From assembly GCA_030531435.1 (NCBI GenBank), contig JAUNNN010000002.1:1-64000 (forward strand): a stretch of DNA of 64,000 nucleotides, given 5' to 3'. The stretch's first letter is position 1, and each line of letters starts with the position of its first letter. The notes under the pieces are model-generated. The model made no database searches. It was not told where the DNA came from and saw nothing but the letters and a program-made list of their open reading frames with translations. This DNA is from Lachnospiraceae bacterium (lineage in GTDB: Bacteria; Bacillota; Clostridia; Lachnospirales; Lachnospiraceae). The translations under genes and the position numbers were made by a program. Of the stretch, positions 1-64,000 are shown piece after piece.

Positions 1-469
1 GATGGAACTTTGAACCATGCATCATAGGTCCTCTGTGCTGACCATGTCTCTTGATTGCGCCCTGGAATCCCTTACCTTTTGAAATAGCTGTAACATCAAT
101 CTTGTCACCAACTTCAAAAATGTCTGCTTTGATTTCCTGAGCAAGTGCAAATTCATCAGCGTTCTCAAACTTAAATTCTTTTACGAATTTCTTTGAAGAA
201 ACACCAGCCTTATCGAAGTGACCCTTCTCAGCCTTTGTAGCACCGTGTCTGTGAACTATTTCTTTCTTACCTGCTGCATCTTTGTTAACAATCTTGTCCT
301 TCTTGTCAACAAATCCAACCTGTACTGCGCTGTATCCATCGTTCTCAACAGTTTTAATCTGTGTAACGTAACATGGACCTGCTTCAAGTACTGTTACTGG
401 AATAACAAGGCCGTTCTCATCGAAGACCTGTGTCATACCGATCTTTGTAGCTAAAATCGCTTTCTTCAT
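1..469 (-). CDS. rplC: 50S ribosomal protein L3, 3' end beyond window
   Basis: Translating the minus strand from the ATG at 467-469 gives [20 protein letters not shown], the signature N-terminus of ribosomal protein L3, followed by the expected [14 protein letters not shown] and [11 protein letters not shown]-type segments and the [11 protein letters not shown] region near the window edge. About 156 codons are visible; the rest of the usual ~210-residue protein lies beyond position 1. L3 binds 23S rRNA early in large-subunit assembly. An AAGGAGG ribosome binding site sits about 7 nt before the start. It follows rpsJ by about 60 nt, which contain a small CATCC/GGATG hairpin (501-515), so it is the second gene of the S10 operon, as in most bacteria. 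Confidence 0.97.
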
Positions 470-532
470 TTCTTTTCCTCCTTGTTTCCCTACATTGGTC
501 CATCCATTAAGGATGTACATCTAGCTCGGGGA

Positions 533-850
533 TTATTTCTGTTTCATTTCGATGTCGATGTAAACACCAGCTGGCATCTCGAGTCTGGACAATGACTCAG
601 TTGTCTTCTGTGTTGGTGCAATAACATCTATGAGTCTCTTGTGAGTTCTCTGTTCGAACTGTTCTCTTGAGTCCTTATACTTGTGAACTGCACGAAGGAT
701 TGTAACAACTTCCTTCTTAGTAGGAAGTGGAACAGGGCCTGAAACCTCAGCACCGCTCTTCTTAACTGTTTCAATCAACTTCTTGGCTGATGCATCAACT
801 AACTGATGATCGTATGCCTTTAATGTGATTCTCATAATCTGGTTTGCCAT
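533..850 (-). CDS. rpsJ: 30S ribosomal protein S10
   Basis: The 105-residue product starts [19 protein letters not shown] and contains the conserved GPVPLPTK and [10 protein letters not shown] blocks of S10, the 3'-domain protein of the small subunit (also the NusE antitermination factor in many bacteria). Its length is normal for the family. The start is supported by an AAAGGAGG site about 9 nt upstream. It is the first gene of the ribosomal unit, with rplC next, and is preceded by a long structured leader and a near-consensus promoter, so it is the likely regulatory entry point for the operon. Confidence 0.98.
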
Positions 851-1124
851 AAAAAAAGTCGCCTCCTTTTCGTACTTTATGGAAATTAGTACGACAAGCG
901 GTGACTGTACACTCTCCCGTGTGTGTCCTATTTATTCTCATCTCGGACTTACACGTCGTTTCTGCTTCCTGCAGACTATTATACGTACAGTGACTTGTCG
1001 TCAGTTTCTAGACTTGACATTCGCTCCACGGAAAACCTAAGCATTCTTTCGAACTGAACTTGTTATTTCAGGGTTTTTCAACCTACTTAGCAACCTCGCG
1101 CTTCAACGCTATCATGCCACAGCA
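851..1124 (-). promoter_or_regulatory. Structured 5' leader of the S10 operon
   Basis: The roughly 270 nt between the predicted transcription start (near 1124) and rpsJ have no convincing gene but clear RNA structure potential. A long-range stem pairs 985-991 with 904-910 (GTACAGT/ACTGTAC) and 994-1001 with 891-898 (CTTGTCGT/ACGACAAG), enclosing local hairpins. A GTAC-TAATTTCCATAAA-GTAC hairpin (873-893) lies directly before the ribosome binding site, and a small GGTT-GAAA-AACC hairpin sits near the 5' end. Leaders of ribosomal operons are commonly bound by one of their own products; L4 binding to the S10 leader is the known case in enterobacteria. Which protein, if any, binds here is not visible. 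Confidence 0.6.
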
Positions 1125-1130
1125 TTTGTT

Positions 1131-1159
1131 AGTATACACACGAATCCGGGTGTTTGCAA
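1131..1159 (-). promoter_or_regulatory. Housekeeping-sigma promoter of the S10 operon
   Basis: On the minus strand TTGCAA (1154-1159) and TATACT (1131-1136) are separated by exactly 17 nt, close to the vegetative sigma consensus. AT-rich sequence lies upstream. The predicted start of transcription is near 1124, giving the long leader before rpsJ. Confidence 0.8.
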
Positions 1160-1230
1160 CAATTATTTATAAAAAATTGTATTTTTTTTAATACAATTGT
1201 GTATTGTACTCTTTTTAATACAATATATTG

Positions 1231-1262
1231 AAAAAACAAGGAATAGAACTAATCTATTCCTT
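1231..1262 (-). terminator. Rho-independent terminator after the methyltransferase gene
   Basis: Minus strand: a perfect 9-bp stem AAGGAATAG/CTATTCCTT (1254-1262 with 1238-1246), a 7-nt loop and a run of six T (1231-1236). It lies 22 nt after the stop of the methyltransferase gene and separates that unit from the S10 promoter. Confidence 0.85.
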
Positions 1263-1284
1263 ATTTCTTCTATATAATATGTAG

Positions 1285-2163
1285 TTATTCTGATACATAT
1301 CTTCCTGATGCACCGCATGGTAACACCAGTCCGTTTGATGAAACATTTAATCCTATTTCATCAGCTTCTGCTCTTCCGCCAAACTTATTAACAATTAATG
1401 TATTAATCATATATGTAAGAACTGCTGGCTGTAATCCCGTTGTGTACGAATTAATTAAGAAGAATAAAGGTTTTTCTTCTAATATATTAGTACAGAGTTC
1501 AATAAGTGGATAAATACAGTCTTCTATTTTCCATATTTCTCCTTTAGGGCCTCTTCCATATGATGGTGGATCCATAATAATGGCATCATATTTATTGCCT
1601 CTTCTTATTTCTCTCTCAACAAATTTAACACAGTCATCTACAAGCCATCTTATTGGAGCATCTTTAAGTCCTGATGACACTGCATTCTCTTTTGCCCAAT
1701 TAACCATACCCTTAGATGCATCAACATGTGTAACATGAGCTCCTGCATTTGCAGCTGCAATTGTTGCACCTCCAGTATATGCAAACAAATTAAGCACCTT
1801 AATCTGTCTGGATGGATTTTTATCTAGTGCTTCCTTTATTATAGAAGAAAACCAATCCCAGTTAACAGCCTGCTCAGGAAAAAGTCCTGTATGCTTAAAG
1901 CTAAATGGTTTTAAATTAAATGTTAAATCACCATAATCTATTGTCCACTCATTTGGCAAATCAAAGAATTCCCATTCTCCACCACCTTTAGAGCTTCTGT
2001 GATAATGTCCATTTAATTTTTTATATAAAGGATGTTTTTTCTCTGTATTCCAGATTACCTGTGGATCAGGACGAAGGAGAATATATTTACCCCATCTTTC
2101 TAGCTTTTCACCACTTGAAGTATCAATTACTTCATAATCTTTCCACTTATCAGCGACCCACAT
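1285..2163 (-). CDS. Class I SAM-dependent methyltransferase, RlmI/YccW-like
   Basis: A 292-residue protein with a Rossmann methyltransferase core: motif I is VLNLFAYTGGATIAAA near residues 124-139, an acidic ribose-binding position follows in HVDASKGMVNWAKEN, and the catalytic-type motif is IIMDPPSYGRG. DPPSY and the FAYTGG form of motif I are typical of the COG1092 group (RlmI/RlmK-like), which modify bases in 23S rRNA. The N-terminal PUA domain of full-length RlmI is absent, so this is the shorter version common in Firmicutes. It directly abuts the upstream glycosyltransferase gene and ends at a terminator, so it is last in a three-gene unit. The RNA target is not known. Confidence 0.85.
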   Translation of the reverse strand: MWVADKWKDYEVIDTSSGEKLERWGKYILLRPDPQVIWNTEKKHPLYKKLNGHYHRSSKGGGEWEFFDLPNEWTIDYGDLTFNLKPFSFKHTGLFPEQAVNWDWFSSIIKEALDKNPSRQIKVLNLFAYTGGATIAAANAGAHVTHVDASKGMVNWAKENAVSSGLKDAPIRWLVDDCVKFVEREIRRGNKYDAIIMDPPSYGRGPKGEIWKIEDCIYPLIELCTNILEEKPLFFLINSYTTGLQPAVLTYMINTLIVNKFGGRAEADEIGLNVSSNGLVLPCGASGRYVSE

Positions 2164-2874
2164 TTATTTAAACACTTCCTTTTCGTGCTTCTTCAACTTA
2201 AACAGGATTACAAGAGCTTCCTTAACTGACTTCCACTTAAGAGAAGACTTTCCTGCTATATAATGAATAGGCACTTCTTTATAAGTAAACTTTCGACAGT
2301 AATATTTCATTTCTGTCTGATACATATGACCTGTTGATAAGAACTTATCAAAGTCAAACTTCATAAGTATGTCTCTCTGGAAAGCTTCGTATCCACTTGT
2401 CATGTCTTTAAGCTTTGTTCCTAATACGAGATTTGAAAGGATCGTACCACCACTAGAGAGAATCTTCCTATATAATGGGTCATGCTCCATTGAGCCACCT
2501 GGCATAAACCTAGATCCCCATACACATTCATACCCATCATTAAGAGCCTTAATAAACTGAGGTAGTTCCTTTGGAAGATGACTTCCGCCACCATCCATCT
2601 CAATTACTCTCTCAGCACCATCATTAAGAGCCTGTCTGTATCCTTCTAAATAACAGCTAATTACACCTGTTGATTTCTCATAAAAGATGCATTTTACTTT
2701 ATCTGTCTTTTCTTCGAATGATCTGATGATTTTTTCTGTATTATCTTTTGAATAACTGTCAATTACAGGATACAAATAAAGATTATCATATCTGAAATCG
2801 AGTATTTCCTGAATTGTCGCACCAATTGTACTTTCTTCGTTGGCAACTGGCATTACTATTATTGTTTTCTTCAA
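2164..2874 (-). CDS. Glycosyltransferase family 2, DPM1-like
   Basis: A 236-residue protein with a GT-A fold: nucleotide-binding start TIIVMPVANEESTIGATIQ, a D-S-Y-S-KDNT segment, and the acidic EMDGGGSHLPKELP motif matching the metal-binding DADGQHxPE block of polyprenol-phosphate mannose/glucose synthases. There are no membrane segments, so it acts in the cytoplasm or at the inner membrane face, probably moving a sugar from a nucleotide donor to a lipid carrier. The start is a TTG at 2872-2874 with an AGGAAG site 8 nt upstream; starting at the next ATG would remove the first beta strand. It lies between a zinc-ribbon membrane protein and a methyltransferase and could be co-transcribed with both. 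Donor and acceptor are unknown. Confidence 0.8.
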   Translation of the reverse strand: MKKTIIVMPVANEESTIGATIQEILDFRYDNLYLYPVIDSYSKDNTEKIIRSFEEKTDKVKCIFYEKSTGVISCYLEGYRQALNDGAERVIEMDGGGSHLPKELPQFIKALNDGYECVWGSRFMPGGSMEHDPLYRKILSSGGTILSNLVLGTKLKDMTSGYEAFQRDILMKFDFDKFLSTGHMYQTEMKYYCRKFTYKEVPIHYIAGKSSLKWKSVKEALVILFKLKKHEKEVFK

Positions 2875-2905
2875 TGGAGTTTCTTCCTTATATATAAGAA
2901 TCTAA

Positions 2906-3472
2906 TTATAAATCAAGACTATCAATAATATCTTCAAAATCAAACTTTGAAGCAGGTGTTGCTACGCCTATAAGACCTAAAATAATTGAAAATACTGTAT
3001 ATGCCAATGCAATACCGCCACATACGATTCCTGCGATAGCCATTTCTTTTCCTGGAAGTTCTTTCTTAAGTACATAGATACCAAGACCGAGTCCAGCGCC
3101 ACCAACAATAAATCCAATTGGAGCGCAACAACAGCAACATAATAAAGAAACAATACCACAAACAAGAGAAGCTATTGCAAAGCCTTTTGATTCTGTACTA
3201 TTACTATTTGATGCTGTAGCAGTACTGTTATATGTTGCATTAGAATCACTTGAAGCATTCTGAGAATAAGTACTTTCTGTATATGTATTCTCTATCTTCT
3301 TTCCTTCGCTAACTATCTGAGCATCAACTCTTTCTGGTTCTGCTGCTTCAACTGTCTCTACTGTTTCAGCTGTTTCAGATGTTTCAACATTCTCTATCTC
3401 AACCTTAGCTCCGCAGTTATCACAGAACTTTATTCCATCTGCAAGTTCCTTGCCACAAACTTTACAAGTCAT
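2906..3472 (-). CDS. Zinc-ribbon membrane protein with DUF4190-type region
   Basis: 188 residues. The N-terminus MTCKVCGKELADGIKFCDNC carries two CxxC knuckles typical of a short zinc ribbon. A low-complexity Glu/Thr/Ser/Asn-rich linker follows (about 25-95). The C-terminal half has two hydrophobic segments in the pattern GFAIASLVCGIVSLL and AIAGIVCGGIALAYTVFSII, which match the DUF4190 membrane domain. A CCCCC run lies in the first membrane segment. The function of such proteins is unknown; they are common in Clostridia. The start has a strong GAGGAGG site. A promoter lies 50-80 nt upstream, making this the first gene of the unit that runs to 1285. Confidence 0.75.
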   Translation of the reverse strand: MTCKVCGKELADGIKFCDNCGAKVEIENVETSETAETVETVEAAEPERVDAQIVSEGKKIENTYTESTYSQNASSDSNATYNSTATASNSNSTESKGFAIASLVCGIVSLLCCCCCAPIGFIVGGAGLGLGIYVLKKELPGKEMAIAGIVCGGIALAYTVFSIILGLIGVATPASKFDFEDIIDSLDL

Positions 3473-3521
3473 ATTATCCTCCTCATAGATACATATCTAT
3501 TTTCTAAACATTAGTTTATAT

Positions 3522-3551
3522 ATAATACCATATTATTCGTTAATCTATCAA
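3522..3551 (-). promoter_or_regulatory. Extended -10 promoter for the zinc-ribbon/GT2/methyltransferase unit
   Basis: Minus strand TTGATA (3546-3551), an 18-nt spacer, and TATTAT (3522-3527) preceded by TGG, i.e. an extended -10. It lies 50 nt before the start at 3472 and directly after the end of the DUF2752 gene at 3580. Confidence 0.65.
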
Positions 3552-3579
3552 TGTTTCTAAACATGGTACAGTTATATTA

Positions 3580-4014
3580 TTACAGCATTTTTATTTTAAA
3601 TACATATATACACACAAGTTTAATCATCCACTGAATAAGATCTAACCCTATCCCTACATATATTAAATTAAGAAATAATCTTTCAGTAACCTTCTTTGAT
3701 CCATTTATCTTATGTAGAGTTTCCTTAATCATTAAATAAATAAAACAAACAAGAGAATATACTGGAATAATATGATACAGCATGCTTTTAACAAATTTAA
3801 GCTCGAGCATACTTTTAACAGCTCGGGTCATACCGCATCCTGGGCAAATCACCCCACTAATTTTTCTAAAATAGCACTCTGGCATTCCGCCTGTTATATA
3901 TCTTTCTATATCTGTTGTACGAAACAACGTAATTGCCACAATTAGTATAATTCCAATAATAATGCCAACCTTATATATATAATCTCTATTTCTTATTGAA
4001 TCTGTAAGTTTCAT
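3580..4014 (-). CDS. DUF2752 family small membrane protein
   Basis: A 144-residue protein with about three membrane segments (residues 14-31, 66-82 and 112-134, roughly) and the hallmark CPGCGMTRAV motif of DUF2752 at about residue 54. The family has no proven function; the CxxCG(M/L)TR motif suggests metal binding or a redox role. It resembles the protein at 4663-5127, which has the same motif, so the two are probably paralogues. The start has only a weak AGAAGA site and sits 25 nt after a strong terminator, leaving little room for a promoter; expression may depend on read-through or on a promoter overlapping the terminator. Confidence 0.75.
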   Translation of the reverse strand: MKLTDSIRNRDYIYKVGIIIGIILIVAITLFRTTDIERYITGGMPECYFRKISGVICPGCGMTRAVKSMLELKFVKSMLYHIIPVYSLVCFIYLMIKETLHKINGSKKVTERLFLNLIYVGIGLDLIQWMIKLVCIYVFKIKML

Positions 4015-4038
4015 TTATTCTTCTCTATTGTTATCGTG

Positions 4039-4063
4039 AAAAAAGGGCAGACAACGTCTGCCC
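4039..4063 (-). terminator. Strong rho-independent terminator ending the 32-kb glycan operon
   Basis: Minus strand GGGCAGAC-GTT-GTCTGCCC (4063-4045), a perfect GC-rich 8-bp stem with a 3-nt loop, followed by six T (4039-4044). It lies 29 nt past the stop of the zinc-ribbon gene at 4092. Confidence 0.92.
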
Positions 4064-4091
4064 TCAAAGTATCTTCTAACTAAATGCTAGA

Positions 4092-4694
4092 TTAAAATCC
4101 ATATTTACGGTTATATGCTGCACAAATACTATTTGTATTCTTAATAAGAATGTTCATAGCGATGAATGGTCCAATACCACAAATAAGTGAACCAAATATG
4201 CACCACATAATAACTGTTGTACCATTCTCCTGGAACTGCATTCCATACTTAGGTGCATTAGCAGAAAGTCTGTTACCGAGCTTGTATAACCAAATCCATG
4301 AATAAATTCCACATGTTAAGAATGAGAATATGATATATGCAGCAAGTCCGCCTGTCTGCTCTCCGTCACCTTCACATGCAATGTTTACATCATGTGCCAT
4401 CTTGTAAATAAAGTAGTATCCGTAAATACCACATGTTACAATTGATAAAATAATGTATGCAAGAAGACCTCTATCTGTCTTAAGTCTTTCTCCACCATTT
4501 TTAGGCTGTCCACCACCATTGAATGAATCACGCATATCATCAACAGCGCTTCCAATCTGCTTCTCTACGTCGTTAATTGCTCCGTTAACTGAGCTTGCAA
4601 CATTATCAAAGTTAATGCCGCCTACTTTTTCGCCACATTTTGGACAGAACTTAACTCCATCTTCAATCTGAGCTCCACATTTTGAACAAAACAT
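4092..4694 (-). CDS. Zinc-ribbon membrane protein with DUF4234-type region
   Basis: 200 residues. MFCSKCGAQIEDGVKFCPKC is a classic N-terminal zinc ribbon with two CxxC pairs. After a polar linker (about 30-70) comes a membrane region with the repeated phrase YIILSIVTCGIYGYYFIYK and YIIFSFLTCGIYSWIWLYK, the DUF4234 pattern, plus a further C-terminal membrane segment. The role is unknown. An AAGGAGGAGC site encoded inside the end of the upstream gene supports the start. It overlaps the upstream DUF2752 gene by 32 bp and is the last gene before the strong terminator. Confidence 0.78.
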   Translation of the reverse strand: MFCSKCGAQIEDGVKFCPKCGEKVGGINFDNVASSVNGAINDVEKQIGSAVDDMRDSFNGGGQPKNGGERLKTDRGLLAYIILSIVTCGIYGYYFIYKMAHDVNIACEGDGEQTGGLAAYIIFSFLTCGIYSWIWLYKLGNRLSANAPKYGMQFQENGTTVIMWCIFGSLICGIGPFIAMNILIKNTNSICAAYNRKYGF

Positions 4695-5127
4695 TTATGC
4701 TCCTCCTTAAAAAAATAATAAATCTATATACCAAACCATTCTGTGGCTCAAATACTACTATATCATCAACCGCCAAAATAATTCTGTATAGATAAATAAT
4801 AACAAACGCTGCTACGTATGTAAACAATAAAGCCTTAAACGTACTAGGCTTAACTCTATCTTTATTTATAAAAAGTAATAACAAAAGCGGTGGTGTAAAA
4901 AATAAAGGATGATAGTGGAAGGCTGCTCTTATATCAAGTCGTAATAGACTAAAGTATGCACGGCTCATACCACATCCAGCACAGGATACGCCTGTAAAAT
5001 ACTTTATCGGGCAGCCGATTCCAGTAATATAAAAAATAAATACTATAAGTAAAATAGCAGCGCCTAACTTAATATATTCTTTATATTTTTCATATTCCCT
5101 TTTAAAAACTTCTAATAAATTAGTCAT
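4663..5127 (-). CDS. DUF2752 family small membrane protein
   Basis: 154 residues with an N-terminal membrane segment (about 19-36), the DUF2752 motif CAGCGMSRAYFSLL near residue 49, and two further membrane segments (about 70-87 and 100-118). The C-terminal basic tail FLRRSINVLFKM is encoded by bases that also serve as the ribosome binding site and start of the next gene, a 32-bp overlap that implies translational coupling. The start ATG shares one base with the stop of the ATP-grasp gene (TGATG). Function unknown; second copy of the motif in this window (see 3580-4014). Confidence 0.77.
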   Translation of the reverse strand: MTNLLEVFKREYEKYKEYIKLGAAILLIVFIFYITGIGCPIKYFTGVSCAGCGMSRAYFSLLRLDIRAAFHYHPLFFTPPLLLLLFINKDRVKPSTFKALLFTYVAAFVIIYLYRIILAVDDIVVFEPQNGLVYRFIIFLRRSINVLFKMWSSD

Positions 5128-5963
5128 CAGTCATTACTATTTAAGCAATCTGAAATATATTTTACATATTCCTTGCATGCATCTATGTCTGTATACTTAT
5201 AGAGCATTCTTGTTCCTACAACATCCTCAATCTCATTTAAAACTGGGGCTCCGTTATTATATATAATATCGATTCCAATGAAATCACTTTGCATCTCTTG
5301 AGTTACTTTTGATACGATTTTCATCTCATCATCAGACAAAGCAACCTCTTTTGCATGTCCTCCTACAGAAAAATTCGCTCTAAAATCAGTTTCTGACTCT
5401 CGAAGCATAGATGTCAGTATCATATCTCCAAGAACGTATACTCTTAAGTCTTTACCCGTCTCTGTTGCTTTAAATTGAAATATAAAATGCTCATTAACTG
5501 CTTTGATTAGATTGTCATTTTGCACACTTGAGTCAAAATATGCATTTTTTATTTCTTCTAACGCAGCATTAGACTGATCTTGGTTTTCAATAAGGTATAC
5601 AGACTGGCCCCCATGCCCATCCCTTGGTTTCATAACAAATGGATATGGCAGTGAGAATTTTTGAGTATACATCATCGGTACGTTTTTGTCTTTGAAATAA
5701 TTATAAGTTTCCCATTTGTCATTACAGACCTTTGTTACAAGAGCACTGTTAAATATTCGAACGCCTTTATCTTCTAGCCTCTTCGAATTACCATAGCTTC
5801 TGTCTCTCATAATTGCAAAGTCACATTCACATTCAGTAGCCTTTTCCGACATTACAAGCTTAATAAAAAGCCCATATTCCATACCAAGCTCTATTATTCT
5901 ATTTATAAACCATTCATTCTTTTTTGCGTCTTGTTCTGTATAGACAATAATTCCCTGTTTCAT
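5127..5963 (-). CDS. RimK-like ATP-grasp ligase
   Basis: 278 residues with an ATP-grasp layout. An N-terminal alpha/beta region (1-95) precedes the ATP-binding beta strand PFVMKPRDGHGGQSVYLI (about 128-145), GKDLRVYVLGD, the DFRANFSVGG segment, and the acidic metal-binding motif in VLNEIEDVVGT near residue 245. RimK-type ATP-grasp enzymes join a carboxylate, activated as an acyl phosphate, to an amine and often add amino acids to a peptide, protein or small molecule. The substrate is not visible. It sits 3 nt after a second, related ATP-grasp gene and overlaps the next gene by 1 nt, so the two ligases are likely made together and may act on the same product. Confidence 0.82.
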   Translation of the reverse strand: MKQGIIVYTEQDAKKNEWFINRIIELGMEYGLFIKLVMSEKATECECDFAIMRDRSYGNSKRLEDKGVRIFNSALVTKVCNDKWETYNYFKDKNVPMMYTQKFSLPYPFVMKPRDGHGGQSVYLIENQDQSNAALEEIKNAYFDSSVQNDNLIKAVNEHFIFQFKATETGKDLRVYVLGDMILTSMLRESETDFRANFSVGGHAKEVALSDDEMKIVSKVTQEMQSDFIGIDIIYNNGAPVLNEIEDVVGTRMLYKYTDIDACKEYVKYISDCLNSND

Positions 5964-5966
5964 ATA

Positions 5967-6869
5967 TTAATACACTATGTCATTTATAATATATTTTATT
6001 ATTTCATCTGAAGTATCAACACCTGTGCAATCGTATAAATTTCTGAAATGAGCATTTGAATTCACTTCACATAGCACCGGTTTATTATTATTTCCAAAGA
6101 GAATATCAATTCCTGCAAAATCAAGCTTTAACTCCTGCATAACTTTTCTGGCAAGATTTAGCTGTTCTTCGTTTGGGGTGTATACTTCCATGATACCGCC
6201 ATTAGTTATGTTTGATCTAAAGTCATTTTTATTTATTCTTTTCATGGCAGCAACACATTTATCTCCTACCATCTGGATTCTGACATCTTCTCCATATGAC
6301 GAATCAACATATTCCTGAATTACGCATTCTCTGTTTCCAACCTTATTTAAAACAGCTACAGCTTCTTTTCTTGAATTCACAAGATGTACTCCCATACCAA
6401 ATGAGCTATATGTTTCTTTAATAATTAGTGGATATGAAACAAGCAGTTCTATCCTGTCAAGGAAGTCTTCTCTTGTAGAATCATTTATAAGATTAAGCCC
6501 TATATTTTCGTAGGTAAATGGGACAATATATGACTCAGGCATCTTAACTTTTGACGCTAACTTTTCATATGTGAGTAGCTTACTATCACAAATTCTTATG
6601 GCATCACTTCGATTATATAATCTGATTCCTTTTCGTTCTAATGCCCTCGCTAACGCAATATCTTTATCATAAAAGATAACAAAATCAGGATTACCACTAT
6701 TAAATGCCACTGAATCTACATCATCAATGTCAATTCGCAAAGTGAAATCTGCATTTGTATACACATCGAGAGTAACGTTATTTTTATTTGCAGACTCTTC
6801 AAACATATTTTTAATATCCACAAACTTTTCGGTTTTTAGGAATTCGTTAATGATAAGCCATCCGTACAT
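5967..6869 (-). CDS. RimK-like ATP-grasp ligase
   Basis: 300 residues. ATP-grasp features in order: PLIIKETYSSFGMGVHLV (ATP-binding lysine and glycine-rich loop, about 147-164), YGEDVRIQMVGD, DFRSNITNGG, then FAGIDILFG and VLCEVNSNAHF with the metal-binding E-x-N. The closing N-S-N-A-H-F is nearer to lysine-biosynthesis/RimK ligases than in the neighbour at 5127-5963. The start MYGWLIINEF lies 34 bp inside the end of the CPBP gene and has an AAAGGGAAG site. It forms a tandem pair with the downstream ATP-grasp gene. Substrates are unknown; no short precursor-peptide gene was found beside the pair. Confidence 0.83.
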   Translation of the reverse strand: MYGWLIINEFLKTEKFVDIKNMFEESANKNNVTLDVYTNADFTLRIDIDDVDSVAFNSGNPDFVIFYDKDIALARALERKGIRLYNRSDAIRICDSKLLTYEKLASKVKMPESYIVPFTYENIGLNLINDSTREDFLDRIELLVSYPLIIKETYSSFGMGVHLVNSRKEAVAVLNKVGNRECVIQEYVDSSYGEDVRIQMVGDKCVAAMKRINKNDFRSNITNGGIMEVYTPNEEQLNLARKVMQELKLDFAGIDILFGNNNKPVLCEVNSNAHFRNLYDCTGVDTSDEIIKYIINDIVY

Positions 6870-7405
6870 TTTTCTTCCCTTTTTACGTTATATGTTATTA
6901 TTGCGGCAATAGTTGCAGAAATAACAAAGCATATTAATAATATAAGTTCACTTTGATTACCAAAAACCTTATCTACAAATAGTCCTGATAGATTAAGGCT
7001 CATATGAAATACTATGCAATATATGATGCCACCAAAAATCTTCTTTATATATCCAATATACAATCCCAAAACAAAAGCATATATCCCCTGAACAAGGTTC
7101 ATATGGTATAAACCAAATAAAAATGCCTGAATTATATTTGCTACAATAAATGGAAGTAGTTTATTAACGCCCCCCATTATTAAAAATCTAAATATGGTTT
7201 CTTCAAATATTGGTGCCATCACCACTACAAAAAATACCGTTGATACCGAAAGCTCTGTCATTTCTGAAATCATCTGACTATACTTGATTGCTATTTCAGG
7301 GAAAAACACCAATACCTTTTCAAGAAGAAATGAAGCAACTATTTCCATAGTTACTCCAAGTATTATCACATATATAATTTTCTTTAAATCTATGTTTTTA
7401 CTCAT
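6836..7405 (-). CDS. CPBP (Abi/CAAX-type) intramembrane protease
   Basis: 189 residues, hydrophobic throughout with about five or six membrane helices. The family motifs are present: EETIFRFL (paired glutamates and arginine, near residue 67), FGLYHMN (second motif histidine, near 96), and a later FHMSLN histidine, which together form the metal-type glutamic protease site of the CPBP/Rce1 family. Bacterial members have been linked to bacteriocin self-immunity and to processing of secreted factors. It overlaps the downstream ATP-grasp gene by 34 bp, implying coupled translation. No substrate is evident. Confidence 0.85.
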   Translation of the reverse strand: MSKNIDLKKIIYVIILGVTMEIVASFLLEKVLVFFPEIAIKYSQMISEMTELSVSTVFFVVVMAPIFEETIFRFLIMGGVNKLLPFIVANIIQAFLFGLYHMNLVQGIYAFVLGLYIGYIKKIFGGIIYCIVFHMSLNLSGLFVDKVFGNQSELILLICFVISATIAAIITYNVKREEKCTDGLSLTNS

Positions 7406-7414
7406 ATATGCATT

Positions 7415-8467
7415 CTAATTATTTTTTACTACTACATTATTATTATTAGCCTGATTTAATAACATAGCTATAAACTCATCTCTGTTATCACTTGTTACAT
7501 AATATCCAAAGCCTTGATCTGATAATTTATCATCACTTTGCATTCCCTGAGTTACTTCTATCATTTTTCGTCCAATTTCAGGAGTAAAATGACTTGTTTC
7601 ATAATAATTTGTATACTCAAGAGTTATATCAGAAAATGAGCTGAAATTATAGTATTCTGTTACATCAGCAAGTCTATTCAAATAATCAATATATCCATTT
7701 TCTAAATCACGACCATAAGTAAGATAATATAGGGGATTAGTGACAACTGTAAGATTTATATTATTTTCATTACATAAATCTACTAAGTCCTGCATATCTT
7801 CAATAGCTTCATCCACACGGTATGAATAATAATCTGCCCAGTACCCCACTTGAAACTGTGGAAGTGTTGGATCAAAGTAAGTTGCTTTATCAAGTCTTTC
7901 TGTACCTGAGTTCCTATATCTTTCAACATGGTTAACATCTTCAGATACATGTTCCTTCATCACACCTATAGACTCAAAGGTTGTAATCAAATCACAGTAT
8001 TTTGCATAAAACTCCATATAGGATATAATGCCACCTGTTGGATATGGCACCCTGTAAAGCATATTCTCATGAGTTTTAGGATCTACAAAACATGAAATAT
8101 CATCAACCATAACAAATACATTTTTAGGTATAAGCCCATGCTTAATAAACACCTTCAAAGTATTTACATGTTCTGCCACAACAGCTTCTGAGCTTGCCAT
8201 GTCATACCATTTATCCCCTGTTAACTCTGATAAATAATTTACATCCATGAAGCCTGCTCTTGATGATCCAAAAAGAAATGAATCAAATTTATCTTTATTA
8301 TTTAGTACATATTTAGTTTTTATAAAGTTCTTATTTGGTTCTACACCATTATCCCTTGGCGCATCCCAGTGAAATATATTGTATGGATCAACAACAATAT
8401 TTACCGGAGCAAATACCAATGCAAGTAAGAGTGCAAAGGCCAGAGATTTTATTAAAAATTTCTTCAT
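7415..8467 (-). CDS. DltD/AlgX-like partner of an MBOAT O-acyltransferase
   Basis: About 350 residues after choosing the ATG at 8467; a longer frame begins with GTG at 8476, but that GTG lies in the AGGTG ribosome binding site. One N-terminal membrane anchor (FLIKSLAFALLLALVFAP) is followed by an extracytoplasmic domain. The segment FDSFLFGSSRAGFMD holds a GSSR block like the SGNH-type serine motif, and TSHFTPEIGRKM near the C-terminus supplies the matching H. Proteins of this kind pair with MBOAT proteins to acylate surface polysaccharides or teichoic acids outside the cell. The next gene is an MBOAT protein, which supports this role. Overall sequence identity to DltD is not obvious. Confidence 0.65.
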   Translation of the reverse strand: MKKFLIKSLAFALLLALVFAPVNIVVDPYNIFHWDAPRDNGVEPNKNFIKTKYVLNNKDKFDSFLFGSSRAGFMDVNYLSELTGDKWYDMASSEAVVAEHVNTLKVFIKHGLIPKNVFVMVDDISCFVDPKTHENMLYRVPYPTGGIISYMEFYAKYCDLITTFESIGVMKEHVSEDVNHVERYRNSGTERLDKATYFDPTLPQFQVGYWADYYSYRVDEAIEDMQDLVDLCNENNINLTVVTNPLYYLTYGRDLENGYIDYLNRLADVTEYYNFSSFSDITLEYTNYYETSHFTPEIGRKMIEVTQGMQSDDKLSDQGFGYYVTSDNRDEFIAMLLNQANNNNVVVKNN

Positions 8468-8520
8468 ATACAACACCTATGTTTATATTATTTTGCACAT
8501 GTGTGTTATTTATCATTTAT

Positions 8521-9945
8521 CTAGAAAGAAAAATAGATAAATGATGCATTCGTTCCTTCATGAACTTTAATTACAACAACAATAACTGTTACAAGTACAT
8601 ATATTGCCCATCTTGAAATAATAGGCAATTTGCTCATATCCTTAAGCAGATCTCTGTTTCTTGAGAAGAAATCATATATCATTACAAACAAAATGCAAAC
8701 TAAGACTTTAACTATAGACATCTTAGTCATTCCCATAGATTGGAATGCCCCAAGAATACTTCCGCCAAGGAACATATTTTTAATTATATATACACACTCT
8801 GCCAGTGAATTTGCTCTAAAAAACATCCACGCAAATGATACAACACAGAATGTACATATTACTCTAACTACTTTTTTTACAGTAAATCCATTTTCTCTCT
8901 TATATGGTATAAGTCCCTCAACACACTGTGCCAGGCCATGAATTAGGCCCCATACAATAAATGTAAAGCTTGCGCCGTGCCATAGTCCACTTACAAGGAA
9001 AGTAATTATAAGATTTAAGTTCTTTCTAAACTTCCCTTTTCTATTTCCACCAAGAGGTATATATATGTAATCTCTTAACCAGTTAGATAAAGAAATATGC
9101 CATCTACTCCAAAAATCCTTTATTCCAGAAGCAAAGTATGGCTTATTGAAATTCTCTCTAAGTTCAAATCCAAGAAGCATAGCAACTGCTCTTGCCATAT
9201 CTGTATATCCAGAAAAATCAAAATAGATCTGGAATGTGTACATTACAGTTGCAATAATAAATACTACACCAGAAAATCCTATTACATTATCAAAGACATT
9301 TGAAATGTATTTTACCATTAAGTCTGCACAAACATATTTTTTAAGCATGCCAAGTAGCATTAACCTCATGGCATAGCTTGCCATATCATAGCTAAATGTC
9401 TTTTCTTTATTGATTTGTTCAATAAAAGAACCCGCTCTCTCAATTGGTCCTGATGTTATATTTGGGAAAAACGAAACAAATATTGCATACTTGAATATAT
9501 TAGACTCTGCCTTAATTTTGCCCGATTTTATATCGCATATATATGAAATTGCTTCAAAAGTGTAAAATGATATTCCAACAGGCATAAGTAGTTTTAATGT
9601 ATGTTCATCTGGTGAAATACCTGTAAAACTCATTACCTTTTGAACTGAATAAATAGCAAAATTCAGATATTTAAACAGGAATAATGGCATGATAGTAAAA
9701 ATAAGAGAGAGAATAAAATAAAGTTTTCTTATTTTTCCTTCTAAATTCTTACTAATTAGTAAACCAAAAAGATATGAAATAACAATAATATAAATAAGTA
9801 CAGTAATACACTTTGCATCAAAACTTATATAAAATACAGTATTTGCTGCAAGTAAAGGTACCCATCTATACTTATGCGGTACTCCCCAGTATACGAGAAA
9901 TACCGCAATAATAAACAATAGAAAACTTATTGATCCAAACGACAT
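8521..9945 (-). CDS. MBOAT family membrane-bound O-acyltransferase
   Basis: 474 residues with about ten membrane helices. MBOAT hallmarks are the FFPNITSGPIER segment (about 159-170), FDFSGYTDMARA (242-253), NFNKPYFASGIKDFWSRWHISLSNWLRDYIYIPLGGNR in the central region, and the catalytic-type histidine H323 in SGLWHGAS. This is the AlgI/PatA/DltB group, which moves an acyl group (often acetyl) across the membrane for transfer to a polysaccharide. It is followed by a DltD-like partner, so the pair probably O-acylates the glycan built by this locus. It sits 1 nt after the clpX-like gene. Confidence 0.92.
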   Translation of the reverse strand: MSFGSISFLLFIIAVFLVYWGVPHKYRWVPLLAANTVFYISFDAKCITVLIYIIVISYLFGLLISKNLEGKIRKLYFILSLIFTIMPLFLFKYLNFAIYSVQKVMSFTGISPDEHTLKLLMPVGISFYTFEAISYICDIKSGKIKAESNIFKYAIFVSFFPNITSGPIERAGSFIEQINKEKTFSYDMASYAMRLMLLGMLKKYVCADLMVKYISNVFDNVIGFSGVVFIIATVMYTFQIYFDFSGYTDMARAVAMLLGFELRENFNKPYFASGIKDFWSRWHISLSNWLRDYIYIPLGGNRKGKFRKNLNLIITFLVSGLWHGASFTFIVWGLIHGLAQCVEGLIPYKRENGFTVKKVVRVICTFCVVSFAWMFFRANSLAECVYIIKNMFLGGSILGAFQSMGMTKMSIVKVLVCILFVMIYDFFSRNRDLLKDMSKLPIISRWAIYVLVTVIVVVIKVHEGTNASFIYFSF

Positions 9946-9946
9946 A

Positions 9947-11449
9947 TTAATCAGCGCTTCCCCTCATAATGATTGTAGGGCCACCAGTTCCTTCTATATA
10001 ATCCTTTGTAATGATTACTTTTCCAATATTATCGTCCTTTGGAATTTCATACATAATATCAAGCATTAATTCTTCAATAATGGATCTTAAAGCTCTTGCT
10101 CCAGTGTCTTTTTCATAAGCACGTTTTGCAATAACTTCCATAGCTCCATCATCAAATTCAAGATCTACTTCATCCATTGAAAGAAGCTTTTTGTACTGTT
10201 TAATCAAAGCATTCTTAGGCTCTTTCAGTATCTTAACAAGCATCTCTTCTGTTAAACCTTCCATTGTATAAATAATAGGAAGTCGACCAATGAATTCCGG
10301 AATCATTCCATATTTCTTTATATCCTCAACAGTAACTTCTGATAGAATATCTTTTCTCTTGTCGAGTTTATCTTTTAATTCTGCATTAAATCCTATTGAT
10401 GTCTGCTTACGAAGTCTCTGCTTTATTACTTCATCAAGATCAGGGAATGAACCACCACAGATAAAAAGAATATTTCTTGTATTTACTGTAGCAAGTGGAA
10501 CCATAGCATTTTTACTATTTGATCCAACAGGAACCTCTATATCTGCTCCTTCTAAAAGCTTAAGCATACCCTGCTGTACGCTTTCACCATTAATATCTCT
10601 TGTATGAGTATCCTTTTTCTTTGCAAGCTTATCTATTTCATCAATATATACAATTCCTGTTTCAGCCTTTTCAACATCATTATCAGCTGCAGCTAATAAT
10701 TTACCAACTACACTTTCAATATCATCACCAATATATCCAGCCTCAGTAAGAGATGTTGCATCTGCAACAGCAAGTGGTACATCAAGAAGTTTCGCAAGAG
10801 TTCTCACAAGATATGTCTTACCACATCCTGTTGGTCCAATCATAAGCATATTAGACTTTTCAATTTCAACATCATAAAGATCCTCTGAAAAGTCTTCTTT
10901 TTTCATCCCTTCAGCAGCTACTCTCTTGTAGTGATTGTAAACACCTACAGAAACAACCTTTTTAGCTCTTTCCTGACCAACCACATATTCATCGAGCATT
11001 TCTTTGATTTTATTTGGCTTTGGAATGTCCTTTATATCAATAAGTGGAACTCTGTCTTCGTCTGATACTTTTTTCTTTTTCTTTATTTGTGGCTTTCCAG
11101 AAAGCATACCCTGTAAATCTGTAAGGTTTAAAAAGCTGACATTAGGAAAACCTGTAAAAGGATTACTTGTATTTTCCTTATCATTATCCTTTATATCTAC
11201 TTTTTCTTCATCTACAGAATCACCTGCATTATTCACCTCATCTACAGGCTTAACCGGAGGCATTCCACCAATATTAATTGGCATACCCTTTCCAAATAAG
11301 CTGGACATGTCAATTTTATTCATTGTATCTAACATGCTCTGCATACAGTCATTACACAGATGCATGTTATTAGGAAGTGAAAATAGCTTTCCTGCCTTAT
11401 CTTCTGTTCTTCTGCATATATCACATACGCCTATATATTCATCACTCAT
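9947..11449 (-). CDS. clpX: ClpX-like AAA+ unfoldase, long-linker form
   Basis: 500 residues, longer than the usual 410-430. The N-terminal zinc-binding domain has Cys9, 12, 32 and 35. A long Asn/Asp/Lys-rich linker (about 45-140) replaces the short one of ordinary ClpX. The AAA+ core has Walker A GPTGCGKT (205-212), pore loop GYIG (238-241), Walker B VYIDEID (about 267-273) and the IGF loop (KQTSIGFNAELK) used to dock on ClpP. The cell would therefore use it to unfold proteins for ClpP. There is no clpP or tig nearby, unlike the usual clpX locus; it lies between glmS and an MBOAT gene, so it may be a second, specialised ClpX. Confidence 0.9.
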   Translation of the reverse strand: MSDEYIGVCDICRRTEDKAGKLFSLPNNMHLCNDCMQSMLDTMNKIDMSSLFGKGMPINIGGMPPVKPVDEVNNAGDSVDEEKVDIKDNDKENTSNPFTGFPNVSFLNLTDLQGMLSGKPQIKKKKKVSDEDRVPLIDIKDIPKPNKIKEMLDEYVVGQERAKKVVSVGVYNHYKRVAAEGMKKEDFSEDLYDVEIEKSNMLMIGPTGCGKTYLVRTLAKLLDVPLAVADATSLTEAGYIGDDIESVVGKLLAAADNDVEKAETGIVYIDEIDKLAKKKDTHTRDINGESVQQGMLKLLEGADIEVPVGSNSKNAMVPLATVNTRNILFICGGSFPDLDEVIKQRLRKQTSIGFNAELKDKLDKRKDILSEVTVEDIKKYGMIPEFIGRLPIIYTMEGLTEEMLVKILKEPKNALIKQYKKLLSMDEVDLEFDDGAMEVIAKRAYEKDTGARALRSIIEELMLDIMYEIPKDDNIGKVIITKDYIEGTGGPTIIMRGSAD

Positions 11450-13288
11450 TTATTCCACCGTAACTGACTTTGCCAAATTCTTTGGTTTATCAACATCGAT
11501 ACCTTTTGAAACACTAAGGTAATATCCCATAAGCTGCATTGGAACAACAGCAAGAGAAGCCATAAAGTGCTCATCTGTTTTAGGTATATATGTTACATAG
11601 TTTGAATTATCTTCAATATTATAGTGACCATATGTAGTAACAGCTAATAGAACAGCACCTCTTGATTTAACCTCTACCATGTTACTAACTGTCTTCTCAA
11701 ACAAGTCTTCCTGTGTAAGGCATGAAATAACAAGTATTCCATCTTCAATAAGAGCTATAGGACCATGCTTTAATTCACCAGCAGCATATGCTTCAGAATG
11801 GATGTAGCTTATTTCTTTCATCTTAAGAGAACCCTCAAGACAAATTGCATAGTCAATTCCACGGCCTATAAAGAATACATCTTTTGCTGATGAAAATTTA
11901 TTAGCAATCCACTGAATACGCTCTTTATTTTCAATAATCTTCTCTATCTTTGAAGGAAGAGTTAATATCTCATTAATATAATAATTATACTTTTCTTCGT
12001 CTATCTTGCCTTTAACTCTTGCAAACTCTGTTGCAATTGCATATACGGCAATAAGCTGTGCACTATAAGCCTTTGTAGTGGCAACAGATATTTCTGGACC
12101 AGCTAAAGTATAAAATACATTATCTGCTTCTCTGGCTATAGATGATCCAACAACATTTACTATTGCAAGTGTCTTAGCGCCATGTGCCTTAGCTTCACTA
12201 ACAGCCTTCTTTGTATCCTCTGTTTCACCAGACTGGCTAATAAGAATTACGTAATCATCTTCTGAAAGAATAGGTGATCTATATCTAAATTCAGACGCAA
12301 GCTCAACTCTTACAGGGACTCTTACAAGATCTTCAATAACATACTGAGCTACCATACCAACATGATAAGCAGAACCGCATGCAACAATTGTAACTTTTGA
12401 TATATTTTTGATAATATCATCTGTAAGTCCAATTTCAGATAAATCAATCTTTCCATTCTTATAAACAGAATTAAATGTTTCTGTAATTATTCTTGGCTGT
12501 TCATGAATTTCCTTCATCATGAAGTGCTCATAGCCGCCTTTTTCGGCCGCTTCAGCATCCCACTTAATTTCAACAGTATCCTTTGGAACGATATCACCAT
12601 CAAGGTTATAGAAATCAATCTGTCCATCATGCATTCTTGCCATTTCAAGATTGTCTATATAATAAACATTTCTTGTGTGCTTAAGAATTGCAGGAACATC
12701 TGATGCAAGATAACAGTCACCATCTGTTATACCAAGAATAAGAGGAGAATCCTTTCTTGCAACATATATTTCATTTGGATAATCCTTGAACATCACTGCA
12801 ATTGCATATGTACCTCTTACACGTACCATTGTCTTTGCAATAGCATCAATCGGTCCAACTTTATACTTTTTATAGTAGTAATCAACAAGCTTAGTAAGAA
12901 TTTCTGTATCTGTCTGTGAATAGAATTCATAGCCCTTTCTTATAAGCTTATCCTTTAATTCCTGATAGTTTTCAATGATACCATTATGAACAGCAACAAC
13001 ATTCATATCGTCTGATACATGAGGGTGTGCATTAAGCTCTGATGGTTCACCATGTGTCGCCCATCTTGTATGACCGATACCACATTTACCCTTAATATCA
13101 AGACCATTATTTGTTTTCTCAGAAAGATTCTCAAGCTTTCCTTTAGCCTTGATTACTTCTGCTTTCTTTTCACCGTCTCTTACAACGATTCCAGCAGAAT
13201 CATATCCTCTATATTCAAGCTTTGATAATCCTTCTAAAAGGATTGGTGCAGCCTGTTCTCTTCCTACGTATCCAACTATTCCGCACAT
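11450..13288 (-). CDS. glmS: Glutamine-fructose-6-phosphate aminotransferase (isomerizing)
   Basis: 612 residues, normal for GlmS. MCGIVGYVG places the glutaminase nucleophile at Cys2 (residues 1-215), with the YRGYDSAGI, GHTRWATHG and HNGIIENY blocks. Two SIS sugar-isomerase domains follow (about 290-425 and 460-600), with VACGSAYHVG, ISQSGETEDT, EGSLKMKEISYIHSEAYAAGELKHGPIALI and the conserved C-terminal DVDKPKNLAKSVTVE. It makes glucosamine-6-phosphate for UDP-GlcNAc, feeding both peptidoglycan and the surface glycan. Only 17 nt separate it from the upstream glycosyltransferase gene, with an AAGGGAGG site, so there is no room for the glmS ribozyme found before many Firmicute glmS genes. 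Confidence 0.98.
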   Translation of the reverse strand: MCGIVGYVGREQAAPILLEGLSKLEYRGYDSAGIVVRDGEKKAEVIKAKGKLENLSEKTNNGLDIKGKCGIGHTRWATHGEPSELNAHPHVSDDMNVVAVHNGIIENYQELKDKLIRKGYEFYSQTDTEILTKLVDYYYKKYKVGPIDAIAKTMVRVRGTYAIAVMFKDYPNEIYVARKDSPLILGITDGDCYLASDVPAILKHTRNVYYIDNLEMARMHDGQIDFYNLDGDIVPKDTVEIKWDAEAAEKGGYEHFMMKEIHEQPRIITETFNSVYKNGKIDLSEIGLTDDIIKNISKVTIVACGSAYHVGMVAQYVIEDLVRVPVRVELASEFRYRSPILSEDDYVILISQSGETEDTKKAVSEAKAHGAKTLAIVNVVGSSIAREADNVFYTLAGPEISVATTKAYSAQLIAVYAIATEFARVKGKIDEEKYNYYINEILTLPSKIEKIIENKERIQWIANKFSSAKDVFFIGRGIDYAICLEGSLKMKEISYIHSEAYAAGELKHGPIALIEDGILVISCLTQEDLFEKTVSNMVEVKSRGAVLLAVTTYGHYNIEDNSNYVTYIPKTDEHFMASLAVVPMQLMGYYLSVSKGIDVDKPKNLAKSVTVE

Positions 13289-13305
13289 GAGGTTTTTCCT
13301 CCCTT

Positions 13306-14229
13306 TTACTGTCTATTACTCCAAAATTCTTTATTTCCAGTATATTTTAATATCTGTTCATAACTAAGCTTCTCATATGATTTTCCTTTGCGGTATCCAG
13401 CATATTTAAATACACACTTTATTACAAAAGGAACAATCGTAAATGGATGCCCATTTTTTATAAAATATAATGCTGCTGATTTAACATACTTAACTCCCTC
13501 TGATTCTGATGATATTCCATCAAAAGCTTCCGGGTTCATTTTCTGTGATACGGCAAGATCAAAATTTCTTTTAAACTGCTGCATTCCAGAATACTCATGA
13601 GTATGATATACCTTTGCATTATTTTCATACTTTATCTTATATCCATTAATTAACAGCTTGTGGGCATAAACCATATCCTCATTAAATATAGCCTCATTTA
13701 CAAACCCACCTAGCTTATCGAATATATCTCTATTATAGGCTGCACACACGTTAGAACAAAAGAATGCTTTTATGCCTATTAACTTAATATCTTCTTCACT
13801 TTTTACTCTTGGCTCATCTGGATAATTAAAGCCTCTTGTAAACTTTTCTTCGATTGAACTTAAATCAGTTGCTAATTGCCTTCCATATGCAGCAGCAATC
13901 TTTTCATCTGATTCAAGTGCTTTAACAAGACTTTCAACTAGCTTATCATCTGCTGGAACAGCATCCATTGTCATCATAATAAAATAGTCAGCATCTGAAT
14001 ATGATACGCCGTCGTTTCTTGTTTTTCCGTGATCAAAATCACTTTTATTTATGTGATGTACTTCAACATTATCTGGAATACTTTCATTATCGAAAATCTT
14101 CCAATACTGTTCCTCCGTATTCATCACAATTATTTTATTTACATTCATACTTTGCCTTGAAAGCATTTCAAATATCTTCTTTAGCTTATCATCAGGCTTA
14201 TATGATGGAATTATTACATCTACTTTCAT
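13306..14229 (-). CDS. Glycosyltransferase family 2, rhamnosyltransferase-like
   Basis: 307 residues. The GT-A domain starts KVDVIIPSYKPDDKLKKIFEML; YFIMMTMDAVPAD is the nucleotide/metal-binding acidic block, and FNEDMVYAHKLLINGY holds the E-D pair that often marks the catalytic base. The combination ...HGKTRNDGVSYSDADYFIMMTMDA resembles rhamnosyltransferases (HxxARNxG...LTQDA). No membrane segments are predicted, so it acts in the cytoplasm on a lipid-linked acceptor. It lies between an initiating phosphoglycosyl transferase and glmS, 2 nt from the former. The rhamnosyl assignment is an inference and fits the rmlA/B/C genes further upstream in the same run. Confidence 0.78.
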   Translation of the reverse strand: MKVDVIIPSYKPDDKLKKIFEMLSRQSMNVNKIIVMNTEEQYWKIFDNESIPDNVEVHHINKSDFDHGKTRNDGVSYSDADYFIMMTMDAVPADDKLVESLVKALESDEKIAAAYGRQLATDLSSIEEKFTRGFNYPDEPRVKSEEDIKLIGIKAFFCSNVCAAYNRDIFDKLGGFVNEAIFNEDMVYAHKLLINGYKIKYENNAKVYHTHEYSGMQQFKRNFDLAVSQKMNPEAFDGISSESEGVKYVKSAALYFIKNGHPFTIVPFVIKCVFKYAGYRKGKSYEKLSYEQILKYTGNKEFWSNRQ

Positions 14230-14231
14230 GT

Positions 14232-15641
14232 TTAATATGCATTTGGATTAATAAATCCTTTAAATATCGTCATGAACATGATTCTTATATCAAATCCCAT
14301 TGTCCAGTTTTCAATATAGTAGAGATCATATTCAATTCTCTTTTCGATTGATGTATCACCTCTAAAACCATTTACCTGAGCCCAGCCTGTAAGACCTGGC
14401 CTTACCTGGTGCTTAATCATATATCGTGGGATTTCTTCTTTAAACTTTTCTACAAAAGCAGTCTGCTCAGGACGAGGTCCAACAAGAGACATCTGTCCAA
14501 AAAGAATATTAAAGAACTGTGGAAGTTCGTCAATACTTGTCCTTCTAAGGAATCTTCCTACCTTTGTAACTCTTGGATCATCCTTAGTTGTCCATGCTTT
14601 GTTTTCAAGGTTTTCATCTAAGTCTTCCTTTAGATACATCGTTCTAAATTTGTAAAGCTTAAATGGTCTATTATGTAAACCAACTCGTTCCTGTTTAAAT
14701 ATGATTGGACCTCTACTTGTACATTTAATGGCAATAACTGATATAAGCATAATTGGTGAAAATAAAACAATACCAAAAAGCGCTGCTGCTATATCAACCA
14801 TTCTCTTTGCAATAATATTAAATGTATTTGTGAGTGGAACCGCACGTATATTTATTACAGGCAATCCCTGAATATCTTCTGTATATGGCTTATCTGGAAT
14901 AATACCTGAATAGTCTGGAATAAACTTTGTATGAACACCCGATTTCTCACACAAATCTACAATATGTTCAAGCTGACCATATTCAGAAAGAGAGAGAGTA
15001 ATTGCAATTTCGTCAAGCTTATTCTGTGGAAGAATATATTCAAGGTTAGCGATTGTACCAAGAACTTTAATTCCCTTGTACATCGTACCAGCCTCTACAT
15101 GATCATCAAGGATTCCTCTTATCTGATATCCCCACTGTGGATTCAACCTTATTCTATTAATGTACATCTCTGCAGATTTAGAATAACCAACAAGAAGAAC
15201 GTATTTAATGTTATAACCTTTCTTTCTAAAAAATCTAAGAAGGTATCTGATTACGTTTCTTTCTACAGTAAGTGCACATATATTAATAAACCAGAATATA
15301 ATTATAACCTGTCTTGAAAAGTGAGCCTGATTAATGAGGTAGAGCACAACCATGAAACCAATAAGTCCCACTGTGTTAGCTTTAATTATATTAAATAGCT
15401 CTCTTTTTCTTCCGCTGGCTCTCTTTGACTGGTATAAATCAAAGAAATAATATAGCAATAAATAAGTAGGCAAAATCACATAAAGCGCACTAAAATAAGT
15501 ACGAGATGAAAGACCCCACTCGTATTCTAAAAGACCACTCCTGAACTTAAGCCACCAGGAGAGTAAATATGCTATCGCTGTTATCAATACATCGAGAACA
15601 ACATGTAAATTGTTAAAAATTCTTTGATTATCTTTAATCAT
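14232..15641 (-). CDS. Initiating phosphoglycosyl transferase, WcaJ/WbaP family
   Basis: 469 residues. Four or five N-terminal membrane helices (about 10-130) precede a CoA-binding-like Rossmann region (about 145-265, [14 protein letters not shown]), one re-entrant helix (about 280-305) and the C-terminal bacterial sugar transferase domain. Its core motifs are [50 protein letters not shown] and [14 protein letters not shown]. Such enzymes place the first sugar-1-phosphate on undecaprenyl phosphate. The form of the N-terminus and the overall layout match undecaprenyl-phosphate glucose phosphotransferases. It is one of three such enzymes in the window (also 36608-38026 and 60007-61368). Confidence 0.93.
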
Positions 15642-16601
15642 TTATCCAATTGCTCTTCTAACTAAATTTATCCAAAGTTCGAACTGAATTTTTACATAAT
15701 TGAAGAAAAATCTTCCAGAATAAGGATATTTCTTTCCTTCAGTACATAAAAGAAATCCCCTCTTCATTCCTGACAAATACTCTCTGCCATATCCTTTAAT
15801 TATAAAGAATAGCGCTTTTATGGAAAATCCAATAATAAAGAATGGCAGATTAATTATAATCTGAAGTAGTGGCATATTCTTATATATAACATACCAGCTA
15901 TTTCTTGCTGCAATTCTTACTTTGAATGGATTATACCTGCTGCCAGTTATTCCAGATCCAGCATGGTATACTACCGCTTTTGGAGTATATCTGTTGATAT
16001 ATCCCATTATTCTTGCTCTGTATCCGATATCTACATCCTCAAGATACATAAAATGATATTCATCAAAGTAGCCAATCTGTTCAAAAATAGCTCTTCTATA
16101 TATACAGGCACCTGCGCAGGCAGAAAATACGTTACATTCTTTTTCGTATTTGCCAATCTTCATATCTTTTCCAATAGCATATGCCCAGCCAAGACAGCAG
16201 TATAAATCTCCAGCACCATCATATCTGTCGTTTCTGTCAAGCTGTATCATCTTTGATGCAACAGAAAAAATCTTTTCATTGCCTTCAATCGCATTTACAA
16301 GCTCTTTAACAAAATCTGGCTCCGCCTTTGTATCAGCATTAAGAAGAATTACAAATTCTGAATTTTTTGTTCGAATAAGTCCTTCATTAGCTGCACGACT
16401 AAAGCCGTAATTATCCTCAAGTCGTACTAACTTTACTTCTGGATAGTCACTTTCAATTTTATCTGCGCTACTATCTGTTGACTTATTATCTACTACTATT
16501 ATATCAAAATCTTTATAACTTTGATTTCTTAGTGACAAAAGACATTCGTCGATATATTCAATTCCATTGTAATTTGGTATTATTACTGATACTTTTGCCA
16601 T
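15642..16601 (-). CDS. Glycosyltransferase family 2
   Basis: 319 residues. GT-A domain: KVSVIIPNYNGIEYIDECLLSLRNQ, DIIVVDNKSTDSSADKIE, EFVILLNADTKAEPDF (acidic donor-binding motif, about 90-105) and FMYLEDVDIGYRARIMGY with the E-D-V-D catalytic block. The C-terminal 80 residues hold a hydrophobic stretch (IINLPFFIIGFSIKALFFII) that may anchor it to the membrane, as in rhamnosyltransferases of the WbbL type. It directly abuts the initiating transferase gene, so it could add the second or a later sugar. Donor unknown. Confidence 0.85.
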   Translation of the reverse strand: MAKVSVIIPNYNGIEYIDECLLSLRNQSYKDFDIIVVDNKSTDSSADKIESDYPEVKLVRLEDNYGFSRAANEGLIRTKNSEFVILLNADTKAEPDFVKELVNAIEGNEKIFSVASKMIQLDRNDRYDGAGDLYCCLGWAYAIGKDMKIGKYEKECNVFSACAGACIYRRAIFEQIGYFDEYHFMYLEDVDIGYRARIMGYINRYTPKAVVYHAGSGITGSRYNPFKVRIAARNSWYVIYKNMPLLQIIINLPFFIIGFSIKALFFIIKGYGREYLSGMKRGFLLCTEGKKYPYSGRFFFNYVKIQFELWINLVRRAIG

Positions 16602-16602
16602 T

Positions 16603-18075
16603 CTACGCTCTCTTAAATACGCTGTAAGGTGTATAAACTACTATATAATCAGGAGACATCTTTTTATCTTCTGTAAGGGCTGATTTCTTTATCATCATGC
16701 AGTCGGTACAAACTCCATCTACCATCCTTTGAAGCTTTGCCCTGTGAAGATATCCAGAAAAATGTCTGTTTAACCCAGCAAATTCAGGAATCATAGTATC
16801 TCCATCTTTTTTGTAGCCTGCGCTTTCAATCTTTCCATTTTTTGAAATCACAAGCCCACCAACACAACCAACCTCTGGTCGTTTAAGATGTCCTAAAAAT
16901 TCCTCAATAAATTCTGGATTTTTAGGCTTTACATTATCATTCAAAATGAGTATATATGATTCTTCAATTTCCTTTATTTCATCATAGCTTAAGGCTTTTA
17001 ATTCATCGAGGCTCATTATCTTTATATCTGTAAGCTCACTAGCGCTGACTTGATACTTTACTCTGTAAAATCCAAGATGCAGTGTATCAGTTACCTCTGC
17101 CTTAATGCCAAGTCTATCAAGATGAGCCATTACTGCTTTTTTCCCAGCCTCATAAGCATAAAGCTTACTATCTGGATTCGTTGCAGTTGAATTTATATGA
17201 CTACGCCAATGATATAAAACCTTATCAATATGCTTTATCTGGCTTCTTTCAAGCCTTTCAACACATCTTAAAATGAAATCATGATCCTGACTTCCATCAA
17301 ATTCTGGATTAAATCCATTAACTTCATCTGCCAGTTCTTTTCTTACTACAAAGAAGTGACAAATATAGTTATTTGTTCTTAATAAATCTATATCGAAATC
17401 TGGCTTTTTGTGATAGTCAAAAAACTTTGACATATCACTATTTACTTTATCTTCGTCAGAATAAATAACCTTTATATTGTTCTCATATGAAAGTCCTTTA
17501 TTTATAAGCCCTGACTCAAGAACCTCCATTACTTCATACAAGGCATTCTCTGTTAACACATCATCATGATCAAGAAGTCCTATATACTCTCCTGTTGCAG
17601 CCTTTAATGCTTCATTAGTATTACCTGATATGCCTTTATTTTCAGGAAGTCTTATATACTTTAGCTTTGTCTCAGACGCTCTTTCTCCGAATTCCTTGCG
17701 AATTGCATCTACGACAAACTTAACTTTATCGCTTTCGCTTGCATCTGCAATAACAAGTTCCCAGTTTGTATAGGTTTGAGTAATAACAGAAAGTGCCATC
17801 TCACGAAAATACTCTGGATCGGTTTCATATGCAGGAACTATAATGCTTATCCTGTAATTATGAGTGAACTTTCGATTTTCCTCAAGCTCACGCTGTTCTC
17901 TTCCAGCAATTTCATCAAAGACATCGGATGTTTTCATATAATCTTTTTCATCTTCGTCTCTGATTAATCGTTCGTATGCCTTATAAAATGAAGGAACAAC
18001 ACCGTTTCTTTTTATATAACTAGCACCACGGCTTAAATTTTCCCTATTTAATCTATCTTTAATTCTCATTTTCAT
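16603..18075 (-). CDS. Glycosyltransferase family 2 with truncated second domain
   Basis: About 490 residues from the ATG at 18075 (ATG 18069 and TTG 18093 are alternatives; none has a strong ribosome binding site). An N-terminal extension precedes one complete GT-A domain (about 75-330), with ISIIVPAYETDPEYFREM, GISGNTNEALKAATGEYIGLLDHDDVL and a GSQDHDFILRC block. A second domain-like stretch follows (SYILILNDNVKPKNPEFIEEFLGHLKRPEVGCVGGLV) but stops at VYTPYSVFKRA, before the catalytic D-x-D block and YHYES tail seen in the homologous protein at 22688-24727. It therefore looks like a two-domain polymer GT that has lost the end of its second half. It overlaps the end of the upstream lipoprotein gene. 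Confidence 0.75.
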   Translation of the reverse strand: MKMRIKDRLNRENLSRGASYIKRNGVVPSFYKAYERLIRDEDEKDYMKTSDVFDEIAGREQRELEENRKFTHNYRISIIVPAYETDPEYFREMALSVITQTYTNWELVIADASESDKVKFVVDAIRKEFGERASETKLKYIRLPENKGISGNTNEALKAATGEYIGLLDHDDVLTENALYEVMEVLESGLINKGLSYENNIKVIYSDEDKVNSDMSKFFDYHKKPDFDIDLLRTNNYICHFFVVRKELADEVNGFNPEFDGSQDHDFILRCVERLERSQIKHIDKVLYHWRSHINSTATNPDSKLYAYEAGKKAVMAHLDRLGIKAEVTDTLHLGFYRVKYQVSASELTDIKIMSLDELKALSYDEIKEIEESYILILNDNVKPKNPEFIEEFLGHLKRPEVGCVGGLVISKNGKIESAGYKKDGDTMIPEFAGLNRHFSGYLHRAKLQRMVDGVCTDCMMIKKSALTEDKKMSPDYIVVYTPYSVFKRA

Positions 18076-19237
18076 TTGATGGTCTAAATTCAAGTAATGC
18101 TGAAATATTTGAAAGATCTAGTGGCTCAACCTCTTCATCTCCTGTGTAATCAAACATTTCTGGGATATATGTTTCCCCATTCTTGTAATCATACAAGCAC
18201 ATTTCTCTTTTATTATTAGTATAAAATGCCACACTTTCCGCCGTCTGCTCACCAAGTAAATCAAGTACAATCTGATTATAATGCCACTCATCTTTCATGT
18301 ACTCTGTGCTGGTCTTTGATAAAACTGTTGTTCCAAGTGCATAGTATCCACTTGTTCTGCAAAGATCTATCTGGGCATTAATTATTTGATCGAAATAATT
18401 TCTAAATGTAAGTGTACGTCCAGGAGTAATAATAAATACTTTATTTAATCCTCCAATGAACATGTTTCTCGTAATGTTTCCAATGTTCTGAACATATTCT
18501 TCACCTGAAACATTATTGGCTCCATCAGATTCTCCCTGAAGCCATACTGCGTAACGCTTTCTAACCTTATATCCATTATTATCAAGCCATCCAATAGCTC
18601 TTGTGTATCGCATAATAAGGTCTGCCTGATATGCATCTGACATCCATTTCTGAGTTGTCGTAGCACCTTCTGATGCTGAAACAGCTACTACAGGTATTCC
18701 AGTTTCTTCATAATACTTACAAATAAATGAAGATACTAAAGAACCTCTCTTTGATCCTGGAAAATCACATATTCCGCCAATGAAGCTCTCATTTTTTCCA
18801 AAAGGCTCCTCAATTGGATATAGCATTGTTGGATCAGATATTGCTCTAAACTCATAGCCCCATCCATCAGGTACTTCTGGTGCATATTCTGGATCTCCAC
18901 CTACGCCAGACATATTTGACTGTCCAAGGAAAATAACAAAATCAACAACAATTTTGCCATCTTCAGTTACAGGAAGGCCTTCCTCATCTTCAGAAATTTC
19001 AACTTCTTCCTCTTCTTCCAGCTCTGGAAGTTCAGAATTTTGTTCTGAAATAATAATTGTAGGCTCCTCTGCTTCCTCTTCAATTTCTTCTTCTGGCTCT
19101 GTTTCTTCGGGCTCTTCAACTATTTCTACTGGATAAACAACCTGCCTAATCTCAGAGCATCCTGCTAAACTAAAAATCATGAGTCCTGAAAGAAAAGATG
19201 TCATTAACTTTTTACATAACAACGAATTACTTCTCAT
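18059..19237 (-). CDS. SGNH lipoprotein, sialate O-acetylesterase-like
   Basis: 392 residues. A lipoprotein signal ends in LAG-Cys27. A very acidic linker (about 40-87, long Glu runs) leads to an SGNH hydrolase of the sialate O-acetylesterase type: the nucleophile is Ser107 in FLGQSNMSG, ASEGATTTQKW and VWLQGESDGANN supply the glycine/asparagine blocks, and Asp316 and His319 in KDEWHYN complete the triad. It is predicted to be anchored outside the membrane, where it could remove O-acetyl groups from the cell's own glycan or a host glycan. It overlaps the GtrA gene by 11 bp and the next GT2 start by about 17-35 bp, so it is embedded in the operon. The substrate is not known. Confidence 0.82.
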   Translation of the reverse strand: MRSNSLLCKKLMTSFLSGLMIFSLAGCSEIRQVVYPVEIVEEPEETEPEEEIEEEAEEPTIIISEQNSELPELEEEEEVEISEDEEGLPVTEDGKIVVDFVIFLGQSNMSGVGGDPEYAPEVPDGWGYEFRAISDPTMLYPIEEPFGKNESFIGGICDFPGSKRGSLVSSFICKYYEETGIPVVAVSASEGATTTQKWMSDAYQADLIMRYTRAIGWLDNNGYKVRKRYAVWLQGESDGANNVSGEEYVQNIGNITRNMFIGGLNKVFIITPGRTLTFRNYFDQIINAQIDLCRTSGYYALGTTVLSKTSTEYMKDEWHYNQIVLDLLGEQTAESVAFYTNNKREMCLYDYKNGETYIPEMFDYTGDEEVEPLDLSNISALLEFRPSNENEN

Positions 19238-19733
19238 CTTTTTTCTCTAAAGTCATCTTACGGCTTATAAAGTTATAAACCATGACAATTGCTGTAGCAA
19301 ATACCTTTGCACATATTTCAATAAATTCACCAACTGACTTAAAGAATGCAACATTAATAGATACAAGCCAGTTATAAATTGCCTCATGAATATTATAAAT
19401 AAAAGCAATATTTCCTGTCAGAGCATCAACATATAACCATAAAAGCAATGTATTAAGTCCCATTCCAATAAGGCTTAATACAAGAAAAATAACAAATTCT
19501 TTCTTCTTGTCGGCATCATCTTTTCTTTCAAAAACAAATGCCATGCTTGCAAGATAATTAAAGATTAATGAAACGGTAAATCCACAAATACCGGCAATAA
19601 GGTATGATTTGTCACCGTGTAGCGTTTTTACAACTATTGTGTATACGGTGAAATCAATTACAAATGCCAAACCTCCAACGACCGCAAATTTCATTATCTG
19701 CTTTAATAATTTATGATTCTTTTTATTTTCCAT
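19227..19733 (-). CDS. GtrA family membrane protein
   Basis: 168 residues with four membrane helices. The first, FAVVGGLAFVIDFTVYTIVV, shows the FxxVGxxxxxxDxxxxxxL pattern of GtrA, and FTVSLIFNYLASMAFVF fits the second helix. GtrA proteins are thought to flip a polyprenyl-phosphate sugar for transfer outside the cell, together with a GtrB synthase and a membrane GT. Here no GtrB is adjacent; GtrB-like candidates are at 52105-53037 and, more weakly, 2164-2874. The neighbours are a GT87-like membrane protein, which could be the external transferase, and the SGNH lipoprotein gene, which it overlaps. Confidence 0.88.
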   Translation of the reverse strand: MENKKNHKLLKQIMKFAVVGGLAFVIDFTVYTIVVKTLHGDKSYLIAGICGFTVSLIFNYLASMAFVFERKDDADKKKEFVIFLVLSLIGMGLNTLLLWLYVDALTGNIAFIYNIHEAIYNWLVSINVAFFKSVGEFIEICAKVFATAIVMVYNFISRKMTLEKKDEK

Positions 19734-19741
19734 AATATTTC

Positions 19742-20941
19742 CTATTTCTCTTTTGATATAAAATAATTTCTAAAAACAAATATCGATAAAGCAATTGTAA
19801 ATAAGTAATACACTATTCCAACAAATAACTTACTTCCATAAGATTCGCTAAATACTCTTAATACAAAGAATACTGAAAGTAATACAGCGATATATGCATA
19901 TAAAAATGAACTATATACTTTCTTGTTACTTATAAATACTTTATCAGTAAATATTCCTGCCACAGCACTTAATACAAAGAAGTCATATGTTCTATGATAT
20001 ATCACTATAAGTGACCACATCACAAGAATAGCTAACAAAGCCTCGTCATGTCCTTCTACCATCTTAAGAGCTAATACAAACAGTAACAACATTACTATAA
20101 GCATTAGAACATTTGCTAAAGACGAGCCATTTAATAACACACCAAAATCAAGCCCACCTTCTGCTGATAATGCAGATGAAACTTTAAGCGGCTTGATAAT
20201 CATATTAAATATGCTGTCATTTAGCCAAATTGCTGCAACCGCTGTAAGCAGCACGTGAAATAATGCAGATACAACAATTTCTAAATAGCGTTTTTTATAT
20301 ATAAAATAAAGAACAAGTGGCACAGTAAGTGTGTACTTAAAATAACAAATAAATAAGCACAGGCATACTAACCAAAATCTTATTTTATCATATTTATTAT
20401 TTCCACTGTTTCTATCAAATAACTCACAGTACTCTGATAAGAAAACAGCTAATAGGAAAAAACAAAACGAAAATATGGTATGTTGTCCTACTCCAATCTG
20501 ATTTCTATATGGAGTACCAGCAATCATCAAAAGCATGAGAAGAGTAAAAACTCTCTTATCCATTTCTTTTAAAAATGTTTTTCTAAGTAGGACTATTAAT
20601 ACCCCTGTAAGGATGATATTAAATACAAGCCAGACATACCTTGCTGTAAGTGGTTTTAAAAATGTAAAAGGTATAAGTATCATCAAAAGAGATGGAAACT
20701 GATTTGCTTCCATTTGCAGATAATACTTATCATATCCTAAATCATCAAGAACACCACTTGGATTTAATGATTCATCATAGGGATTAATCTTCAAAGTTAA
20801 AACCTTTGCTGCATCCCACTGGAAATCCTGAGAATCTCTCCATGCATTTCTACAACCTTGTATCATTGAAACAAAAGCCAAAGCTGACAGGAGAATCAGT
20901 AGTATAACATATATTTTTTTATTATTTATAACTTTATTCAT
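19742..20941 (-). CDS. DUF2029/GT87-like membrane glycosyltransferase
   Basis: 399 residues with about ten membrane helices. The outer loop after the first helix contains DFQWDAAKVLTLKINPYDES, and later RNQIGVGQHTIFSFCFFLL, both typical of the GT87 (DUF2029) group. These are GT-C enzymes that use polyprenyl-phosphate sugars at the outer face; mycobacterial members move mannose or arabinose. Next to a gtrA gene and after phosphoglucomutase, it is a good candidate for an external sugar-adding enzyme. The start ATG shares one base with the upstream stop (TAATG). The sugar moved is unknown. Confidence 0.75.
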   Translation of the reverse strand: MNKVINNKKIYVILLILLSALAFVSMIQGCRNAWRDSQDFQWDAAKVLTLKINPYDESLNPSGVLDDLGYDKYYLQMEANQFPSLLMILIPFTFLKPLTARYVWLVFNIILTGVLIVLLRKTFLKEMDKRVFTLLMLLMIAGTPYRNQIGVGQHTIFSFCFFLLAVFLSEYCELFDRNSGNNKYDKIRFWLVCLCLFICYFKYTLTVPLVLYFIYKKRYLEIVVSALFHVLLTAVAAIWLNDSIFNMIIKPLKVSSALSAEGGLDFGVLLNGSSLANVLMLIVMLLLFVLALKMVEGHDEALLAILVMWSLIVIYHRTYDFFVLSAVAGIFTDKVFISNKKVYSSFLYAYIAVLLSVFFVLRVFSESYGSKLFVGIVYYLFTIALSIFVFRNYFISKEK

Positions 20942-22671
20942 TAATTCTCAACACTTGAGATAACAGCATTTTTCAGACTGTCTATACGCTTTTCAGCATC
21001 CTCAAGGCTATCACCTTTTATTCCCATGTAAAATTTAATCTTTGGCTCAGTACCTGATGGTCTAACACAACACCATGAATCGTTTTCAAGATTAAAGTAT
21101 AATACATTAGACTCAGGAAGCTCAGTTTTACTTACTTTACCTGTTTCGATATCAGTAACTGTTCCAAGCTTATAATCTCTGAATTCTTTTACCTTTAGGC
21201 CATCAAACTCTTTTGGAGGGTTATTTCTTAAGTTATCCATAATAGCCTGAATTTTTGATGCGCCTTCAATACCCTTCATAGTGATGGTATGAATTCCTTC
21301 TTTATAATATCCGTATTTTTCATATATCTTTAACATCTGATCCCATACAGTAATTCCCTGTTTTTTGCAGAATGCAGCCACTTCACAAAGACACATAACT
21401 GCTACAACAGCATCTTTGTCTCTTGCATGTGTTCCTGCAAGGCATCCATAGCTCTCTTCAAGACCAAATACGTAATTATATGTATCTCTTTCAATAAACC
21501 ATTTAATCTGTTCACCAATATATTTAAATCCTGTGAGTACTTCAATAAGTGAAGTATTATATTCTTTAGCTATAGGGTCAGCAAGATTTGTTGTAACAAT
21601 AGTTTTTACAAGTGCAGGATTCTTTGGCATTGTATTATTAAGAGTTCTTTCTCTTAAAATGTATTCAGCAATAAGCATTCCTGACATATTTCCAGTAAAT
21701 GGAATATAATCTCCTGTCTTACTATCTTTAGCATATATTCCAAGTCTGTCTGCATCTGGATCTGTAGCTAACACAATATCTGCATCCTTAACTCTTGCAA
21801 GCTTTAATGCAAGATCAAATGCTTTGGCATCTTCTGGATTTGGATATTCAAGTGTAGTAAATTTAGGATCTGGAAGCTCCTGCTCTTTTACAACATAAAC
21901 GTGCTTAAATCCAAGCTCATCTAAAATTCTTCTAACAGGTATATTCCCTGTTCCATTAAATGGAGAGTAGACTATTCTAATATCATCTGCTACTTCCTTT
22001 ATTACTTCTGGATGAATAATAAGCTTTTTAAGCTCATCCATATATGCATCATCAAGTTCTTCATCTATCACAAAGTAGAGGCGTTTTGAAATAGCATCCT
22101 CTTTCCCAATTGACTTAACATCATCATAGCTCTTAACAGCTAATACTTCTGATATTATCTCCTTATCTCTTGGAGCAGTAATCTGTGCGCCATCCTCCCA
22201 ATATACTTTATATCCGTTATACTCTGGAGGATTGTGACTCGCTGTAATAACTATTCCAGCAGTGCAGCCAAGATATCTTACTGCATATGAAAGCATTGGA
22301 GTTGGATGAAGATTAGGGAATACATATGCTTTAATGCCATTAGCATTAAGACAAAGTGCTGCCTCATCAGCAAATTCCTTTGACATAAATCTTGAATCAT
22401 AAGCAATTGCAACACCCTTTTCTTCAGTTCCCTGTTTTAAAATATAGTTAGCAAGTCCCTGTGTTGCTTTTCTAACTGTATAAATATTGATTCTATTTGT
22501 ACCAGCACCAATTACTCCACGTAATCCGCCTGTACCAAACTCAAGCTCTCTGTAAAATCTATCCTCAATTTCAGCATCATTGCCCTTTAATGCAATGAGT
22601 TCATTTCTTGTATTTTCATCAAAATACGAATCATTACACCATGATTCATATTCCTTCATAAAATCTAACAT
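20941..22671 (-). CDS. pgcA: Phosphoglucomutase / phosphomannomutase (alpha-D-phosphohexomutase)
   Basis: 576 residues, the length of Firmicute PgcA-type enzymes. Features in order: ELEFGTGGLRG, catalytic phosphoserine Ser145 in ITASHNPPEYNGYK, metal-binding DPDADRLG (about 294-301), sugar-binding FGLEESYGCL and the phosphate-binding RPSGTEPKIKFY near the C-terminus. It interconverts glucose-6-phosphate and glucose-1-phosphate (perhaps also mannose phosphates), giving the substrate for RmlA and for UDP-glucose synthesis, which explains its place in the glycan run. The gene symbol rests on family likeness only. Confidence 0.92.
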   Translation of the reverse strand: MLDFMKEYESWCNDSYFDENTRNELIALKGNDAEIEDRFYRELEFGTGGLRGVIGAGTNRINIYTVRKATQGLANYILKQGTEEKGVAIAYDSRFMSKEFADEAALCLNANGIKAYVFPNLHPTPMLSYAVRYLGCTAGIVITASHNPPEYNGYKVYWEDGAQITAPRDKEIISEVLAVKSYDDVKSIGKEDAISKRLYFVIDEELDDAYMDELKKLIIHPEVIKEVADDIRIVYSPFNGTGNIPVRRILDELGFKHVYVVKEQELPDPKFTTLEYPNPEDAKAFDLALKLARVKDADIVLATDPDADRLGIYAKDSKTGDYIPFTGNMSGMLIAEYILRERTLNNTMPKNPALVKTIVTTNLADPIAKEYNTSLIEVLTGFKYIGEQIKWFIERDTYNYVFGLEESYGCLAGTHARDKDAVVAVMCLCEVAAFCKKQGITVWDQMLKIYEKYGYYKEGIHTITMKGIEGASKIQAIMDNLRNNPPKEFDGLKVKEFRDYKLGTVTDIETGKVSKTELPESNVLYFNLENDSWCCVRPSGTEPKIKFYMGIKGDSLEDAEKRIDSLKNAVISSVEN

Positions 22672-22687
22672 AATAATACTCCTTTAT

Positions 22688-24727
22688 TTACTGGACCATC
22701 GCCTGTGGATTGCCCTTTAATACATAATTGCTATAGTCAAGTGAAAAGTTTTCATTATAGTATGGGTCACCCTTCTCAAGAGCAGCTGCCCATTTAGTTC
22801 TAAATAATTCACTTTCCTTATTATATCTGTTTGCGTTTTCTTCAGATGCTTCAGCACTTACATCTGTTCCTCTTGATTTTGACTCATAATGGAATAATTC
22901 AGCAAATGGAGTGAATACATTAAGATATCCTTTTTCTCTAAGTCTTAGGCAGTAATCTACATCATTTAGAGCCACCGCAAATTCTTCATCAAGTCCACCA
23001 AGCTCATCATACAATGATTTCTTTGTCATAAGACATGCTCCAGTAACAGCTGAAACGTTCTGAGCATAACAAAGTCTACCCATATATCCAAGGTTTTCTT
23101 TAGCCATTCTATAATGTGTATGGCCTGCTGTTCTATGGGCACCAAGTCCAATTACAATACCTGCATGCTGAATAGTATAATCCTCGTAGTAAAGCATACA
23201 TCCAACAGCACCAACATCTTCCCTCTCTGCATACATAAGTAACTCTTCAATCCATGTTCTTGTTACAACTTCTGTATCGTTATTTAAAAGAAGAAGATAT
23301 TCACCTTTCGCGAAAGATGCACCAAAATTATTTATTCTTGAATAGTTAAATTTATCTTTATATTCAACTACGGATATTGCTGGATGCTTCTTAATTGTTT
23401 CGTAATATGAGAATGTTTCCTCTTCCGTTGAATTATTCTCAATTACAATTATTTCATAGTTTTCATATGATGATTTAGTTGTTATAGAATCAATACATCT
23501 TCTTAAATCACTTACATGATCTTTATTTGGAATCAAAATTGAAACAAGAGGCTTGTCATTTAAGTGATATCTGATTCTGAATATTGTTTCAAACGCTCTT
23601 GTGCTTTCGATTTTAAAATCTTCGAATCCATAGGCTCTAAGATGCGCTGCTACTGCACCCTTTGCTGCATCTATAGCATAGCTCTTTGCATTAATATCTG
23701 ATGCAACAGAACCCGCATGACTTCTCCAGTAATAAAGAATCTTTGGAACATGTACAACATTATTAGCAGCAGTTGTAAGTCTTAATATCAAATCATGATC
23801 CTGACTGCCATCGTACTCGCTTCTAAATAAGCCTGTTTCTTCAAGAAGTTTTGCAGAAAAAACTGAAAAATGGCAAATGTAGTTATTTGCTCTAAGGTTA
23901 TCTATTGCGTAATCGGGCTTGAAGTGAAGTGTAATCATCTTGTTAATTGAATCACCTTCAAATGTTGTCTCATCGCAGTAGATATAATCTGCATTCTTTT
24001 CACAAATTACTTTCATGTATTCATAAAGCGCACATGGATGAAGAATATCATCATGATCAAATAATCCAATATAATTACCTGTCGCCATTTCTATACATAC
24101 ATTAGTATTTCCAGATATACCAAGATTCTTTTCAAGCTTGTAATATTTAATTCTTACATCACTTATTCCAAGATCTTTAATGTCATTAACATCGCGTTCA
24201 ATGTATTCTGACACTACTCTTCCAACATATGAGTGAGCTTCATCAGAGCCATCAGCAAGACACAACTCCCAGTTCACATAGGTCTGATTTACAACTGAAT
24301 CAAGCATCTCTTTAAGAAACTTCTCTGGAGTGTTATATAACGGTACGAGAATTGAGAATTTTACATCCTTTTCAAACTTAGTTCCTCTTTGACGAGCTAT
24401 TTCTTCTTCAGAAGGCATGCTGAGTGTTCCATAGCTCTTATACGCTTTTTTCTCAATAATTTTACTCTGAACCTTTCTCATAAGGTTCTTTAAATTACCG
24501 TATCTTTTTATTCTTCTAATGAAATTTTTGAAATGGCTCCACACAAGTCTTATTGGGTACATAATTTTCCACATAAGGCTATTATGGATATTATCAAGAT
24601 GGAACTTATAATCATCTCTCTGGGCTTCAGCTGTAACTAGCGCTTCAGTTAGCTCCTCGTTCTTTTTAAGTTCTTTCTCATAAAGTTCTTTGTAGTATTC
24701 AAATGTCTGATTTGTCATATCCTGCAT
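22688..24727 (-). CDS. Two-domain glycosyltransferase family 2
   Basis: 679 residues. A coiled, charged N-terminus (about 8-45) is followed by a basic segment. GT-A domain 1 (about 120-345) has FSILVPLYNTPEKFLKEML, LGISGNTNVCIEMATGNYIGLFDHDDIL and YDGSQDHDLILRL. GT-A domain 2 (about 395-645) has VSILIPNKDHVSDLRRCI, YLLLLNNDTEVVTRTW and VALNDVDYCLRLREKGY with the YESKSRG tail. Such enzymes can build two linkages of a repeat and are found with ABC-exported polysaccharides. A GGAAAG site supports the start, which lies 28 bp inside the previous gene. Linkages and donors are unknown. Confidence 0.85.
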   Translation of the reverse strand: MQDMTNQTFEYYKELYEKELKKNEELTEALVTAEAQRDDYKFHLDNIHNSLMWKIMYPIRLVWSHFKNFIRRIKRYGNLKNLMRKVQSKIIEKKAYKSYGTLSMPSEEEIARQRGTKFEKDVKFSILVPLYNTPEKFLKEMLDSVVNQTYVNWELCLADGSDEAHSYVGRVVSEYIERDVNDIKDLGISDVRIKYYKLEKNLGISGNTNVCIEMATGNYIGLFDHDDILHPCALYEYMKVICEKNADYIYCDETTFEGDSINKMITLHFKPDYAIDNLRANNYICHFSVFSAKLLEETGLFRSEYDGSQDHDLILRLTTAANNVVHVPKILYYWRSHAGSVASDINAKSYAIDAAKGAVAAHLRAYGFEDFKIESTRAFETIFRIRYHLNDKPLVSILIPNKDHVSDLRRCIDSITTKSSYENYEIIVIENNSTEEETFSYYETIKKHPAISVVEYKDKFNYSRINNFGASFAKGEYLLLLNNDTEVVTRTWIEELLMYAEREDVGAVGCMLYYEDYTIQHAGIVIGLGAHRTAGHTHYRMAKENLGYMGRLCYAQNVSAVTGACLMTKKSLYDELGGLDEEFAVALNDVDYCLRLREKGYLNVFTPFAELFHYESKSRGTDVSAEASEENANRYNKESELFRTKWAAALEKGDPYYNENFSLDYSNYVLKGNPQAMVQ

Positions 24728-26531
24728 AATATTTCTTTCCGGTTACTTTTGATACAAAAATTACGCCGTATTTATATCCCTTGTCTTTTTCAATTAACTT
24801 AGCAGGTATCTTTGCACAAAATCCTGCAAGTTTACTGTTTTTTGCATCCTTAAATGCTTCAGTGACATCAGTTCTTACACAAGGTGCTGTTGTAAAAACA
24901 CTCGCTTTTTCTCCATCAATGAGGCACAAATAACGATCATAAATAGCATTATTCTTTTTATTAATTAGACCCCATCCACTAATAGATACATAGTCCCCTT
25001 CATTAAATATTTCTCTTTCAAAGGAAACTGCATCTATACTGCAAAATGTATTTTTTGATGAACTACTTAAATGTTTACTTGCAAATTTCTCAAGTACTTC
25101 TATCTGCTTACTTCTATAATCTCTACGTTCAGAATCAGGAACACAGAAAACCTTATAATCAAGAGAATCATTTAACAGGTTTTCATTGTAAAATGGATCC
25201 CCTTCGTCAAGTAAAAATGGATGACGTTCATATAGAAGGTTTCTCTCATAAACAAGTCGATTATATTTCTCATCACTAACCGAGTCTGATCCTCTTGTAA
25301 CAGATTCATGATGATATAAAATCGTGTCATTAACAACGACGTTGTAATAGCCTTTTTCATATAGATTTACGCATAAATCCACATCGTTATAGCCAACCTT
25401 CATTTTATCATAAAAGCCACCTGTTAGGAAATATTTTTCACGGCTTACCATAAGGCAGGCACCTGTCACCGCCAAAGTATTTCGATTGATTTTATTGTAT
25501 GCATAATAATATGTTTCGCTGTCTGAATAAGTAGATAACTTGTGCGATGGACCACACATCTTTAATGCAGTAATCCCTGTATGTTGAATCTTATCTCCAT
25601 TTGGATAGTATAATTTTGCTCCGCATGCCCCAACATGCTCTTTCCTTGCATAATGAAGGAGCTTAATAATAAATAAATCATCCAACACTTCAACATCATC
25701 ATTTAAAAATAAAAGATACTTTCCTTTTGAAAGATTAACCCCTCTATCACACATCATAGAAAAGTTAAAATCGGCTGGTTCATATACATATACGCCACGA
25801 ATTGCCGTATATTCATCAATAATACATGTTATTTTATCTCTATTCTCTGCTGTACTACCATTGTCTATTATTATGGTTTCAATTTCATTTAATCCTGATT
25901 TAACAACTGCCTTTTCGATGCTTTTAAGACATTGCTCTAGTATGACTGGATTATCCTTAGACGGAATAACAATTGATACTGATTCATCAGAAATCATTCT
26001 TTCTTTTTCATAATCAGGTGTTTTGTAACAGCTGTTAATCTTATTGTATATTTCACTACTGTTATTATTTGAAATATTGTGAAACAGCACTTTTGTAATA
26101 TGTGATATTTTATTTATCTTTTCAAATTCTATGTTATTTAACTCTTTTTTAATAGCATAGAACTCCGTTATATAATCATATCCACCATATAAATCTGGAG
26201 ACCAATCTGGTTTAAAAAATGGCGTATGTCTTTTTCCCGTATTATCAACAAAATCCGAGTCGCTATATATTAAATCTGCATTTAATTTTATGGCATTTTG
26301 AATTAAAGCAGACTTTTCTCTATCACTTGATACTCCATTTTTAGATTCGTATATATAAAAATCATCTATCTCATAGATTCTATGAGTATCGTTTTCTTCA
26401 ATACAAATAAAGGGGTCACAATCATGTAACCCCTCCTTATTATTTTCTAAATATTCTGTGTAATATTCATAAGGATCTTCGTGTTTCTTAAGTTCCTTAT
26501 TATAATTCTCAATACACTTACTATAAAACAT
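24699..26531 (-). CDS. Glycosyltransferase family 2, partial first domain plus C-terminal domain
   Basis: 610 residues. The N-terminal 160 residues look like the donor-site half of a GT2 (NADLIYSDSDFVDNTGKRHTPFFKPDWSPD) without the leading Rossmann strand, so that domain is probably inactive or structural. A complete GT-A domain follows (about 185-440): VSIVIPSKDNPVILEQCL, KYLLFLNDDVEVLDD and VGYNDVDLCVNLYEKGY with the HHESVTRG tail. The last 110 residues (SFEREIFNEGDYVSISGWGLI...) resemble a beta-rich binding domain. It overlaps its neighbours by 28 and 11 bp and forms a set with the MTase-kinase fusion and the two-domain GT2. Confidence 0.8.
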   Translation of the reverse strand: MFYSKCIENYNKELKKHEDPYEYYTEYLENNKEGLHDCDPFICIEENDTHRIYEIDDFYIYESKNGVSSDREKSALIQNAIKLNADLIYSDSDFVDNTGKRHTPFFKPDWSPDLYGGYDYITEFYAIKKELNNIEFEKINKISHITKVLFHNISNNNSSEIYNKINSCYKTPDYEKERMISDESVSIVIPSKDNPVILEQCLKSIEKAVVKSGLNEIETIIIDNGSTAENRDKITCIIDEYTAIRGVYVYEPADFNFSMMCDRGVNLSKGKYLLFLNDDVEVLDDLFIIKLLHYARKEHVGACGAKLYYPNGDKIQHTGITALKMCGPSHKLSTYSDSETYYYAYNKINRNTLAVTGACLMVSREKYFLTGGFYDKMKVGYNDVDLCVNLYEKGYYNVVVNDTILYHHESVTRGSDSVSDEKYNRLVYERNLLYERHPFLLDEGDPFYNENLLNDSLDYKVFCVPDSERRDYRSKQIEVLEKFASKHLSSSSKNTFCSIDAVSFEREIFNEGDYVSISGWGLINKKNNAIYDRYLCLIDGEKASVFTTAPCVRTDVTEAFKDAKNSKLAGFCAKIPAKLIEKDKGYKYGVIFVSKVTGKKYYAGYDKSDI

Positions 26532-28842
26532 TGTAATGATATCCCTCTGGCAACGGTTCTGGTCTTTTCTTCAAGTGTAACTTCATTAGAACCTTATCTT
26601 TGAAGGATGGTTCTCTATAATCATAGTTTTGCTTAGCTCTAGCATTCATCAGTACATCATCGTACATTTCCTGCAAGAACATTGATACCTCATATGATAC
26701 TCTAAGAGCTTTCTCCTGCCCTGTAAGATTTTCTATAACAATTTGCGCATCGTCTGTATCAAATATGAATGTACGTCCACTTATGGCATAACCATTCATG
26801 AGATACTTATCTACTTCTGTTATTGATCCGTCTTTATTGACAATATCAAGATATTTAACGGTTACAATAGATGCATACTCTGTAGGATCTATTCTTATAG
26901 CTCGCATATTATTCTGAAGAGGTATCTCCATTGTAACATTTGGTCCTTTAAGCTCTGGCATTACTATTACTCTTCTGTCATCCGTAAAGCCTTCACCGTA
27001 ACTGTAATAAATCTTAGGGTTATTAAGATTTCTTAAATGTTCACTCTCTTTTAATATGTTATTTAAGAATACTGTGTTTGTTGGCATTATAGCATGAAGA
27101 ACTTCTAATGATGCCACACCACCTATAACATAGACCTGGAAGCAGTGTTCCATATCTATGAACATTTTTACTTCTGCATCACTAAAGCCAAGTTCTTCAT
27201 ATATATTGATTCCAATTTTATTATAGTATTCCTTATATCCGCTTTCTGATGACTCAAGGAAATAATACAAACCTCTAAAAGCAAGGAATTTATCAGGAAT
27301 AGGGAAATCAAACACCCATTCATAGTCAAGAATATTCCAGTTACCATCAGGCCCTTTATCCTTATCAAATACAATATTAGAAAAGATAATATCATAATTA
27401 CTTCCGGCTTTTCCTGTGTATACCTCTTTAAATTCTCTCTTCTTAAAGATTTTATTAAATCTTTCTGTTTCTCTAAATATTGCTCCCTGTGATAAAGAGC
27501 ATACAATTGAGATATACTTCTTGATTATTGATGTTACTTCATCATATTCACCTTGCTTAACAAGGTCATATAAATACTCTTCAAGGTTCTTACCTTCAAC
27601 AAAATCAAGCTTTAATACATCAATTGACTTTGATGTTGCTCCTGCAACAAGTGGTGCAGGCTCTTTTCCTTCAATATATTCACATTTATTTGGAATAAAC
27701 CTAGTCCCAGCATAATCTCTAGATAATTCCATATAGTGCTCTGATATTTTCTTAACATGTGCATTTGCATCATGATTCAAGGCTAATTTATATACACTAA
27801 GCTCTTTATTATTATCCTCATAAATAATAGTTGCTGTTCTAAGCTCACGTAATCTTTCATTAGCATATTTTGCAAATACTGGAACTGCCTTTAAAACATC
27901 CTCTGGTTTTTCTTTCGTTACTACTACTAGAAACGAGTTTGAGAAAAATGGGAACTTTCCTTCTTCAATAACAGCATCAAACGCTTTACATTCATCAAAC
28001 AATACAACTCTATCATTATCAAAATTTCTTAGGTTTGTATTAAGCTCACCCTGCTTTGGTAAATGCTCATCTGAATATATTACATTTGGAAGCTTGTAGT
28101 CAGGATATGGATAGTAAAACTTTGACTGAAGTCCATTATCACTAAACATTTTTTCAAGACTCTCTCGGCTAAATGTTTTTACTCCTGTACTATTTGTATA
28201 TCCTTCAATTCCTTCAAAATATCTTCCTGTGTGATCTTCCTTACATCCAGCAAAATACTTAAGGCCAAATTTATTCTCGATTGCAACAACAATCTTTCCA
28301 CCAGGCGCAAGATGCTTTTCAATCTTTTTTATGAATTCATTATATGGATTTTCACTATGGATATAGCTCGCACCATATTCAAGAACACCAATTAATGTGA
28401 TTACATCGTATTTTTCTGTAAGATTTGGTTCAATTGTCTCGAAATTTCCAACAAGTATTTCAATATTTCCGTATTCTTTATGTCTTGTTGCATTAATTAA
28501 GCTTCTTTTTTTGCTAAGTTCAATACATGTCACTTTCTCTGACATAGAAGATAATACGCCAGTTATAGCACCACATCCTGAACCAATTTCAAGCACCTTA
28601 GACTTCTTTGATATAGGAAGCCATGAAACAACATTTTCTCTTATATGAGAAAGATGATACATTACGCTCCATGACCTTGAGCCTTCTATAATGTGCTCGT
28701 AATCATTTTCTGAATAACGCGTAACTAAATCAAGGAGAACATCTTCTGCCTCTCCCTCTGAATAATAATCTACACCATCATAATATTCTAAATTTAATAC
28801 AACGTTTCCTACTTTTTCAATCTTTTCACTCATCTTCGCCAT
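26521..28842 (-). CDS. Methyltransferase fused to a kinase-like region, WbdD-like
   Basis: 773 residues in three parts. Residues 50-310 are a class I SAM methyltransferase: motif I VLEIGSGCGAITG (83-95), CIELSKKR at the ribose position, and DVITLIGVLEYG. Residues about 320-585 resemble a small-molecule or protein kinase fold: a VYKLAL lysine strand, a hinge-like LKLDFVEGKNLEEYL, and a C-lobe with FSNIVFDKDKGPDGNWNILDYEWVFDFP, where DYE could bind metal. A beta-rich tail follows. In E. coli O9a, WbdD is a methyltransferase-kinase that caps the non-reducing end of an ABC-exported polysaccharide and sets its length. Here the gene overlaps wzt by 17 bp, which supports the same job. The kinase assignment is by pattern only. 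Confidence 0.75.
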   Translation of the reverse strand: MAKMSEKIEKVGNVVLNLEYYDGVDYYSEGEAEDVLLDLVTRYSENDYEHIIEGSRSWSVMYHLSHIRENVVSWLPISKKSKVLEIGSGCGAITGVLSSMSEKVTCIELSKKRSLINATRHKEYGNIEILVGNFETIEPNLTEKYDVITLIGVLEYGASYIHSENPYNEFIKKIEKHLAPGGKIVVAIENKFGLKYFAGCKEDHTGRYFEGIEGYTNSTGVKTFSRESLEKMFSDNGLQSKFYYPYPDYKLPNVIYSDEHLPKQGELNTNLRNFDNDRVVLFDECKAFDAVIEEGKFPFFSNSFLVVVTKEKPEDVLKAVPVFAKYANERLRELRTATIIYEDNNKELSVYKLALNHDANAHVKKISEHYMELSRDYAGTRFIPNKCEYIEGKEPAPLVAGATSKSIDVLKLDFVEGKNLEEYLYDLVKQGEYDEVTSIIKKYISIVCSLSQGAIFRETERFNKIFKKREFKEVYTGKAGSNYDIIFSNIVFDKDKGPDGNWNILDYEWVFDFPIPDKFLAFRGLYYFLESSESGYKEYYNKIGINIYEELGFSDAEVKMFIDMEHCFQVYVIGGVASLEVLHAIMPTNTVFLNNILKESEHLRNLNNPKIYYSYGEGFTDDRRVIVMPELKGPNVTMEIPLQNNMRAIRIDPTEYASIVTVKYLDIVNKDGSITEVDKYLMNGYAISGRTFIFDTDDAQIVIENLTGQEKALRVSYEVSMFLQEMYDDVLMNARAKQNYDYREPSFKDKVLMKLHLKKRPEPLPEGYHYNVL

Positions 28843-30103
28843 CTTTTCTCACAGTAATAATTGTATTCATATCATAGAATCCTGTGGTATTTTTTGATGA
28901 AATAACTGAAAGGTTAAATACATCATATAATCTATGGTAGACGGTAAAGTTTCCATCCTTATATCCAACGCATCCAAGAGAAACAAGATACTCTCCACCT
29001 TGAAGATTCATATTCTGAGTAAATGTTGCAATAAGTGCATCTCCTGGGTTAGGTGTTTCTATTGTCATTTTCTCAAACATTGTATTTGTTCCAGTTATTT
29101 CTGTACCCTGCATGTTTTTAAATGACACTGCAAAGATTGGATCCTGTATACTCTCAAAAAATCTGATTTTAAGCTTAACAGTGAATTCCTCACCCTTTAT
29201 TATTGTATTCGTAATATTTCCTTCATTATCATAAGCGCAATAGTCTTCGAACTCAGCAATACCGCTGCCATATTCGTCAAACTTAGGATTAAGATTCATC
29301 TGATCTTTCCACTTTGCACCTTCAGAAATATTCTGGCTCTTTTTTGTATCAGACACTTTATCCAGCTGACCAACAAGAACCTTCTTATACATATCTATAA
29401 TTTCTTTTGGTTCGCCCTCACCAATCTTTTTACCCTTTTCAAGAAGAACTACTCTATCGCAGTACTTACTTATTGAGCTAAGATCATGGCTAACAAAAAG
29501 AATTGTCTTACCCTGTTTTTTAAACTCTTCAAACTTTCTATAGCACTTATTCTGGAAAAATACGTCTCCAACAGAAAGTGCCTCATCAACGATAAGAATT
29601 TCAGGATCTATATTAATCGCTACAGCAAAAGCAAGACGAACAAACATACCGCTTGAATAAGTCTTAACCTTCTGATTAACAAAGTCTCCTATATCTGCAA
29701 AATCAAGAATGTCCTGAAGCTTTTCATCAATTTCTGCTTCAGAAAAACCAATCATTGTTCCATTTAAATAGATATTTTCAATACCTGTAAATTCCATATT
29801 AAATCCAGCACCTAATTCCAAAAGTGCAGATACTCTTCCATCAATAGTAACGCTACCCTCGGTTGGATTTAATACACCTGTAATAATCTTTAGTATTGTT
29901 GATTTTCCAGAACCATTTGTTCCAATAATACCAACAGTTTCGCCTCGTTTAATCGAAAAGCTCACATCATTAAGCGCATAATGATCATGTGCATTTACAC
30001 GCTTTCCAAGATGAAGTGCTTCTTTTAGGCGGTCTCTATTTCTATCGTATAATCTGTAGACCTTTTTTAAATTTTTAATTTCTATAGCAACATTATTATC
30101 CAT
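28826..30103 (-). CDS. wzt: Polysaccharide ABC exporter ATPase with carbohydrate-binding tail
   Basis: 425 residues. The nucleotide-binding domain has Walker A GTNGSGKST (61-69), the signature YSSGM (149-153) and Walker B ILIVDE (169-174), with the GAGFNMEFTG and QNKCYRKF segments seen in O-antigen, teichoic acid and capsule exporters. After residue 250 comes a roughly 165-residue beta-rich domain (EEFTVKLKIRFFE, PIFAVSFKNMQGTEI, GEYLVSLGCVG) matching the Wzt C-terminal carbohydrate-binding type, which recognises the capped end of the polymer before export. It is paired with wzm 14 nt upstream and the putative capping enzyme downstream. Confidence 0.93.
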   Translation of the reverse strand: MDNNVAIEIKNLKKVYRLYDRNRDRLKEALHLGKRVNAHDHYALNDVSFSIKRGETVGIIGTNGSGKSTILKIITGVLNPTEGSVTIDGRVSALLELGAGFNMEFTGIENIYLNGTMIGFSEAEIDEKLQDILDFADIGDFVNQKVKTYSSGMFVRLAFAVAINIDPEILIVDEALSVGDVFFQNKCYRKFEEFKKQGKTILFVSHDLSSISKYCDRVVLLEKGKKIGEGEPKEIIDMYKKVLVGQLDKVSDTKKSQNISEGAKWKDQMNLNPKFDEYGSGIAEFEDYCAYDNEGNITNTIIKGEEFTVKLKIRFFESIQDPIFAVSFKNMQGTEITGTNTMFEKMTIETPNPGDALIATFTQNMNLQGGEYLVSLGCVGYKDGNFTVYHRLYDVFNLSVISSKNTTGFYDMNTIITVRKDGEDE

Positions 30104-30117
30104 AACAATTCTCTATA

Positions 30118-31122
30118 TTAGAGTACATCTGCGAAATGCACTTTAAGTCTCTTAAATACAAGGGCTCCAACAGCAAACATAAGTAATGTTAAAATCCAGA
30201 AATATGATGTTGAGAAAAATGTTTCCCAAAACCATATTTTGTCGATTAAAGCATTTCTATATCCTTCAACTATATAATTCATAGGATTAAGCTTAAATAA
30301 GAATTTCATCCATGCGTACTGTGGATGTGATTCAAGCATAGAATTTAAATTCCAAAGAATTGGTGTTGCCCATATTCCTACCTGAAGAGCTATCGAAATA
30401 ATCTGTCCAAGGTCCCTAAAAAATACTACTATTGCGCATGTAATATAGCAAAGTCCAAGTACAAAAATAAACATACATGCTGAATAATATATTATCTGCA
30501 ATGTATATAAATCTGGATACATTCCGTAGCATGAATATAAAATCAGTGTGAACAATACGAAAAATACATGTACAAAAAGTGCTGAAATAATTTTAATAAT
30601 TGGAAGAATACTTATCTTGAAAACTACCTTTTTAACAAGATAATTATATTCTAACAGTGCATTTGTTCCACTTGATAGAGCTTCAGAAAAATAGAACCAT
30701 GGAACTATACCTGCAATAAGCCAAAGTACATAAGGTATTTCAAGGTCACCATTAAGTGTTGTTGCTCTTGATGGAATAGCTATTGTAAATACAAACCAAT
30801 ACAGAAGTACTGTAATAATTGGCTGAACAAACGCCCAAATAATACCAAGATATGAACCAGCATATCTTGTCTTAAAATCATTCTTTGCAAGCTTCCATAT
30901 TAGTTCTTTATTTTGGAATAGCTCAATAGGAAGGATTACGATTTTGTCGTATCCAACAAGAAATACAATATATATTGCATTAAGAATTATGCAGGAAATA
31001 ACCTTTTTAATTGTTTCCTGCGTTTGATTATCTAAAGGATTGTGATGAAGAATAATATATAAATCAAGCGCCACCACAAATATTGTTACGATCAATATCG
31101 TCAGTTTCTTTTTATTTTCCAT
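30118..31122 (-). CDS. wzm: Polysaccharide ABC exporter permease
   Basis: About 334 residues from the ATG at 31122; a longer frame starts with TTG at 31137 but lies inside rmlC. Two extra N-terminal helices (about 6-25 and 38-58) precede the ABC-2 permease core of six helices: LAKNDFKTRYAGSYLGIIWAFVQP is the amphipathic entry helix typical of Wzm/TagG/KpsM proteins, followed by WLIAGIVPWFYFSEAL and KLNPMNYIVEGYRNAL. With the adjacent ATPase it would move a finished lipid-linked glycan across the membrane. The first two helices are not part of classical Wzm and are a notable extension. Confidence 0.9.
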   Translation of the reverse strand: MENKKKLTILIVTIFVVALDLYIILHHNPLDNQTQETIKKVISCIILNAIYIVFLVGYDKIVILPIELFQNKELIWKLAKNDFKTRYAGSYLGIIWAFVQPIITVLLYWFVFTIAIPSRATTLNGDLEIPYVLWLIAGIVPWFYFSEALSSGTNALLEYNYLVKKVVFKISILPIIKIISALFVHVFFVLFTLILYSCYGMYPDLYTLQIIYYSACMFIFVLGLCYITCAIVVFFRDLGQIISIALQVGIWATPILWNLNSMLESHPQYAWMKFLFKLNPMNYIVEGYRNALIDKIWFWETFFSTSYFWILTLLMFAVGALVFKRLKVHFADVL

Positions 31123-31666
31123 TATCACGCTCAGCAAGTGTTGGCCACTTAGTATCTTTCTCAGAGAATATTAATTCAATGCCCTCAACTGGCCATTCAA
31201 CACCAACATCAGGGTCATTCCATATAATTCCGCCTTCATCGTTTGGATGATAAAAATCTGTACATTTATATGCAAATTCTGCGTAATCTGAAAGTACTAC
31301 AAATCCATGTGCAAATCCCTTTGGTATAAAGAACTGCTTTTTATTTTCTTCTGATAAACGTACACCAAACCACTTGCCATATGTCTTTGATCCTTCTCTT
31401 AAATCAACGGCAACGTCAAATACTTCTCCTCTTACACATCTAACAAGCTTATCCTGAGGGTAATTGATTTGGAAATGTAATCCTCTAATAACTCCTTTTT
31501 TTGAAGCAGACTGATTATCCTGTACAAAAACCTCAGGTATTCCTGCCTCTTTGAAATCGTTATAGTTATAAACCTCCATGAAGTAACCTCTGTTATCCCC
31601 AAAAACTGTTGGAGTAATAACCTTAAGTCCTTCTATTTCACATGTTTCAACTGTAATTTTTCCCAT
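31112..31666 (-). CDS. rmlC: dTDP-4-dehydrorhamnose 3,5-epimerase
   Basis: 184 residues, typical length. RmlC features: the strand VFGDNRGYFMEVYN, FVQDNQSASKKGVIRGLHFQ with the catalytic-type histidine in RGLHFQ, KLVRCVRGEVFDVAVDLR, and IPKGFAHGFVVLSDYAEFAYKC with the second conserved histidine/tyrosine region. The enzyme epimerises C3 and C5 of dTDP-4-keto-6-deoxyglucose on the way to dTDP-L-rhamnose. An AAAGGA site precedes the start. rmlA and rmlB lie upstream, separated from it by the GH25 gene; no rmlD was found in the window. It overlaps the start of wzm by 11 bp. Confidence 0.95.
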   Translation of the reverse strand: MGKITVETCEIEGLKVITPTVFGDNRGYFMEVYNYNDFKEAGIPEVFVQDNQSASKKGVIRGLHFQINYPQDKLVRCVRGEVFDVAVDLREGSKTYGKWFGVRLSEENKKQFFIPKGFAHGFVVLSDYAEFAYKCTDFYHPNDEGGIIWNDPDVGVEWPVEGIELIFSEKDTKWPTLAERDNGK

Positions 31667-31722
31667 AATTATATCCTTTATAATATTATTTAAATTCTAT
31701 AATTTATATTGTTCTATCAGAA

Positions 31723-34449
31723 TTAATATCCCATATATGACTGGTTCATATCTACATATCCGCTTATTCCGTTTACAGAACCCTTTGACGTATACTGCCA
31801 CATGTCATATCTTCCAGAGTAAGTAGGTCCACCTGAATTGTACTGGGCAAGCCAAATCTTATATCCTGAAAGCGCACCTGCATTCATATAGCTTGTGAGC
31901 CATGTCTTATTTGCATAAACGCCAGCTGAATAACCAGCACTTCTTATTGTGTTACAGAATGCTTTAATAATCTCTGTTCTCTGAGATGCACTCATTCCAT
32001 TATATCCAGGACGGTTACTGCTTTCACAGTCCATAAATATTGGGTAATCAAGACCATATCCCTTACAAAGGTATGCACACATTGATGCTTCCTCAACAGC
32101 TTCAGCTTCGCTAACAGCTGTTGTGAAGAAGTAAACGCCAACCTTGAGTCCTGCTGCCTTTGCACCTCTAATATGGCTCTTGAAGTATGGATCCTCAACA
32201 AGAACACCTGTTGATGAACCTCTGTAACCGCATCGAATAATTACATAATTTACACCAGATGCTTTAACGCTTTCCCAGTTAATACTTGGCTGATATTTAG
32301 AAACATCAATACCAAGAGTTCCTGAACCCTGAGAAAGGACACCATCTGAATCAAATTTATAACTAACACCGCCAATAATCTGTTCACCAGTTACCTTTGA
32401 ATGGTCGCGGTTGAAGTAGTATCTCTTACCATCTATTGTCTGCCAGCCAGTATATTCATAGCTTTCTGCTTTACGATAGTAAGTACTATAATTTCCACTT
32501 CTGTAATCTTTATATTTTGCTAATCTGTATGAATCGCCATCTTTTACATATAGCGCATTCTTTGAAGCATCATACAGCTGAGCATCATCTGAATACTCTT
32601 TCTTGTTTTCATATCCACATAATGCACATTTATTTCCTGAATATGAACAGTTTTCTGTCTTTTCATCTCCACAGCTACACTTTGCTTTGTGTGTTCCATT
32701 TCCATTTGATGTACATGTATATGTATGGCTATGAGCATATCCACACTTACTGCAGTTTGTTTTGCTGTCGCAAGCCTCTGTATTAGTATATGTACATCCT
32801 GAAACTGTACATTTTACTGTATGAGTTCCATTGTTATTATTTGTATAGCTAAAAGTATGGTTGTGTGCTGTTGAACTACTGCTTGAGCTTGAGCTAGAAC
32901 TACTGCTACTTGAGCTTGAACTACTGCTGCTAGTACTTGGTGGTTGATAATTTGGATCATCTGCTCCACATGAACACTTTCCATCAGTATATGAATGTGT
33001 ATGAGGTTCATCAGCACCGCAAATGCTACACTTTCCATCCGAATACGAATGAGCATGACTAGGATCTATATCTCCGCATTCACACTTCCCGTTTGAATAA
33101 GAATGTGTATGCGCGGGTGGATCTATTGGTGCTTCACCCTCCTCAGTAGCTCTAAGCATCAGCCTTGATGCAAAAAGATTGTTTTTTGCAACTGGCGCCT
33201 TAACAGACGCTTTCATATTATTTATTACTGCAAGGAACTTGTTTTCTTTATTAATTGAAGCCGTCTTTGTTAAATCAGGAGTTGCCTCAACATATTCTTC
33301 ACCAATTGCAACCTTTGTTGATTCTAAAACTTCGACTGTATCTGTATTAACAGGTCCTGTCTCAACATCAGCAGCTTGGTTACCATTTGCATCCTCAGCT
33401 GCAGCATTGATTTCTTTTTCGGACTTAATTTCTTCCTTAATATCCTGGATTACTTTATATTCAACTTTAGCCTTAACATCCACCATCTGGCTTGTAACTG
33501 GTAGTTCATAACCTTCAAGTGAACTATTTGGTATAAGTGTAACTGTGTAATCCCCTGCCTTAACATCAGTCAAATGGATTATTCCATCCATATCATCATC
33601 TGATGCTTCAGTCTCGTTATTATCTCCATCCACAATATTAACTGACCATGGAATGTTTTTTACTAATGTATCATCTTCATCAACAAGCTTTATCTTAAGA
33701 TCTTTTTCAACAGAAGACAAAACAAGTGATAATACTTTGAATATATCTGGCGTAGCTTCTTCAGCCGAAATAGGGGCTTCTATATTCTCCACCTGCTGTG
33801 CAATAGTATCAGCACCTGCAGCTTCAAACTGCATCAAGCACTCCATTGCATATGCTCTATTTTCTGCTCCCTTAAGCTTTGCATATACAGAAGTTGTCAT
33901 TACACTAGATACAAAAATTGCAAAAGCAAGAGCACAAGCCACCCACTGAATAGGGGATGCTGCAAGGAATTCTTCAAAAAAGCTCTTTTTCTCTGCAGCT
34001 GGTTTGACCGCCTTTTTGTATTCAGAATAATCTTTATCCTGCCAATCTGACGACTTAGCTCTAAACATAGAACCATTGTCAGTTGACACTTCTTCTGATT
34101 TTATTTTTTTAGAAGACGAAGGCTTTTTAACTGAACTTTTTACATGATTATCACCAAGAGATGCCATATCTTTTGAATCACCACTAACAATGGTGATACT
34201 TTTTTGTGCATTCTCCTGCTGACGTTTTCTTAAAACCTCATCCTTTGTTCCTTTTTTTACACGTCTTCTTACTTTACGTTTTGGTTCATTATCTCTAATT
34301 ACAATTCTATTTCCGTGAGATGCATCAACAGTAGTATTTCCAAATAATTCTTCAATTTTACTGTTTCTTTCATTCTCTACAAGCTCAATGTTTTCAAGAT
34401 AATCGAAGTCTCCTTCGTGTGAACTGTTCTTTTTCCCCTTATTGAACAT
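31723..34449 (-). CDS. Membrane-anchored GH25 lysozyme-like protein with Cys/His repeats
   Basis: 908 residues. A basic cytoplasmic tail of about 165 residues (KRKVRRRVKKG) leads to one membrane helix (about 167-190), then an extracellular part. The latter has a DxxE-rich beta domain with a DVKAGDYTVTL strand (about 255-335), three HTHSYxxGKCxCG-type repeats (447-495), a tract of about 20 serines (506-525), two more HTxxxxxNGTHxxKC units (528-612), a cell-wall-binding-type repeat (GWQTIDGKRYYFN, 667-679) and a C-terminal GH25 domain (710-908) with catalytic-type Asp714 and Asp806-x-Glu808 (MDCES). GH25 enzymes cleave peptidoglycan glycan strands. The location between rmlA and rmlC and the long cytoplasmic tail suggest a wall-remodelling role linked to glycan assembly. 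Confidence 0.88.
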   Translation of the reverse strand: MFNKGKKNSSHEGDFDYLENIELVENERNSKIEELFGNTTVDASHGNRIVIRDNEPKRKVRRRVKKGTKDEVLRKRQQENAQKSITIVSGDSKDMASLGDNHVKSSVKKPSSSKKIKSEEVSTDNGSMFRAKSSDWQDKDYSEYKKAVKPAAEKKSFFEEFLAASPIQWVACALAFAIFVSSVMTTSVYAKLKGAENRAYAMECLMQFEAAGADTIAQQVENIEAPISAEEATPDIFKVLSLVLSSVEKDLKIKLVDEDDTLVKNIPWSVNIVDGDNNETEASDDDMDGIIHLTDVKAGDYTVTLIPNSSLEGYELPVTSQMVDVKAKVEYKVIQDIKEEIKSEKEINAAAEDANGNQAADVETGPVNTDTVEVLESTKVAIGEEYVEATPDLTKTASINKENKFLAVINNMKASVKAPVAKNNLFASRLMLRATEEGEAPIDPPAHTHSYSNGKCECGDIDPSHAHSYSDGKCSICGADEPHTHSYTDGKCSCGADDPNYQPPSTSSSSSSSSSSSSSSSSSSSSTAHNHTFSYTNNNNGTHTVKCTVSGCTYTNTEACDSKTNCSKCGYAHSHTYTCTSNGNGTHKAKCSCGDEKTENCSYSGNKCALCGYENKKEYSDDAQLYDASKNALYVKDGDSYRLAKYKDYRSGNYSTYYRKAESYEYTGWQTIDGKRYYFNRDHSKVTGEQIIGGVSYKFDSDGVLSQGSGTLGIDVSKYQPSINWESVKASGVNYVIIRCGYRGSSTGVLVEDPYFKSHIRGAKAAGLKVGVYFFTTAVSEAEAVEEASMCAYLCKGYGLDYPIFMDCESSNRPGYNGMSASQRTEIIKAFCNTIRSAGYSAGVYANKTWLTSYMNAGALSGYKIWLAQYNSGGPTYSGRYDMWQYTSKGSVNGISGYVDMNQSYMGY

Positions 34450-34482
34450 TTCATTCCCCTTATTATTTAACTATCTTACTAT

Positions 34483-35352
34483 TTATAATCCGTTAGCTAC
34501 ATCCGTTAAATACTTACCATATTCTGTCTTAAGTAACGGTTCTGCAAGTTTTAGAAGCTGTTCCTTATTAATGAATCCTCTTCTAAATGCTATTTCCTCA
34601 ATACATGAGATATACATTCCTTGTCTCTTCTGGAATGCTGCAACAAAATCTGCTGCATCAAGTAACATATCGTGGCTACCTGTATCAAGCCAAGCGAATC
34701 CTCTGCCAAGAGTTTCAACATGCAAATCTCCCCTTTCAAGATATGCATTGTTTACTGATGTTATTTCAATCTCACCTCTGGCTGAAGGCTTTACATTCTT
34801 AGCTATTTCAACTACATCATTATCATAGAAATAGAGACCTGGTACCGCATAATTTGACTTTGGATTTGCAGGTTTCTCTTCAATAGAAAGTGCCATTCCA
34901 TTCTCATCAAATTCAACAACACCGTATTCTCTAGGATCTCTTACATAATACCCAAATATTGTTGCTCCTTTTTCTCTTGAAGCTACATCACGAAGTACCT
35001 TTGAAAAGCTCTGTCCGTAAAAGATATTATCTCCAAGAATTAATGCAACTGAATCATTCCCAATAAATTCTTCACCAATAATAAATGCATCTGCAAGGCC
35101 TCTTGGATACTCCTGAACAGCATATGAGAAGGAAAGTCCTAACTGCTCACCAGTTCCAAATAGTTCTTTAAACATTGGCAAATCTCTTGGTGTAGAAATA
35201 ATTAATATTTCTCTAATGCCAGCAAGCATAAGAATTGACAATGGATAGTAAATCATTGGCTTATCATATACTGGCATCATCTGTTTTGAAACTGCCTTAG
35301 TAAGTGGATATAGTCTTGTGCCAGAACCTCCGGCAAGAATAATACCTTTCAT
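34483..35352 (-). CDS. rmlA: Glucose-1-phosphate thymidylyltransferase
   Basis: 289 residues, normal for RmlA. The N-terminal [25 protein letters not shown] is the nucleotide-binding signature; [28 protein letters not shown] and [10 protein letters not shown] are further conserved blocks, and [14 protein letters not shown] and [13 protein letters not shown] follow. It makes dTDP-glucose from glucose-1-phosphate and dTTP, the entry step for dTDP-rhamnose and for the other dTDP-deoxysugars suggested at 53039-56906. The start shares a base with the rmlB stop (TAATG), so the two are coupled. Confidence 0.97.
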
Positions 35353-36428
35353 TATTTGTACATCTCCTGATAATATTTCTGGTAATCTCCGCTTGTAACG
35401 TTATTCATCCATTCTGTATTTTCAAAGTACCACTTAATCGTAAGCTTGATACCTTCTGCAAACATTGTTTCAGGCTCCCATCCAATTTCTGACTTAATCT
35501 TATCTGGAGCGATTGCATAACGTCTGTCATGTCCCTTACGATCTTCAACATATGTAATAAGATCATAATTAATATGAGCCTTTCTTTCATCTGTATCTGG
35601 AAGCATTTCTGCTATTGTATCAATAATTATTTTAACGATTTCGATGTTCTGCTTTTCGTTATGACCGCCTACATTATACTTTTCTCCAAGGCGACCCTTC
35701 TCGCAAGCCATATCAATTGCTTTTGCATGGTCCATAACATAAAGCCAGTCTCTAACATTCTTTCCATCACCATATACTGGGAGTTTTTTGCCACTTAAAA
35801 TGTTGTTAATGATAAGTGGAATAAGCTTTTCAGGGAACTGATATGGTCCATAGTTATTTGAACAGTTTGTAATAACTGCTGGGAAGTGGTATGTATCAAC
35901 ATAAGATTTTACAAGAAAATCTGATGAAGCCTTACTTGCTGAATATGGTGAATGTGGATCATATGGAGTTGTCTCATAGAAGTAATCATTTCCATCAGGA
36001 AGTGAACCATATACCTCGTCTGTTGAAACATGTAAAAATCTCTTTCCATCCTTAAATGTTCCATCGCCATTGTCCCATGCAGCCTTAGCGCAGTTAAGCA
36101 TTACAAGAGTACCAAGAACATTTGTCTGAACAAACACTTCTGGATTCTTGATACTTCTATCAACATGACTTTCAGCAGCGAAATGAACTACTCTGTCGAT
36201 GTCATTTTCAGCAAATATTTTAGAAATTGCATCCTTGTCACAAATATCCGCTTTTACAAATGTATAATTATCTCTATTTTCAACATCCTTTAAGTTTTCA
36301 AGATTACCAGCATATGTTAATAAATCAACGTTAATAATCTTAATATCATTGTCATATTTATTAAACATGTAATGGATATAATTTGAGCCTATAAATCCTG
36401 CCCCACCTGTAACTAGATATGTTTTCAT
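35352..36428 (-). CDS. rmlB: dTDP-glucose 4,6-dehydratase
   Basis: 358 residues from the ATG at 36428. The frame stays open to 36470, but those 14 residues are unlike the family, and an AGAAAGGG site precedes the inner start. Features: NAD-binding [15 protein letters not shown] at the N-terminus, [21 protein letters not shown] with the catalytic TDE, and [14 protein letters not shown] with the Tyr-x3-Lys pair. It converts dTDP-glucose to dTDP-4-keto-6-deoxyglucose, the branch point for rhamnose, 3-amino and 2-deoxy sugars. It is the first gene of the long downstream run, with its own promoter at 36533-36561 and an inverted repeat in the leader. Confidence 0.97.
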
Positions 36429-36452
36429 TAAAAGTACCCTTTCTGTTTGTTC

Positions 36453-36470
36453 GTGACATATACATGTCAC
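36453..36470. promoter_or_regulatory. Inverted repeat in the rmlB leader, possible operator
   Basis: GTGACAT-ATAC-ATGTCAC is a perfect 7-bp inverted repeat with a 4-bp centre. It starts about 55 nt after the predicted transcription start and ends about 25 nt before the rmlB start codon. It could be a regulator binding site or form a small hairpin in the mRNA; no T-run follows, so it is not a standard terminator. Confidence 0.45.
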
Positions 36471-36532
36471 AAAGCATTTTATTTCTATATTGTTTTTTTA
36501 TTAACGCTATCCAAAACGCATAATTATAAGAA

Positions 36533-36561
36533 ATTATATCATTTTTTGTCCTTCTAAACAA
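36533..36561 (-). promoter_or_regulatory. Promoter of the rmlB-led glycan operon
   Basis: Minus strand TTGTTT (36556-36561), a 17-nt spacer and a perfect TATAAT (36533-36538). The -35 box lies at the base of the preceding terminator hairpin, so one element ends the upstream unit just as the next begins. It is the only strong promoter recognised for the run down to 4092. Confidence 0.75.
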
Positions 36562-36602
36562 TATAAAACGGCTTCTATTTGTAAATAAAAGCCGTTTTAT
36601 AT
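36561..36602 (-). terminator. 14-bp terminator hairpin after the CpsE-like gene
   Basis: A perfect 14-bp stem ATATAAAACGGCTT/AAGCCGTTTTATAT (36561-36574 with 36589-36602), with a loop that can pair further (TATTT/AAATA). On the minus strand the stem ends in TTTTATATTGTTT. It begins 6 nt after the stop of the sugar transferase gene. Confidence 0.8.
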
Positions 36603-36607
36603 ATTCA

Positions 36608-38026
36608 CTATTTTGCGCCTCTTCCAAACAGGACTGTTCCTACTGTTTGAAGAAGAATTTTAAAATCTAAAGACAATGTCCAGTTTTCAATATACTGCAA
36701 ATCAAGTTTTACTACTTCGTCAAAATTATCTATGTCGCTTCTTCCACTAACCTGCCACATTCCTGTAAGTCCTGGGGTAATAGATAATCGTCTTCTGTAG
36801 TAAACATTATATTTTTCAAATTCATCAATTGTTGGAGGTCTTGTACCAACAAGACTCATATCGCCTTTTAATACATTCAAAAACTGCGGCATTTCATCAA
36901 TTGATGTTTTTCTAATAAACTTTCCAACCTTTGTTACTCTTGGATCATCTTTTATCTTAAACATAAGCCCGTCAACTTCATTATCTTTCATAAGTTCACT
37001 CTTACGTTCGTCTGCATCAATATACATAGATCTAAACTTATATAATTTAAATCTTCTTCCGTTCTTACCAACTCTCTCCTGTTTATAGAACACAGGGCCT
37101 TTACTTTCAATCTTTATAGCAAGTGCTACAAAAGGCGTTACTACTGCTGTAATTAAAAGTCCAACAATTGCCCCTATAATATCAACTACTTTCTTAATTA
37201 GAACTCGTCTATAGTCCATATAATTTAGAGAAAATGTCATCACTGTATATCCTGCGAAATTGCCGGCAGTTTTTCCTTTAAGGTTAAGCTCTTCTCTTTC
37301 TACATTATAATGACAGGTAACTCCCATAGTTTCGAAATTCTCAAGTATTTCTTTTATTTCAGAAACCGGAGTATTTGGCAGAGAAATAAATACTACATCA
37401 AGAGGAAGTGTAGTTGCATTTTCATATAAGTCATTTATACCTGCTACAACTGGAATTCCATCAATCTCTTCATCTGTTTCTGGCTTATTATCGTAATCAA
37501 TAAAAGCAAGGGAAGTAATAGAATAATTCCATGACACTGTCTCTTTTATACCCTCTAGTAAACTATCAACCAATTTTGATTCAGTAACAATCAGAACCTT
37601 ATCCGCACTATCTGATTTTCTATATACACCCATCATATATTTTTTTAATAATGTATGGAAAAGATATGTCAAAATAAAGTTTGCAATACCAAAATATAAA
37701 AATACTAAACGTGAAAATAGTTTTGCCTGCAATAAAAATACAAAGGTACCAAGAGAAACCAGAAGAACTATCTCATACTTAAGAAGCGCAACAAACTCTA
37801 CAAAATATCCTCTTACAAAGAACTCTCTATTATAATTGCTCATAACGCCATAAAGAATGGCAACAATAATAACAAGAGCAGAAACAAGATAATATACGTT
37901 TCTATAATTTCTGTCAGCTCCAGAGAATCTCAGAACATATGCAATTACAAATGCCAAAACCACAGCTACAACATCAATTAATATAAGACTGTATGTTTCA
38001 ACAAGATTACTTTTCTTTGTTATCAT
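36608..38026 (-). CDS. Initiating phosphoglycosyl transferase, CpsE-like
   Basis: 472 residues. Four or five membrane helices (about 12-130) lead into a Rossmann-like region (about 140-255), a re-entrant helix (about 275-300, VVDIIGAIVGLLITAVVTPFV) and the sugar transferase domain: FYKQERVGKNGRRFKLYKFRSM, VTKVGKFIRKTSIDEMPQFLNV, LVGTRPPTIDEFEKY and PGLTGMWQVSGRSD. The VGTRPPTxDE form and the GRSD end are those of streptococcal CpsE-type enzymes, which place glucose-1-phosphate on undecaprenyl phosphate. It ends the unit from 46552, just before a strong hairpin, and shares 4 bp with the previous gene (ATGA). Confidence 0.93.
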   Translation of the reverse strand: MITKKSNLVETYSLILIDVVAVVLAFVIAYVLRFSGADRNYRNVYYLVSALVIIVAILYGVMSNYNREFFVRGYFVEFVALLKYEIVLLVSLGTFVFLLQAKLFSRLVFLYFGIANFILTYLFHTLLKKYMMGVYRKSDSADKVLIVTESKLVDSLLEGIKETVSWNYSITSLAFIDYDNKPETDEEIDGIPVVAGINDLYENATTLPLDVVFISLPNTPVSEIKEILENFETMGVTCHYNVEREELNLKGKTAGNFAGYTVMTFSLNYMDYRRVLIKKVVDIIGAIVGLLITAVVTPFVALAIKIESKGPVFYKQERVGKNGRRFKLYKFRSMYIDADERKSELMKDNEVDGLMFKIKDDPRVTKVGKFIRKTSIDEMPQFLNVLKGDMSLVGTRPPTIDEFEKYNVYYRRRLSITPGLTGMWQVSGRSDIDNFDEVVKLDLQYIENWTLSLDFKILLQTVGTVLFGRGAK

Positions 38027-38919
38027 TTTATAAACTCATAAAGAACATATTGTTCAAATCTTCCACAATACTTTAAATTATATGCTGATAAATCCCAATG
38101 AGGATCATCTTCATCTACTACAGTAATAGGGAGCAAATCATCATAAGTTACTGTTGGAGTTCTGTCCCCAACATATCTTGGATCAGCAGGGTAATTATAC
38201 ACATTAATGTTACCATTTTCACAAAGTTCTGTGTATACAGTGTCAAATAGAATATAATCCACATCATTACGAATAGAACGCTCCATTACATCATTTAAAT
38301 CAGGAATAACCCTTTCCATCTGATCACAAATTTCCCACATGTCTCCTGACGCGCCAAAAATCCTTCCTTCAGTTGCATCTTCTCCAAATAGTGGATGTAC
38401 CTTAGTACTTATTTGCCTAAAAGGATGGGATATCGTGTATGGAACAACAATTACAGGCTCTTCTTTTTCTGAAAGCACATACTCCGTAATATCCACTGTC
38501 GATTGAGGCAATCTATACAAATTTGTTGCCTCCTTATACATATCATTTGATATAGAATATTTACCGCAATAGAAAATAATGGGCATAAGAAATATTAACG
38601 CTAATATCTGATTTTTCCTTGTATTGATTCCACATACAAAAATAGTCAATCCTATTGCCGTTATTACAGGTGTAATTAGTAGCCAGAAAAATCTCCCATC
38701 ATAGAATTCCATTTTTGTGATAAATACGTCGACAAGAGGAATACCAACATACATAAGTACAATCAATAGAATCTGTGGAGTCATTATAGACTCTTTTATT
38801 TTTTTACTTGAATAGAAAAACAGAATTAGAAGCGTAACAAAATAGAGGCCAAGCATCATTCCTTCTCCGCCATACGCATTATCTGCTTTTATCATTGTCT
38901 GAATCAATAATTTAATCAT
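38023..38919 (-). CDS. C-terminal part of a polytopic membrane protein split by an in-frame TAG
   Basis: 298 residues: about four membrane helices (22-36, 45-63, 74-92, 103-120), then an extracytoplasmic domain with VIVVPYTISHPFRQIS, a GASGDMWEIC segment and VDYILFDTVY. It is in the same reading frame as the gene just upstream (38935-39999); only TAG plus five codons (DCYIH) separate them. The ATG at 38919 has only a weak TAGGA site upstream, and the protein begins in the middle of the membrane pattern. It is best read as the second half of one interrupted ~658-codon gene, though separate translation cannot be ruled out. The intact protein would resemble GT-C-like or DUF6077-type membrane proteins of Clostridia. 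Confidence 0.7.
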   Translation of the reverse strand: MIKLLIQTMIKADNAYGGEGMMLGLYFVTLLILFFYSSKKIKESIMTPQILLIVLMYVGIPLVDVFITKMEFYDGRFFWLLITPVITAIGLTIFVCGINTRKNQILALIFLMPIIFYCGKYSISNDMYKEATNLYRLPQSTVDITEYVLSEKEEPVIVVPYTISHPFRQISTKVHPLFGEDATEGRIFGASGDMWEICDQMERVIPDLNDVMERSIRNDVDYILFDTVYTELCENGNINVYNYPADPRYVGDRTPTVTYDDLLPITVVDEDDPHWDLSAYNLKYCGRFEQYVLYEFIK

Positions 38920-38934
38920 ATGAATATAACAATC

Positions 38935-39999
38935 CTAATGTCTTGAAGAAATAGCATAATACAGAAAATAAATCACATTTGGTATCATAGTAAACGCCAC
39001 ACCAGCCATTTTCTTTATACCTTTTTTCTCAATTAGCATTGCACCTAAAAAAGCAATACATAAAGATAACGACATAATTATGCCCATTCCACTCAAATCG
39101 GCACAAGCTGTCAAAACTACTATGAGCCAAATATTTTTTTTATGATCCATAGCATTTTCGGTGAGTATTTTCATAAATATATACCATAAAACTGGAAATA
39201 TAATTGTCGCTGCAATTGATCTACCTTGCCATATAATTGTTAATAGAGTGTATCCAAGAGCATATATAGATTCAAAGGAAAACAGCATTATTACACTTAG
39301 TATCAACATATAAATAGCTATTTTCTTTTTATCTTCAAAAAAATAATCTCCCAATATGAACATAACCCCATAGCACAAGGGTATTAAAACAACTGGGAAT
39401 AGAACATGTGCTGTCACTGCTGGATGAACACCTATGATTTTGGCTATTGTCGCAATAAAAAAGGGATACGGAGATGCAAGTTCTTTTGTCAGTTCACCAT
39501 GAACATAATCCAGCACTACTCCCGTAATTGGATGAAGCTTAAGCATAGTATCACACTCAAACGCTTCTAATGCTTCAGAAATAAACCTTACATCATCAGT
39601 ATCTGTGTGCATATTAAATGTAAGAAGCCAGGTCTGAAATGCAATAATTACTACTGCAACTAAAAAAACTATCTTCGTAAAGTTATCTGAATTCGATTTT
39701 CTTAATAGTAGGAAATCCCTATCTATCAGAGTTTTTTTATTAACAACTATCGAAACAAACACCAGTATCAGTATTGTTACTACCCATACATTTTTTAGAA
39801 CATGAAATGGTGTACTAAAAGCTATCATTGGCACTGCGTAAATCTGAAAAACCGCAAGCATTACAGCAAACCCAAATACCATGCATAAAGGGATACTTAT
39901 TCCTTCATTTCTAAATGTCTTATTTGCAGACAATCCAAGCAAAAATGGAATAAGTAAAAACCATATTACAATTTTTATAATACTAAAAAAACTAATCAA
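38935..39999 (-). CDS. N-terminal part of a polytopic membrane protein ending at an in-frame TAG
   Basis: 354 residues with about nine membrane helices. The first outer loop carries NMHTDTDDVRFISEALEAFECDTML and HPITGVVLDYVHGELTKELASPYPFF, followed later by LLTIIWQGRSIAATIIFPV. A D-T-D-D motif in the first large loop is the kind of acidic pair GT-C glycosyltransferases use for the lipid-phosphate sugar, and the pattern recalls DUF6077 proteins; both are tentative. The frame stops at TAG (38935-38937) after YYAISSRH, while the sequence continues in frame as DCYIH and then 38023-38919. Its start overlaps the upstream gene by 8 bp. Confidence 0.72.
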   Translation of the reverse strand: MISFFSIIKIVIWFLLIPFLLGLSANKTFRNEGISIPLCMVFGFAVMLAVFQIYAVPMIAFSTPFHVLKNVWVVTILILVFVSIVVNKKTLIDRDFLLLRKSNSDNFTKIVFLVAVVIIAFQTWLLTFNMHTDTDDVRFISEALEAFECDTMLKLHPITGVVLDYVHGELTKELASPYPFFIATIAKIIGVHPAVTAHVLFPVVLIPLCYGVMFILGDYFFEDKKKIAIYMLILSVIMLFSFESIYALGYTLLTIIWQGRSIAATIIFPVLWYIFMKILTENAMDHKKNIWLIVVLTACADLSGMGIIMSLSLCIAFLGAMLIEKKGIKKMAGVAFTMIPNVIYFLYYAISSRH

Positions 40000-41779
40000 C
40001 CTTTTGCTCCATTATATATTCATCAAACCCGTTATTAGACCCTGTCTTCGTTGATTTGTATAATCTATCATAATGTTCCGACAAAAACAATGCTTTCTCT
40101 TCTGGATAATAATTATCAATAAGAACAGCATTTCCACTGTTATTAATCAGTGCATCATAAGGGTTTGTATATCCATATTTATCACATACCTTTTTAGTAA
40201 TAGGACTATTCATAAACCACGATCCGCAGGATACAAAATTATCAAATTCACCCAATCTATTTACGTCAAATACATCGTATTTAAAGCTATTCTGGAATGT
40301 AAATGTATCAAAAACATATAATGTATCTTTATCTTCAGAAATGTGTTTTAACTCATTTTTTCCAAGGTTATATTCATCTCTTACATTATTATACTCTTTG
40401 ATATTTTCTGTGTAATTATATACATTAAAGCCTATAGAAACAGCTAATGACAAGCCAAGTATTAACATTGACCTATCTCTGAAGTTTCCACCAAAAATAA
40501 TTTTCTGTCCCTCTTTACTATCAATTCCCCCATCGAGCATATAACAGATTCCAAAAATTGTCGGGATAAATAAAGCCGCCACCAATCTATGACTCCATCT
40601 TCCTGAATATTGAAAATAAATAATTGCTGCAGAGCATATTATTCCCATCCCAATCATAGTATAAAATTTTCTAGTAGCATCTGTAATATATTCGCTGTTA
40701 CTTCGACTTCTTTCAACAATAATTACACTAATTAGAAGTGCCACAAGGCAGATTAACACAGGCAGTTCTACACTTACCCTGCCTATTTCCTCTAAAATGT
40801 TACCCCAAAGCATTCTAATTACTTTGAATGTAAATGGTTTCTTTCCAAATGTGTCACTAATGTTTTTCATATAGTCTGTTGTAATAATATTATCATCACC
40901 AAACTGATATGTAACAATGATTAATGCATCATTTTCAGATACTCCGATTTCTTTAAGTTTCTCTCCATTATCAGGATAATAGAGAATGTCATATCTATAA
41001 TCAGTAAGCTGCATTCTTGCCTTGTTATAATCCATAAATTCAGCCCACTCACTATTATTTTTATATGCTGAATTGTTAATAAATATAACTCCAGTCAAAA
41101 CTATAGCAGTTGGAACAAACGCAACTAAATACAGTAGTATCTGCCTTGTTCTTACAAGCTCTAATAACCCAATAAAACATAGTGGAACAAGTGCAAATAA
41201 CAGCCCTTCCGGTCTCAGCATTGTTCCATATACTATGTATATAAATCCAAATACTAAATAAAAAGCCCTTTCAACTTTCAGATTTTTCCCTGCTTCAGCT
41301 AAAACAGATGTTTTATTTTTTGCAAGAAATGCTCCATCTCTTACGAATTCATAAAATAATAATATTCCTGCCCCACATAAAAATGCGGCTGTTTTTGTAT
41401 ATTGAAGTGAAACATACAACTCATAAAATGTTGCCAAAACTGCGATTAAAGATAATGTAATTCCATGCTTATGCTTTGATATTACATATGTCACCGAAAC
41501 ATATGCCAAGAAAATAAACGCATATTGTAAAACTGTATGCCATCTCACATTACTAAAAATGGAATATAAAAAGCTATACAGCTTTCCAAGTATTACATTC
41601 TCATATATAAGATGCCATTCCCTATTTCCATACGCACCTTCAGCAATCATTGCAATATGAGTATCATCATTTTCTTCAAAAAATGGGATAAAAACTAATA
41701 TGGAAATTAGTAGAATCGCCACATTTAGTAAAACACTATATATAAATCTGGATACTGATGTATTTTTTACACGATCCAT
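39992..41779 (-). CDS. Large polytopic membrane protein, GT-C-like, function unknown
   Basis: About 595 residues from the ATG at 41779 with a GGAGTG site; the open frame extends to 41836, but those 19 residues lie inside the previous gene. It has about eleven membrane helices. The first outer loop reads FFEENDDTHIAMIAEGAYGNREWHLIYENVILGKLYSFLY, with an E-N-D-D-T acidic cluster as in GT-C enzymes. The C-terminal ~200 residues form an extracellular domain (TLYVFDTFTFQNSFKYDVFDVN...). It probably transfers a sugar or other group outside the cell, but no family was recognised with certainty. Confidence 0.7.
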   Translation of the reverse strand: MDRVKNTSVSRFIYSVLLNVAILLISILVFIPFFEENDDTHIAMIAEGAYGNREWHLIYENVILGKLYSFLYSIFSNVRWHTVLQYAFIFLAYVSVTYVISKHKHGITLSLIAVLATFYELYVSLQYTKTAAFLCGAGILLFYEFVRDGAFLAKNKTSVLAEAGKNLKVERAFYLVFGFIYIVYGTMLRPEGLLFALVPLCFIGLLELVRTRQILLYLVAFVPTAIVLTGVIFINNSAYKNNSEWAEFMDYNKARMQLTDYRYDILYYPDNGEKLKEIGVSENDALIIVTYQFGDDNIITTDYMKNISDTFGKKPFTFKVIRMLWGNILEEIGRVSVELPVLICLVALLISVIIVERSRSNSEYITDATRKFYTMIGMGIICSAAIIYFQYSGRWSHRLVAALFIPTIFGICYMLDGGIDSKEGQKIIFGGNFRDRSMLILGLSLAVSIGFNVYNYTENIKEYNNVRDEYNLGKNELKHISEDKDTLYVFDTFTFQNSFKYDVFDVNRLGEFDNFVSCGSWFMNSPITKKVCDKYGYTNPYDALINNSGNAVLIDNYYPEEKALFLSEHYDRLYKSTKTGSNNGFDEYIMEQKVD

Positions 41780-44478
41780 GAAATCACTCCATAAACTACA
41801 GGTATAACATACATAAATATAATGACTGCACACCATCCCACAAAATAGATATTATTTATTTGTGGTATTTCTATATACCTGATATTTTTCTTCATATCTA
41901 TAATAAAATATACGATACAAATAACCAAAGTTACTAATGATGCACAGATTCCCACTTTCATTCCGTCAGGGAAATACTTAACTGTTATATCATTTACACC
42001 TTCTTTAAGCGGAATACTAATAAATATATCTCCAATCGACAGAATATCCGCTTCTGTGCCATTATTATAAATATGATATCCCTTATCATATGCCAGAGGT
42101 AACGTTAAATATTTACCATCATCCGAATTAAGTTTAAACTCGTATAGTTTCTTATTTGCACTTCTTGTAACAACATCCTCATAAGATTTACGAAGTTCTG
42201 CCAGCCTATCAAGACTTACTGACATAATTTTTGGATCAAATTTCGACTCCACTATGTTTCCATCTTTATCTCTGCCACTAAACTGAACATCAATTTTAAC
42301 GCTTTCATTATTAAATACACCCAGCAGCACTGCATTATTATTAAAATGGGCCGGATACAGCTCATTATCAACTTCTTTAATACTTGGGATTTTAACTATT
42401 TTATCATTCACAATTATTGTAGTATTGTAATCATCTGTATCTACCTGATCGGCTAAATAATATAAAGCTCTTTTACCCTTAACTTTAGGTGATATGGACA
42501 CTTTCCTTATACTACTTGAATCTGCAATTATTTCTCCTCTGTTGTAAATCCACTCAGCTATATTTCTTTTATCTGATGTTATTGCCTCATATATATCATT
42601 ATAAATTCCTACAATATCATCATTTTCAAAATCCGCACCTATTACATCTGAAACAATTCCAAAAGGAAGATTATATTTACACTCATAATAGTAATAATAC
42701 GCTTTTTTACCACTAACACTGTCAACAACCACCTCTTTTGACGCACGTAATGTATATAGTTCAGAGTTCTGCGGAACACAGGTAATAATATTTTTTACAC
42801 CTAATAGTGCATCAGAAAATACTGTACCACCACTATCTAATAATCTTGTAAACTGCACCGTGTATCCAAGCTTTGAAGCTGAATCTGCAAGCTTTGGATT
42901 AAGAAGATGCGTCCAGTTTGAAAGTGCTGGTCTTCTTAATACAAGACCATAATTAGCATTTAATGATTCATCCGGATTCTTTATTCTTTTGATTAAATAT
43001 TCTGTATCCTCATCAGGGCTAATATGAAAAGCTTCTGAGAGCTGATTACAAATTCTAATATACTCGCCTTCCTGTTCTGGTTCTTCTGAATATCCGGTAA
43101 TAAATGTTGGCTGCCCAATAAAAACAAAGCCATAAAAAATTATTTCTGCAGCCATAAATACAGGAATCATTCCTGTCATTTTGCCCTTATCAAATACCCA
43201 CGTAATAAAATACAGAACAAAACAGGCTGCCATTACAAAAGCTAATATATGGAAGGTGTCTCTTACTGGAATGTTTGACAATGCTCCATATTTTCTAATT
43301 CCAAGTAGTAATGCTGCAATACATATTGCAACTGAAATAACAATATGCGAAAATCCTGAGAATCTAATTTCCTCATTTTCAATAAAATATGCTGCAATTA
43401 ACACAACAGTAAAATATATTATAAATCCATTTCTAATTGGATACTGAACATATGACCCAAAATGCCAGATGAGATTAACGCTTTCAACAAAAAGTTCCGT
43501 AAGCATTATTATTATTGTACCAACTGAAAGATATACAATTTTTTTATTCTTATAGTTTTTAATTAATCCGGCATATATAACTGCAAATGCAAAAGATAAT
43601 CCAAGAAGAGTAAACCATCTTGTAGTATAGGCAGGGTTCACAGAGCTTAATATTTCTCTATACATTCCAATTAATCCACCACTACTCTCGTTATTAAATC
43701 TTGCTGACATGAGAGTCTGCTTAAGCTGTGGCAATAATATGAATAGTGACAAGCAAATTGAAACAACTGTTTCAATAAATAAGCCTGTTAGATGCAGATT
43801 CTTTCTCTTAGTTTCATCCTTTCCAAATAATCTGTCTGCGCTCATTTCAAGCCCAACAATAAGCACTATGAAAATAAGAATCATAAAGCTTATGTAATAG
43901 CTGGCGACAATAGAAAGAGTCAGTGTAACAATGTACCCTATACTTTTTCCATCCTTTAATACTTTGTGTAAACACAGCATTATAATTGGGAAAAGTACTG
44001 CTATATCCATCCACTGTATTGTTACATAAAGCACGAATACAAAACCGCAGAAAGCATACCCAACACTAAAGATAATCTCAAATAAATATGGGAGCTTCCT
44101 TGTTTTATGCAGATAAATATACATAGATGCTGACATAAGCATCATTTTTAACATAAGAAAATAAGAAAAGCTTTCAAGAAGCATATTTCTCTTTACACAA
44201 AGGAAAAATAAATTAAATATGCTTAAATGCGAGCAGCCCGATGTGCTCATAGACATGTTTACAGACAGAGCTGTATATGGATCAAGAAATAGTGCTTTCT
44301 CTCCATGCAGAAAATCATATATATGATAATAAAACGCAGCAATCTGCTGTGCCATATCATAATAATCTATTGTAAGTTTTCCAAATGGATATATATGTTT
44401 TATTGCATAAATAATACACAGCAAAACTGCTGTAATTACTACTGGCAAAACAATTTTACATTTCTTTAAAAGCTTCAT
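41767..44478 (-). CDS. YfhO-family large membrane protein
   Basis: About 903 residues from the ATG at 44478 (MKLLKKCKIVLPVVITAVL); the frame opens at 44529, inside the upstream gene. About thirteen membrane helices occupy residues 1-480; the first outer loop has YPFGKLTIDYYDMAQQIAAFYYHIYDFLHGEKALF, close to the YfhO pattern (D-x-x-x-Q...F). An extracytoplasmic region of about 350 residues follows, and a helix near the C-terminus is preceded by INDITVKYFPDGMKVGI. YfhO in Gram-positive bacteria is needed for sugar decoration of teichoic acids, acting with GtcA and a lipid-sugar synthase. That role fits the glycan context but is not proven here. Confidence 0.82.
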   Translation of the reverse strand: MKLLKKCKIVLPVVITAVLLCIIYAIKHIYPFGKLTIDYYDMAQQIAAFYYHIYDFLHGEKALFLDPYTALSVNMSMSTSGCSHLSIFNLFFLCVKRNMLLESFSYFLMLKMMLMSASMYIYLHKTRKLPYLFEIIFSVGYAFCGFVFVLYVTIQWMDIAVLFPIIMLCLHKVLKDGKSIGYIVTLTLSIVASYYISFMILIFIVLIVGLEMSADRLFGKDETKRKNLHLTGLFIETVVSICLSLFILLPQLKQTLMSARFNNESSGGLIGMYREILSSVNPAYTTRWFTLLGLSFAFAVIYAGLIKNYKNKKIVYLSVGTIIIMLTELFVESVNLIWHFGSYVQYPIRNGFIIYFTVVLIAAYFIENEEIRFSGFSHIVISVAICIAALLLGIRKYGALSNIPVRDTFHILAFVMAACFVLYFITWVFDKGKMTGMIPVFMAAEIIFYGFVFIGQPTFITGYSEEPEQEGEYIRICNQLSEAFHISPDEDTEYLIKRIKNPDESLNANYGLVLRRPALSNWTHLLNPKLADSASKLGYTVQFTRLLDSGGTVFSDALLGVKNIITCVPQNSELYTLRASKEVVVDSVSGKKAYYYYYECKYNLPFGIVSDVIGADFENDDIVGIYNDIYEAITSDKRNIAEWIYNRGEIIADSSSIRKVSISPKVKGKRALYYLADQVDTDDYNTTIIVNDKIVKIPSIKEVDNELYPAHFNNNAVLLGVFNNESVKIDVQFSGRDKDGNIVESKFDPKIMSVSLDRLAELRKSYEDVVTRSANKKLYEFKLNSDDGKYLTLPLAYDKGYHIYNNGTEADILSIGDIFISIPLKEGVNDITVKYFPDGMKVGICASLVTLVICIVYFIIDMKKNIRYIEIPQINNIYFVGWCAVIIFMYVIPVVYGVISWIV

Positions 44479-45232
44479 AAAGCTCTTTCTCTTTCTCGAA
44501 AGGTACGTCCCCATCAGACAAAATACCATCTGCTGTATACATTGGATGCACCATTATTTCCAAATCGTACTTATTACAAAACTCATTAAAACTATCGAGC
44601 GAGTTTTGTGCATTAGGATATATAAAATAAGTGGCTGCATCTTTAAATGATCCAAAGTAATCTGCCGTATTATTACATATCCTTCTAATCTGTTTGTTAT
44701 AGAAGTTTTTATATGCCTTCTTTAAAAAATTCTGATCTTTATATAGATTCCTGGAAAGTCTTATTGAAGAAAAATCATAGACTGAGGAAAGATTCTTCAT
44801 AGCTTTATACACAGGATAATTCGTGTGGGCATGATGATGTGAATCTAAATGATATAACAAAAATCCCAACTCACCATACAGTTTTAGCTGAGCCTCAATT
44901 TCCTGTTCAATATCAAATACTGACTTTTCCTCCATATGAAGTCTTAATTTTATATCATGATAAAATGCAGCATTGAAATTCCCATCTGAGTCGCAAAATA
45001 ATGGATTATTTTTTATTGATTCACTAACAGGAGTCCCTTCTGTAAGATTAATGTGAAGTCCAACATGCTCAATGAAGCCATTTTTTGACGCAAACTCAAC
45101 TGCTTCATAAATTCCAGGCATATTAACCATTACTGTTGTTTGATTAATCAAGCCTTTATTAAAGCATTCCGTTATAGCCTTATTTACATTTTGATTTTTA
45201 CCAAAATCATCTGCATTTATGATAAGACCCAT
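44456..45232 (-). CDS. YdjC/ChbG-type carbohydrate deacetylase
   Basis: 258 residues. The N-terminal MGLIINADDFGKNQNVNKAI carries the NADDFG metal-binding motif, and YHLDSHHHAHTNYPVY the matching histidines; EHVGLHINLTEG is a further conserved block. ChbG-type enzymes remove an N-acetyl group from chitooligosaccharides or related N-acetylated sugars. Here, between a UDP-sugar dehydrogenase and a YfhO-like gene, it may deacetylate a lipid-linked or nucleotide-linked amino sugar during assembly. It abuts the dehydrogenase gene and overlaps the next start by 23 bp. Confidence 0.9.
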   Translation of the reverse strand: MGLIINADDFGKNQNVNKAITECFNKGLINQTTVMVNMPGIYEAVEFASKNGFIEHVGLHINLTEGTPVSESIKNNPLFCDSDGNFNAAFYHDIKLRLHMEEKSVFDIEQEIEAQLKLYGELGFLLYHLDSHHHAHTNYPVYKAMKNLSSVYDFSSIRLSRNLYKDQNFLKKAYKNFYNKQIRRICNNTADYFGSFKDAATYFIYPNAQNSLDSFNEFCNKYDLEIMVHPMYTADGILSDGDVPFEKEKELYEAFKEM

Positions 45233-46552
45233 TTACAATCTCCAGTATCTGTATCCTGACTTTTCAGCCTCTTCCTTATTAAGAATTGATTTGATATCAA
45301 TAATTACTTTCTCGCTGTCGCTGCAGTTTTTAAAATACTTACCCCAGTCAGCAAGAGATTTATTTTTAAATTCATCATGAGATACTGCAAGAACTACACA
45401 GTCTGCATCATATCCATCTTTATCATCATATAACTCAACACCATAACTTCTTTTTACATCTTTTGCATCAGCATTAGGATCTATAAGTACTGGCTTAATT
45501 TCATAGTTATCAAGATATTTTACAATCTCCATAACCTTTGAGTTTCTAACATCTGGACAGTTTTCCTTAAATGTTGCGCCAAAGAATACTACCTTTGCCT
45601 GTTTAACCTGCTTATTTGCAAGAACAAGCTGCTTTATAATAGCATCTCCAACAAAAGCTGGCATATCATCATTTATCTGTCTTGATGCTGAAATAATTCT
45701 TGAGTGATATCCAAGTTTTTCTGCTTCATAAATGAAATAATATGGATCAACTCCGATACAATGTCCACCAACAAGTCCTGGTCTGAATCCAAGAGCATTC
45801 CACTTTGTATTCATAGCATCAATTACTTCTTTTGTATCAATTCCCATCTTATCAAATGCCATTGCAAGCTCATTAATAAAAGCAATATTAACATCTCTCT
45901 GTGAATTTTCTACAACCTTTGCAGCCTCTGCTACTTTAATACTTCCTGCTCTATGAACACCAACTTCAATAACAAGTTCATAAACCTTTGCTATTTCTTC
46001 AAGGGATTCACTATCCATACCAGACACAATTTTTTTGATATTTTCTAGTCTGTGAACTTTATCACCTGGATTAATTCTTTCTGGAGAATAACCAACTTTA
46101 AAATCAATTCCACATTTAAGACCAGATTCTTTTTCAAGAATAGGTACACAAACGTCCTCTGTTACACCAGGATAAACTGTAGATTCGTATACAACAATTG
46201 AACCCTTTGTTAAATTCTGTCCAAGTAGCTTACTTGCAGATTCAACAGGAAAAAGATCTGGTGTCTTATCAAGGTTAATTGGTGTAGGAACTGCAACTAT
46301 ATGAAACTTTGCTTCTTTAAGCTTTTCTGGCTCTGATGTAAACTCAACGGTTGTTGAACTTATTACATCATCACCAACTTCACATGTTGGGTCAATTCCT
46401 GATTTATATGTTTCAATCTTTTCTTTATTTAAATCAAATCCAATAACCTTAGCCTTTTTTGCAAAAGCAACAGCTATTGGCATTCCTACATATCCAAGTC
46501 CAACAAGAGAAATTTTTTCTTCTCCTGATACTATTTTTTCATATAATGACAT
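45233..46552 (-). CDS. Nucleotide sugar dehydrogenase, WbpA/TviB-like
   Basis: 439 residues from the ATG at 46552, preceded by GAGGTGG; the open frame reaches 46579. The Rossmann start is KISLVGLGYVGMPIAVAFAKKAKVIGFD. VYESTVYPGVTED and SPERINPGD are the central blocks, and GLVGGHCIGVDPYYFIYEA contains the catalytic cysteine in GGHCIGVDPYY. The latter form matches the UDP-HexNAc group (WbpA, TviB) more than UDP-glucose dehydrogenase. It would oxidise C6 of a UDP-N-acetylhexosamine twice, giving a uronic acid, so the glycan may be acidic. It is the first gene of its unit and diverges from the plus-strand gene at 46635. Confidence 0.93.
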   Translation of the reverse strand: MSLYEKIVSGEEKISLVGLGYVGMPIAVAFAKKAKVIGFDLNKEKIETYKSGIDPTCEVGDDVISSTTVEFTSEPEKLKEAKFHIVAVPTPINLDKTPDLFPVESASKLLGQNLTKGSIVVYESTVYPGVTEDVCVPILEKESGLKCGIDFKVGYSPERINPGDKVHRLENIKKIVSGMDSESLEEIAKVYELVIEVGVHRAGSIKVAEAAKVVENSQRDVNIAFINELAMAFDKMGIDTKEVIDAMNTKWNALGFRPGLVGGHCIGVDPYYFIYEAEKLGYHSRIISASRQINDDMPAFVGDAIIKQLVLANKQVKQAKVVFFGATFKENCPDVRNSKVMEIVKYLDNYEIKPVLIDPNADAKDVKRSYGVELYDDKDGYDADCVVLAVSHDEFKNKSLADWGKYFKNCSDSEKVIIDIKSILNKEEAEKSGYRYWRL

Positions 46553-46567
46553 ATTCCACCTCTTAGT

Positions 46568-46596
46568 TTGAATAATCAAATTTAATCTAGTATACT
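46568..46596 (+). promoter_or_regulatory. Promoter of the plus-strand membrane protein gene
   Basis: TTGAAT (46568-46573), 17 nt, TATACT (46591-46596); the start codon is 38 nt further on. The -10 box shares three bases with that of the divergent promoter (46594-46599). Confidence 0.75.
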
Positions 46597-46622
46597 ATAT
46601 CACAAAACACGTAATTATCCAA
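46594..46622 (-). promoter_or_regulatory. Promoter of the UDP-sugar dehydrogenase unit
   Basis: Minus strand TTGGAT (46617-46622), 17 nt, TATAGT (46594-46599), 42 nt before the start at 46552. It shares the -10 region with the plus-strand promoter at 46568-46596. Confidence 0.7.
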
Positions 46623-46634
46623 TAAAGGAGTATC

Positions 46635-48497
46635 ATGAAGAAGCTAGTAAAATACAACTTAATACCTGTATTATTTCTTGCTATTTCATGTGTAATACTG
46701 CTCGTCAAATCACGTTACAGTTTTTGCTGGTCTGATGAGACACTCTACAGCACAATCTCAGGACGTTTTTATAATGGAGACAGTCTCTTTTATCACGACT
46801 GGTTTCCAACACAGTTATCAAGCATACTAACACTTCCTCTATATTCTTTATATGTAAATATAACTGGGGAAACTGATGGAATAATTCTTTATTTCAGAAT
46901 ACTATATGTTTTTTTTGAGTTTATCTCTTCAATTGTTGTATTTTCCATCATAAAAAGGCATCACGGAGTAATACTTGGACTTACAGCTGGATTACTTACA
47001 GAATGGTACACTCATCTTAATATTGCAACTCTTTCATATTACAACATTACTTTACTTACGTTTCTTCTTGCTATGCTCATTTTGTATGACTGCTATATGA
47101 AGGAATCTGAATTTTCTAAAATAAGTTCTGGATACATTACATACAAAAAAAATAAAGTATCACTATTTTTTGCTGGCTTTTTATTCGCCATTTCAGTTCT
47201 TTGCTTGCCAACGCTTAGTGTAGTTTATGTTTTAGCTGTTTTTGCTGGAATTCTTACTGTACTACTTGCTAGACTTTTTAGTAAAACTGATTGGCTTAAA
47301 AAATTCAATCGCAAACTTGATTTTATTTATGTATTTAAATATACCTTTGCAGGAATACTGGTCCCTACCTTTATTTTCTTAATTTATTTAATTTCTCATG
47401 TAAAAATTAGTGATTTTATTTCTTCAATTCCATATGTATTAAGCGATGATGAGCATATAACTAGTAAACTTTATCCACTTAAGAAAATGTATCTGTCAAT
47501 TGACGAAATATATGGCAGGATTTCTAAATTTTCTTATTTATTCATTTGTTGTTCATTTATTGTATTCATTGTGATTCTCGCTTACAAATATACAAAAAAT
47601 AATAATTTTAAGACTACATTAGGGAAAATAATACTGCCTATAAAATGCGTAATATTATTTATCGATATAGTTTTATTTGCTTTATATTTTTGTAAGAGTA
47701 TAGGATGTCCAGGATATATTTATACTGCAGTGCTCCTATTCTCTCTTCCAATCTTTTTTATTACAGAAAACAAAAATTATACATTATTTATTTTAACTAT
47801 TGTTAGTGGGCTTTTTCTCAGTCTGACATACAGCTATTCTTCAACTGGTATGCTTTATGTTCTTTCAATGGGTCACTTTATTGGGACTATAGGATGTGTA
47901 ATCTTAATATATGATTTTTGCAAAGAATTATTAAATAATACTCCATTTATTTATAGGGCAGTAAAGGTAGTGTTCACTGTCATTTTACTTATTACGGTTA
48001 TTCAAACATCTTTACTTAGAATTACAGTAGTATATAGAGATGATAGATTAAATAATCTTACTGAAAAAATCACATGCGGTCCTGCTAGAGGATTATACAC
48101 ATCAGAAGACCACTTAGCCATGTACAATGATGTTTATGACGTTATCAGTACATACTGTATGAGAGAATCTGCAAAAGGCAATAATAACCTTCTTATTTCT
48201 AATCTTTTACCATTTGGATATTTGATAAGCGATATGAAAATAGCCGCGCCAACTGCGTGGCGTAACCAGATGTCTAATGAAAGACTCAAACAGTATTATG
48301 AAATCCATCCTGACAGATACCCAGATGTGATTTTACTTCTTAATGAAGAATATGGTTCCTATGAGGCATTTGCTGATGTTGAAGGCGATAAAACACCTAA
48401 TGCAAATGTCACTGAAGGATATGTATTTGATTATATTTATGCTAATAACTTTAAGGCTATTCCTGTTCCTTGTGGCACAGTATATATGAGGCCTTAA
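46635..48497 (+). CDS. Large polytopic membrane protein, function unknown
   Basis: The only plus-strand gene: 620 residues, about twelve membrane helices over 8-460, then an extracytoplasmic C-terminal domain (CGPARGLYTSEDHLAMYNDVYDVISTY). The first outer loop RYSFCWSDETLYSTISGRFYNGDSLFYHDWFPTQLSS has the W-S-D-E acidic pair seen in GT-C glycosyltransferases. An AAAGGAG site lies 4 nt before ATG. It is more AT-rich than its neighbours and opposite in orientation, so it may be an insertion into an older operon. Its last 41 bp overlap the convergent gene at 48457-49956. Role likely sugar transfer at the outer face, but unproven. Confidence 0.78.
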   Translation: MKKLVKYNLIPVLFLAISCVILLVKSRYSFCWSDETLYSTISGRFYNGDSLFYHDWFPTQLSSILTLPLYSLYVNITGETDGIILYFRILYVFFEFISSIVVFSIIKRHHGVILGLTAGLLTEWYTHLNIATLSYYNITLLTFLLAMLILYDCYMKESEFSKISSGYITYKKNKVSLFFAGFLFAISVLCLPTLSVVYVLAVFAGILTVLLARLFSKTDWLKKFNRKLDFIYVFKYTFAGILVPTFIFLIYLISHVKISDFISSIPYVLSDDEHITSKLYPLKKMYLSIDEIYGRISKFSYLFICCSFIVFIVILAYKYTKNNNFKTTLGKIILPIKCVILFIDIVLFALYFCKSIGCPGYIYTAVLLFSLPIFFITENKNYTLFILTIVSGLFLSLTYSYSSTGMLYVLSMGHFIGTIGCVILIYDFCKELLNNTPFIYRAVKVVFTVILLITVIQTSLLRITVVYRDDRLNNLTEKITCGPARGLYTSEDHLAMYNDVYDVISTYCMRESAKGNNNLLISNLLPFGYLISDMKIAAPTAWRNQMSNERLKQYYEIHPDRYPDVILLLNEEYGSYEAFADVEGDKTPNANVTEGYVFDYIYANNFKAIPVPCGTVYMRP

Positions 48498-49956
48498 TAA
48501 ACCTAAAGGTAAATGCATAAACAATAAATGGAACAATCTGAAGAAGCACTCTGTTACCAGAATCAAACAAATCAATTCTAAGATCATCTCCACGAGCAAA
48601 GCAGGCTGCAAATGATACTAATAAGAATCCTATAAAGAAATAATCAAAATAACAATCTTTAATTTTAACCTTTGGAACAATTGCAATAAATACGACTACA
48701 ACTGCTGCAAAAAATCCCCATCCACTGTTTAAAAGCAGATTTCCCATAAGCGCTTTTACATTTGCAATAAACAGGCTGTGATCATATAAAAATAGCAAAG
48801 CATTAACTAATATGAGTGCTGAAAATGTTACAACAACTGGTGATAAATATTTTCTCAATTTATCATTAAACACTGGTAACACAAGTCCATATATAAGTAC
48901 AGCTATATTAAATAAAACTGCAACTAATGCCTTACCTTTATTCATGAATGTATATGGAGCATATATTTCATCAATAAGAAGATATATTCTTGTAAAATAC
49001 ATTGCCTGAAGGATAATTACTGGAACCGCTTCACACACAACATCTCTCTTTTTATAATCATGCTGCATTATGTAAGTTAGAAGCGTAAAGCCTGCAAAAA
49101 GTGCACCCTCAATTCTAATAAACGAAACCATGAGCAGTAATAATACTCTAATGAAAACAAGTCCATTCTCATCGTCTTTATACTTATAGTTAAGATATAA
49201 CACAATAAAAAGAGTTTCCATGAAATAGACATTTGCTACTACTAATTTTGAAATAATAACAAATGGCATACATGTTACAAGAAAGCCCGTAGAAATAGTC
49301 GCAAATATAAGTGAATTCTTCGTTTCATAATATGCGCATGCCTCATCATATACTGCATAAAAGAAGAAGCATATAAATGAAATATTGAAATAATTATGAA
49401 TTCCAAAGCTTTCATTAAAACCAAATAAGAAAGGAAGTGTATTTATTACCGCGGTACCCTGACCTACATCTGTAAGAAACGTATCAAACTTATGCCACAA
49501 ATGACCATATCGTACTATTTCATGAGGATATGCAGAATAATAATACATTGAATCATTTGAAAAACCGATGGAAATAATACCTGATACAGAAATAACTGCA
49601 AGAATAATCCCTATCCCAAAAAGAATTGCAGTTTTTTTATTAAAAAAGAGATTCCACTTTGGCCTATAAAACATTAGTAGTATCAATACTAGTGTAATTA
49701 CACCAAATAATATATTTAAAGAGTTGTAATCAATATTAAAAATAAGCATAAAAAGACCACTTACTGTAAATACAGAAAGTCCAACAGGGAATGATAAAAT
49801 GACCCTTATAATTGGCATTCTTTCATCATTTTTATTCCATGTAGCAATGTAATTAATTACATAACCTAGAGCAAAAAGAATAATTACAGTAAGTAATTGC
49901 CTAACAAAAAAGCAAAAGCTTAATTCTTCAGTTATTACGTAAAGCAATTCTTTCAT
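48457..49956 (-). CDS. Large polytopic membrane protein, function unknown
   Basis: 499 residues, about thirteen membrane helices and few soluble regions. The outer loop near residue 135 reads IGFSNDSMYYYSAYPHEIVRYGHLWHKFDTFLTDVGQGTAV, where an N-D-S/Y-Y pattern resembles acidic GT-C loops. No family was recognised with confidence. It is the last gene of the unit from beyond 64000, 3 nt after the next upstream gene, and converges on the plus-strand gene with a 41-bp overlap and no visible terminator. Confidence 0.72.
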   Translation of the reverse strand: MKELLYVITEELSFCFFVRQLLTVIILFALGYVINYIATWNKNDERMPIIRVILSFPVGLSVFTVSGLFMLIFNIDYNSLNILFGVITLVLILLMFYRPKWNLFFNKKTAILFGIGIILAVISVSGIISIGFSNDSMYYYSAYPHEIVRYGHLWHKFDTFLTDVGQGTAVINTLPFLFGFNESFGIHNYFNISFICFFFYAVYDEACAYYETKNSLIFATISTGFLVTCMPFVIISKLVVANVYFMETLFIVLYLNYKYKDDENGLVFIRVLLLLMVSFIRIEGALFAGFTLLTYIMQHDYKKRDVVCEAVPVIILQAMYFTRIYLLIDEIYAPYTFMNKGKALVAVLFNIAVLIYGLVLPVFNDKLRKYLSPVVVTFSALILVNALLFLYDHSLFIANVKALMGNLLLNSGWGFFAAVVVVFIAIVPKVKIKDCYFDYFFIGFLLVSFAACFARGDDLRIDLFDSGNRVLLQIVPFIVYAFTFRFIKASYILCHKEQE

Positions 49957-49959
49957 AAA

Positions 49960-50664
49960 CTAAAAATTCCCTTTTGCAATATTTTCATCAAAATATTGCT
50001 TTGTCATTAAATATAAATCTTCTGTTTCTTCATCTTCTGAAACATTTTGCCATATAAGCACAAGCTCATCAGCGTCCTTTATTCCATCAAGATTTGCATA
50101 AATATGCATGCCTTTAACCCATTCTCTGTAATACCAGTAATGGAAGAAATAGTCTGCTGCCGCTGTTGTATCAGGATGAAATAGGCATACATTTCTTAGC
50201 ATATCATTTGCATATCCAATATCCTCTAATTCCGGATGTTCATCGTGTTCAATAACAATGTTATTTAATGATTCATCATGAATCACTTTACTTCCATAAT
50301 GTTCAAAATATTCTGATGGTGCAATATAGTGGAAATACCCATACATCCAGTTAAAACCAAGTTCCTCTGATTCTGGAATTGTTTTATAGTCTTCTTTCAT
50401 ATAAACGGTTTTTCCATCTATTAAAATATTAATAAGGGCATCTGGATATTCCAGGGAGTCTGCATACTCTTCCTGGTATATGAGCTGATTTACTGTAGTA
50501 TGCAAATTAATAAGACTATTAATAAATCTTGCATTATAAATAATGTTCATTAAAATAACGAACACGATAAATCCAGCAGTAATCTGCATTCTATATTTAC
50601 TTTTTAGCCTGATCATTATCATACAAATAATACCAGGTATTAAAATAAGTAAAAATTTTATCAC
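49960..50664 (-). CDS. Membrane-anchored protein of unknown function
   Basis: 234 residues. Two N-terminal membrane helices (about 3-19 and 28-46) are followed by an acidic domain of about 180 residues (WMYGYFHYIAPSEYFEHYG, DTTAAADYFFHYWYYREWVKGM, ELVLIWQNVSEDEET) that should lie outside the cell. It overlaps the upstream flippase gene by 4 bp (ATGA) and lies 3 nt before the next membrane protein gene. It could be an accessory subunit to that protein; no known domain was seen. Confidence 0.62.
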   Translation of the reverse strand: MIKFLLILIPGIICMIMIRLKSKYRMQITAGFIVFVILMNIIYNARFINSLINLHTTVNQLIYQEEYADSLEYPDALINILIDGKTVYMKEDYKTIPESEELGFNWMYGYFHYIAPSEYFEHYGSKVIHDESLNNIVIEHDEHPELEDIGYANDMLRNVCLFHPDTTAAADYFFHYWYYREWVKGMHIYANLDGIKDADELVLIWQNVSEDEETEDLYLMTKQYFDENIAKGNF

Positions 50665-52121
50665 TTGTTTTCTTTCTTAATCATTCCCTTAATCATGCTT
50701 ACAAGAGAACTTATAGTTTTATAGTTAATTAGTAAATGAACAACAAATAATATGACACCAACTAGAGCACTCAAAATCTGATTATCCGTATATGTAGCAT
50801 AACCTGCATAGCCTATGTAAATAATCATTGAAAGGATAAACGTCTTTAATTTGTAATCAACTGGATAGCACTTCTTTGCAAAATATGTACCTATTGCAAA
50901 ATACACAATGTATGTAATACCTGTTGCTAAAGCTGCTCCAACACCCTTATACCTTGGAACAAGTATAGCATTTCCAATAAGATTACAAATAATTGCTGCA
51001 AATGATGCATAATTAAAATACTTAATTTTCTTTACAAATTTAACACCCTGACCTGTCATTTCAAATAAAATACTAAGTACTGGCATTAAAGTAAGAAATG
51101 GAATTATTCTAATAGCAGCTCTGTATTTTTCTCCAAGAAAAAGTACAATTATTCCCCTACAAATTGTTAGCCCAAACGCAAGACACATACACAAAAACTG
51201 CGTTTTTAAAAATATATCTGCAAAGAATTCTTTACATTTTTCTTCTGACTCATTCTCATATTTTTCCATTGCAATTGGAGACCAGAATGCTACAAATGTA
51301 ATCTTTACTGTTAGTATAATTGTCATAATCTGCATTGCAGCAGAATATACACCAGTCTCTGAAAAATCATTAAAAAATCTTATTGACCATTTATCCATAC
51401 TTGATAACAGCCACTCCATAAGAAGCATTGGAATAAATGGAATTGAATATTTTAACAATTCGCTCTCACTGACACCATTCTCATCAAGCTTAAATACATT
51501 CACCTTTTCATGTCGATTTATGAAAACAAATCGTATCATAAGTCCAAATGTAACAATAGCAAGAGGCAATGTTAGCGCATACAATACAACTCTAAAATCA
51601 TCTCCAAGTATCATTACAAAAATGACAATAAACGAAATATATAAAACTTTTGATAATATGTTCAGATTAGAATATAATTTACCTCTTTGATCCATTCTTA
51701 TATTTAAAAACAAAAATCTTTCAAATACAGAGGTAATAACATATCCTACTACGAGCAGAGTTATATCAAGTGAACTTCTCTCAAATAAAAGATAATTAAA
51801 GCTATTTGAGAAGATAAAATAGACTGAAGCCAGGCACAATATAAGAACTAATGACGGATAAAGACACTGATAAAACAACTTCTTTTTGCTAACACCGTCT
51901 TTATAGAAATATCTTATATATCCCTGGTCAAGACCCAGAATAGCACATATGTAAATAATGGAAACAACGGACTGAAACATAGCTGTTCTGCCGTATTCGT
52001 CCGTTGACATTAATCTTGTTATTAAAGGAGTTGAAATAAACCCTAGTAACAACACTATGAAATTGCCATAAAAGTAATCTAAGAAGCTTTTAAATACTCC
52101 TGATTTATTTTTTTCTGACAT
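50661..52121 (-). CDS. Oligosaccharide flippase, Wzx-like MOP family
   Basis: 486 residues, about thirteen or fourteen membrane helices. N-terminal SFLDYFYGNFIVLLLGFISTPLITRLMSTDEYGRTAMFQSVVSI is the typical Wzx/polysaccharide transporter start, with the LxxxEYGxxAxF pattern. Later, KYSIPFIPMLLMEWLLSSMDKWSI and SETGVYSAAMQIMTI fit the family's second half. It would flip undecaprenyl-diphosphate-linked repeats to the outer face. No Wzy polymerase was recognised for certain; one of the neighbouring polytopic proteins may fill that role. It overlaps genes on both sides by 17 and 4 bp. Confidence 0.88.
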   Translation of the reverse strand: MSEKNKSGVFKSFLDYFYGNFIVLLLGFISTPLITRLMSTDEYGRTAMFQSVVSIIYICAILGLDQGYIRYFYKDGVSKKKLFYQCLYPSLVLILCLASVYFIFSNSFNYLLFERSSLDITLLVVGYVITSVFERFLFLNIRMDQRGKLYSNLNILSKVLYISFIVIFVMILGDDFRVVLYALTLPLAIVTFGLMIRFVFINRHEKVNVFKLDENGVSESELLKYSIPFIPMLLMEWLLSSMDKWSIRFFNDFSETGVYSAAMQIMTIILTVKITFVAFWSPIAMEKYENESEEKCKEFFADIFLKTQFLCMCLAFGLTICRGIIVLFLGEKYRAAIRIIPFLTLMPVLSILFEMTGQGVKFVKKIKYFNYASFAAIICNLIGNAILVPRYKGVGAALATGITYIVYFAIGTYFAKKCYPVDYKLKTFILSMIIYIGYAGYATYTDNQILSALVGVILFVVHLLINYKTISSLVSMIKGMIKKENK

Positions 52122-53037
52122 CGTTTACTTCATCCACAATAAATACTGGTCTGTTTCTGCTTGCGTCAAGTGTTCTCCATAAATACTCTCCTAATACTCC
52201 AAGCATTGAAAGTATAAGTCCCGTTGAAAATAACACTAAACACATAAGCGTTGTCCAACCTTGTACGGGTACACCCATTACAAAGTATTCTATTACTGTT
52301 TCAATTATCCAAATAAAGGCTATCAATGCAAAAATAAATCCCACTGATGTCATAAATTTAATTGGAAAATATGAGAAACTCATCATTGAATCCATAGCAA
52401 GCTTAATTCTCTTTGCAAGAGTCCAACTACTTCCACCATCTTCTCTTTCTTTTCTATGATATGGAACTTCAGCTGTTTTAAAACCAGCCCATAATAGCTG
52501 TAACTCAAGAGAAGAATTTTTCTCATCAAGAAGTTCTAATACTTGAATCACTTTTCTATCCATTAAAAAGCAGTCAAATCCGCCCTCTGGCATATTTTTA
52601 TTTACTGCACCACGCATAATTTTATAATATGTGTTCGCAAAAAGCTTTTTAAGGAATGGATCATCTCTTTTCGCTCTTGTAGCAATAACTACTTTATTGC
52701 CCTCCTTCCACTTATCATACATTTCTACAATAAGTTCAGGTTCTTCAGCTAAATCAGCCTGCTTTGTAACTGCGCAGTCACCTGTACACTCTGATAATCC
52801 TGCAAGAATTGCCGCATGCTCACCAAAGTTTCTTGATAATTTTACACACTTTACATTTTCATCCATATCGCGAATTTGGTTCATGATTTCCCATGATTTA
52901 TCTTCTGATCCATCATTCACCATTACAATCTCGTATTCACCAATTGTATCAAGAATTCTATCCTTCATTTCCTGATAAAGTGGCATAAGTGTATCTTCAT
53001 TGTAGTATACAGGGATAATAATAGAGATTTTACTCAT
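52105..53037 (-). CDS. GtrB/DPM1-like membrane glycosyltransferase family 2
   Basis: 310 residues. GT-A domain: KISIIIPVYYNEDTLMPLY, YEIVMVNDGSEDKSWEIM, LSRNFGEHAAILAGLS, and a QADLAEEPELI block in place of the usual DADLQDPPE; the first acidic residue is changed to Gln in the standard alignment. FDCFLMDRKV and KREREDGGSSW(T) follow, then two C-terminal membrane helices (about 230-255 and 265-285). GtrB-type enzymes make a polyprenyl-phosphate sugar on the inner face for later transfer outside. The LAKRIKLAMDSMMSFS segment is the usual membrane-edge motif. It lies between the flippase and sugar-modifying genes. Confidence 0.88.
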   Translation of the reverse strand: MSKISIIIPVYYNEDTLMPLYQEMKDRILDTIGEYEIVMVNDGSEDKSWEIMNQIRDMDENVKCVKLSRNFGEHAAILAGLSECTGDCAVTKQADLAEEPELIVEMYDKWKEGNKVVIATRAKRDDPFLKKLFANTYYKIMRGAVNKNMPEGGFDCFLMDRKVIQVLELLDEKNSSLELQLLWAGFKTAEVPYHRKEREDGGSSWTLAKRIKLAMDSMMSFSYFPIKFMTSVGFIFALIAFIWIIETVIEYFVMGVPVQGWTTLMCLVLFSTGLILSMLGVLGEYLWRTLDASRNRPVFIVDEVNDVRKK

Positions 53038-53038
53038 C

Positions 53039-53449
53039 CTATTCTCCTTTTTTTAATGCATTCATATACTCATCATAATCTTCGTATGTTTCATTTCCTG
53101 GCTCATATGGACGGTCACAGATAGCCATCATAACGCAATCAGGAGTGAAATCATACATTGATCTCCATACCATTTCATCAATATAAAGACCTTTTGTATC
53201 ATCATCCATAACAATATCTTCTTGTACCTCGCCATTATCAACATGGACCTTACAACTTCCAGCAATTGGTACAAGAATTAGCTTTGTTTTCTTTGTTGCA
53301 TGATTTCCACGACTTGCGCCTGCAATTACCTCTTTAACAAAGAAAATTCTTTTTATTTCAAATGGAACTCTGTTATTTACTTCTGTTACAAGTAAGCTTC
53401 CATCTTCCTCTACTACTTTATTAAGCTTAATGAAATTCCAGCTTCTCAT
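53039..53449 (-). CDS. dTDP-4-keto-6-deoxyhexose 3,4-ketoisomerase, FdtA/QdtA type
   Basis: 136 residues from the ATG at 53449, with a GGAGGG site 5 nt before it; the open frame reaches 53476. A cupin fold is indicated: VTEVNNRVPFEIKRIFFVKEV, ASRGNHATKKTKLILVPIAGSCKVHVDNGE, TKGLYIDEMVWRSMYDFTPDCVMMAICDRPYE. The R-G-x-H-A-x-K core is the active-site signature of the WxcM-C/FdtA group. These enzymes move the keto group from C4 to C3 of dTDP-4-keto-6-deoxyglucose. The aminotransferase gene 10 nt upstream is the expected partner for making a 3-amino-3,6-dideoxyhexose. Whether the product is galacto- or gluco-configured cannot be read here. Confidence 0.87.
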   Translation of the reverse strand: MRSWNFIKLNKVVEEDGSLLVTEVNNRVPFEIKRIFFVKEVIAGASRGNHATKKTKLILVPIAGSCKVHVDNGEVQEDIVMDDDTKGLYIDEMVWRSMYDFTPDCVMMAICDRPYEPGNETYEDYDEYMNALKKGE

Positions 53450-53459
53450 ATTCCCTCCA

Positions 53460-54557
53460 TTAGCCCTTATATGCATTTACTGCTTCAATAACTTTTGTGA
53501 TTTCAGCATCATCCATGTAGTCCATCATAGGAAGATTTACTATCGTATCACAAATATTCTCTGTAATAGGGAAATCTCCTCTCTTATATCCAAGATATTC
53601 CATACATGGCTGAAGATATGGTGGAACCTTCCAAGCAATATCTGTTCCAACATCTTTTCCTTTAAGGAATTCAATAAATCCATCCTGATTATCAACTCTT
53701 ACTACAAACTGATACCATGTATGTCTGCAGCCTTCAGCTGTTTCTGGCAATCTAACAAGCGGATTATTGATTTCTGCAATATATCTGTTTGCAATATGAG
53801 CTCTGTTTGCAAGTAACTCTTCCATATGTGAAAGCTTAACTCTTAATATACCTGCCTGAAGCTCATCAAGTCTTGCATTAAATCCAACTTCAATATTGTG
53901 GTATCTTCTGTCACTTCCATAATTGCGAAGAGTTTTTACTTTTTTAATCAATTCCTCATCCTTTGATGCAACTCCACCACCGTCTCCAAATCCACCAAGA
54001 TTCTTTGTTGGATAGAAACTATAAAATCCTGCAACACCAAATAATCCAGTGTTTGTACCCTTATAATCTGCAAAATGAGACTGAGCACAGTCTTCAAATA
54101 ACATAAGATTATGTTTATTACAGAAGTCCACAATTGGTTCCATTCTTGTAGCCTGTCCATAAAGATGAGTAACAAGAACTGCCTTTGTTTTATCTGTCAT
54201 AGCTTTTTCGATATTATTTACATCAAGCTGATAATATTCATCTGGCTCAACAAAAATTGGAGTAGCACCACACTGCATAACACCAAGCATTGTAGCAATG
54301 TATCCATTTGCCTGAACAATTACTTCATCACCCTCTTTAATGCCTGCTGCCATAAGTCCTAACATAATTGCATCAAGTCCGTTATCTACACCTGCTGCAT
54401 AAACATTCTCACCAAGAGCATCAGCAAATTCTTTTTCAAAATTTTCAACTTCCTTACCGAGTACATACCAGCCACTTCTTAATACATCAATGACCTTTTT
54501 CTCATACTCATCCTGATAAAGCTTAAATCCTCTTACTAATTCATTAATTGGTACCAT
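53460..54557 (-). CDS. DegT/DnrJ/EryC1-family sugar aminotransferase
   Basis: 365 residues. PLP enzyme with the internal aldimine Lys185 in FYPTKNLGGFGDGG, Asp156 in LFEDCAQSHFADYKG to hold the pyridine nitrogen, and AAGVDNGLDAIMLGL at the phosphate-binding helix. TLRNYGSDRRYHNIEVGFNARLDELQAGIL is a typical family block. It moves an amino group from glutamate to a keto sugar nucleotide. Beside an FdtA-type isomerase, C3 of dTDP-3-keto-6-deoxyhexose is the likely site (FdtB/QdtB type). The neighbouring 2,3-dehydratase also opens the chance of a 2,3,6-trideoxy-3-amino sugar. Confidence 0.92.
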   Translation of the reverse strand: MVPINELVRGFKLYQDEYEKKVIDVLRSGWYVLGKEVENFEKEFADALGENVYAAGVDNGLDAIMLGLMAAGIKEGDEVIVQANGYIATMLGVMQCGATPIFVEPDEYYQLDVNNIEKAMTDKTKAVLVTHLYGQATRMEPIVDFCNKHNLMLFEDCAQSHFADYKGTNTGLFGVAGFYSFYPTKNLGGFGDGGGVASKDEELIKKVKTLRNYGSDRRYHNIEVGFNARLDELQAGILRVKLSHMEELLANRAHIANRYIAEINNPLVRLPETAEGCRHTWYQFVVRVDNQDGFIEFLKGKDVGTDIAWKVPPYLQPCMEYLGYKRGDFPITENICDTIVNLPMMDYMDDAEITKVIEAVNAYKG

Positions 54558-54566
54558 TTTTCTCTC

Positions 54567-55532
54567 CTATTCTGCTAAATCAAAAGCATATGCAATCTGT
54601 TCAATCTGTCTAAGCAATTCGTCATATGCATTATTTCTCATTTCTTCATTTTTAATACAGTTCATAAAATACTCTGTCTGTAATAAAAACTGATCTGCAC
54701 TATCTGCTTCATATATGGTTTCGCCATCATTTGTTGTAAGAATTACCTGTGGTTTTAAACCATCAGGTGCTGTATAAAATCTAGGTGCTTTTATCATTCC
54801 TTTTTGTCCCCAGATTTCTAGCTCACATTTATAAAAATTATCCATTCCAAATGAAGCCTGTAATGTATGTCCCATAGCATTTTCCATAGTCAGAGTACCA
54901 TACATATCAACTTCAAAACCATCAATATAGTTTAGGCTTGCTGTAACAACCTCTGATGACTCACCAAGTAATTCAAAACCAGCCTTTATCGTATAGCCGC
55001 CTGCGTCAAGTAAACCTCCGCCTCCAAGAGCTTTCTGATGACGAATATCATCAGGCTGACGTTTTGGAAAACCGAATGCAGTTCTGACATTTCTAATGTC
55101 CCCAATTGCGTCATCTGAAATAAGCTTCTTTATAAGTGTCATCTGCGGATGATGTATAAATCCATAATTTTCAATTATAGCAAGATTCTTTTCTTTTGCT
55201 ATATTTACAAGATCTTCTGTATCTTCTACATCTATTGTAGAAGGTTTTTCAACAAATACATGTTTACCTGCAAGAAGCGCTTTCTTCGCCCACTCATAAT
55301 GAAGCGATGGTGGAAGAGGAATATAAACTGCCTCTATTTCTTCACATTCTAAAAGCTTGTCATAACCGACAATAGCTTTACCACCAAACTCTTCTGCTAG
55401 AGCCCTTCCCGCTTCTAATCTCTCTTCAGATGATACAGCAAGCATTAAAAATTCAGCATTTTCACATTTATTAAGTGCTGGTAAAAATCTTCTTTTTGCA
55501 ATATCAGCTGCTCCAAGTACACCAAATTTCAT
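54567..55532 (-). CDS. Gfo/Idh/MocA oxidoreductase, sugar 3-ketoreductase candidate
   Basis: 321 residues. The NAD(P)-binding N-terminus is MKFGVLGAADIAKRRFLPAL; KHVFVEKPSTIDVEDTEDL contains the family EKP motif with catalytic-type lysine. LGGGGLLDAGGYTIKAGFELLG holds the G-G-G-x-L-x-D-x-G-x-Y block with the active-site Asp/Tyr positions. Members such as KijD10 reduce C3 of dTDP-3,4-diketo-2,6-dideoxyhexose, the product of 2,3-dehydratases. The gene directly follows the 2,3-dehydratase gene, making that role likely. A standing alternative is a general sugar dehydrogenase. Confidence 0.88.
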   Translation of the reverse strand: MKFGVLGAADIAKRRFLPALNKCENAEFLMLAVSSEERLEAGRALAEEFGGKAIVGYDKLLECEEIEAVYIPLPPSLHYEWAKKALLAGKHVFVEKPSTIDVEDTEDLVNIAKEKNLAIIENYGFIHHPQMTLIKKLISDDAIGDIRNVRTAFGFPKRQPDDIRHQKALGGGGLLDAGGYTIKAGFELLGESSEVVTASLNYIDGFEVDMYGTLTMENAMGHTLQASFGMDNFYKCELEIWGQKGMIKAPRFYTAPDGLKPQVILTTNDGETIYEADSADQFLLQTEYFMNCIKNEEMRNNAYDELLRQIEQIAYAFDLAE

Positions 55533-55544
55533 TTTTCATTCCTT

Positions 55545-56906
55545 TTATATTTCTAGTAGTGATAATAAGTTTCTCAACTGAATATTCAAACAGTTATTAA
55601 CCTGAGTTAAAATATTAAGTGTTCCATAATCACTTAGTATATATCCATCAGGCAAATCCTTTAATTCGTTTTTATCAACAGATATTATAACATTACGATT
55701 TTCTTCCTGATAAAATCTTCCACCCTCTTCTGAAAGAATCGTATCAACTATTATATCTTTTTTCGCCAGAAGCTTCTCATTAAATAGTTTTTCAACCACG
55801 TCAGGCTCTTCTTTAGAATAAGGCTCTCTTTGAACTGTAGGACCTATTTCAATATTATCAAAACATCCAATTTCTGCCCTTGGTTTAACCAAAAACTTAA
55901 GCACTCCATCATCATCACAACAAATCAGTCCAAATAGTCCCTTTCCTGTTGCAGCAAATAATGGCTGTCGCCAGCGAGTAACTTCTCGTCCTTCAATCGC
56001 GATATCACAGAATATAACATTAAATGGATAATCTTCATCACACATAAAGACATTATCCTTCATATGCCAATTATCAAGACTAAATAATGGCACGGTTTCT
56101 GTCCTTCGTCCTGCTAACATCTTATAATTATTTATTTCATTATAAAGACTGACAATTGTTTTTCTGTTCATGTTCCATGCAGTCTTATAGAAATAATCCT
56201 TGTCTTTAAATGGAACATCTCCCTCTTGTCCCATAAGGACATAGGGTATACATGAAAGAACCGTTCTTGTATCCATATTCACCACATTATCGTGATGCAT
56301 AAGTTCCTTTATCTGCTCTAGTGTAAGCCATCTATGGCTATTCTTTTCTTCTAATATTTCCTCTGTTTTAATAATAACGTTTCTGTTTCTCTTTTTTAGA
56401 AATCTTGATCCCTGTTCAGACTGAATCTGATCTACAATAATGTCCTCATGTTTCATGTTAAGGAAATACTGTAAAAACTCTGGTTCTCTACCTCCATGAG
56501 CTCTTGTAAAGTTACTTTTTGTAGCCTGAAGTGTCGGTGATAACTGCACAACATTTACATTTCCTGGCTCGATTTTTGCCTGCATTAAATAATGCCATGT
56601 ATCATTTATTTTGCAGCAAATTATTCCAAGAAAACCTATTTCACTCTGATCAATTATAGGCTGTGAAAAAACAAGCTTATCTCCTTCATATTCCTTTGCT
56701 CCATATATCTTAAAAAATGAGCCCTTGGCGTTTCGTATGCATCCACCAATCTCATCATAAAACCATGGATCACACTCATCTAAAGAAATATGAGATATAT
56801 TAACCTCTGTCTTTTTTGAAACAGAGTCAAGCCACTCATACACTTCATCCATTGAGTGCATTGAATATGATTCGTTTTGTTTATTTTCTCTTAAATATTC
56901 AAACAT
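55545..56906 (-). CDS. NDP-hexose 2,3-dehydratase family protein
   Basis: 453 residues built from two related halves (about 1-225 and 226-453). The repeated landmarks are EFLQYFLNMKHEDIIVDQIQ with SEQGSRFLKKRNRNVII in the first, and DIIVDTILSEEGGRFYQEENRNVII in the second; LVFSQPIIDQSEIGFLGIIC matches VTRWRQPLFAATGKGLFGLIC. This tandem layout is that of EvaA/TylX3-type dehydratases, which remove the C2 hydroxyl of dTDP-4-keto-6-deoxyglucose in antibiotic deoxysugar paths. In a glycan locus it would feed a 2,6-dideoxy sugar into the polymer. RmlA and RmlB at 34483-36428 supply the substrate. Confidence 0.9.
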   Translation of the reverse strand: MFEYLRENKQNESYSMHSMDEVYEWLDSVSKKTEVNISHISLDECDPWFYDEIGGCIRNAKGSFFKIYGAKEYEGDKLVFSQPIIDQSEIGFLGIICCKINDTWHYLMQAKIEPGNVNVVQLSPTLQATKSNFTRAHGGREPEFLQYFLNMKHEDIIVDQIQSEQGSRFLKKRNRNVIIKTEEILEEKNSHRWLTLEQIKELMHHDNVVNMDTRTVLSCIPYVLMGQEGDVPFKDKDYFYKTAWNMNRKTIVSLYNEINNYKMLAGRRTETVPLFSLDNWHMKDNVFMCDEDYPFNVIFCDIAIEGREVTRWRQPLFAATGKGLFGLICCDDDGVLKFLVKPRAEIGCFDNIEIGPTVQREPYSKEEPDVVEKLFNEKLLAKKDIIVDTILSEEGGRFYQEENRNVIISVDKNELKDLPDGYILSDYGTLNILTQVNNCLNIQLRNLLSLLEI

Positions 56907-56910
56907 TGTT

Positions 56911-58065
56911 TTATCCTAATATTTCATCATAAAGTGCCATATGCTTTGACACATTTGCTTCTATTGTAAAATTATTTTTATATCTGTTATAGAAGTATTC
57001 CCCATCTTTTATTACTTCTTCTCTGTTTTCAGCTAACTCCTTAACTCTTGATACAAATCTGTTGACTGTATCCTTTGTATAAAGATTCTCTTCTTTTCCA
57101 ATAACTTCACTTAATCCACCAACTGAAGTTGATACAACAGAGCATTTTCTACTCATTGCTTCAACAGCTGCTTTTCCAAATGATTCAAACATGGATGACA
57201 TTACAAACACATCAACCATATAGTAATAATCAGATATCTGAGCCTGTGATAAATCCTGCATGTAAATAAGATTATCTTCACCAATACTATCTATTATACC
57301 CTTTTTTATTTCTGATACCATACCAAAATCAATTGCCTCATATACAGAAATAACAAGAGCAACCTTAAACTTTACTCCTGCATCATGAAGTGCTTTTACA
57401 AGCTCTGGAACAAACATCCAGTCCTTTTCTTCAGAAATTCTTCCTGCAAAGCCAATCACAAATTCATTCTCATCTATGCCATGCTTTGCTTTTTCAGTTT
57501 TTCTCTTTCCTTCATCAAAATCAGAAAATGCTTTACTAATTGTATTTGGTATGACAGCAATACCGCAGCTTAGATTTTCCTTACTCCAAAGAGATTTATT
57601 AAATTCTGTTGTTGTAAGAAGTCTCTTTGCATGTTTAAGCGTTGCTTTAATACAAATCATAGAATGTTTTCTGTATCCGTAGGCAAGGCCTCTGTCTGTA
57701 TATACAAATGGGATTTTGCTAAAAAATCCAAGACACCTTAAAAAACCAAATGTAATTAGCGACTCTGACATTGAAACATGAATCAAGTCCGGATTAACAC
57801 TCTTAATTATTCTTTTGAAAGATGCAATTCTACTGAGAAAATTCTGAATTCTCTTAAGTTTTGTATCTTCTCTATTTTCATCAGATTTATATGTAACTAT
57901 TTCAAATGGATAATCCGATTTATTTTTATTTAAAAGCTCTGGGCAGCATACATAAGGCTTATAATCTGACATTTCTGTAAGCCCTGTACATAACGTTTCC
58001 GTAGACATCTGACCACCACCAGGGAGATCAATTGGATATTCCATTAAATAAAGTATCTTTTTCAT
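56911..58065 (-). CDS. Glycosyltransferase family 4
   Basis: 384 residues, GT-B fold. The N-terminal MKKILYLMEYPIDLPGGGQMSTETLCTGL is the acceptor-side glycine-rich start. The donor domain starts near 205 with FVIGFAGRISEEKDWMFVPELVKAL; SSMFESFGKAAVEAMSRKCSVVSTSVGGLSEVI carries the E-x7-E catalytic/donor motif (ESFGKAAVE). It is a cytoplasmic retaining transferase using a nucleotide sugar. It lies 3-4 nt from genes on both sides, between the deoxysugar cassette and another GT4. Sugar unknown. Confidence 0.9.
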   Translation of the reverse strand: MKKILYLMEYPIDLPGGGQMSTETLCTGLTEMSDYKPYVCCPELLNKNKSDYPFEIVTYKSDENREDTKLKRIQNFLSRIASFKRIIKSVNPDLIHVSMSESLITFGFLRCLGFFSKIPFVYTDRGLAYGYRKHSMICIKATLKHAKRLLTTTEFNKSLWSKENLSCGIAVIPNTISKAFSDFDEGKRKTEKAKHGIDENEFVIGFAGRISEEKDWMFVPELVKALHDAGVKFKVALVISVYEAIDFGMVSEIKKGIIDSIGEDNLIYMQDLSQAQISDYYYMVDVFVMSSMFESFGKAAVEAMSRKCSVVSTSVGGLSEVIGKEENLYTKDTVNRFVSRVKELAENREEVIKDGEYFYNRYKNNFTIEANVSKHMALYDEILG

Positions 58066-58068
58066 ATA

Positions 58069-59277
58069 TTAAATAAACCAGTTATTCTTCAAATATGGCG
58101 CCTTAGAGCATGGTCCACTCTCTATTACATATTCCTTTGCAGGCTCTTTTACTTTATATCCATCTGCACCTGCTGCCATAAGGCCTTCAGCAAGCTTTAA
58201 AACTGAATTTGCTGCATTTAATGGATTCCATTTATCATGCATTTTTTTATATGCAGCTTCCCCATATTCATCTATAAGATTTTCTTCATCAAGTAATTTC
58301 TTTAACTTTTCAGTAAGTGAATTTACATCCTCACTTTTAAAAACAAGTCCACACTTACCATCTTCTACTAGCCAAGGTGTCGCGCCACATATATGGCTTG
58401 CAACAACAGCACATCCTGCATTAAGGCCTTCATAAATAACTGATCCCCATCCCTCAAGCTTATTTGAAGTCATTACATAAATCTGGTAATCAGCCATTTT
58501 ATTTCTTGCTTCATCTGGAGACAAAAAATTTTCAAAAGAAATAACATCTTCAAGACCATAATCTTTAGTAAGCTTCTCGCATACAGGTCTCATCTCACCC
58601 TCGCCTACCATATGGACGCTGAAATCATACCCTTTATCTTTTAGCTTTTTTGCCGCTTTAACCATCATTTCGGGATGCTTTAGTTTAAGCATCCTTCCAA
58701 GCCATAAAATAGATACTTTTCCATTTGCTTTTTCCTTCTTTTCTTTTAGAAGCTTTTCAATATCATATTCCTTATGAACAGGAAAATATCCAAATTTATA
58801 GCATTTATCTGGATATGAATTAAACATCTTTTTAAAGTCAAGAGACGTAAACGCACTTGCTCCAAGCACATATATATTCTTATCCCTATTTTTCAAATGC
58901 ATCCTAATGTACTTTTTTGTAAGTCGTGGAATAAAAAATTTAATAAAGCCTTCCTTTAAAGGTCTTTCTGAATATCTAAATGTAATTTTATTTTCTTCAA
59001 GACGTCTTTCACAGTATTCTTCAGGTGCTGTACCCATAATTATTAAGTCTGAGTCAACTGCAAGCTTATCTGCCTTCTTACTATTCGCATCAGACTCATA
59101 GGTTTTAAGTACATATGAAGGAGTCTCCTCGCCCCATCCCATATTTGCCCTAAAGCCTTCCATTGGCATTGTCTCTACAAATGTAAAACCATCGCCAAGT
59201 ATATTGTAAAATTCATCACATAATGCTTTCTGGTGATGATTAAAATAATTTGAATAAAAAGTAAGTGTCTTTATCAT
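58069..59277 (-). CDS. Glycosyltransferase family 4
   Basis: 402 residues from the ATG at 59277, whose A ends the previous stop (TAATG); the open frame to 59316 is inside that gene. GT-B fold: MIKTLTFYSNYFNHHQKALCDEFY is the N-terminal domain, and VSILWLGRMLKLKHPEMMVKAAKKL opens the donor domain. TSNKLEGWGSVIYEGLNAGCAVVASHICGATPWLV carries the E-x7-E motif. The C-terminus has an extra ~25 residues ending SGPCSKAPYLKNNWFI. It is a likely retaining transferase for one linkage of the repeat. Confidence 0.9.
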   Translation of the reverse strand: MIKTLTFYSNYFNHHQKALCDEFYNILGDGFTFVETMPMEGFRANMGWGEETPSYVLKTYESDANSKKADKLAVDSDLIIMGTAPEEYCERRLEENKITFRYSERPLKEGFIKFFIPRLTKKYIRMHLKNRDKNIYVLGASAFTSLDFKKMFNSYPDKCYKFGYFPVHKEYDIEKLLKEKKEKANGKVSILWLGRMLKLKHPEMMVKAAKKLKDKGYDFSVHMVGEGEMRPVCEKLTKDYGLEDVISFENFLSPDEARNKMADYQIYVMTSNKLEGWGSVIYEGLNAGCAVVASHICGATPWLVEDGKCGLVFKSEDVNSLTEKLKKLLDEENLIDEYGEAAYKKMHDKWNPLNAANSVLKLAEGLMAAGADGYKVKEPAKEYVIESGPCSKAPYLKNNWFI

Positions 59278-60014
59278 TATCCTAAAATAAGTTTTGCAAG
59301 TTCGACACCTACGCATTCAACAATGTAAAATTTTGAATAGCCATTTCTTCTGTAGATATCGTATTTTATTTGTATTCTCTCTATTGCACCTTTAATACTT
59401 CTTTGATGACTAACTCCATTCATTGTAAAGTTCGCTAATGGTTCATTTAAAACGCTTACTTTTACCCCATCTTTTTTCATTCTTAGGATAAGGTCATAGT
59501 CATCGTGAATAGTATCGTTTCTATACTGGTACTTCCTATATATTTCCTTTGTAATAAATGTTGTAGGATGATTCCAGTCACGGCTTGTCATATAATTTCT
59601 ATTCTTTGCGTGCTTTACAAATTTGCTACCAGTTGGCATATGCATATATATATCTGCCCAGAATAAATCAAAGCTGTCCTTCTCATATACTCTGTTTACT
59701 TTTGCAATTGCATCTAGTTCATAATAGTCATCAGAATTAATCATTCCAACAACCTGTCCCTTTGCCATTGCAATACCTTTGTTCATGGCATCATACATTC
59801 CGTTATCTGGTTCAGATACAATCTTTAACTCAATGCCCTTTGATATAGCAGCTTCTTTAAAACTCTCTGCAACTTCTACAGTTTTATCTGTCGAACCACC
59901 ATCAACAATAATGTATTCAACAGGTGCCATAGTTTGGTTAATAACAGAATTCATTGCACGTCTAAGTGTCTTTTCACTATTAAAAGTAACAGTAATAATG
60001 GAAAAATCAGCCAT
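59277..60014 (-). CDS. Glycosyltransferase family 2
   Basis: 245 residues from the ATG at 60014, with GAGG 9 nt upstream (60020 is a close alternative; the frame reaches 60044). GT-A domain: ADFSIITVTFNSEKTLRRAMNSVINQT, EYIIVDGGSTDKTVEVAES, SEPDNGMYDAMNKGIAMAKGQVVGMINSDDYYE with the S-D-D donor motif, and HPTTFITKEIYRKYQYRNDTIHDDYDLILRM with the catalytic-type D-D-Y-D. This is the WcaA/PssE-like colanic-acid type of GT2. It follows the initiating transferase with an 8-bp overlap, so it may add the second sugar. Confidence 0.9.
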   Translation of the reverse strand: MADFSIITVTFNSEKTLRRAMNSVINQTMAPVEYIIVDGGSTDKTVEVAESFKEAAISKGIELKIVSEPDNGMYDAMNKGIAMAKGQVVGMINSDDYYELDAIAKVNRVYEKDSFDLFWADIYMHMPTGSKFVKHAKNRNYMTSRDWNHPTTFITKEIYRKYQYRNDTIHDDYDLILRMKKDGVKVSVLNEPLANFTMNGVSHQRSIKGAIERIQIKYDIYRRNGYSKFYIVECVGVELAKLILG

Positions 60015-61368
60015 TTTCATTTTCCTCATCATTCTGAAAAGCACTTGTAGAATCCTCTGCCTTGAAAATTACAAGCAGAGTTCTAAATAAAAGCTGTATA
60101 TCTTTTAAAATCGAATAATTTTCTATATACATAAGATCAAGCATAAGCTTATCCTTTGATGTCGTATTATATTTACCGATAATCTGAGCATATCCTGTAA
60201 GGCCTGCCTTCATACGAAGACGATACCTAAACTCTGGAAGTTCTTTTGTGTATTCATTAACATTTTCAAGCATTTCTGGTCTAGGTCCAACTAAAGACAT
60301 GTCGCCCTTTAAAATATTAAAAAGCTGAGGTAATTCGTCTATTCTATATTTTCTAAGCACCTTACCTACAGAAGTAATTCTGTCATCTCCTACAAATGTT
60401 GATTTATTTTCAACGTTTTCTTTCATTGTACGGAACTTATAGATTTCAAATACTTTGCCATGAACAGTTGCTCTTTTTTGTTTAAAAAGTACCTTTCCTC
60501 CATCATTCTTCTTGATGCATATTGCACTTATGAGTAGGAGCGGGGACAACACCACAATCATTAACGCTGAAATGATTACATCCATCAGTCTTTTAACAAT
60601 ACGCTGTTCAAACGTAATCATATGGAATTTCCATGAGAAAAATGATATGTCATCAATTACTTCTGATTTTGAATTGTGCTCAAGAATATCTGCAATCTGA
60701 GGATTAAAATAAATATTTTTAAGGTTCTGATAACAGAAATCTACTATTTCAACTCTCTTTTCCACAGGTACTTCATATAAAACTATTGAATCTGCTGCGA
60801 GCATTTTTTCTTCTAAGTTTTCTTCATTAATGCTTACAATCTCATTTACAGAGTACCTTCTTGCAAACATCTGCATAGCCTTAAGAACTCTCTTTGCTTC
60901 CTCTACGTCAGAAGCTACAATTAGACACTTCTCAGCCTCATTAATCCAGAAGAAAAAGGCTGTTCCAAGATAGGTCATAAGGATATAAATAATTATCTGA
61001 ACTAAAAATACAGCAAACAATATACCTACATTTTCTATAGTAAATGTGGCATTATTTGCTTCATTTGTTTTCATAATAGTAAGTTCAAAATATGTAATTA
61101 CATCAGTAAAAATCCCAGTAAGTACAAGGGATATAACAATTTCTCTTCTACGTTTTCTGCCGACATCAAATCCGCCATAGATATTTGTTAAAAGATACAG
61201 CATAAGCACATATGTAGAAAGAGTTACTGCTGCTGTTCTTGATAACGAAATAATTTCTGGATTGTCAATTGAAAATAGCATAAAGAACGCTGCAAGAGCT
61301 GCACCGTACATTACAAATTCTATTATTGCTATTATTGATCTTTGAAATTTAGTACAAAAACTTTTCAA
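60007..61368 (-). CDS. Initiating phosphoglycosyl transferase, WbaP/WcaJ family
   Basis: About 453 residues if translation starts at the TTG at 61366-61368 (LKSFCTKFQRS), which follows the previous stop by one base and has AAGGA 7 nt upstream. An ATG at 61437 gives 476 residues but overlaps the previous gene by 68 bp. Four or five N-terminal helices are followed by a Rossmann-like region (about 130-225), a re-entrant helix and the sugar transferase domain: VLFKQKRATVHGKVFEIYKFRTM, TSVGKVLRKYRIDELPQLFNI, LVGPRPEM and KAGLTGYAQIIGKYNT. The YAQIIGKYNTTSKDKL end resembles enzymes for a sugar other than glucose. Confidence 0.9.
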   Translation of the reverse strand: MKSFCTKFQRSIIAIIEFVMYGAALAAFFMLFSIDNPEIISLSRTAAVTLSTYVLMLYLLTNIYGGFDVGRKRRREIVISLVLTGIFTDVITYFELTIMKTNEANNATFTIENVGILFAVFLVQIIIYILMTYLGTAFFFWINEAEKCLIVASDVEEAKRVLKAMQMFARRYSVNEIVSINEENLEEKMLAADSIVLYEVPVEKRVEIVDFCYQNLKNIYFNPQIADILEHNSKSEVIDDISFFSWKFHMITFEQRIVKRLMDVIISALMIVVLSPLLLISAICIKKNDGGKVLFKQKRATVHGKVFEIYKFRTMKENVENKSTFVGDDRITSVGKVLRKYRIDELPQLFNILKGDMSLVGPRPEMLENVNEYTKELPEFRYRLRMKAGLTGYAQIIGKYNTTSKDKLMLDLMYIENYSILKDIQLLFRTLLVIFKAEDSTSAFQNDEENENG

Positions 61369-61369
61369 A

Positions 61370-62749
61370 CTACATTCCTTCGTAAACTTCCTGAATATAC
61401 TCAAGGAAGCGGTAATTTCTATCATAAAGTCGTGCACGTCGCATGCACATTTCCGGTGTATACATTATTCCTCTCTGAGAAAGAATCTTGTCGAATGCTG
61501 CAATTACACCTTGAATACTATTTCTCTCAACAGCAATACCACATGTGTCATCAATACTCTCTGCACTGCCACCTGCCTTAAATGTAACAACAGGAGTACC
61601 ACAGGCAAGAGCCTCAATGTTAGTTGTAGGGAAAGTATCCTCAAGTGTTAAATTCACATATATGTCTGCCATTGAATATAATGCTGCCAGTTCTTCCGTA
61701 CTGTCAGTCCTTGCAAGTCCAATTATTGACTCTGGGAGCTCATTTAGCTGAGCATCATTTAATCCAAGAAGAACTATTACATATCTGTCACTTATTGATT
61801 TTGCCAGTGTCTCAAACTGGAGAAGTCCTTTTCTTTCTCTCCATGGATTAGCTACTCCAAGAAGAACAAGCTTATCTCTTACGTTAAGTGAATTTTTTAG
61901 CTTAAATATAAGATTTGAATTAGTAACATCTTCTGCCACAGGGCTAAACTCTTCAAGGTTAATTCCAGTAGGCACAACGACAGTGTGGTACTCTTTCATA
62001 AATGACTGAGATACTCTTTCTCTAAGCCACTCAGATGGAGTAACAAGAGTCATATTTTCAATGCCTGTGAATAATTCCTTCTTTTTCTGATAGTTAAATG
62101 TAGAATTATCTGCAGCAATTGACTTTGGGTATTCATTAAGCTGTTCACACTTAAAGCACCCTGTCTGCCACTTCATACATCCAATATACTCAAAATGAGA
62201 GCAATGGCCTGTAAATGTCCAACAATCATGAAGCGTCCATATGACCCTTCTTCCGGACTGTTTTATGTATTTAAACAAAATCTCAATATTAAGATAATAT
62301 CCATGTACATTGTGAAGATGTATTATATCTGGATCAAAATCTTCAATAACATCAATAAATTCTCTTGTGGCACGCTTAGAATAAAATCCATGCTTATCAT
62401 TAATTCTGCTAAGTCCACCATGTACATATACTGAGAAATCATCACCAATTCTGTATGAATTACGATTTCCTGGCGCTTCTCCTCTGCCGTATGCAATAAG
62501 ACACTGATAACCATTATCCGTTAGAGTATCATAAAGACCTGTAACAAGTCTTCCAACACTTCCTGTACCAGCAACAGTATTTACTAACAGAACCTTTCTA
62601 TTTTCAAGCCTATTCATAGATGACATTACTGCACTTTGTGATGCTGTAATAAGTGGCTCTTCTGGTTCTAAACTGCCAAGCCCTATATAATTATTTTCAG
62701 TATTGTGATCAAGCGAAACCGCCATCACATCAAGTTCATCTCTCATCAT
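61370..62749 (-). CDS. Glycosyltransferase family 4
   Basis: About 459 residues from the ATG at 62749; TTG 62755 and other inner starts are possible because the first ~50 residues are poorly conserved. GT-B fold: KVLLVNTVAGTGSVGRLVTGLYDTL starts the acceptor domain; PDIIHLHNVHGYYLNIEILFKYI is typical of WcaL/PelF-like GT4. The donor domain has LLGVANPWRERKGLLQFETLAKS and LEDTFPTTNIEALACGTPVVTFKAGGSAE, with a T-N-I-E-A motif where many GT4 show E-x7-E. The cysteines in FEYIGCMKWQTGCFKCEQL may bind a metal. It overlaps the upstream gene by about 14 bp. Confidence 0.87.
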   Translation of the reverse strand: MMRDELDVMAVSLDHNTENNYIGLGSLEPEEPLITASQSAVMSSMNRLENRKVLLVNTVAGTGSVGRLVTGLYDTLTDNGYQCLIAYGRGEAPGNRNSYRIGDDFSVYVHGGLSRINDKHGFYSKRATREFIDVIEDFDPDIIHLHNVHGYYLNIEILFKYIKQSGRRVIWTLHDCWTFTGHCSHFEYIGCMKWQTGCFKCEQLNEYPKSIAADNSTFNYQKKKELFTGIENMTLVTPSEWLRERVSQSFMKEYHTVVVPTGINLEEFSPVAEDVTNSNLIFKLKNSLNVRDKLVLLGVANPWRERKGLLQFETLAKSISDRYVIVLLGLNDAQLNELPESIIGLARTDSTEELAALYSMADIYVNLTLEDTFPTTNIEALACGTPVVTFKAGGSAESIDDTCGIAVERNSIQGVIAAFDKILSQRGIMYTPEMCMRRARLYDRNYRFLEYIQEVYEGM

Positions 62750-64000
62750 TATCAAAATCGTCTAAAATCAAACGAATAACTCTATTCTGTCCCTTTGAGA
62801 AGTCTTTCTGAAGCTGAAGCTTTCTCATTTCCATTCGTACCTTTGGTGTACTAATAAGCCACTCAATAGTAGAAATAATTGTTGTATCATCAGTTTCAGT
62901 ACCAATTCCAAGGTTAATAAATCCGTTCTGAATACCTGCAAATACATGCTCTGCTTCCCTTGGATTCTGAGCTAAAACTACAGATGGAACACCCATGCTT
63001 GCAAGCTCATAAACTGTTCTTCCCTGAGAAGTAACTGCAAGATCCATCGAACTCATATATGCACTTACTCTCTTTGCGTCATTATGTATGAAAATATTGT
63101 TTTCTTCATCAGTAACAATCTTATCTTTATGTCTGTATGCAAATCCAATAAGGAAATGGAAATTAATATCTTTATGATCTGCATGAAGTTTTTTACAAAT
63201 TGAGTACAAACGTCCTGTTAAATCTGAAGGGTCAGCCCCGCCAAAAATAATCATCACATTTTCTACAGTCTCTGAAAATTCCTTTGGATTCTCTTCAAGG
63301 AACTCATCCCTTATGCAGAAATATTTTGATCCATAGTATTCGTTGCTAAGTCTTTCACCCTTTTCATAAAGAGCATTAATTACTGCATCTGCATATTTTG
63401 CCCCTGGTCCTACATCTTCAAAGTTAACAACTCTTCCAGCATTTCTTGTACATATACTCATATACTCTTCTGTAGTATCAAGTATGTCGTTTACAATGAT
63501 GTCTGGCTTCTCTTTTACAAGAACATCTTCAAACTCTCTTTCATTATCAACTGTTACAAGCTTGAAGTTAGATTCCTTAACCTTATCAATACCGATGTCA
63601 CTTCCAGAATCAAGAACAAATAACAGCTCATGGCCTGTAAGCTTATATGCAAGAGTAAGACATCTGTATACATGTCCCATTCCAATCTGCATCTTACCAA
63701 CAGTTCTGAAAATAATTTTCTTTCTGTTAAGTATATTCTCACAAAGTACCCAATCAGAATATGTATCAATATCAACTGCCTCATCTTCTGATATTTCAAA
63801 GATACTTACATTACTTCCGATACGGCCATCTTCCTTAACACACTCACGCTTTGTAATTAAAAATCCACCTGTTTCAAGGTAATTTGCTGGAAGCTCCTGA
63901 GAATTTAATCTTTTCTCATAATTCTTTACAATCTTTCCATCCTTTACGCCCCATGAAAGATGAGGCTTATTCATTGCTGAAATAACTGTATCAAATTCAG
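62736..64000 (-). CDS. CMP-sugar synthetase fused to PseG-like glycosyltransferase, 5' end beyond window
   Basis: The open frame runs through the window edge: sequence before the ATG at 63974 continues in frame as EFDTVISA, so the gene starts upstream. Residues up to about 80 of the visible part are the C-terminal half of a CMP-sialic acid synthetase (ETGGFLITKRECVKEDGRIGSNVSIFEISEDEAVDIDT). The rest is PseG-like: RTVGKMQIGMGHVYRCLTLAYKL, MIIFGGADPSDLTGRL and SQGRTVYELASMGVPSVVLAQNPREAEH. PseG releases UDP from an activated 2,4-diacetamido sugar in pseudaminic acid synthesis. The fusion links two steps of a nonulosonic acid path, but its exact sugar is unknown. Confidence 0.88.
   Translation of the reverse strand, partial: EFDTVISAMNKPHLSWGVKDGKIVKNYEKRLNSQELPANYLETGGFLITKRECVKEDGRIGSNVSIFEISEDEAVDIDTYSDWVLCENILNRKKIIFRTVGKMQIGMGHVYRCLTLAYKLTGHELLFVLDSGSDIGIDKVKESNFKLVTVDNEREFEDVLVKEKPDIIVNDILDTTEEYMSICTRNAGRVVNFEDVGPGAKYADAVINALYEKGERLSNEYYGSKYFCIRDEFLEENPKEFSETVENVMIIFGGADPSDLTGRLYSICKKLHADHKDINFHFLIGFAYRHKDKIVTDEENNIFIHNDAKRVSAYMSSMDLAVTSQGRTVYELASMGVPSVVLAQNPREAEHVFAGIQNGFINLGIGTETDDTTIISTIEWLISTPKVRMEMRKLQLQKDFSKGQNRVIRLILDDFDNDER

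Follow-up and report, generated by a model that had tools for sequence, protein, structure and literature searches.

A four-gene cassette in a Lachnospiraceae surface-glycan locus and its predicted product, a 3-amino-2,3,6-trideoxyhexose

Sugars without a C2 hydroxyl are associated with antibiotics. The locus described here, which lies in a window of 64 000 nucleotides (the whole stretch of DNA analysed) from a Lachnospiraceae bacterium, has an EvaA-type 2,3-dehydratase gene among glycan genes, next to genes for a reductase, an aminotransferase and an isomerase, and the question is which sugar these four enzymes might make together.

The cassette and its surroundings

The cassette comprises four intact co-directional genes at 53039–56906 on the minus strand, inside a long run of glycan genes that all point the same way. 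The order is 2,3-dehydratase, Gfo/Idh reductase, DegT aminotransferase and FdtA; the first two gaps measure 12 and 9 nt, the aminotransferase and FdtA genes overlap by 17 nt, and 1 nt separates FdtA from the next gene. A sequence-only reading of this DNA had placed the four genes in this order within 4 kb and given them these enzyme assignments; the open reading frames and Pfam matches confirm the former, and Pfam and the best PDB matches (EvaA, KijD10, QdtB and FdtA/WlaRA) agree with the latter. The first gene (55545–56906, minus strand; 453 residues) encodes an NDP-hexose 2,3-dehydratase of the EvaA family with two Nudix-related repeats; PF03559 matches it in two stretches (E = 3e-121, 402.6 bits), in keeping with the two-repeat architecture proposed for it earlier, and EvaA is its sole PDB match (PDB entry 4j7g, E = 3e-77). 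The reductase (54567–55532, minus strand; 321 residues) is a KijD10-like Gfo/Idh sugar 3-ketoreductase (PF01408 and PF22725; PDB entry 3rbv, KijD10, E = 8e-56) and the aminotransferase (53460–54557, minus strand; 365 residues) is a PLP-dependent sugar 3-aminotransferase of the QdtB/FdtB type (PF01041, E = 2e-95; PDB entry 3frk, QdtB, E = 1.5e-98). The last gene (53039–53476, minus strand; 145 residues) encodes a divergent FdtA/WlaRA-type cupin with the motif RGxHAT, assigned as a dTDP-sugar 3,4-ketoisomerase (PF05523, E = 1e-36; PDB entries 2pak, FdtA, and 5tpv, WlaRA). These domain and structure scores, together with the many other genomes in which the four genes recur, exclude chance as the origin of the cassette. 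The dehydratase is single-copy in the genome, and no second copy of its pathway was found there.

Residues E113 and E164 of the dehydratase align with E139 and E190 of EvaA and are invariant in 91 homologues; catalysis by EvaA requires Glu139 and Glu190 (pocket A; PMC8987622). The predicted activity of the cassette dehydratase is on dTDP-4-keto-6-deoxyglucose. The reductase has a Gfo/Idh fold with the Lys of EKP; its K96 and Y180, invariant in 87 homologues, align with K102 and Y186 of KijD10, which we take to be the functional Lys/Tyr pair of a Gfo/Idh sugar 3-ketoreductase. The PLP lysine of the aminotransferase, K185, is invariant among the homologues aligned, and the protein scores under the cut-offs of the listed NCBIfam 4-aminotransferase models.

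An AlphaFold2 model of the isomerase (pLDDT 91) has FdtA as its best Foldseek match (E = 3e-15) and also matches WlaRA and QdtA. The first His of the HAH motif (His49 of FdtA) is invariant in the cassette isomerases, and the second (His51 of FdtA) is Thr. This second His cannot serve as a firm criterion, because WlaRA, named in the PDB as a TDP-fucose 3,4-ketoisomerase, has Asn at this position; calling the cassette enzyme non-functional for missing His51 would be unjustified. As the nearest plain relatives carry Asn as well, loss of the second His predates the cassette class. Besides the Thr at this position, the class-specific changes include several hydrophobic substitutions and an Asp where FdtA conserves an arginine (chain residue 17). 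At the two positions that we take, in part from the title of PDB entry 4zu7, to set the C4 stereochemistry, the window isomerase has Asp and Arg, which is neither the QdtA (Tyr17/Arg97) nor the FdtA (Arg/His) pattern. These changes are compatible with an altered substrate but are no proof of it, and the reaction itself could have changed, given the strong divergence, the Thr for His51 and the Asp for Arg.

Upstream in the same run are three GT4 and one GT2 glycosyltransferases and an initiating sugar transferase (Bac_transf); downstream are a GtrB/ArnC-like GT2, a flippase-like protein (Polysacc_synt), membrane proteins and a UDP-sugar dehydrogenase. Judged by these neighbours it is a surface-glycan locus, as it had been taken to be from the sequence. 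By eye, one protein of the upstream run resembles PseG, and farther upstream, beyond the window, there are a flippase-like protein and a NeuB-like synthase.

Precursor supply had been ascribed to RmlA and RmlB, and this attribution stands: RmlB (dTDP-glucose 4,6-dehydratase; 35352–36470, minus strand; TIGR01181 equivalog, 476 bits) and RmlA (glucose-1-phosphate thymidylyltransferase; 34483–35352, minus strand; TIGR01207 equivalog, 492 bits) both score above the NCBIfam equivalog cut-offs, and no other RmlB of the genome passes that of TIGR01181. An RmlC at 31112–31666 was left out of the pathway, because the conserved gene set has no C5 epimerase and because RmlC, together with an RmlD on another contig, accounts for rhamnose. 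The gene that follows the isomerase (52105–53037, minus strand) encodes a GtrB/ArnC-like polyprenyl-phosphate glycosyltransferase (GT2; 310 residues), the probable carrier loader, with matches to GtrB (PDB entry 5ekp, E = 1e-56) and ArnC (PDB entry 9bhc, E = 1e-35). A GtrA is encoded in the window at 19227–19733, with none beside this GT2.

The proposed pathway

The cassette probably encodes a complete dedicated pathway to dTDP-3-amino-2,3,6-trideoxy-D-hexose, a rare amino sugar, of a kind otherwise found chiefly in antibiotics, that would be attached to undecaprenyl phosphate on its way to a surface glycan. Starting from dTDP-4-keto-6-deoxyglucose supplied by RmlA and RmlB, the EvaA-type dehydratase would remove the C2 hydroxyl to give a 3,4-diketo-2,6-dideoxy sugar, and the KijD10-type reductase would then reduce C3, so that the 4-ketone remains. 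The FdtA-type cupin would shift this ketone from C4 to C3, setting the C4 hydroxyl, and the QdtB-type aminotransferase would aminate C3 to give the final nucleotide sugar. The GtrB/ArnC-like transferase would load the sugar onto undecaprenyl phosphate and, after flipping, the surface glycan would be decorated with it. The identities of the genes, their conserved catalytic residues, their co-inheritance and the absence of a recognised C4-finishing enzyme are direct observations. From these sequences we infer the order of the steps, the substrate of each, the lipid-carrier route, the use in a glycan and the D configuration, the last because the conserved genes include no C5 epimerase.

The role given to the isomerase follows from a count of ketones: the dehydratase would produce two, to be consumed by one reductase and one aminotransferase, and an isomerase is therefore needed only if both of these act at C3. 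Three products had been considered in the sequence-only reading, namely a 2,6-dideoxy sugar, a 3-amino sugar and a combined product; the ketone count favours the combined one, as do the matching clades and the lack of a recognised C4 enzyme described below. No precedent for the route, or for this sugar in a surface glycan, was found in the open-access literature, in which chemical names containing commas are unsearchable.

Homologous loci and alternative readings

PF03559 has a match in 10 of 299 genomes of the family and in 5 of 398 genomes sampled from the phylum, and one of 20 other genomes drawn from the genus of the window (G705) has the enzyme. A scan of a genome collection gave 581 stretches that encode relatives of the dehydratase, from which the best 80 were used. 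The best 80 of the 581 come mostly from gut or rumen anaerobes (Lachnospiraceae, Oscillospiraceae, Erysipelotrichaceae, Treponema and other Spirochaetaceae, Gastranaerophilales and one Bacteroides); many are from metagenome-assembled genomes, in which a lone taxon label may reflect a binning error. In the phylogeny the cassette dehydratase belongs to a large lineage, mostly from gut anaerobes and in surface-glycan loci, which a long branch separates from the actinomycete versions. With this branch and an identity of only ∼36% to the actinomycete enzymes we reject a recent transfer from actinomycetes; the description of the cassette as 'antibiotic-type' is apt for its chemistry and fails as a statement of recent borrowing. 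The phage collection had no match to the dehydratase and the viral contigs no relative of the aminotransferase (single-protein query); on these searches, a phage or virus origin of the cassette was rejected.

For comparison, we used 88 distinct loci with this dehydratase: 20 window-type loci, one of which (L068) starts inside the dehydratase and was classed by similarity alone, and 68 others. C4 enzymes were counted within 4 kb and in those loci with at least 2.5 kb of flank on both sides (53 ordinary, 15 window-type). Nearly all loci pair the dehydratase with a Gfo/Idh reductase, the two genes adjoining in the window, in 14 of 15 cassette loci and in 53 of 53 other loci; the linkage is not universal, as one genome (that of L072) has no reductase homologue anywhere. 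Most loci continue with an RmlC-type epimerase and/or an SDR reductase, or with a 4-aminotransferase-like DegT protein. These ordinary loci match actinomycete routes, in which dehydratase, 3-ketoreductase, epimerase and 4-ketoreductase lead to digitoxose and dehydratase, 3-ketoreductase and 4-aminotransferase lead to vicenisamine (PMC8944477). The third finishing mode is that of the window, an FdtA-like isomerase with a QdtB-like aminotransferase. A C4 reductase or 4-aminotransferase is present in 51 of the 53 ordinary loci, whereas a search with homologues of these C4 enzymes gave no recognised C4-finishing enzyme in any of the 15 window-type loci (0/15). Conversely, FdtA is found within 4 kb in 15/15 window-type versus 0/53 ordinary loci, and the aminotransferase (at least 60% identity) in 14/15 versus 0/53, the exception (L061) having it ∼6 kb away. 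ORF clustering of the 20 window-type loci gave the dehydratase in 20, the aminotransferase in 19, the isomerase in 18, the reductase in 17 and the GT2 in 15; apart from antisense shadow ORFs (judged by coordinates), no other family occurs in more than six, and no conserved epimerase, C4 reductase or acetyltransferase emerged. At an identity of at least 50%, the GT2 is found in 8 of the 20 loci with the set versus 0 of the 68 others, and relatives at 60–66% identity adjoin plain FdtA/aminotransferase pairs. Its presence at both kinds of locus suggests that this GT2 recognises 3-amino sugars and transfers them to undecaprenyl phosphate.

The four genes could also serve two branches, the dehydratase and reductase making a 2,6-dideoxy sugar and the isomerase and aminotransferase a separate 3-amino-3,6-dideoxyhexose (Fuc3N or Qui3N). 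Plain FdtA/aminotransferase pairs without a dehydratase are indeed common in the family (FdtA in 60 of 299 genomes), some of them adjoin a related GT2, and a Streptomyces CL7 macrolide cluster that has all four gene types plus RmlC may make two sugars. A 2,6-dideoxy branch would, however, be without a C4 reductase or 4-aminotransferase in all of the 15 loci, when 51 of the 53 others have one, and a plain FdtA module is already encoded at another place in the genome. The isomerase and aminotransferase, moreover, form clades of their own that are tied to one dehydratase clade, and we consider two branches unlikely.

In the trees, the dehydratases of the 20 window-type loci form one clade (SH-aLRT 100), and so do their aminotransferases (18 rows; 100) and isomerases (18 rows; 100/100), the latter two clades arising beside one group of plain Lachnospiraceae FdtA/FdtB pairs. 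The isomerase clade sits on a very long stem, with 4.9 changes per column over 140 columns; this value is likely to be saturated and indicates no more than strong divergence. The reductases of these loci are split rather than forming one clade and fall outside the main clade. Inside the clade, the window has different nearest relatives in the dehydratase tree and in the aminotransferase tree, and the trees of the single parts are only partly congruent. Gene order is shuffled: aminotransferase–FdtA–dehydratase–reductase in most loci, dehydratase–aminotransferase–FdtA–reductase in several and dehydratase–reductase–aminotransferase–FdtA in the window. At one locus, L065, groEL is a few kb away from the set. 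At another (L059) the most common order, followed by GT2 and GtrA, stands beside ATP synthase genes as a self-contained unit outside a glycan locus. The window-type loci span Lachnospiraceae, Erysipelotrichaceae, Spirochaetaceae/Treponema and Gastranaerophilales, and one of their carriers, Butyrivibrio sp. XPD2006 (L067), is in culture; on this comparison of sequences, the four genes move together between unrelated gut bacteria.

A different, EvaB-like order of steps would lead to a 3-amino-2,3,6-trideoxyhexose again: the aminotransferase would directly aminate C3 of the 3,4-diketo sugar, the Gfo/Idh enzyme would next reduce C4, and the cupin would be an epimerase or accessory protein. The divergence of the cupin and the position of the cassette reductases outside the main clade are consistent with this, and actinomycete angolosamine routes use a 2,3-dehydratase, a 3-aminotransferase and a 4-ketoreductase without an isomerase (PMC9452638; PMC4644662). 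The nearest structures, however, are a 3-ketoreductase, QdtB and 3,4-ketoisomerases, and in ordinary loci the same reductase family occurs together with separate C4 enzymes, which makes such an order improbable. It is scarcely credible that only a 3-amino-3,6-dideoxyhexose is made, with the dehydratase and reductase idle or acting on another substrate: the isomerase and aminotransferase families alone do suffice for Fuc3N or Qui3N, by established pathways, but the catalytic residues of the dehydratase are invariant and the genes are kept together across three phyla.

Taking the route through reduction, isomerisation and amination as the preferred one, we lean towards a broader reading in which a subfamily of FdtA-like enzymes is specialised for 2-deoxy substrates and the genes form a mobile cassette for surface glycans in at least three phyla of gut bacteria. 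2-Deoxy glycosides are acid-labile and standard sugar analysis would tend to destroy them; if the reading is right, whole classes of 2-deoxy sugars in surface glycans of common gut and rumen bacteria may have been missed, given the 581 stretches that encode dehydratase relatives. The isomerase would have a new specificity that could serve in the synthesis of daunosamine/angolosamine-type aminosugars, and the sugars would be possible receptors for phage or immune recognition.

Comparison with known systems

The actinomycete pathways to 3-amino-2,3,6-trideoxyhexoses (EvaA–E for epivancosamine; those for the angolosamine of angolamycin and kidamycin) begin, as the cassette is predicted to, with an EvaA-type 2,3-dehydratase acting on dTDP-4-keto-6-deoxyglucose, and their sugars carry an amine at C3 of a 2,6-dideoxy skeleton, like the product proposed here. 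In the EvaA–E route the diketo sugar is reportedly aminated and then reduced by a 4-ketoreductase. Amination is likewise followed by a 4-ketoreductase in the angolosamine routes; the cassette instead has a 3-ketoreductase and a 3,4-ketoisomerase with no recognised 4-ketoreductase, and for a step of this type no homologue of a C4 SDR reductase or 4-aminotransferase was found within 4 kb in 15/15 cassette loci. As the angolosamine routes name neither a 3-ketoreductase nor an isomerase (PMC9452638; gene list in PMC4644662), the cassette would reach this class of sugar by another route. The actinomycete sugars are destined for an antibiotic, whereas that of the cassette would serve a surface-glycan locus.

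The FdtA/FdtB, QdtA/QdtB and WlaRA/WlaRG pathways (Fuc3N and Qui3N in O-antigens and S-layers) use the same families of ketoisomerase and C3 aminotransferase as the cassette, and some of their relatives within the Lachnospiraceae carry its GT2. In comparison, the cassette adds a 2,3-dehydratase and a 3-ketoreductase and is without an acetyltransferase in the conserved set; its isomerase belongs to a divergent subclade in which HAT replaces HAH/HAN and an Asp takes the place of Arg. The GT2 itself matches both the Gtr and the Arn systems (GtrB and ArnC), and L059 also carries GtrA; the cassette differs from these systems in that its sugar would come from a dedicated set of genes and in that no GtrA adjoins it in the window. 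The vicenisamine (VinE/VinF) and digitoxose routes share the core of 2,3-dehydratase and 3-ketoreductase with the cassette (PMC8944477), but these finish at C4, by a 4-aminotransferase or a 4-ketoreductase, whereas the cassette would finish at C3 after isomerisation.

Other glycan genes in and beside the window

A separate unit at 28826-36470 of the window, for an ABC-exported polymer that probably contains rhamnose, comprises Wzm/Wzt-type ABC exporter genes together with RmlC, a GH25 protein bearing a choline-binding repeat, RmlA and RmlB. The dTDP-sugar precursor is common to this unit and the cassette. Upstream of the cassette, in the same gene run, are a PseG-like protein (window 62736-63974) and a NeuB-like synthase (stretch L033, 1895-2974), both recognized by eye; the glycan may thus also carry a nonulosonic acid.

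A second FdtA in the same genome

The genome encodes a second, plain FdtA with an HAN motif at the end of contig C1 (L168, 10313-10771), along with a GNAT acetyltransferase (10851-11363) and a GtrB-like GT2 (11404-12354). This group, probably a Fuc3NAc or Qui3NAc module in its own right, provides a natural control for the cassette.

Cassette surroundings and ordinary loci elsewhere

In the cassette-type loci L059, L065 and L072, the cassette adjoins or lies close to genes identified by eye as housekeeping ones (ATP synthase, groEL, infB/rbfA), suggesting that it moves as a unit. Two loci with the cassette, L065 (6583-7381) and L067 (19011-19707), also encode paired small membrane proteins of EamA/SMR-like type whose size resembles that of ArnE/ArnF; these are possible flippases for the lipid-linked sugar.

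Among the dehydratase/reductase loci, many that belong to the C4-reductase type have a homologue of UDP-galactopyranose mutase (Glf, by eye) beside RmlC/SDR (L024, L030, L037, L074, L086, L088 and others), hinting at 2,6-dideoxy hexofuranoses. Loci L025, L036, L104, L108, L113, L129, L133 and L134 combine the dehydratase and 3-ketoreductase with a 4-aminotransferase-like DegT protein, and are predicted to yield 4-amino-2,4,6-trideoxy sugars of the vicenisamine type in gut bacteria.
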